Part shown: piece by piece, positions 1-23,925 of the stretch | Position numbering within the stretch: position 1 is the stretch's first letter | How the letters are laid out: the number at the start of each line of letters is the position of its first letter | IMG/VR virus record: IMGVR_UViG_3300027852_000167 | Coordinates: 1-23,925 of that record | From: a virus | DNA length: 23,925 bases | Strand: one strand, 5' to 3' | Position numbers and translations under genes: made by a program | Notes under the pieces: model-generated | Told to the model about the DNA's origin: nothing | The model's database searches: none | The model's input: the letters and a program-made list of their open reading frames with translations, nothing else

Positions 1-52
1 AGGGAAGGGCGCATAAAAATTCATTCCCCTGCCTTATTATGCGCCCTTCCCT
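1..52. repeat. Perfect 16-bp inverted repeat at the left edge
   Basis: Bases 1-16 (AGGGAAGGGCGCATAA) are the exact reverse complement of bases 37-52, with a 20-base spacer. The inner arm encodes part of helicase motif VI (QREGRII) of the giant gene; the outer arm would encode an atypical CALP continuation. Because the outer arm ends exactly at the first base of the window, a fold-back assembly or amplification artefact is as likely as a natural hairpin. Confidence 0.9.
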
Positions 53-3000
53 CTGCTCAAGCTCAGAAGGCTTCCACGGAGCATCAAGATGGTGAAGGGC
101 CACAAGTTTATTCTGCACATTCATTCCTGCGCCCATTTTAGACGTTGACCCGATTAAAACACGAATCCGCCCCGCCCGTACACTCTCAAAAAGTACGTCT
201 TTCTGAGCGTCCGTGTTTGCATCATGAATGAAGGCTATTTGATCGGCTGGGATACCCTGCTTTATTAACTTACTCTTAACATCGTCATACACGGAAAACT
301 TAGACGTTGCCGCTATGAGTTCCATAGGGGAGTATTTTTCAAACTTTTCCGAAACCTTAACATAAGCCGCTTCGATCTCCTTTGTTTTCTCATCATCGTG
401 TGTTTTTTCCAGGAGACTTTCAAGCCGTTTTCTTTCATCTTGAAGGGCTTTGATCTCTTTGGCGTGTTTACCTCTACTCTTTTTAGGCACAGACAAGTCA
501 CAAAAAACAAGCTGCGCCCCCTTTTTCGGCCCCCACTCTTTATAAATATCGAATATATTTTTAACAGCAAGATTTACCTTAGACCCAGGGTGATCCGGTA
601 AATCAGGGTGTATCAATCGTATGTCAAGGGCAGCCTTCATTGCTTCGCCTGTCGCCTTGAGAGGATTGTCGATTCTTGGATCGGAAGGCATATTGTCAAA
701 CCTGTTTATAATCCATTCAGAAAAGTTTTTTTGCAGATCTGATCTTTCAGCAACAACCAGTTCAGGCTTACCCCCCTCTATTTCTGGAATTGGCCATCTT
801 TTGCCGGATTCTTTTGACATTTCTTTCAGGTTTTCATTTGAAATAATGTCGGCAAAAGACTTATAAAGACTTAACATCCCCGGCAGGTTAATAAACTCAA
901 GTTTTGCTTGCAGTCTATACCTTGTTCCGGTAGGGTCAACCTCCCAATCGGATTCCGTAGATGCAAAAGTATTTGCCCATTGGTCAAAATGAGCCATCCC
1001 AAGTTCTTTTAATTTCCCATAAGATAAGTACCTCATCATGGTAAACATTTCGGAGATTGAATTTGAAACCGGAGTGCCCGTTAAGAAAAAGACTCCTTTG
1101 TTATTGTTTTTTTCTTGAATGTATTGAGTCTTAACAAACATATCGAACGCTTTTTGCGACCCCGTGGGATTCCCAAGCCCGGCGACTCTCGATTTTGTCG
1201 TTGTGTAAAACAGGTTTTTAAACTCGTGGGCTTCATCTATAAACAATCCGTCAACACCAAGCTCCGAAAAATCCACAACATCTTCTTTGACGGAACCCGC
1301 AAGGGTTCGCATCTTTGTCTCTAACCTGTCTTTGGCGTTTTCCATGTTTTTAACGGTGAACGATCTTCTCCCTTCGGTCTCTCTCATCACAACTATGGCT
1401 TCCTCTAGTTGGCTAATTTGTTCCTGATAGAAACCTACTGTATAATCAACCGGAGTTTTAATAAAACCAAAAGATGAATGTGCAATCAAAACCGCATCCC
1501 ATTCACCAGTCGCTATGCGAGCCAGAAACTCTTGACGGTTTTTCTTGGAAAAATCTTTCTTTCCGATGGCCAATACATTTGACCCCGGATAGAGTGTTTG
1601 AAAGTCTTTCGTCCATTGCGCCACTAAATGATTAGGGACAACATACATTGGTTTTTTAAGAAGGCCCATGCGCTTCAACTCAAGCCCTGTGGCTATGGCG
1701 ACATAAGTCTTACCTGACCCCACCACATGATCTAAAAGCCCTTTACCTTGCTGTATCAACCGCCATACTGCATTTCCCTGGTGTGGCCTCAACTGGTTGT
1801 CTCTCTCTACGTTTGCGTTAATAACCCCCATTCCGGGGAAGATCATGTGAGAACCGTCAAATGTCGGCTCAACTGTGGTATTGACATTATCGTTGAAAGA
1901 TTGCGTAATCGTCTCTCTATGTGTTGGATGAAACAATGCCCATTCTTGAAACCTCGAATCTATTTGTTTTGCTTTTGCGTTGGCTTCTTCTGTGGACTCT
2001 CTATCTAAAACCCGGTTGTCATTGTCATCTCTTGTGTAAAGCGCAATAGGTCTCCCGGTAATCATTTTCTCAAATAGTTGGGCTGCGGATAACCGCCCTG
2101 TATCATATTCCGAAGCCCCTGTGCTCCTTATTTGGGTAATCCATTTCCCTACTTCCGTCAAGTGCTGAATAGACATGGGACTGTTTAATATTTCGGAAGC
2201 AAAGTTTTCATATATGTCGGATGGGAGCCATGTCGCACCAACTCTAAAAGAGATGAGTTCTGCCGGAACATCTTTAGGTTGTACCTTCTCTAGCTCTTCA
2301 ACATTGCTGGCAAATTCGGCGTTCTCAACCGCCGCTTGCTTTGCTTCCCGCAACTTTTGTTTCACATTGCCGGACAAGTAAACTGACGCAGTTTCCCATA
2401 TCTCCGATTCTGGATTTTTATAAATCACACCCCTTAAGTCTTTCTCAATATCCTCTTCCGACTTGCCGACAAGCTCAGATATGCGAGGTATGCTTATATA
2501 CCCATCCTCTCTTAATACAATAGCTAAACCATCTTTGGCGTTTTCTGCGGTTTTAGCTTCTCTGTACGGCACTCTTACTCGCTTTGTAAATATGGTTGCT
2601 TTCTTTGCGCTTGGAGGGCGTTGGTCTTTACCCGTTGTCTTTGAGACAGCTTTTGAAATACCTTTATCATAATCCGTTTCAAGTGATCTTAATAAGGGCA
2701 GGTCTGTTGGATCGTTAGCCAAAACTTGCGAGTTTATTTGACTTGAAATATACCCAAATTTCTTGACAAACAGATCATACTTAGAGTTAAGAAATTTCCG
2801 ATATTCCTTCATTTTGGGATCGTCCGCCACTTCAGCCGTAATTAACTTGCGAATAGCCTCACGCAAGCCGAGTAACCCCTTGAATCGTTCTAATCTTTGT
2901 CCGGTAACGGGTTCGCCTCCGTACAAAGCTAATTCATATCTTTGTTCCCCGTTTTTATCAGGAAGCCGCCTGACTGCCCTACCTTCATCATCAAGGGCGT

Positions 3001-6000
3001 ATCCATACGGTCGTGCAACCCCAGGCTTAGAAACCAATATATCTGCCTGCTGCACTTCTTCTATTGTTTGGCCTTCCACAAATACGTTTTGCGGCAAATT
3101 CCCTATCGCTTCTTCAAGCGCAGCCGCTATATCAACCCCTTCATTTGCAATCAAACCAGGGACAGCGTTATAGAGACCCTTAACGATTTCTCCTGGAAAC
3201 AACTTATTAGGGGCTAATGTCCCTAACATCATGTGAGGATTGGCTGCAAAGTATTCGTTTATCCTCCAACGGTTATTTTCCCCGGGGACTTCTTTCACCC
3301 CTTGCCACTTATGCCCCGTTACCTTCTCTCCCTTTTCACGTTTTCTTAGAAAAATAATGTCTGTTGTTACATCTGTTCCTGCTGTTTTCCTAAATACGTT
3401 GTTTGGCAAGCGGATAGCCCCAAGAAGTTCAGCCTTTTGCCTAATCCATGTGCGCTGAGTATCGCCTATTTTATCCATCATGCTTGACGATACAACCATT
3501 GCAAGCACGCCATTCGGACGTAAAGCAAGGATGCTTTTTGCAAAGAAGAAGTTATGGATTGAAAACTTTTTCAATGCCCTGTTCTCTGCGTCAAACAATG
3601 ATTGCGAACCAAAAGGAGGGTTCCCGATGGCGGCATCATAAGAATTAGGCGTAAGAGACACATTCTCAAAGCCTGAATGAACGATATTTTGTTTGGGATA
3701 GAGTTTTGTTGCGATAGTCGAGGTAAGGGGATCAAGTTCAATCCCTGTAATCTGCGAGGCGTTTCTAATTTTGGTTGGCATTAAGCCTATAAAGTTGCCA
3801 GTACCTACGGAGGGTTCAAGTATTTTCCCCCCTCGTGTAAATCCTAACCTTGCCAGACCTTTATAGATACCGTCAATGATTGTTTGGTTTGTGTAATGAG
3901 CGTCTTGTGTAGATCGGCGAGCAGGGTTATAGTCGGCGTTTGAGAGTAGACCCTTTAACTCTTTTGCTTCAGTCTCCCACCCGGAAGATACACGCCCTCC
4001 TGGTTGGTAAAAGGCTTGAGGAATGCCACCCCACCCAACATACTTTACGAGAATTGATTGTTCTTCAGGAGTGGCTTGCCGATCTCCGATCTTTTCTAAT
4101 AGGCGGATCGCTTCAATATTGTCATGGAATTTTTGCTTTTGACCACCCTGCCCCAGGTGATCGTCTGAAGTTATGGTATAGTCAGAAGGTCCCTTACTAC
4201 GACTTCCTCCGCTTCGTAGTCCAGCCACCCTGCTCTTAGCAGGCTTTCTTTCTCCTTCACTGCCTGGTCTGCCCTGTGTCGGCAAAACCTCGTCAGCGCC
4301 CCTTGCTTCTTTAGCAGGTTGAATCTCTCCGGCTCGTTTTCCTTCAGGTGTTCCTGTACTTGCTCGGCGTACTGTTTCATCCTGCACCTCCTCTTCTTCT
4401 TTTAAGATAACCTCTTGAGTGTCCTTTGTCAATGGTATATCTTCATAATTCGTCATGCCTGTTGCGTCAAACCCAGGATAGAGCCTTACCGCTTCATACC
4501 ACCCTCTTAAATATGGGCGAACGATTTCTCCAAGGTCTTCCACCATAGACTTTGTGTAGTCGGAAAAACTTCTTGCTCCGGCTTCTATATGATAGCCTGC
4601 AAGCTGAATGCCTGCTTGGACAATTTCGGGATCAATCCCAACATTCACCTGATTTAATTTTTTCCTTAAAAGCTCCCTTGCTTTGTCTGCTGCGTCTTTT
4701 GTGAAAACCTTATTTGATTCACCGTATACCTTTGCTTCTTTGGTCGGCTTGTCCTGTTTGGAGGAACGAGCATCCTTGCCTTCAAATGCGTCAAGCTCTT
4801 CCTTCGTAAGATATGTCTTGTTCCCTTGCATATACAAAGACTGAGCAGAGGAGGACGGTATTTTTTCACCCTTCGCCCCTAACTGTCTTGTAGCACGAGA
4901 CTTGAAGTCTGTTTCTCCTGAACGCTCTATCACATACCGTCCACCCTCGTCTTCATAAACATCGTTGCCGAAGATGTTTACCCCGACGTTTCCACTTTTT
5001 GCCGTTGGAACATCTTCGCCCCCAACCCCAGGTATAGGCTCAACGTCTTTCGTTGATTCTGTGGCATCCTCGACAGCCGTGGGTTGAGTCTCTTTTGTTA
5101 TGTCAATCCATCTTAAGGAGTTTGGGTCGTTGGGGTCTATTTTTGCTCGCACCCACTTTCTAAGCATTCTCTTTAAAAATTCTGCTTTTACATTTTTATG
5201 GCCTTCAACGACAGTGCCATCTTTTTTGGTTTCGGCTATTGTAAACGCATCTTTGCCACTTTTTAATTTAATTGGCAGTATTTCAATCTTTGAAATATTT
5301 TTAGCCTCGCTTATTTTGTCAAGAACAGCTTGTTCTTCTTTTGTTAGATTAAGGTTGATAGCTTTGGGGTGAGTTTGCTCTGGTTGGGGTTTTGTAATCT
5401 CTGCATACTTAGTTTTTAAATAATTAAAGGCTTTAATTGCTCCTTGCCTTTCTTCTTTGCTTTCCCACTTGCGAACATAAAAATTAATGTTTTTATTAAT
5501 TATTTTAGTTATGGCAGGCAAGCTATCTTTAGAGGTGAACCTTGTTTTCCCGGCAAGGGTGTCTATGTGTCTGGAAAGGTGTTTGTGAAGGACACCATAA
5601 ATAAGCATCGCTCCAGAAATCTCTTCTGAATCAAGATTAATATCGGGCACATTTGCCGCACTTTGATCTAGCGTCAATTCAATTATTTTAGTGGGGATAG
5701 TCTTTTCTTCTTCCGGTTGGGGTTTTGCGGTTACATCTTCGGCATTATCTTCCCTTAATGTGCTTTTCTGCTTCTTCCTCAAAATAGTCTCAGGTTCAAC
5801 TGTAGGTTCAACCAACTCAACACCCTGGCCTTTAGGAAGCGCGGGAAGTTGCTCTTTCTCTTCCGGTGTAACCTGCGCTCCCCTCTCAATCTCAAGCTGC
5901 TGTTTTAGCAACTCTGATTGCATGCCGATCCTGGCTCCACGCTCCCGTTCAAGCTGTGGCTTAAGGAGCTTCTTTTGTTCGGCAATTCTCGCTCGTGTCT

Positions 6001-7480
6001 CCTCAAGCTCTCTCCCTATTTTTTGAACTTCGCTTTCAGGCTGTTCCTCTTTCTTCGGCTGAACATACTTACCCTCAACCGATTCCCTAACAAGCCTGTC
6101 AAGATCGGCTAACTTTGGCCCAACTATGCGAGGGTCTTCGGGCATTGGCTGGGGCTTAAGCTCAATGCCCTTCTCTATGGTATCGAAGTCCGGTACAAGT
6201 GGCCCCTCAGCTTCTTTATCAATAAGTAGCTCGTTAATCTGATCTGTAATACCCATGCTAACGGCATCTTCACTCTTTGCCCATCCAGCAACCTGTTCTT
6301 TTGTAAGCTTTCCGCTTTCCAGCCCTGCTTTTAGTTCATCGAGTACAATTTTGGGCCTTGGGTCTTCCGCACCCGGAGGAGCTTCGTCTTTGTAGTCTAT
6401 TTCTTGTTTCCCGCCACTTGCAAGCCGGGCAACGCCCATCGGCGCACCAAAAAGGCCAGTCATAAGCGCCATAGCAAATCCGCCATATGCCGACTTAAGT
6501 GCGTCTTTAAGGGAGATTTCCGCTTCCGGGTCATAAAAAATTTGCTTTGATACTTGCCCCCCTGCGTATGAAAGGGCTTCTTGCCCGGCCTCTCCCGCTA
6601 CGCCTGCCGAATAAAATCCAAGACCTTTAAGAAGCCTTTTGGAGAAGTCTTGTGCTACATCATCAGCAACCTTGGCCCCTTTCAGTGTCTTCCATACGTT
6701 GCCTACAGCCTTAAAAACTGGTAACTCAGTTATCACTTCCCATTCCGCAGCCGTGATCCCATGTAATACCTGTTGTACCTGATTAGCCCCTTCGGATTTT
6801 GCTTCCTCTGCCGCTCCACCATAAGCGATAAGGCCAAGAGCAGTTGAAGCTGCAAGCGTACCACCAGATAACGCCCCTGCAACCACAGTCGCAATCTGAG
6901 GCATTGCTTCCAGTCCTGTTCCTGTAATCTTCTTAGGATGATACCAGGGGAGTGGGTCAAGGTCTTCTGATATGCTTTGTTGTTCGGAAATATCTTGTGC
7001 CCACTTAATACCTGCATCAAATGCTTTGTTTACGGATTCATCTATCTCTGGGTGATATTGTACTCCTAAAAGTTTCTTAACGGCCTCTCCAGGGAGAAGA
7101 TTTCTTGACGCATTATAAATATCTTTTGCCGACCGGAAAAGGCTTGCGTCTACATTTGCAACCCCGGCTGTTAAGGTTTGCCCTATTACTTGCCCCCATG
7201 TGGGAGTCGAACTAAGGCCTAACCCTGGCTCTTTTCTGGTCTCCTTAAACGCCTTCTCCCCGGCTTGAAATTGTTCTTCTGTAAAGGGAGCATCTTCTTC
7301 TAAGTGTTCCGATATGAACTTGTTTGTAATGGATGTTTGACGCTCTGCAGGGAGTGAAAAAAATTCATCATCACCATATTCACGGGAAAAATAATTTCCG
7401 ATAATCGCAGATTTTTTTTCATGGGGAAGGTCTGCAAATTCTTTGTCTTTAAAAAACCCTTGAACGATTGAATCCGGCAT
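1..7480 (-). CDS. Giant DarB-like polyvalent protein: N6-adenine methyltransferase plus SF2 helicase (3' end beyond window)
   Basis: The frame opens at ATG 7480 behind an AAAGGA ribosome site and has no stop down to the left edge, giving at least 2493 residues. Residues about 194-226 and 332-352 are hydrophobic. Residues about 470-560 are a charged, coiled-coil-like stretch with two LERERGA-type repeats. Residues about 922-1010 form a compact domain with the signature IRPYLRGWYEAVR-like (here IVRPYLRGWYEAVR). The methyltransferase spans about 1115-1420, with AdoMet motif I LEPSVGTGNF (1221-1230) and catalytic NPPF (1287-1290). The helicase has Walker A GSGKT (1921-1925), DEAH (2082-2085) and motif VI QREGRIIRQGN (2476-2486). 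This combination is known from phage P1 DarB and large polyvalent proteins, which are packaged, injected and protect DNA from restriction. Its place straight after ejection-type genes fits injection. Function in this phage is inferred. Confidence 0.9.
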   Translation of the reverse strand, partial: MPDSIVQGFFKDKEFADLPHEKKSAIIGNYFSREYGDDEFFSLPAERQTSITNKFISEHLEEDAPFTEEQFQAGEKAFKETRKEPGLGLSSTPTWGQVIGQTLTAGVANVDASLFRSAKDIYNASRNLLPGEAVKKLLGVQYHPEIDESVNKAFDAGIKWAQDISEQQSISEDLDPLPWYHPKKITGTGLEAMPQIATVVAGALSGGTLAASTALGLIAYGGAAEEAKSEGANQVQQVLHGITAAEWEVITELPVFKAVGNVWKTLKGAKVADDVAQDFSKRLLKGLGFYSAGVAGEAGQEALSYAGGQVSKQIFYDPEAEISLKDALKSAYGGFAMALMTGLFGAPMGVARLASGGKQEIDYKDEAPPGAEDPRPKIVLDELKAGLESGKLTKEQVAGWAKSEDAVSMGITDQINELLIDKEAEGPLVPDFDTIEKGIELKPQPMPEDPRIVGPKLADLDRLVRESVEGKYVQPKKEEQPESEVQKIGRELEETRARIAEQKKLLKPQLERERGARIGMQSELLKQQLEIERGAQVTPEEKEQLPALPKGQGVELVEPTVEPETILRKKQKSTLREDNAEDVTAKPQPEEEKTIPTKIIELTLDQSAANVPDINLDSEEISGAMLIYGVLHKHLSRHIDTLAGKTRFTSKDSLPAITKIINKNINFYVRKWESKEERQGAIKAFNYLKTKYAEITKPQPEQTHPKAINLNLTKEEQAVLDKISEAKNISKIEILPIKLKSGKDAFTIAETKKDGTVVEGHKNVKAEFLKRMLRKWVRAKIDPNDPNSLRWIDITKETQPTAVEDATESTKDVEPIPGVGGEDVPTAKSGNVGVNIFGNDVYEDEGGRYVIERSGETDFKSRATRQLGAKGEKIPSSSAQSLYMQGNKTYLTKEELDAFEGKDARSSKQDKPTKEAKVYGESNKVFTKDAADKARELLRKKLNQVNVGIDPEIVQAGIQLAGYHIEAGARSFSDYTKSMVEDLGEIVRPYLRGWYEAVRLYPGFDATGMTNYEDIPLTKDTQEVILKEEEEVQDETVRRASTGTPEGKRAGEIQPAKEARGADEVLPTQGRPGSEGERKPAKSRVAGLRSGGSRSKGPSDYTITSDDHLGQGGQKQKFHDNIEAIRLLEKIGDRQATPEEQSILVKYVGWGGIPQAFYQPGGRVSSGWETEAKELKGLLSNADYNPARRSTQDAHYTNQTIIDGIYKGLARLGFTRGGKILEPSVGTGNFIGLMPTKIRNASQITGIELDPLTSTIATKLYPKQNIVHSGFENVSLTPNSYDAAIGNPPFGSQSLFDAENRALKKFSIHNFFFAKSILALRPNGVLAMVVSSSMMDKIGDTQRTWIRQKAELLGAIRLPNNVFRKTAGTDVTTDIIFLRKREKGEKVTGHKWQGVKEVPGENNRWRINEYFAANPHMMLGTLAPNKLFPGEIVKGLYNAVPGLIANEGVDIAAALEEAIGNLPQNVFVEGQTIEEVQQADILVSKPGVARPYGYALDDEGRAVRRLPDKNGEQRYELALYGGEPVTGQRLERFKGLLGLREAIRKLITAEVADDPKMKEYRKFLNSKYDLFVKKFGYISSQINSQVLANDPTDLPLLRSLETDYDKGISKAVSKTTGKDQRPPSAKKATIFTKRVRVPYREAKTAENAKDGLAIVLREDGYISIPRISELVGKSEEDIEKDLRGVIYKNPESEIWETASVYLSGNVKQKLREAKQAAVENAEFASNVEELEKVQPKDVPAELISFRVGATWLPSDIYENFASEILNSPMSIQHLTEVGKWITQIRSTGASEYDTGRLSAAQLFEKMITGRPIALYTRDDNDNRVLDRESTEEANAKAKQIDSRFQEWALFHPTHRETITQSFNDNVNTTVEPTFDGSHMIFPGMGVINANVERDNQLRPHQGNAVWRLIQQGKGLLDHVVGSGKTYVAIATGLELKRMGLLKKPMYVVPNHLVAQWTKDFQTLYPGSNVLAIGKKDFSKKNRQEFLARIATGEWDAVLIAHSSFGFIKTPVDYTVGFYQEQISQLEEAIVVMRETEGRRSFTVKNMENAKDRLETKMRTLAGSVKEDVVDFSELGVDGLFIDEAHEFKNLFYTTTKSRVAGLGNPTGSQKAFDMFVKTQYIQEKNNNKGVFFLTGTPVSNSISEMFTMMRYLSYGKLKELGMAHFDQWANTFASTESDWEVDPTGTRYRLQAKLEFINLPGMLSLYKSFADIISNENLKEMSKESGKRWPIPEIEGGKPELVVAERSDLQKNFSEWIINRFDNMPSDPRIDNPLKATGEAMKAALDIRLIHPDLPDHPGSKVNLAVKNIFDIYKEWGPKKGAQLVFCDLSVPKKSRGKHAKEIKALQDERKRLESLLEKTHDDEKTKEIEAAYVKVSEKFEKYSPMELIAATSKFSVYDDVKSKLIKQGIPADQIAFIHDANTDAQKDVLFESVRAGRIRVLIGSTSKMGAGMNVQNKLVALHHLDAPWKPSELEQREGRIIRQGNEFLCALP

Positions 7481-7492
7481 TATGGTTTTCCT

Positions 7493-8428
7493 TTACTCAA
7501 CGGCATACGTTCGCCAATCAGTCTTTTTCCTTTTTCTGTTAACTGGGTTCATCTGTGGCTTTTTCCCGGTAGCTTCCCGGAATTCCTGGTCAAGCGTTCC
7601 CCTCTTCGGTTTCGGCTTGTCCCAATTTTTAATCTGACGACCCACCTCTTCAAGTTCTTTCATTACCCCAGGACGGTCTTCTTTTGATAGCTGGGGATTG
7701 CCGTACATATCTTTTCCTGTGAGTTTTTTTCGCAGGAAGAGTTCATAATTAACAAGGGAATCGAACTTTTTCTTGTCTCGCTTTTGCGCTGGTGTGTCCT
7801 TGCCCGTTTTTGCTGTATCTATCTGAGCGAAAACCCCTGTCCTCTGCTTTGTCCCGTCTTTGAACCACAAAACATATTCACCGGATTTACTTGGTTTAAG
7901 AAATTGAATCTCAGAGTCTTTGTCGAATGTTTTTTTAATCTGGGTGATAATCCCAAGGTTTTTAAGAAAGTTCTCTGTTGTTATTTTATGACTAACCGTA
8001 CCATCATCGTTGACTGTCGTCCTATCAGGCGGGAGATTCCCAAGAAGCCCACTGGCCACATCTTCGTTTGTAAGTTCCGCAATAGTATCAAGGTCGGCTT
8101 TCATCGTAACACCGGAAGCCTTCTCAAGCATCTTTACTATTTCATCGGGAACATAGCTTCTTGCCAATGCAATAGCATCTTCTTTAGCCTTAATGTCCTG
8201 TCGAAGTTTAGTTCTTTGTAACCCCGCCGTTTTCCTGGCCGACTCAGCCCCCTTCCTTGCAATGTCCAGGCGTTCTTTTTCCATGCCTAACCCGGTCATG
8301 CGTACCTTTTGGGCGAAATCAAGCTCTTTATCTGCCAATGCGTGTTGACTTTTACGGGTTAATCCTCTTTCAAGAATTCCACCCGCCCTTGCTAACTCTT
8401 CTCTTATTGGCCGTGTATAGTCTGCCAT
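7493..8428 (-). CDS. Putative internal virion / DNA-ejection protein, 311 aa
   Basis: The ATG at 8428 lies seven bases after a clear AAGGAG. The first 110 residues are charged and helical, with the stretch MEKERLDIARKGAESARK. This resembles a helical segment in the two upstream genes, which suggests a shared module. Residues about 130-230 look more globular, and the C-terminal 80 residues are very basic and low in hydrophobics. There is no signal peptide and no membrane segment. It sits between the tail-nozzle gene and the giant polyvalent gene, 12 bases before the latter, which is where P22-type phages carry ejection proteins. I recognise no named family; the ejection role is inferred from position and composition. 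Confidence 0.75.
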   Translation of the reverse strand: MADYTRPIREELARAGGILERGLTRKSQHALADKELDFAQKVRMTGLGMEKERLDIARKGAESARKTAGLQRTKLRQDIKAKEDAIALARSYVPDEIVKMLEKASGVTMKADLDTIAELTNEDVASGLLGNLPPDRTTVNDDGTVSHKITTENFLKNLGIITQIKKTFDKDSEIQFLKPSKSGEYVLWFKDGTKQRTGVFAQIDTAKTGKDTPAQKRDKKKFDSLVNYELFLRKKLTGKDMYGNPQLSKEDRPGVMKELEEVGRQIKNWDKPKPKRGTLDQEFREATGKKPQMNPVNRKRKKTDWRTYAVE

Positions 8429-8441
8429 TTTGACACTCCTT

Positions 8442-9146
8442 CTACCAACTCCACCCCGTGATTGCCTTTACTGCTTTTTTTGTTCTATCAAGGGTTTTCT
8501 TGGGGTCTAAGGTTACTCCGCCAAATGGGTTTAACGCAATAGAGCCAATCTTATTTGCCGCAGAGCCCTCCTTAATCCCAAGCTTTGGCAGCCACCTTTT
8601 TTCCATATCTTGATGGAAAACTTCACCACTAAAAAGGTCTTTAGCGTACTGCTTATCGTTTTTTGACCGATACCCTTTTCCCCTAGCATAGGATTCATTG
8701 GAAATAATGGCCGCCGCCAAGAGCCCCCACGGTCCCGCACTTGAAAGGCCGCCACTTGATGCGGGGGCCATGCTCCCTGCCCCTGCTCCTGCTGCTCCTG
8801 CTCCTCCTGCTCCTGCTCCTGCTCCTGCTACGGGGGCTGCTCCTGCTCCTGCTCCTGCTGCTCCTGCTCCTGACTTTAATGCCATAGCTGTGGTTAATCC
8901 GGTACTTGCCGCCGACAATCCTGTGCTTATCTTCCCCTGTCTTTCCTCTTCAGCGAGTCGGTCTTTCTCAAGGTCAAAGGATTCTTCTCGTAGTCTCTGT
9001 TCTTCATCCGCAGCTTTTGAAGCCCTTAATGCCGGAAACTGTGCGGTCATATAGCTTCGTAGCATACGGCTGAAATCTTGCCTGCCCTTAACGCTTGCAA
9101 GCCGAGGAGACCTGTTTCTTGTTAATCCTGTGTAATTGTAAGGCAT
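8442..9146 (-). CDS. Putative internal virion / ejection protein with Gly-Ala repeat, 234 aa
   Basis: ATG at 9146, seven bases after AAGGAG, and three bases after the stop of the previous gene. Residues 1-75 are basic and then helical, with the segment EESFDLEKDRLAEEERQGK. This is followed by a threonine/serine/alanine-rich helix and a low-complexity Gly-Ala stretch (about residues 92-125). A small hydrophobic segment (GPWGLLAAAIISNESYARG) follows, which is typical of phage ejection proteins that contact membrane. The C-terminal third (KDLFSGEVFHQDMEKRWLPK onward) looks folded. The role is inferred from neighbours and composition; no named family was recognised. Confidence 0.75.
   Translation of the reverse strand: MPYNYTGLTRNRSPRLASVKGRQDFSRMLRSYMTAQFPALRASKAADEEQRLREESFDLEKDRLAEEERQGKISTGLSAASTGLTTAMALKSGAGAAGAGAGAAPVAGAGAGAGGAGAAGAGAGSMAPASSGGLSSAGPWGLLAAAIISNESYARGKGYRSKNDKQYAKDLFSGEVFHQDMEKRWLPKLGIKEGSAANKIGSIALNPFGGVTLDPKKTLDRTKKAVKAITGWSW
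8771..8872. repeat. GCTCCT-type hexanucleotide tandem repeat inside the ejection-type gene
   Basis: On the plus strand the stretch is built from GCTCCT, GCTGCT and CCTGCT units interrupted once by CTACGGGGG. On the coding strand it reads as alternating Gly and Ala codons (AGAGAG). Such repeats slip easily, so copy number may vary between genomes or be mis-assembled. Confidence 0.85.
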
Positions 9147-9149
9147 TGG

Positions 9150-9518
9150 CTATCTCCTTAATCCGCTCCCGTAATTTTCTAAAAAAGCATCAAATTTCTT
9201 TCGCCTTAGATTAAGAGCGTCCCGCTCCTGAAGCCCTTGAATCCCCTGCAATGCAAGATTGCCGACACTCAAACCTGTGGCCCAGGGAGCAACCTTCTTT
9301 TCTTTAGAGAACTGGTCTTTTGCTAAATCAAGGCGTTCCCTGGCAAGCCCAAACCGTGCCTTTCTGTTTTCTGCGCCGACACGCTCCATTGATTTACGCC
9401 CAATGTAATCATTGAATGCGCCTGATATATCAACATCGCCGGGTTTCATCCCCCGTGCTTGGGCCTGTAATTGCATTGGTTTGTAGACATCTCTTAAAAA
9501 GTTTTTAAACATTGTCAT
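9150..9518 (-). CDS. Small helical virion protein, 122 aa, possible ejection protein
   Basis: The ATG at 9518 shares one base with the stop of the tail-nozzle gene (TAATG), so the two are probably translationally coupled. The protein is mostly charged helix. Residues about 50-75 (ENRKARFGLARERLDLAKDQ) resemble helical segments in the next two genes, followed by a small neutral stretch (ATGLSVGNLALQGIQGL). The C-terminus is basic. Short helical proteins of this kind with a middle small-residue segment are common among internal virion proteins that are ejected. No named family was recognised; another reading is a tail-completion or assembly factor. Confidence 0.7.
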   Translation of the reverse strand: MTMFKNFLRDVYKPMQLQAQARGMKPGDVDISGAFNDYIGRKSMERVGAENRKARFGLARERLDLAKDQFSKEKKVAPWATGLSVGNLALQGIQGLQERDALNLRRKKFDAFLENYGSGLRR

Positions 9519-12500
9519 TATTTTCTCGCCCCCTGAACTACGTCAAGCCTTTCGACATGATATAAAAAACTCGCCGATAGAGGTTCAAACCCATCTGTAA
9601 CGTCATCTGTTGAGATTTCAAACTTGAATTGATGTCCTATACCAATTTTATTTAATCGTTGGGTATGGTGTGAAATGCGCTTCCCTGAAGCATACATGGG
9701 TATATCCGTTAAACTTGTCCAACTTGTATCCCCATCGGTTCTGTGGTAAGCGGAAATATCATCATCACTATCGCCCTTAGACTCGCAAATAAACTTCATA
9801 TAGTCTAGCCTTGCTTCTTCCCAGAGAGACCCGGAGGGAAGGATTTCCGAGAAAGTAACGCTTTGAGCAATGGTCGTGCCATCAAAATCATTCCCATTTT
9901 CATTGCGCTCAAGATAGCCTGTGTCAAGGCCAAGATATGTGTGCTGCTGTCCGTATGTGTCTTTTACCGGGAAACCACTTTGTGGATATGCCCCAGGTAC
10001 TTTCTTCGTCCACCTGTTCCGCATTATATCATAGATTAACCATACGTTGTTAGCCGTTTGTCCACTTCCTGAAGGGATTAAAAGGTTGTATTCTTTGTTT
10101 TGTTCGTCAAAGAAGCCTATGGCCCTGTCTGCGTATGTGTAATCAATACAAAGAGAGTCGTTGGTGTCAAAGTATGGTTCTACTCCTTTTACCGGGACAA
10201 GAGCGGTTAAGTCGAACATGACCGGGCCACCATAAGACAACCAGAAAAGAACATTCTTTGATACACTCCCAATATACCCAACTTCCCCGGAGGCCATTGT
10301 TTTGGGAGCAATACACCCTATGGTGCTACTTACCTGCTTTTGCGTAAACTGTCCTGTTCCAGTCACTGCGTAGCCATCAAGAACGTGAGTCTCGTCTTGG
10401 GTACACAACACGGCCACATTATATATGGACGACCCGAGCCTATTATATAAACTCTTGCCTGCTATAATTTCACCAGAACTTACATTAAGAATTGTCGAGT
10501 CCGGCCCGTTAAAAACATCAGCCTTGCCGGAAGCGGAGATTCGTACTTCCGAAGGCCCCCCCTCTCGTCCACATAAAAGCGTTCTGTTTTGGAATGCAAG
10601 CGACACGTTATATGGCTGTATTGTGTCCGGGTATTCAATCCCCGACACAAGGTAAATTTCAACCTCGCCACTTAAGCTGTTTGTCCAATCGAATTTATAA
10701 TAATAAAACGGCCCGTCTCCGTCTATTGTTTGTGGGAATTCCACGTTAAATCCTATCGGTGGAAACGTGATAGTTCCGCTTTTAGCAAAACTCTTTGACC
10801 CTTCCACAGTATCGTCTTTAAAAACAGGCATTAATACCCAATCATCTCCGTCATAATAATACGCAGAGAGAATGCAGTTATTGTTGTTCTCGTGTTCGCC
10901 GATAAAATTAAGATCAAACCCCTGCTGTGGATTGACGAAGCCTAACAATAGGTGATCCGCAGTCCCAAGGCTGTCCAAAACCGCAAAGGTTGAGACGCTA
11001 TCATCGTTTACTTCAAGGGTGTAATCTGAATACGTGCTATTGTCATACTTCTTAAATGCCGCCACCACGCTTTCCCTTCCCGACCATACATTTTTAATAC
11101 TCTGCCACGGAGCATCGAGGGTGACATAATCAAGTTTTTTACTTGCGGCGACCGCGCTAACCGCAACCCGATAAAAATAAAGCGACTGGCCCTCAATATA
11201 CTTTACTTTAGCCGAACCGTCCGTGCTGGTAAAGGTAACGCTCCCATCCTGTGCCAGACTTTTCCCACCACTGCTTGTTCCGTCTGAAAGGCTTGATACC
11301 TCCACCCATGTCGAACCAGACCAATAATGAACCGACATTGTGCTTGTGGACGTATTCGCCGTGTCAACATATATTTTAAACCCCTCAAGTGGCCTTGGGC
11401 TTCCTATATAAAAATATGCCTCTGTTGTCGAGGTGGAATATGGGAGTGCCGGCGGGTCAAAACCTTCCGTGTGCCTTGCTGAACTTGACACCCTAAATTC
11501 GTCCATTGCGCCATCGAAAAAATCCGTGCCTTCATGCCCTATCTCAACAACACCAGTATAATCAGCACACCTGTCCGAGTCTGATAAGTATGCCCTTTGT
11601 ATGCCGTTTACAAAGATATACCAATTGTTACTATTTTCAACCAACTCAATATGAAACCATGACCCCGTTGTAATAACGCCCGTGTCTGTGGAGATCGAAA
11701 CCTCTGTGAACGGCGACCCAACATTGTCAACTGTTACATCAAACCTTACACTTCCGCTTGACGTAACCCAAAGTTTCGCCCAGTCATTGCCTGTCCCTGC
11801 TGTTTCCTGGTAATATATAGGCTCAACACTATCAAGGGCGTCACAGTAAATTTGAGCATCTATAGTGAAGGCCCCTGCGGAAAAATCAAAATCGGCATGA
11901 TCTGGAATGGTCAAATAGGCATCTGTGTCGTTAAAAACAGCTCCATATGACCCCATAGCTTTATATGTGGTGCTGAAAGTTACCTTAGACGCTACGTTGG
12001 TAACAGTATGTGAGGAAGTTGCGTCCGTTACGTTATTCTCCAGGTGAAGCAGTAGCATAACATTTGCGTCTATTCCCGCCCCTGAAACAGTATGAATAGT
12101 CGCTTCATTTTCGCTGTCTGACAACGAGTTAGATAGTTGTTCGGAATAATCATAGGAGAAAGAGTCGTCAGGTGCATAGTTAATGAAAGAAGATACTTTT
12201 AGCTCGTCTCCGCCCCATATCATAGACTCTGCGCCGTTGCAATACGTGACGTTGGCCTCTGGCGCAATAGAAAATAAACCGATCCCTGCCCCCGTAGCGT
12301 CCGTATGAAGGGCTGTCGCCGCAAAGTCCCCGGCTGAAGGGATAGCTGTTTCATTCTGCAAAACCTGAGAAGCGGTTAAGCCTGAGTTATACGCCTGCAC
12401 AAGAACATGGCTTTCCGAGGGCTGATCTTTCGTGAAGTGAAATCCGTTGTGTATTTTAAGGTAAGTAGTAAGTGCTGTGCTGTTAATCTTTGAAAAACCG

Positions 12501-12721
12501 GATACGCCTTTTAACCCCTGGTCACGGTATCGAAGATTCTGAATGTCTGAAAAATCCCCCGGCTTTACTATGAGTGGGTCATGGGTAGGGTCCCACTTGC
12601 CGGAGAAGTTCACATTGTGCTGCAATAGTTGTGTGTCTCCCCCTGCTTCTTGGGAGTGAGACAAGAGGGGACACAGAGCCAGTATTAGAATGAAAGATAT
12701 AAGTAGAAAGATTCTTCGCAT
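9518..12721 (-). CDS. Tail-nozzle-type (P22 gp10-like) structural protein with signal peptide and LamG insertion, 1067 aa
   Basis: The ATG at 12721 overlaps the preceding stop (TAATG) and lies eight bases after AAGG. Residues 1-23 are a classic Sec signal peptide (Arg-Arg, long Leu/Ile core, SHS before Gln24). Residues about 30-80 have the opening style of P22 gp10-like stabilisation proteins: a target-free 'DP..V..G...DIQNLR..D.GLK...G' pattern. Residues about 222-412 are a LamG/concanavalin-like domain ending in the usual MDEFRVSSSARH. Two similar beta-sandwich units follow at about 445-520 and 601-700, both with a GxxW...DGT/DDT..G.KS pattern. The C-terminal part (LLCGREGGPSEVRIS, later NVWLIYDIMRNRWTK) is propeller-like, as in nozzle proteins. 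The tail role is well supported; why it has a signal peptide is not known. Confidence 0.8.
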   Translation of the reverse strand: MRRIFLLISFILILALCPLLSHSQEAGGDTQLLQHNVNFSGKWDPTHDPLIVKPGDFSDIQNLRYRDQGLKGVSGFSKINSTALTTYLKIHNGFHFTKDQPSESHVLVQAYNSGLTASQVLQNETAIPSAGDFAATALHTDATGAGIGLFSIAPEANVTYCNGAESMIWGGDELKVSSFINYAPDDSFSYDYSEQLSNSLSDSENEATIHTVSGAGIDANVMLLLHLENNVTDATSSHTVTNVASKVTFSTTYKAMGSYGAVFNDTDAYLTIPDHADFDFSAGAFTIDAQIYCDALDSVEPIYYQETAGTGNDWAKLWVTSSGSVRFDVTVDNVGSPFTEVSISTDTGVITTGSWFHIELVENSNNWYIFVNGIQRAYLSDSDRCADYTGVVEIGHEGTDFFDGAMDEFRVSSSARHTEGFDPPALPYSTSTTEAYFYIGSPRPLEGFKIYVDTANTSTSTMSVHYWSGSTWVEVSSLSDGTSSGGKSLAQDGSVTFTSTDGSAKVKYIEGQSLYFYRVAVSAVAASKKLDYVTLDAPWQSIKNVWSGRESVVAAFKKYDNSTYSDYTLEVNDDSVSTFAVLDSLGTADHLLLGFVNPQQGFDLNFIGEHENNNNCILSAYYYDGDDWVLMPVFKDDTVEGSKSFAKSGTITFPPIGFNVEFPQTIDGDGPFYYYKFDWTNSLSGEVEIYLVSGIEYPDTIQPYNVSLAFQNRTLLCGREGGPSEVRISASGKADVFNGPDSTILNVSSGEIIAGKSLYNRLGSSIYNVAVLCTQDETHVLDGYAVTGTGQFTQKQVSSTIGCIAPKTMASGEVGYIGSVSKNVLFWLSYGGPVMFDLTALVPVKGVEPYFDTNDSLCIDYTYADRAIGFFDEQNKEYNLLIPSGSGQTANNVWLIYDIMRNRWTKKVPGAYPQSGFPVKDTYGQQHTYLGLDTGYLERNENGNDFDGTTIAQSVTFSEILPSGSLWEEARLDYMKFICESKGDSDDDISAYHRTDGDTSWTSLTDIPMYASGKRISHHTQRLNKIGIGHQFKFEISTDDVTDGFEPLSASFLYHVERLDVVQGARK

Positions 12722-12993
12722 TAAAACCGCCTTAACCCAGGAGACCTTAAGGTTGGTACAGAATAATATCTCCCTTTACGTTTAATTATCGTATTGCCAA
12801 CGCCTTCTTCACCTTTTTTTGTTAAATGCCATGTTTTGTGCTTCCGGCCTTTTAAAATCATGCCCGTTGTCGGTTCCCTGCTAGGCCAGTGTCCTGTTTT
12901 GTCAGGCTTTATGCCATGCCGCTTGGCTGTTTCATAGTCGTAATCTTCACCCTCTGGATCAAACCCTTTGAATGGTCCTTTTCTCAACGGCAT
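12721..12993 (-). CDS. Small phage protein with GHWPSR motif, 90 aa
   Basis: ATG at 12993 behind GAGG; the stop overlaps the start of the nozzle gene by one base. The protein is basic and hydrophilic. It carries motifs I associate with a small conserved phage family of unknown role: FDPEGEDYDYETAKRHGI, GHWPSREPTTGMILKGRKHK and KRKGRYYS. There is no membrane segment and no cysteine cluster. Lying between the DUF5662-like gene and the nozzle gene, it may be a virion or tail-assembly accessory, but that is only an inference from place. The function is unknown. Confidence 0.75.
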   Translation of the reverse strand: MPLRKGPFKGFDPEGEDYDYETAKRHGIKPDKTGHWPSREPTTGMILKGRKHKTWHLTKKGEEGVGNTIIKRKGRYYSVPTLRSPGLRRF

Positions 12994-13004
12994 TTCTTAC
13001 TTCC

Positions 13005-13466
13005 TCACTCAAGCAAGTCTTTAGTGTTCATTATAATTTGTGTAAGCTCTTTCCCAAGCGTGAACCTTGTCCCGTTATGTTCTACCGAAGTAACAAAGCA
13101 TCCGTCTTCATGCCTGAGAGTTGCCGCCTTCCAATCACACACCATTTCGACAATATCAACAAGGTTCATATTCTCTAAGCCTAAAACATCGGGGTGATGT
13201 CTATTGTTTTGGTAGTGGTGGTCAAGCGCTGGTCGCATATTCTTTAAATGTTCCTTATATTCGGCACTCCCGTAAGTAGTATGCTTTAATTTTGAAGTAT
13301 ACTCAGAGAAAATACTAACTTCGGGAAACTCGGTTTTTGACCTGTCGTGATCAACCCCCCTACACCTCAAGGCACAGCAAATTTTTTCAATTAACTTTTG
13401 CACTTCAGCAATATGCTTTTGAGTTTCAAGGTTTGTTGTTAACTCTTCGTTAGTAAGCTCTTTCAT
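13005..13466 (-). CDS. DUF5662-like, HD-type putative metal-dependent phosphohydrolase, 153 aa
   Basis: ATG at 13466, seven bases after GGGG in AAAAAGGGGAAG. The sequence shows the residue set I associate with DUF5662: HD at 40-41 followed by RSK and EFP, then DHHYQNNRHHPD (82-92) and an EMVCDWKAATLRH block (107-119). The paired histidines and aspartates suggest an HD-superfamily-like metal site. Members occur in phages and bacteria; substrates are not established to my knowledge. It is not an obvious virion component and sits as an accessory gene between structural genes. Assignment is by motif memory, not by a search. Confidence 0.75.
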   Translation of the reverse strand: MKELTNEELTTNLETQKHIAEVQKLIEKICCALRCRGVDHDRSKTEFPEVSIFSEYTSKLKHTTYGSAEYKEHLKNMRPALDHHYQNNRHHPDVLGLENMNLVDIVEMVCDWKAATLRHEDGCFVTSVEHNGTRFTLGKELTQIIMNTKDLLE

Positions 13467-13467
13467 A

Positions 13468-13617
13468 TTACTTCCCCTTTTTCACAACCTTAAACAATAT
13501 TTCCTTAACCCCATCCACTATAATATCATCCCATTTTACAGGCGTGACCTTTACCACCTTCTCAACTACGTAAAGGCCAAGTAAACAATATTCCCAATTT
13601 GCAATAATCCAACCCAT
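13468..13617 (-). CDS. Small membrane-type protein, 49 aa
   Basis: A 50-codon frame from ATG 13617 to TAA 13468 fills exactly the space between the second adaptor and the DUF5662-like gene. Its ATG shares one base with the adaptor stop (TAATG), and AAGGG lies upstream. Residues about 3-20 (WIIANWEYCLLGLYVVEK) can form a membrane or amphipathic helix. They are followed by VTPVKWDDIIVDGVKE and a Lys-rich tail. Small phage membrane proteins with a 'EKVVK.TPTKWDD' style sequence are common and sometimes lie near lysis genes; a holin role is possible but unproven. Confidence 0.7.
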   Translation of the reverse strand: MGWIIANWEYCLLGLYVVEKVVKVTPVKWDDIIVDGVKEILFKVVKKGK

Positions 13618-14555
13618 TATCTTGTTATCCCTTCGGAGTCTGCTCCCCTGGTGAAATAGTCCACCCTGAGGCGATCCAATAATTGTTGATATTCCTTCAT
13701 TAACATTCCACTATATGATACCATGCCATCCTTTAAAAACCCCTGTGCCGCAACATACATTATGAGTGCATCGTCATACAATGCAGGCAATGGTATGTTT
13801 GCGTCTGAAGGCACTCTGTACGGCCTTGCTATGATATAAGCGATAATAGTATTGCCTGCGCTTGAGCTATTGGCTAACGGGTAGTAGCCTATTTGATCTC
13901 GCCACTCAAAGAAGTGTGTCGGTTCACTCACACCTTCCTCGTGTCCTGCATTTTGATAGCTCCCCCGATCCAGCCCCTTGTATCCGGCTGCGGTTGACTG
14001 AGCTATTAAGATGTTGTCTCCGTTTTCCTGTAGAAGTGCGTCTCCGTTTTCCTGTAATAAATTAAAGGTCACGGTAGGCAACCTGTATACTGCGGCACTC
14101 ACACTCAAATATTCCATACTAATGTCGTAAAACAACTGATCGTCAACCAGGGTGTCCGTTTCCGTTGTCTCAAGACAATTTGTCCTTGCCGCAATATCTT
14201 CTATCCCTTCGTTCACCCACACAAGCATTTCCGCATCTGTAAAGAAAACTGCCGCAGGTTCATTAAGTAGGTATCTTGCCCTGGTGATTATCGTTGCGGC
14301 TGTAGTTTGTGACTGGTGGTTAGGTGCGCCATAAACCCTCCAAGAACCATTGGTTTGTTTTATATGGATGAGGTCTTCTTGAGTGAAGTTAACACCATTA
14401 CCACCAGAAACAGTTTCCCAAGGGAATAAAAGAGCCTTTCCGTCCCACACATTGTTCCCTGTTGCCGAGTCTACATAGTAGATTGTGGCGTAGAGGGGAG
14501 AGGCGAGAACGCCTAACATAAATGCAAATAGCAATATTAGTCTTAGTTTTCTCAT
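13617..14555 (-). CDS. Head-tail adaptor-type protein 2 with signal peptide and beta-helix-like leader, 312 aa
   Basis: I choose ATG 14555, not the in-frame TTG at 14585 inside the tailspike gene; GGAG lies 13 bases upstream and coupling to the tailspike stop (14564) is likely. Residues 1-23 are a Sec signal peptide ending SPLYA. Residues 24-77 (IYYVDSATGNN, PWETV, NFTQEDLIHIK) resemble the first strands of secreted parallel beta-helix proteins. Residues about 85-312 match the neighbouring 232-aa adaptor: TIITRARYLLN, FTDAEMLVWVNEGIEDIAAR, NIPLPALYDDAL, LDRLRVDYF. That block is typical of phage adaptor proteins joining portal and tail. An inserted LLQENGD tandem lies at 166-182. The adaptor role is inferred from family style; the leader is the oddity. 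Confidence 0.75.
   Translation of the reverse strand: MRKLRLILLFAFMLGVLASPLYATIYYVDSATGNNVWDGKALLFPWETVSGGNGVNFTQEDLIHIKQTNGSWRVYGAPNHQSQTTAATIITRARYLLNEPAAVFFTDAEMLVWVNEGIEDIAARTNCLETTETDTLVDDQLFYDISMEYLSVSAAVYRLPTVTFNLLQENGDALLQENGDNILIAQSTAAGYKGLDRGSYQNAGHEEGVSEPTHFFEWRDQIGYYPLANSSSAGNTIIAYIIARPYRVPSDANIPLPALYDDALIMYVAAQGFLKDGMVSYSGMLMKEYQQLLDRLRVDYFTRGADSEGITR
14017..14056. repeat. 24-nt tandem repeat encoding LLQENGD units
   Basis: The unit starting TCTCCGTTTTCCTGTA at 14017 repeats at 14041 with identical first 16 bases. On the coding strand it gives LLQENGDN after LLQENGDA, an eight-residue tandem inside the second adaptor that the first adaptor lacks. Confidence 0.85.
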
Positions 14556-14563
14556 AAAATTTT

Positions 14564-16480
14564 CTACGCTCCACCATCTACCCAAGTGCCTGAGACTGTT
14601 TCAAAATACCAATCATATACCCCACTTGCTGTTTCAAATGCCCAAAACCTTATACTGTCCCCTATTGCTGCTGTTGCGTTGAGGTTTGAAACTTTGTCAC
14701 CATCGTCCAGGGCTGTCCCATCAAGGTAGATTTTGTCGTTTGCCCCTGCTTTAATGTTGAAAATCACCCCAGGAACTTCGGCCAATGAACAAACTGAATA
14801 CATACCTTCAGCGGCAGTAGGCAAGGTAAGAGTTATCGTGCCACCTCCGCCCCCGGCTTGCCCAAGGTTTGTGATAACGGAATTATATAGTTGCCAAGCC
14901 AACAGGGTAGCGTTTGCAGGCTTTGCAACCTGAAAAACTTTATTTGATACCGTATCGTTGTTGTAGTAGGCATACGAAGCGTCCGAACCGAAAGTTGGTG
15001 TTCCGGTATAGTAATTTCCTAAAAACCAGAACCGCCATTGAGCGCTAAGATCATCGATCATCTCGACACCATTCCACGGTGTTCCGAACTGGTTCCAGTT
15101 GAGTGTTATATAAGGCTGCTGTCCAGCAAGAACCTTAACAATGCTTGTGGTAAAATTTATGGAAGTTCCCGTGAAATGATTTCTATCTATATTTGTAACG
15201 CCTAAACAATTAGTCTCATTGTAGATTACACAATTTTCCGAGTTAGTTACTTTGTTTAATTGCTCAAAATAGTTATGTATTATTTTCGTACCCCAGGCGT
15301 AATTCAAGTGTATCGCTTTATCGTCTAGCTGTTCAAAGATATTATCATCAATTACATTGTTTTGGCAATATACCCCGGCGACTCCCTGCATATCAATAGC
15401 CGCCCCTGACATATAATAAAAGGTATTGCTTCGTATTGTATTTTTATGGTTCGCTGACCCTGCGCCTCCTAGATATATTCCAGAGATTAACTTTTGAGCG
15501 CTATTTGTATTCCCAAAATAACATTCTATCCATCGAACAATATTGAAATAACCGTAACATCCGTATTTGCCAGGGGCATTAAATCTGCATCGGAAAAAAT
15601 CAACATTCGCAACTGCTTTGCCGGAGGCTTCAGTGAATATCGCCGCATACGTACCGGAGTCGTATGGCTGGAAGGTTAGGTTTGAGACAGTAACGTATTT
15701 CCATGCATTTGCCCGTGTAGTAAGAATTTTAATAATATGACTTGTTGTCCCCTTTAATACGGTTCCGTCAATGCTTTCCCCTTCAATATCCACACCGTCA
15801 AGAGGATTCCAATCGTTAATTACGTATGTTCCTGTAGGGATATGCAACTTACCAAGCCTACGGATTGTAGCCCCTGACCAAAGAGGAAGGCTTGTTTGCG
15901 CCGCTGTGAACTCTGCGGTCATATCGGTTGTGCCTGGAGTCGTGTTCGCCCCCCAATGTTCCGGGTAGACAGTCCCACCCACCGTAAAAGCGACTTTGCC
16001 TGTTCCTGTTAGTGTATATATTTCCTGCCTGCGACCTGCGGCTATATGTTCAGGAGAATAAACCGTAAGTGTTATTCCGGTAGAAACGGCTATCCTCGCC
16101 CCCTTCTGTACCATAAGGGTAATATTTAAGGGGATGGTTTCGTTCGTTCCGAAAGTATAATCTGTTGTAGCACTCCCATGATGAGAGAGCATAATCGTAG
16201 CCTCATTACTCCCTATAGCGTCAACAAGGTCTTTAACGCTGCGCCCCGATCCTACAACTCCTTGATCCGCCTCCGCTGAATCCGCAAAGTATGTCAAGGC
16301 TACAAGGTTTGACACCTCTACCTTCATTGTTGTGTCAGGGGTCAAGGAAACGTCTACAATCGGGATAACATCATTTGAGGCAGGGGACGTTAGTTCTCCC
16401 AGGTTTATTATTTCAGCATCCGCAGCAAACAAAAGCGTTGGGCATAAAAGAATAAGTAAAAATAGAGCCAGTCGTTTCAT
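14564..16480 (-). CDS. Tailspike-like parallel beta-helix protein with signal peptide, 638 aa
   Basis: ATG at 16480, seven bases after GAGG; two bases separate it from the upstream stop. Residues 1-22 are a strong Sec signal peptide (MKR, Leu-rich core, FAADA). Residues about 24-60 (INLGELTSPASNDVIPIVD) look like the N-terminal attachment segment of phage tail fibres. YPEHWGA then TTDMTAEFTAAQTSL (about 170-195) and IPTGTYVI (about 213-220) are the classic entry to pectate-lyase-3-type beta-helices. Residues 220-500 give the repeating N.I..N.F pattern of helix rungs (NTIRSNTFYY, NNVIDDNIFEQ, KIIHNYFEQL, TNIDRNHF). The C-terminal 130 residues, beginning with a Gly-rich linker, form a separate beta domain. 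It probably binds or cuts host surface polysaccharide; the enzyme specificity cannot be told. Confidence 0.85.
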   Translation of the reverse strand: MKRLALFLLILLCPTLLFAADAEIINLGELTSPASNDVIPIVDVSLTPDTTMKVEVSNLVALTYFADSAEADQGVVGSGRSVKDLVDAIGSNEATIMLSHHGSATTDYTFGTNETIPLNITLMVQKGARIAVSTGITLTVYSPEHIAAGRRQEIYTLTGTGKVAFTVGGTVYPEHWGANTTPGTTDMTAEFTAAQTSLPLWSGATIRRLGKLHIPTGTYVINDWNPLDGVDIEGESIDGTVLKGTTSHIIKILTTRANAWKYVTVSNLTFQPYDSGTYAAIFTEASGKAVANVDFFRCRFNAPGKYGCYGYFNIVRWIECYFGNTNSAQKLISGIYLGGAGSANHKNTIRSNTFYYMSGAAIDMQGVAGVYCQNNVIDDNIFEQLDDKAIHLNYAWGTKIIHNYFEQLNKVTNSENCVIYNETNCLGVTNIDRNHFTGTSINFTTSIVKVLAGQQPYITLNWNQFGTPWNGVEMIDDLSAQWRFWFLGNYYTGTPTFGSDASYAYYNNDTVSNKVFQVAKPANATLLAWQLYNSVITNLGQAGGGGGTITLTLPTAAEGMYSVCSLAEVPGVIFNIKAGANDKIYLDGTALDDGDKVSNLNATAAIGDSIRFWAFETASGVYDWYFETVSGTWVDGGA

Positions 16481-16482
16481 TT

Positions 16483-17181
16483 TTAATCCTCTTTTGGTTT
16501 GTCTCCGAAGTCCATGCGATACCTGTCAAGCTCAGAAACATATTGAGACATAAGTTGTCCTGATTTATTAAACCTTCGCGCCTTTACCTGCGACTTTGCA
16601 ATGATAAACAGGGTCAACGCTCTGTCGTAAATTGCCGGAAGTGGGATATTCTCAGTGGATAATATATTTTCAGGCTTGTCTATGAAGTGTACTTTTACAG
16701 TGTCGCCTATGACGTTTGCCCGTGGTAATGGTGAAATAGCAATCTTTCCGTCCCACTCGGCCCACCCAACTGGTTCATTTGTTGTGCTTAAAGACATTAG
16801 GTTTTGCCCAACGTCTTTATATTCAATCTTCTTCAACCCCTTGAACGTAGTTGAGGAGGTTTCGTAGGCAACTGAAGTTATTATGAGGTAGTCAGCCCTC
16901 AAAGGGTACTCAAGTTGGGTTTCTACTAAGTAAATGTCTTCTGTGGCCTCAAGGCATCGTGTTCTTGCCACAATATCTAAAAGGCCATAGTTCAGCCAGA
17001 CAAGAAGCTCTGCATCACTCCAAAACCGCTTTGAAGTGTCTGAGGAGGTGTCATTGAGGATGTACCTTGCGTTGGTAATAATCGTGCTGGCAAGGGTTTT
17101 TGAGGTTTGGAGAGTCCCGGCACATACTGTATGGCCAATCAAGAAAAGCAAAAAGATGATGGTGTAAATGTATTTCTTCAT
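16483..17181 (-). CDS. Head-tail adaptor-type protein 1 with signal peptide, 232 aa
   Basis: ATG at 17181, seven bases after AGGG. Residues 1-21 are a Sec signal peptide (MKK, YTIIFLLFLIG core, TVCA before Gly). No other ATG lies before the mature domain, so the leader is not a start-choice artefact. From residue 31 it carries the helical adaptor pattern: TIITNARYILND, WSDAELLVWLNYGLLDIVARTRCLEATE, then beta strands with GWAEWDGKIAISPLP and a C-terminal helical part NIPLPAIYDRALTLF and VSELDRYRMDF. It is clearly paralogous to the 312-aa protein on the other side of the tailspike gene. Adaptors of this kind form the ring under the portal. The lipobox is imperfect (HTVC), so it is probably not a lipoprotein. 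Confidence 0.8.
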   Translation of the reverse strand: MKKYIYTIIFLLFLIGHTVCAGTLQTSKTLASTIITNARYILNDTSSDTSKRFWSDAELLVWLNYGLLDIVARTRCLEATEDIYLVETQLEYPLRADYLIITSVAYETSSTTFKGLKKIEYKDVGQNLMSLSTTNEPVGWAEWDGKIAISPLPRANVIGDTVKVHFIDKPENILSTENIPLPAIYDRALTLFIIAKSQVKARRFNKSGQLMSQYVSELDRYRMDFGDKPKED

Positions 17182-17184
17182 TGT

Positions 17185-17298
17185 TTAACCCTGAATTAAG
17201 GTCAGCTCTATGACTCCACCCTTTGAATTCCCGGCGTTGGTGACGTTTGGTGTTAATGTCTCCTTAATTGTCCGTATCCGGTAAATTAAAAGGTTCAT
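17185..17298 (-). CDS. Possible 37-aa small ORF between adaptor genes
   Basis: A frame from ATG 17298 to TAA 17185 overlaps the end of the 275-aa gene by 35 bases and fills the otherwise empty 82-base gap before the 232-aa gene. The latter part (LTPNVTNAGNSKGGVIELTLIQG) reads like a protein C-terminus. The ribosome site is weak (G-run 13 bases upstream), while a good AAGGAG at about 17267 has no standard start after it. It may be a remnant of a lost gene instead. Confidence 0.3.
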   Translation of the reverse strand: MNLLIYRIRTIKETLTPNVTNAGNSKGGVIELTLIQG

Positions 17299-18091
17299 TT
17301 GATGGGAGCAACCCCCCTTCTATTTGCGAAAGAATTGATAACCATATTTCAGAATTAATTCTGAGAGAAGAGGACAATCCATTAAAGTTCTTTGAGTCGC
17401 TTGGCGGTATGTGAATTAATTTAATTACACCAAAGGCAACAAGCCCCTCATGATACTCCGCAGGAATATCGGTTACAGCATCAGGCATTCCAACATAATC
17501 AACAATCAAGTCGTAGGTAAAATCTGGATCATCAATAACAATGTTCCTCTCCCTTGGATACCACAAACGATCATTTTCTTGTGTTGTAAAAGCAAGGGGA
17601 GCACGGTGAATCTTAACGGTATCGCTTGGTTCTTTATATGCCTTCCCCCCGGAAGTATATGCCGCAGTCCCCACCGAACTATTTAAGCTGTAGGAGTCTG
17701 CGTCTACATAAGTTATTTTCCAAGTCCCGTTGGCTGCTGTATTGCCTGCCACACTATGAACAACCGTTATTTCGTCAGATGATCTTTCATGCGCTGTTTC
17801 GGTTATGACAATCGGGGTAGCGTTAGTCGCTCCGGTTATGTCCCCGGCATTGTCTTCCATATCCCATACATTCAAAATGGACGCACAATCAGAGGGCCAC
17901 GAGAAAATATGTGTATTTGAAGAAAGGGAAATCCGCTTATTAAAAAAGGAAGGGGCCACTTTTTTTATTGCCAGCCCCAGGAGGGTAACACCCCTTAATA
18001 TAGTGGCGGTAATCATAGTATCATTTACAGAAGTCGCCCGAATTTCTTTTATCTCTCTACGAATGATTGTTATTATCTCAGCTTCAGTCAT
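17264..18091 (-). CDS. Head-tail connector/adaptor-type protein with inserted beta domain, 275 aa
   Basis: ATG at 18091 overlaps the upstream stop (ATGA) and follows GAGG by seven bases. Residues 1-50 are adaptor-like helices (EAEIITIIRREIKEI, TMITATILRGVTLLGLAIKKV). Residues about 84-150 (ITGATNATPIVITETAHE, GNTAANGTWKI, YSLNSSVGTAAYTSGG) match a beta module often found in phage tail proteins and labelled E1_FCCH-like. The chain then returns to adaptor-like strands (PRERNIVIDDPDFTYDLIVDYV) and C-terminal helices. No signal peptide, unlike the two following adaptor paralogues. Position after the head genes fits the first ring below the portal. Inferred from fold pattern and place. Confidence 0.7.
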   Translation of the reverse strand: MTEAEIITIIRREIKEIRATSVNDTMITATILRGVTLLGLAIKKVAPSFFNKRISLSSNTHIFSWPSDCASILNVWDMEDNAGDITGATNATPIVITETAHERSSDEITVVHSVAGNTAANGTWKITYVDADSYSLNSSVGTAAYTSGGKAYKEPSDTVKIHRAPLAFTTQENDRLWYPRERNIVIDDPDFTYDLIVDYVGMPDAVTDIPAEYHEGLVAFGVIKLIHIPPSDSKNFNGLSSSLRINSEIWLSILSQIEGGLLPSNEPFNLPDTDN

Positions 18092-18798
18092 TCCCTTTCC
18101 TCGTGATAAGTAATCGGCGGCGGATATAAAGGCTTATCAACATAGTTCAGGTAGGTTTTATCCCCCCTTGCCGCCGCCCAATGAATCCAAATGTTTACAT
18201 TCCTCGCTCTTCTTAGAGGCTTTGGCACTCCATCAAGCTGTGGAGCAATAAAAGCCTCGTTTAGTCTCTCTTCAAGGCGAGCCTGTTCAGGCGTTATCTC
18301 CCACTTGTCGCTGTCCCCGAACTCAAGCTCAAACTCAGTGCATGACTTTTTAAGATACACGTCAACCTCTGTGGAGATGTCTTCGGAAACCGCTTGCCTC
18401 ACTATGTGGTAACATTCCCTGCCCATTGCAAGGCCATCATTATAGAAATAACCACCGTACAAAGAATCTACAGTGTCTCTCGGTTCAATCCCGCATTTAC
18501 TTGGCAAGTCTAACTTTTGCTGTAGGGTATAGAGAGCGAACAGTTCATCGAGATTTCTTGGTCGCACCACAACCTTAAAACACTCATGGCATGGGCTTGG
18601 GATGATATTATAATACGTAAACCATATACCATGCCACATATAACACCTGTGCCACTCTGCGTTTTTATGGAGGATGAAAGCCTCTTGCGGTTCTACCTGT
18701 CCCAAAAACTTTATTTTTTCATCACTTGTAACTTCTAACAGTCCGTCCCTGATCGGCCTCCTGATCGGCCCAAGGATGTCCATTTCAGTTATATTCAC
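18088..18798 (-). CDS. Unknown Cys/His-rich phage protein, 236 aa
   Basis: GTG at 18798 is the start, seven bases after AAAGG; the in-frame ATG five codons later has no ribosome site. Residues about 45-75 hold HRCYMWHGIWFTYY and SPCHECFKVVVRPRN; more cysteines follow (SKCGIEPR, GRECYHIV, KKSCTEF). The C-x2-C and nearby Cys and His could bind zinc. The rest is mixed helical with a charged EQARLEERLNEAF stretch. There is no signal peptide. It lies between the capsid block and the adaptors, so a head-completion or assembly role is plausible. I do not recognise a named family. Confidence 0.75.
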   Translation of the reverse strand: MNITEMDILGPIRRPIRDGLLEVTSDEKIKFLGQVEPQEAFILHKNAEWHRCYMWHGIWFTYYNIIPSPCHECFKVVVRPRNLDELFALYTLQQKLDLPSKCGIEPRDTVDSLYGGYFYNDGLAMGRECYHIVRQAVSEDISTEVDVYLKKSCTEFELEFGDSDKWEITPEQARLEERLNEAFIAPQLDGVPKPLRRARNVNIWIHWAAARGDKTYLNYVDKPLYPPPITYHEERE

Positions 18799-18812
18799 TA
18801 ATTTACCTTTCC

Positions 18813-18839
18813 GGTGGTAGGGAACAAGCCCCTACCACC
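18813..18839 (-). promoter_or_regulatory. Perfect 10-bp stem-loop between capsid block and next gene
   Basis: GGTGGTAGGG (18813-18822) pairs exactly with CCCTACCACC (18830-18839) around a seven-base loop. It starts eight bases after the decoration-type stop codon and ends about 14 bases before the GTG of the unknown gene. No U-tract follows on the coding strand, so it is not a standard intrinsic terminator. It could stabilise the upstream capsid transcript or reduce downstream expression. Confidence 0.65.
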
Positions 18840-18846
18840 AAAACGC

Positions 18847-19221
18847 TTATGCAAAGTTATCCTTAGTCGCTGCGTGAGGGTCAAACTCAAGATCAACATG
18901 GACGGTTGACCCCGTACCCACTGCGGCAAGTTCGGAGGCTTGAACCTTAATCTTCCCCCCGGCAGCAATAACCGTATTGCCGGACGAAGTATCTTCCACC
19001 CAGGTAGCGGCATCACCCGCAGAGATGGAAGAGCTGAAGGTAGCCACTCCAAGAGTATACGAACCATAAGACACGGTTAAAGTGTCGGCATCCCCAGGGT
19101 CAACGTGGCATCTTGCCCGAACATCCCGCAACGTGCTTCTAAACGGCGCAGTGCAGTAGTGATCTACTGTGCCACTGGACTTCCCCAGGATTTCCAATGA
19201 AACTACATTTCCACTAATCAT
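18847..19221 (-). CDS. Small beta-rich head protein, possible capsid decoration protein, 124 aa
   Basis: ATG at 19221, eight bases after GAGG. The protein is almost all beta-prone, with alternating Val/Thr/Ser strands (LTVSYGSYTLGVATFSSSIS, NTVIAAGGKIKVQASELA, STVHVDLEFDPHAATKDNFA), no cysteine cluster and no signal peptide. It lies directly after the major capsid gene. Small beta-rich proteins in that slot are often decoration (capsid-stabilising) proteins. Membership in a named decoration family cannot be shown here; a minor tail or head-completion protein is the alternative. Confidence 0.7.
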   Translation of the reverse strand: MISGNVVSLEILGKSSGTVDHYCTAPFRSTLRDVRARCHVDPGDADTLTVSYGSYTLGVATFSSSISAGDAATWVEDTSSGNTVIAAGGKIKVQASELAAVGTGSTVHVDLEFDPHAATKDNFA

Positions 19222-19263
19222 AATTTTTACCTCTATTACATCCCTATCTAAAGGGAACAGGGT

Positions 19264-20232
19264 TTATGAAGGCTCGGTCAAGTTTGTGTGCCGGACGTGT
19301 GCTTTCCTGTTTTTACAAACAAGCTGCCCAATCCAACGAATGTTAGCCACAAGACTATCCGGCTGTTCTTTGTCGTATTCCCATTTGGGTTTGGTGAACT
19401 GATATTTTTTGTGGGTTTTAACCGAAAGATACATAAGGTTTAACCCATCGCAATACCCGGAAGTTTGCTTGTCGTCTGCGACTATGGGAGCGCTATCGAA
19501 CATGATGTTTGCAAACCCGGCATTTACCAACCCAACATCTTTATACCTGGCCTGTAGCTGTAGCGTTCGCTCAAACCCATCCTTAAGGGTGTCCGTGGTG
19601 ACATACAGGTTGGGCTTGTCGGTATTGTTCTGCCCGATATTCGGCGTTCTCCTCATTGTTTGCAACGCCTTAAAAGAAATCGCCCCTGCCGTGGTTATTA
19701 CATTCGCCTTCCAGTTGGCCATATCGTCTTCCGCAATAGCTCCATAAGCGGTCGATGTGGTTGTGCTAAATAAATTCCCAAGCCCAAGGAAGCTATTTGA
19801 GTCTGCCGCCGAAGCGTAAATATCGGTTCCCATCTTCCGGCGAACGGTTTTCCTTATGTTATTGACCTTCCCTTGTACAAGATCAATTTTTGCGGTATCC
19901 CCTGCAACCTGAACCCTATCATTAAGGTCGATGCTGTTCGAGGCGTAATATCCACCCCACCGAAACCTTGCGTTGTTAAAGATCACAACCTTGCTTTGGG
20001 GAATTTTAGTTGTGTTCCCGTATGAGCCGTTGTTACTTTGAGCATACTCAAGGATCACCCTGATTTTCTCTCCGCCATCCACTAGATCGCCGGGTCCGAA
20101 AAGGTTATTCTCCATATTCCCATTGCCCATTAACTTATGCAAGAGAACATTATCCTGAAAAAATATATCGGTACTCGACTTCTCGCAATAGTCATCACTT
20201 AAAGCCTGTACCTCTGTGTCTGTAAGCGCCAT
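19264..20232 (-). CDS. Major capsid protein, probably HK97-fold, 322 aa
   Basis: ATG at 20232, eight bases after AAGGAG. The N-terminal arm (MALTDTEVQALSDDY...FFQDNVLLHKLM) is followed by a strand-rich region (GEKIRVILEYAQSNN, ARFRWGGYYASNSI) and a helix with VNNIRKTVRRKMGTDIYA resembling the spine helix of HK97-fold capsids. Later come ISFKALQTMRRTPN, a TTDTLKDGFERTLQLQAR helix, AGFANIMFDSAPIVADD and a closing beta strand. The length, the order after scaffold-type and portal genes and the strong ribosome site are what is expected of the major capsid protein. No exact match is claimed. Confidence 0.85.
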   Translation of the reverse strand: MALTDTEVQALSDDYCEKSSTDIFFQDNVLLHKLMGNGNMENNLFGPGDLVDGGEKIRVILEYAQSNNGSYGNTTKIPQSKVVIFNNARFRWGGYYASNSIDLNDRVQVAGDTAKIDLVQGKVNNIRKTVRRKMGTDIYASAADSNSFLGLGNLFSTTTSTAYGAIAEDDMANWKANVITTAGAISFKALQTMRRTPNIGQNNTDKPNLYVTTDTLKDGFERTLQLQARYKDVGLVNAGFANIMFDSAPIVADDKQTSGYCDGLNLMYLSVKTHKKYQFTKPKWEYDKEQPDSLVANIRWIGQLVCKNRKAHVRHTNLTEPS

Positions 20233-20263
20233 TTGTTTTGCTCCTTATAGCAGACGCTCCACC

Positions 20264-21010
20264 CTATTCAGATGATCTTAACCCTCTTAGGACTTCGAGT
20301 CCGCTTTGCCTTAACTCGTTGCTTGTTAAAGGTCTTTTTGGTTGATTAACTTGCCGGATCGCTGCACCCGGCTTTGTAAGTATTTTTTCCGACAAGGCGG
20401 CCCCTTTCGCTACTTTTTCTATGTCCGCCTTGCCTTTTTCGTAAGCCTGTTCGGCTCTTATTTCAAAAAACGCACTGAAATTATCGTGAAGGGGATTTTT
20501 TGCCCTTACTTTTTCGATCTCCCCGCTTTCAAGTAACTCCATATAGTCAGGGTTCTCCTTCACGAATTGCTTCTCCACTGCGATTCTGTCTCGATTGCTC
20601 AACTCCTCAGTCATTGCACTTTTGGCAAGGTCAAGGGCCTCCTGTTTTGCCACAACTCTGGTTCTTTCGTTAAGTTGTCGCAGTCCATCCGCAAGCCCAA
20701 CCTCGCCATCTTCTATCTGCTGGTAAATATCGGCAACCATAAGGTCTTCACTTGATGCTGTCTTGGCTGCCATTTCATCAAGGGTTTGTTTAAGCTCTGC
20801 GTTCTGCGCTGCAAGGCTTTGGTTTTCCTTTCTCACTGTGCCGATTTCATTGCCTTGACGATCAAACACTTTTTGCAGATTTTCGATTTTAGCCGAAAGT
20901 GCGTCAATCTGAGCGTGTGAGTCTTCCGCCCCCTTAGCGCTGTCCGTTGTGTCCTCTTTTTCTTGAGGCGGCGTAGCCCCTACGGGTATTGCTGTGTCTT
21001 TTTCTGCCAT
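20264..21010 (-). CDS. Coiled-coil capsid scaffold-type protein, 248 aa
   Basis: I choose ATG 21010 rather than the in-frame TTG at 21046, because GGGAGG lies seven bases before it. Residues 1-35 are charged and disordered. About 35-90 is a coiled coil (AQIDALSAKIENLQKVF, QSLAAQNAELKQTLDEM). Later parts have a helix KQFVKENPDYMELLESGEIE and a basic tail rich in KRPLTSNELR. A free scaffold needs a helical, acidic body and a C-terminal basic capsid-binding segment; both fit. It lies directly before the major capsid gene. No protease domain was seen. Which scaffold family it belongs to is unclear. Confidence 0.8.
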   Translation of the reverse strand: MAEKDTAIPVGATPPQEKEDTTDSAKGAEDSHAQIDALSAKIENLQKVFDRQGNEIGTVRKENQSLAAQNAELKQTLDEMAAKTASSEDLMVADIYQQIEDGEVGLADGLRQLNERTRVVAKQEALDLAKSAMTEELSNRDRIAVEKQFVKENPDYMELLESGEIEKVRAKNPLHDNFSAFFEIRAEQAYEKGKADIEKVAKGAALSEKILTKPGAAIRQVNQPKRPLTSNELRQSGLEVLRGLRSSE

Positions 21011-21033
21011 GATTTTTCCTCCCAGGGTCATTC

Positions 21034-21059
21034 TGCGAGTATCCAACTAAGGATTCGCA
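21034..21059. promoter_or_regulatory. Imperfect stem-loop upstream of scaffold gene
   Basis: TGCGA-ATCC pairs with GGAT-TCGCA around a six-base AACTAA loop, with a two-base GT bulge (21039-21040). It lies between the zinc-ribbon stop and the scaffold ribosome site. No U-tract follows. Also, GAGTATCC occurs twice here (21037 and 21064). Confidence 0.45.
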
Positions 21060-21089
21060 ACATGAGTATCCTTTTGATAAGGGTTAAGG

Positions 21090-21386
21090 TCAACCGCTAT
21101 GGGCCAACCCGTGTTTATTAAGGTGGGCGTTAAGCTCCGTCCGTGTTTCAATAGGTTTTTCTATTCCGAGCTCAAGCCGTTCAGAATCTTGTAATGCTTG
21201 CCTAACGCTATCGTCTATCCATACAGGGTTATCGATTTGAATACCGCCGTGCCCACTCACAATAACCTTTCGTGCGACACTCCCACACATTTCACAGGTT
21301 ATTTCGTTTGGGAAGGATTTATAAGAATATGTTTTTTCCTGCCTATGTGAACATCTTGGGTCTATGCATTCATAATCGTAAAGCAT
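21090..21386 (-). CDS. FmdB-like zinc-ribbon protein, 98 aa
   Basis: ATG at 21386, seven bases after GGAGG in the end of the portal gene; the portal stop is 12 bases before. The start MLYDYEC, with Cys7 and Cys12, then ITCEMCGSVARKVIVSG with Cys31 and Cys34, matches the FmdB-type zinc-ribbon pattern (YDYEC, then CP.CG). Residues 45-98 are a polar tail (RQALQDSERLELGIEKP). Phages often carry a small zinc-ribbon gene between portal and scaffold; a regulatory or assembly role is suspected, not proven. Confidence 0.8.
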   Translation of the reverse strand: MLYDYECIDPRCSHRQEKTYSYKSFPNEITCEMCGSVARKVIVSGHGGIQIDNPVWIDDSVRQALQDSERLELGIEKPIETRTELNAHLNKHGLAHSG

Positions 21387-21398
21387 TTTTAAGCCTCC

Positions 21399-23363
21399 TC
21401 ACTCCTCTCTTTCAACATGATCCGGTGGCATTTCACCTTGGCCGCTTCTTGGTGTTCCCGCAGCAACGGCTTTTGTCCCATCCTTATTCTTTCCAGTCCC
21501 CGGCCCTCCTTGTGCCTCCATTAACATTTGCTGAAGCTCCATTGCCGCTTCTTCCGGCAGTCCGGCTTGTACCAGTATTTGAAGAGCTTGGCCTAATTGC
21601 CCCTCTCCAACCCGTTCGATAACTTGTTTCCATCCAGGGTACCCTGTGTTTTCCAATAACGCTTGACGGTCAATAGCCCCCATTGAAAAGTATTTCTCCG
21701 ACTGTGCGGCCACTTGAAGGCTTGTTTTTGGAAGAGTGCTGCCAGACTCAACAATATATCCGAAATCCCTTCCAACGTAATCACTCGGTCGCATCATTAC
21801 AGCTTCGCCGTTAACGTCCACCGGCTCTGTGTTAAAGTCGAAGTTTTGAGATAATGCAAGGTAACACTTCCCTCTTTCTTCAACAAGATAGTCAACCGCT
21901 TCCTTTTTGTGCTGTAGAAGTGTCGCATTGCGTTCTTGTAAGGCGACAATAGCAGAGGCGGCCACTACACCTTTTGGGGCGACCCCTCTGTCTGCATCCT
22001 CTATTTGATACGTTCGATCAAAGAACCTGACAATTAAGTCCAGGATATTAAAAAACGTAGCCGGGAGATTCGGGACCGGAAGGTATCGTATCCCCTGTGA
22101 GTGCATTGTTGAAGTGGGCCATAAAACAAGGGACGGTTCATTGTTCACCATCTCTGCTGTTACCCCTGAGTCCTTCGGAATAATCAGCGTTGGGTACATA
22201 GCCCTTTCTGCGTAGGCAATTAAACGGCTAAAAAGCGTATCAATCTTATACAGTAACGGCCCCACTTGTTCGGAAGCTGAAAACCCCCACAAAGTAGTCG
22301 AGTCCTCATAACTGTTCGCTTTCCAAAAAGGGAGCCTGTTATAAAAATATGTATTTCTTATCAAATCAATAGAAAGTTCGTGATTTATGTTTGGGTTTTT
22401 TATGTCCTCTAAAACAATCGGGTCTAGCTTTTCCCCGCTCTTTGTTCTCCCAGACCCCGTTAGCGTAATAACCCTGATCCCACCAGGATATTTCGGCTGC
22501 GTTATAGATTTTATAAGCTGATCGCCGTTTTCGTCAACAATAGGTTCGCCACCTTCGTCAACAATAGGGGTTTCTATCGTTTCGGTAGAATTATCCCTTA
22601 CCCACACCTCAACGATTAACACCATCCCCAAGATTGTGCCGGCGGCCTCTTCCCCTTTCTGCTCGATGTCATTATATGTGCCGGAGTATTTAGCGCTATC
22701 GCCTAGTCCGCTTGGAACTGGCCTTACCTCACTCCTAGTGTCTTGCAATAAGCTATATGTATCATCAGCCTCTAACCCGGAAACGTTAAATAAGGCTTCC
22801 GCTGCGTCAACGGACTCGGGGTAAGCATTGCAGATATATGGACACTCAAGGCCGATGTCCTCGTAATTACCTGGAGCCGGGAAAAAAGAATACGGGTCAC
22901 AAACAGTAATGTCTGGTTTCTGTTGTGTTGTATTGAAGGCCCCTTTTTCAACCGTGATACCATACTTTTCCATCTTCAGAATTGAAGTGTTCAGTTTTCT
23001 TTGCTGCCTTGTGTCGCTCCACCACTTTTTGGTCTTTGATGTGAAGGCGGCTGCCGCTCCGTCATTGTCGCCCAAAGAGTCAACCACTTCGGCAATAGGT
23101 TCTTGCGCTGTCAGGTTTGCCTTGGTGCGTTCAATGTTTGCGAAATATAAATTAACAGTAACCTTTTTCTTGTCCTTTTTCCCTTTGTTTTGCCAATGAT
23201 CGCCCCGATATAGTTTATAGTTCTCTCGCCACCTATCAGGGAGCATCAAGTCTTCTTTTGCGGATTTAGCAATCTCAAAAAGGTTCCACGCCCATTTCCC
23301 AACATCTTTGTGGCCTTTAGGCGGGATGTTGACAAGGGAAAATTCTTTATTTTTGGCTACCAT
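21399..23363 (-). CDS. Portal protein (P22-like family), 654 aa
   Basis: I choose ATG 23363, eight bases after GAGG, rather than the in-frame TTG at 23387; this leaves a 17-base overlap with the upstream gene. The N-terminal part shows an RWRENYKLYRGDHW helix and NLYFANIERTKANLTAQEP, the usual opening of P22-type portals. FFPAPGNYEDIGL and a wing region follow, then a long helical stem and crown: PLLYKIDTLFSRLIAYAERAMYP, GVVAASAIVALQERNATLLQHKKEAV. The C-terminus is Gln/Gly-rich and polar. The protein forms the dodecameric DNA gate at one capsid vertex. Length and flanking genes (scaffold, capsid downstream) fit. Confidence 0.85.
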   Translation of the reverse strand: MVAKNKEFSLVNIPPKGHKDVGKWAWNLFEIAKSAKEDLMLPDRWRENYKLYRGDHWQNKGKKDKKKVTVNLYFANIERTKANLTAQEPIAEVVDSLGDNDGAAAAFTSKTKKWWSDTRQQRKLNTSILKMEKYGITVEKGAFNTTQQKPDITVCDPYSFFPAPGNYEDIGLECPYICNAYPESVDAAEALFNVSGLEADDTYSLLQDTRSEVRPVPSGLGDSAKYSGTYNDIEQKGEEAAGTILGMVLIVEVWVRDNSTETIETPIVDEGGEPIVDENGDQLIKSITQPKYPGGIRVITLTGSGRTKSGEKLDPIVLEDIKNPNINHELSIDLIRNTYFYNRLPFWKANSYEDSTTLWGFSASEQVGPLLYKIDTLFSRLIAYAERAMYPTLIIPKDSGVTAEMVNNEPSLVLWPTSTMHSQGIRYLPVPNLPATFFNILDLIVRFFDRTYQIEDADRGVAPKGVVAASAIVALQERNATLLQHKKEAVDYLVEERGKCYLALSQNFDFNTEPVDVNGEAVMMRPSDYVGRDFGYIVESGSTLPKTSLQVAAQSEKYFSMGAIDRQALLENTGYPGWKQVIERVGEGQLGQALQILVQAGLPEEAAMELQQMLMEAQGGPGTGKNKDGTKAVAAGTPRSGQGEMPPDHVEREE

Positions 23364-23676
23364 TGTTGCATCCTCTTTGATGTCCAACCAGTGCTATTTT
23401 ATGTGTAAACGACCTGCCGCATGAACATTGGAAGCTCTCTATCACCCCCATTAAAAACCCCTCAGAATCGGTCAGCCATGAACCACAAAAAGGACAGGTT
23501 ATGTTCTCGTATGCGAGGGCCTCTGTTGGTGTCTCAGCATCACAGAAAGACCACCCCCGCTCTTTAAAGTCGGGTTTTAATTCAATCATGCCGCCGTGAA
23601 CTGGCCGTTTTGGGTCAAAGTCTTTTGTGGTTTGTAGCGTAATTTCCTGGCAGTTTTGACATTTGATGTCTGACAT
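23347..23676 (-). CDS. Cys-rich zinc-binding-type protein, 109 aa
   Basis: The ATG at 23676 overlaps the upstream stop by one base (TAATG). Cysteine pairs appear at 6/9 (KCQNCQ), 61/64 (CPFCGSWL) and 84/86 (QCSCGRSF), with His99 and Cys103 near the end (GHQRGC). This pattern points to two zinc sites. No catalytic motif or membrane segment was seen. Between a small membrane protein and the portal, it could be a regulator or packaging accessory; its function is unknown. Confidence 0.75.
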   Translation of the reverse strand: MSDIKCQNCQEITLQTTKDFDPKRPVHGGMIELKPDFKERGWSFCDAETPTEALAYENITCPFCGSWLTDSEGFLMGVIESFQCSCGRSFTHKIALVGHQRGCNNGSQK

Positions 23677-23918
23677 TAGCCCCCCATCTGAGCTTTCAAC
23701 TTATCGTTCATCTTGTCTATAATGTTAGGTAGTTCAGGTTCGTCTTCAATATCAAAATCGTCATCAATATTCATAGCCTTAGTTTGTTCCGCCTTTTTAC
23801 CTACAAGGAAGGGTTCATAGGCTTCCTTTTTTGTTCGGAAGACCAGAACCCCCCCTATAAGCACACCTGTCATTGTGGCGAACCACGCAAAGATAAGGTA
23901 TAGAATTGTTTCTAACAT
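23676..23918 (-). CDS. Small one-span membrane protein, 80 aa
   Basis: ATG at 23918, near the right edge, so its upstream ribosome site is mostly outside the window. Residues 3-27 (ETILYLIFAWFATMTGVLIGGVLVF) form a clear transmembrane helix. They are followed by a polar tail with an acidic patch (NIDDDFDIEDEPELP). The stop is coupled (TAATG) to the next gene. It could be a phage membrane protein of the packaging/portal region; no family was recognised. Confidence 0.75.
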   Translation of the reverse strand: MLETILYLIFAWFATMTGVLIGGVLVFRTKKEAYEPFLVGKKAEQTKAMNIDDDFDIEDEPELPNIIDKMNDKLKAQMGG

Positions 23919-23925
23919 TAAACCC

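Follow-up and report, generated by a model that had tools for sequence, protein, structure and literature searches.

What does it mean when tail proteins of a tailed phage begin with signals for export from the cytoplasm? To our knowledge, the tailed phages studied so far assemble their tails in the cytoplasm. The question is raised by a virus fragment from IMG/VR (IMGVR_UViG_3300027852_000167; hereafter the window, meaning the whole 23,925-nucleotide stretch that was analysed), in which an initial annotation had noted Sec signal peptides at the starts of four neighbouring virion proteins. The listed genes lie on the minus strand: first come portal, scaffold-like protein, capsid and small proteins, then proteins of 236 and 275 aa, then adaptor 1, the spike and adaptor 2 and, after two small genes, the nozzle, ejection-type proteins and an open frame of 2493 aa. 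The features on which the analysis rests are the following.

21399..23387, minus strand: portal protein, no leader, a control (phrog_156, 6e-11; alignment).
19264..20232, minus strand: major capsid protein, no leader, a control (phrog_9953, 8e-28).
17264..18091, minus strand: leaderless adaptor-fold protein of 275 aa, the proposed first adaptor (AlphaFold model).
16483..17181, minus strand: adaptor 1, an SU10-type tail adaptor of 232 aa (PF24175, AlphaFold model, leader).
17181-17119, minus strand: Sec leader of adaptor 1, 21 aa (leader anatomy).
14564..16480, minus strand: probable beta-helix tailspike of 638 aa (weak Beta_helix and NosD matches, leader, location between the adaptors).
16480-16424, minus strand: Sec leader of the tailspike, 19 aa (leader anatomy).
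13617..14555, minus strand: adaptor 2, SU10-type, 312 aa (PF24175, alignment, leader).
14555-14487, minus strand: Sec leader of adaptor 2, 23 aa (leader anatomy).
9518..12721, minus strand: nozzle-type tail protein of 1067 aa (Laminin_G_3, homology to nozzle-position proteins, leader).
12721-12653, minus strand: Sec leader of the nozzle, 23 aa (leader anatomy).

The 2493-aa open frame (window 2-7480) adjoins the ejection-type genes and is incomplete, as the contig end cuts through it. It holds Eco57I methylase, ResIII/SNF2 and helicase C domains, and is perhaps a DarB-like giant protein that is injected along with the DNA.

With predicted cuts marked by a slash, the four leaders read MKKYIYTIIFLLFLIGHTVCA/GTLQ in adaptor 1, MKRLALFLLILLCPTLLFA/ADAE in the tailspike, MRKLRLILLFAFMLGVLASPLYA/TIYY in adaptor 2 and MRRIFLLISFILILALCPLLSHS/QEAG in the nozzle. 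Each has two or three lysine or arginine residues near its start, no acidic residues, a 9-residue core with a mean Kyte-Doolittle value of 3.2-3.5, and alanine or serine at position -1. This textbook-like anatomy bears out the presence of Sec signal peptides on all four proteins, from starts at 17181, 16480, 14555 and 12721 on the minus strand. Leaders were detected with a rule-based caller written for this analysis. On E. coli K-12 it was positive for 0 of 56 proteins of the cytoplasm, 10 of 14 secreted proteins and 6 of 18 from the inner membrane. Of the 19 window genes 4 are positive, and these are exactly adaptor 1, the spike, adaptor 2 and the nozzle. The calibration counts exclude chance, and the caller alone does not tell a cleaved leader from an anchor. 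The starts themselves are also as first described, with an SD motif or coupling before three of the four: an SD-like GAGG precedes the spike, an SD-like AAGG with overlapping start the nozzle, and adaptor 2 is closely coupled. Adaptor 1 has no clear SD, and no internal start with a preceding SD motif was found near its cut. Codon 33 of the nozzle is a TTG preceded by GGAG, a possible leaderless start.

Both adaptors were assigned as such in the initial annotation, and both score well above the curated cut-off of 27 for PF24175 (SU10_adaptor), at 49.3 bits for adaptor 1 and 48.9 bits for adaptor 2, where the match spans residues 84-296. An AlphaFold model of adaptor 1 (mean pLDDT 86) aligns, over residues 28-232, with positions 2-212 of the phage GP4 virion adaptor (Z 16.7), and matches the adaptors of A4 (Z 16.0), SU10 (Z 13.2) and, similarly, N4. 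Residues 1-27 fall outside the fold common to the solved virion adaptors. On sequence and predicted fold, adaptor 1 is thus an SU10-type adaptor. The 275-aa protein encoded just upstream has no leader, and its model (pLDDT 78) also adopts an adaptor fold, with Z scores of 10-11 (9nwi, 11.1; 9k09, 11.0; 8jov, 10.8). We propose, from this modelled fold, that it is a first adaptor that stays with the head. Residues 81-153 of the same protein form an inserted domain that matches part of the ubiquitin-activating E1 enzymes of eukaryotes (Z 10.4; 73 residues at 1.7 A; 23% identity). Identity as a ubiquitin E1 was rejected, the match being limited to this insert. Pfam E1_FCCH also matches a leadered 1270-aa protein in contig L179, and the insert is probably a small beta domain common in phage tails.

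In adaptor 2, approximately 60 inserted residues (14486-14307; TIYYVDSATGNNVWDGK...) separate the leader from the adaptor domain. They resemble the beginnings of beta-helix proteins, secreted or from phages, as though a leader had been captured together with the start of its passenger. A similar two-part adaptor is encoded at 1990-3333 of contig L100. The spike has weak Beta_helix and NosD matches. The window nozzle carries a LamG-like domain (Laminin_G_3, residues 265-416), and its matches in named phages fall mainly on this lectin region. Its homologues in 12 further leadered contigs are encoded by the gene that follows the adaptor, with identity of up to 32% over 1117 columns. We call it nozzle-type, as the case for an SU10-like nozzle is made by gene position and by a weak match between one relative and a "stabilization protein".

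When adaptor 1 and the nozzle were each used alone to scan IMG/VR, no confirmed relative came up. Profile searches of the same database with the capsid, the adaptor and a family that we call VGG, after its ERVLTVGG block, yielded approximately 150 loci; adaptors of the L023 type made the alignment too diverse to serve as a scan query. Leadered adaptors are found in 14 further distinct contigs with the same tail module (L007, L073, L100, L101, L102, L105, L107, L109, L110, L111, L113, L114, L115 and L116), into which we folded L103 (the same stretch as L102), L106 (a near copy of L105) and L112 (a near copy of L116). Contigs L100 and L102 have two leadered adaptors each, as does the window. All of these adaptor leaders end at a single alignment column, immediately before a conserved mature start, [GAS]SQQTSST. 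Mean pairwise identity is 20% for the leaders and 56% for the first 21 mature residues. The comparison of leaders across related phages called for at the outset shows that leaders persist and diverge in sequence while the cut point stays constant. Among 39 curated leaders from the window and its relatives, a basic n-region, a hydrophobic core of 8-15 residues and small residues at -3 and -1 are found, as expected for Sec signal peptidase I; position -3 is mostly alanine or valine and -1 is alanine, glycine or serine in all 39, a count that is partly circular because many of the sites were picked as cut sites. For 16 adaptors the conserved mature block fixes the boundary independently, and every one of them has alanine or glycine at -1.

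The mature sequence also exists without a leader. The adaptor of L064 starts M-ASQQTSSTTAS, at the predicted mature end of the others, and a fibre shows the same switch, being A/GSSIHGATSLTGGTSGCLD with its leader in L110 versus MAANGYGATALTGGTSGCLD without one in L064; adaptor, nozzle and fibre of L064 are all leaderless. In the VGG family, whose gene often lies directly after the capsid gene and several members of which continue as a beta-helix, a leader is present in 12 distinct members and absent from 30. Most of the leaderless ones begin one or two residues before the ERVLTVGG-type block, as in M-GERILSVGG versus the leadered A/GERVVTVGG. VGG leaders are not always paired with adaptor leaders, as L023 has a leadered VGG protein and leaderless adaptors.

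Leaders on adaptor and nozzle, by comparison, go together. In each of the 13 contigs that show both genes and have a leadered adaptor, the nozzle has a leader too, and often so do the fibres beside it. The nozzle is leaderless in L064, L022, L024, L030, L035 and L047, the adaptors of which are likewise leaderless. Portal, capsid, scaffold, leaderless first adaptor and ejection proteins are unleadered in the maps examined. Overall, leadered genes make up 48 of 202 in contigs with leadered adaptors versus 4 of 283 in those with leaderless adaptors (Fisher P 7e-16), the former count being approximate since neither the L110 nozzle (MKKLILSIFLVAALCLPGFS/QELPQ) nor the L107 adaptor is picked up by the caller, whereas a few membrane-protein calls are taken in. 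On the adaptor tree, leader state needs 3 changes versus 15 for shuffled labels. Leadered adaptors cluster, and because L064 is nested inside leadered branches with starred support, its leaderless state is best read as a loss. Some deeper forks are weakly supported and a group comprising L022-L030 also falls near the leadered rows, so that the tree is compatible with a single gain and two losses as well as with repeated gains. Capsids of three different families (phrog_9953, phrog_334 and phrog_1357) accompany the leadered module, indicating that it travels as a unit.

A second type of export signal occurs nearby. An RRxFLK motif followed by a mildly hydrophobic stretch, the mark of a Tat leader, begins proteins in L007 (5947), L111 (5141), L113 (9289) and L176 (18882-19163), the last being a 93-aa protein of the related contig G010 that begins with MNRRIFLKKLG. 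Two of these are small genes, of which the one in L007 (5947-6309) lies just upstream of the portal and the one in L176 in the head-gene region; a family match was sought for both products and none was found. Sec and Tat leaders have in common only that they are export signals, which argues strongly against a purely structural role of the hydrophobic starts. G010 also encodes an amidase endolysin and proteins with lipoprotein-like leaders, a gene content that fits release by lysis of a diderm host. Adjoining its endolysin gene is a gene for a caspase-domain protein (L177 6602-7459, minus strand; PF00656, E 2e-30).

Leaders on the outer tail parts of these uncultured short-tailed phages, and not on their head parts, suggest tail assembly outside the cell interior, for which no precedent is known among tailed phages. 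Working signal peptides are an economical account of leaders that diverge in sequence, keep their anatomy and cut, and come and go together, and judging from these patterns we consider it very probable that this is what they are. The data agree poorly with chance, wrong starts, tolerated captures or a structural use of the hydrophobic segment. The explanation that we favour, with modest confidence, is that the leaders work and are cleaved, and that the outer tail parts would be exported, trimmed and joined to DNA-filled heads near lysis. Actual export and cleavage of the outer tail parts are what we infer from the sequences; periplasmic assembly, closure by the first adaptor and joining at lysis are hypothetical. 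Under this explanation the adaptor or adaptors, nozzle, spikes and fibres would be made as precursors and carried across the inner membrane by the host Sec machinery, with Tat perhaps serving a few neighbours. Signal peptidase would trim them and the periplasm would hold them. Heads would meanwhile be assembled and filled in the cytoplasm, where the leaderless first adaptor would probably close the portal, and heads and tail parts would meet when lysis opens the inner membrane.

Several points weigh against this explanation. Cytoplasmic tail assembly is the established route in the tailed phages studied so far, an exported adaptor could not reach the cytoplasmic portal before lysis, filled heads would need a stable seal until the outer tail comes, and translation from the TTG with its GGAG at codon 33 of the nozzle could yield a product that lacks the leader. 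On export, outer tail and heads would stay apart until the membrane opens. Heads and tails of T4, lambda and P22 are known to join when lysates are mixed, making joining at lysis feasible, and with a leaderless adaptor encoded ahead of the leadered ones the head could have its own closure. Disulfide formation was considered as a general reason for export and rejected, as the mature adaptors hold 0-2 cysteines, the two-domain L100 protein excepted.

Of the three readings offered initially, membrane-associated or extra-cytoplasmic assembly is the one that fared well, its export part being well supported, while tolerated capture and uncleaved anchors lost ground. A neighbouring reading, which we regard as unlikely, is that the leaders hold tail proteins at the inner membrane, where tails are built on the cytoplasmic face and heads are docked, the tether being removed or kept. 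T4 proheads begin on the membrane, and the very hydrophobic leader cores (mean 3.3 versus 2.0-3.0 in six E. coli leaders) suit co-translational membrane targeting. However, cleavage by signal peptidase I takes place at the outer face and would set the cleaved parts free outside, a tether needs no small residues at -1 and -3 and yet these are present throughout, and Tat-type leaders on neighbours fit badly with simple tethering.

Somewhat less likely still is a partial export, in which spikes, fibres, nozzles and adaptors sent outward coat the cell surface or the periplasm and block superinfection, and a leaderless pool arising from internal starts or inefficient targeting builds virions in the cytoplasm. 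Receptor binding by free tails would be a plausible use, and the TTG of the window nozzle could be a source of such a pool; adaptor 1, however, offers no SD-preceded internal start near its cut, a single gene copy would have to serve both uses in every contig, and there is no evident reason to export adaptors in order to block superinfection.

The initial suggestion of uncleaved anchors used at infection, by which hydrophobic N-termini are kept in the virion and insert into the membrane, would suit leaders on tail parts that near the host membrane, given that short tails must span the envelope. We find it improbable, in view of the constant small residue at -1 in the 16 independently bounded adaptors, the relatives that begin at the mature residue and the Tat-type leaders nearby; an adaptor buried beside the portal is also a poor site for membrane segments, and fibres and the VGG protein are leadered too. 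Least probable, by a small margin, is that the leaders stem from secreted proteins of the host and persist as functionless passengers, as the secreted beta-helix-like start of adaptor 2 would suggest, since they are retained across the clade with divergent sequence and constant anatomy, and adaptor and nozzle keep or lose them together in every contig.

The hosts of these phages were sought through their relatives. Capsid relatives occur in MAGs labelled Cloacimonadota, Desulfobacterota, Omnitrophota and Methanoperedens, and an adaptor match was sought in five of these genomes and not found. Searches of 395 genomes from the phylum of L093 gave two weak matches, and of 237 from that of L095 none. 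The capsid of the Methanosarcina virus MetMV is 40% identical to that of the window. MetMV (L002, MK170447) has nearly the same set of structural genes as L097, from a Methanoperedens MAG, and L098, from a Peptococcaceae MAG, making host labels in this group doubtful.

Somewhat short of an even chance, in our estimate, is the fuller proposal of a virion made in two compartments, with heads in the cytoplasm and Sec-exported, trimmed tails in the periplasm that are joined only at lysis, in a widespread uncultured group. If true, the lineage breaks the rule of cytoplasmic tail assembly, how filled heads close and join becomes the question, and tailed phages gain a new mode of morphogenesis in which a signal peptide separates head and tail until release. 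A leader followed by [GAS]SQQTSST on an SU10-type adaptor is a sequence mark by which such phages can be found, and the starts of leadered tail genes should not be trimmed in annotation.

Neither the adaptor nor the nozzle of the leadered clade was found among the cultured phages searched, and no earlier report of Sec-leadered tail parts in tailed phages was found in the full-text literature searched, the coverage of which lies mostly outside subscription journals. Virion proteins with cleavable Sec signal peptides that are joined at or beyond the inner membrane are familiar from the filamentous phages (Inoviridae), as in M13 pIII and pVIII. Sec-dependent assembly of filamentous phages has been described (PMC4823517), but filamentous virions, which lack head and tail, leave by extrusion through the membrane, whereas the window encodes a portal, a capsid and tail adaptors and, unlike filamentous phages, the related contig G010 encodes an endolysin. 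Tailed phages also use host export for o-spanins, SAR endolysins and exclusion lipoproteins, in common with the window proteins, but these act on the envelope and are not known as structural tail parts. The tail of Escherichia phage SU10 (Kuravirus) has adaptor gp11 and nozzle gp17 (PMC9509320), and the short tails of SU10, GP4, cyanophage A4 and N4 are alike with the window in adaptor family PF24175, fold, portal-adaptor-nozzle order and nearby fibre genes. The first residues of the solved short-tail adaptors align at residue 28 of the window adaptor, leaving no counterpart to the leader, and the window lineage additionally encodes an adaptor-fold protein with no leader, ahead of its one or two leadered adaptors. 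By analogy, the lineage would work like the filamentous phages, in which coat proteins carry Sec leaders, while being a tailed phage with SU10-type adaptors, and the new element is the leader on SU10-type tail parts.
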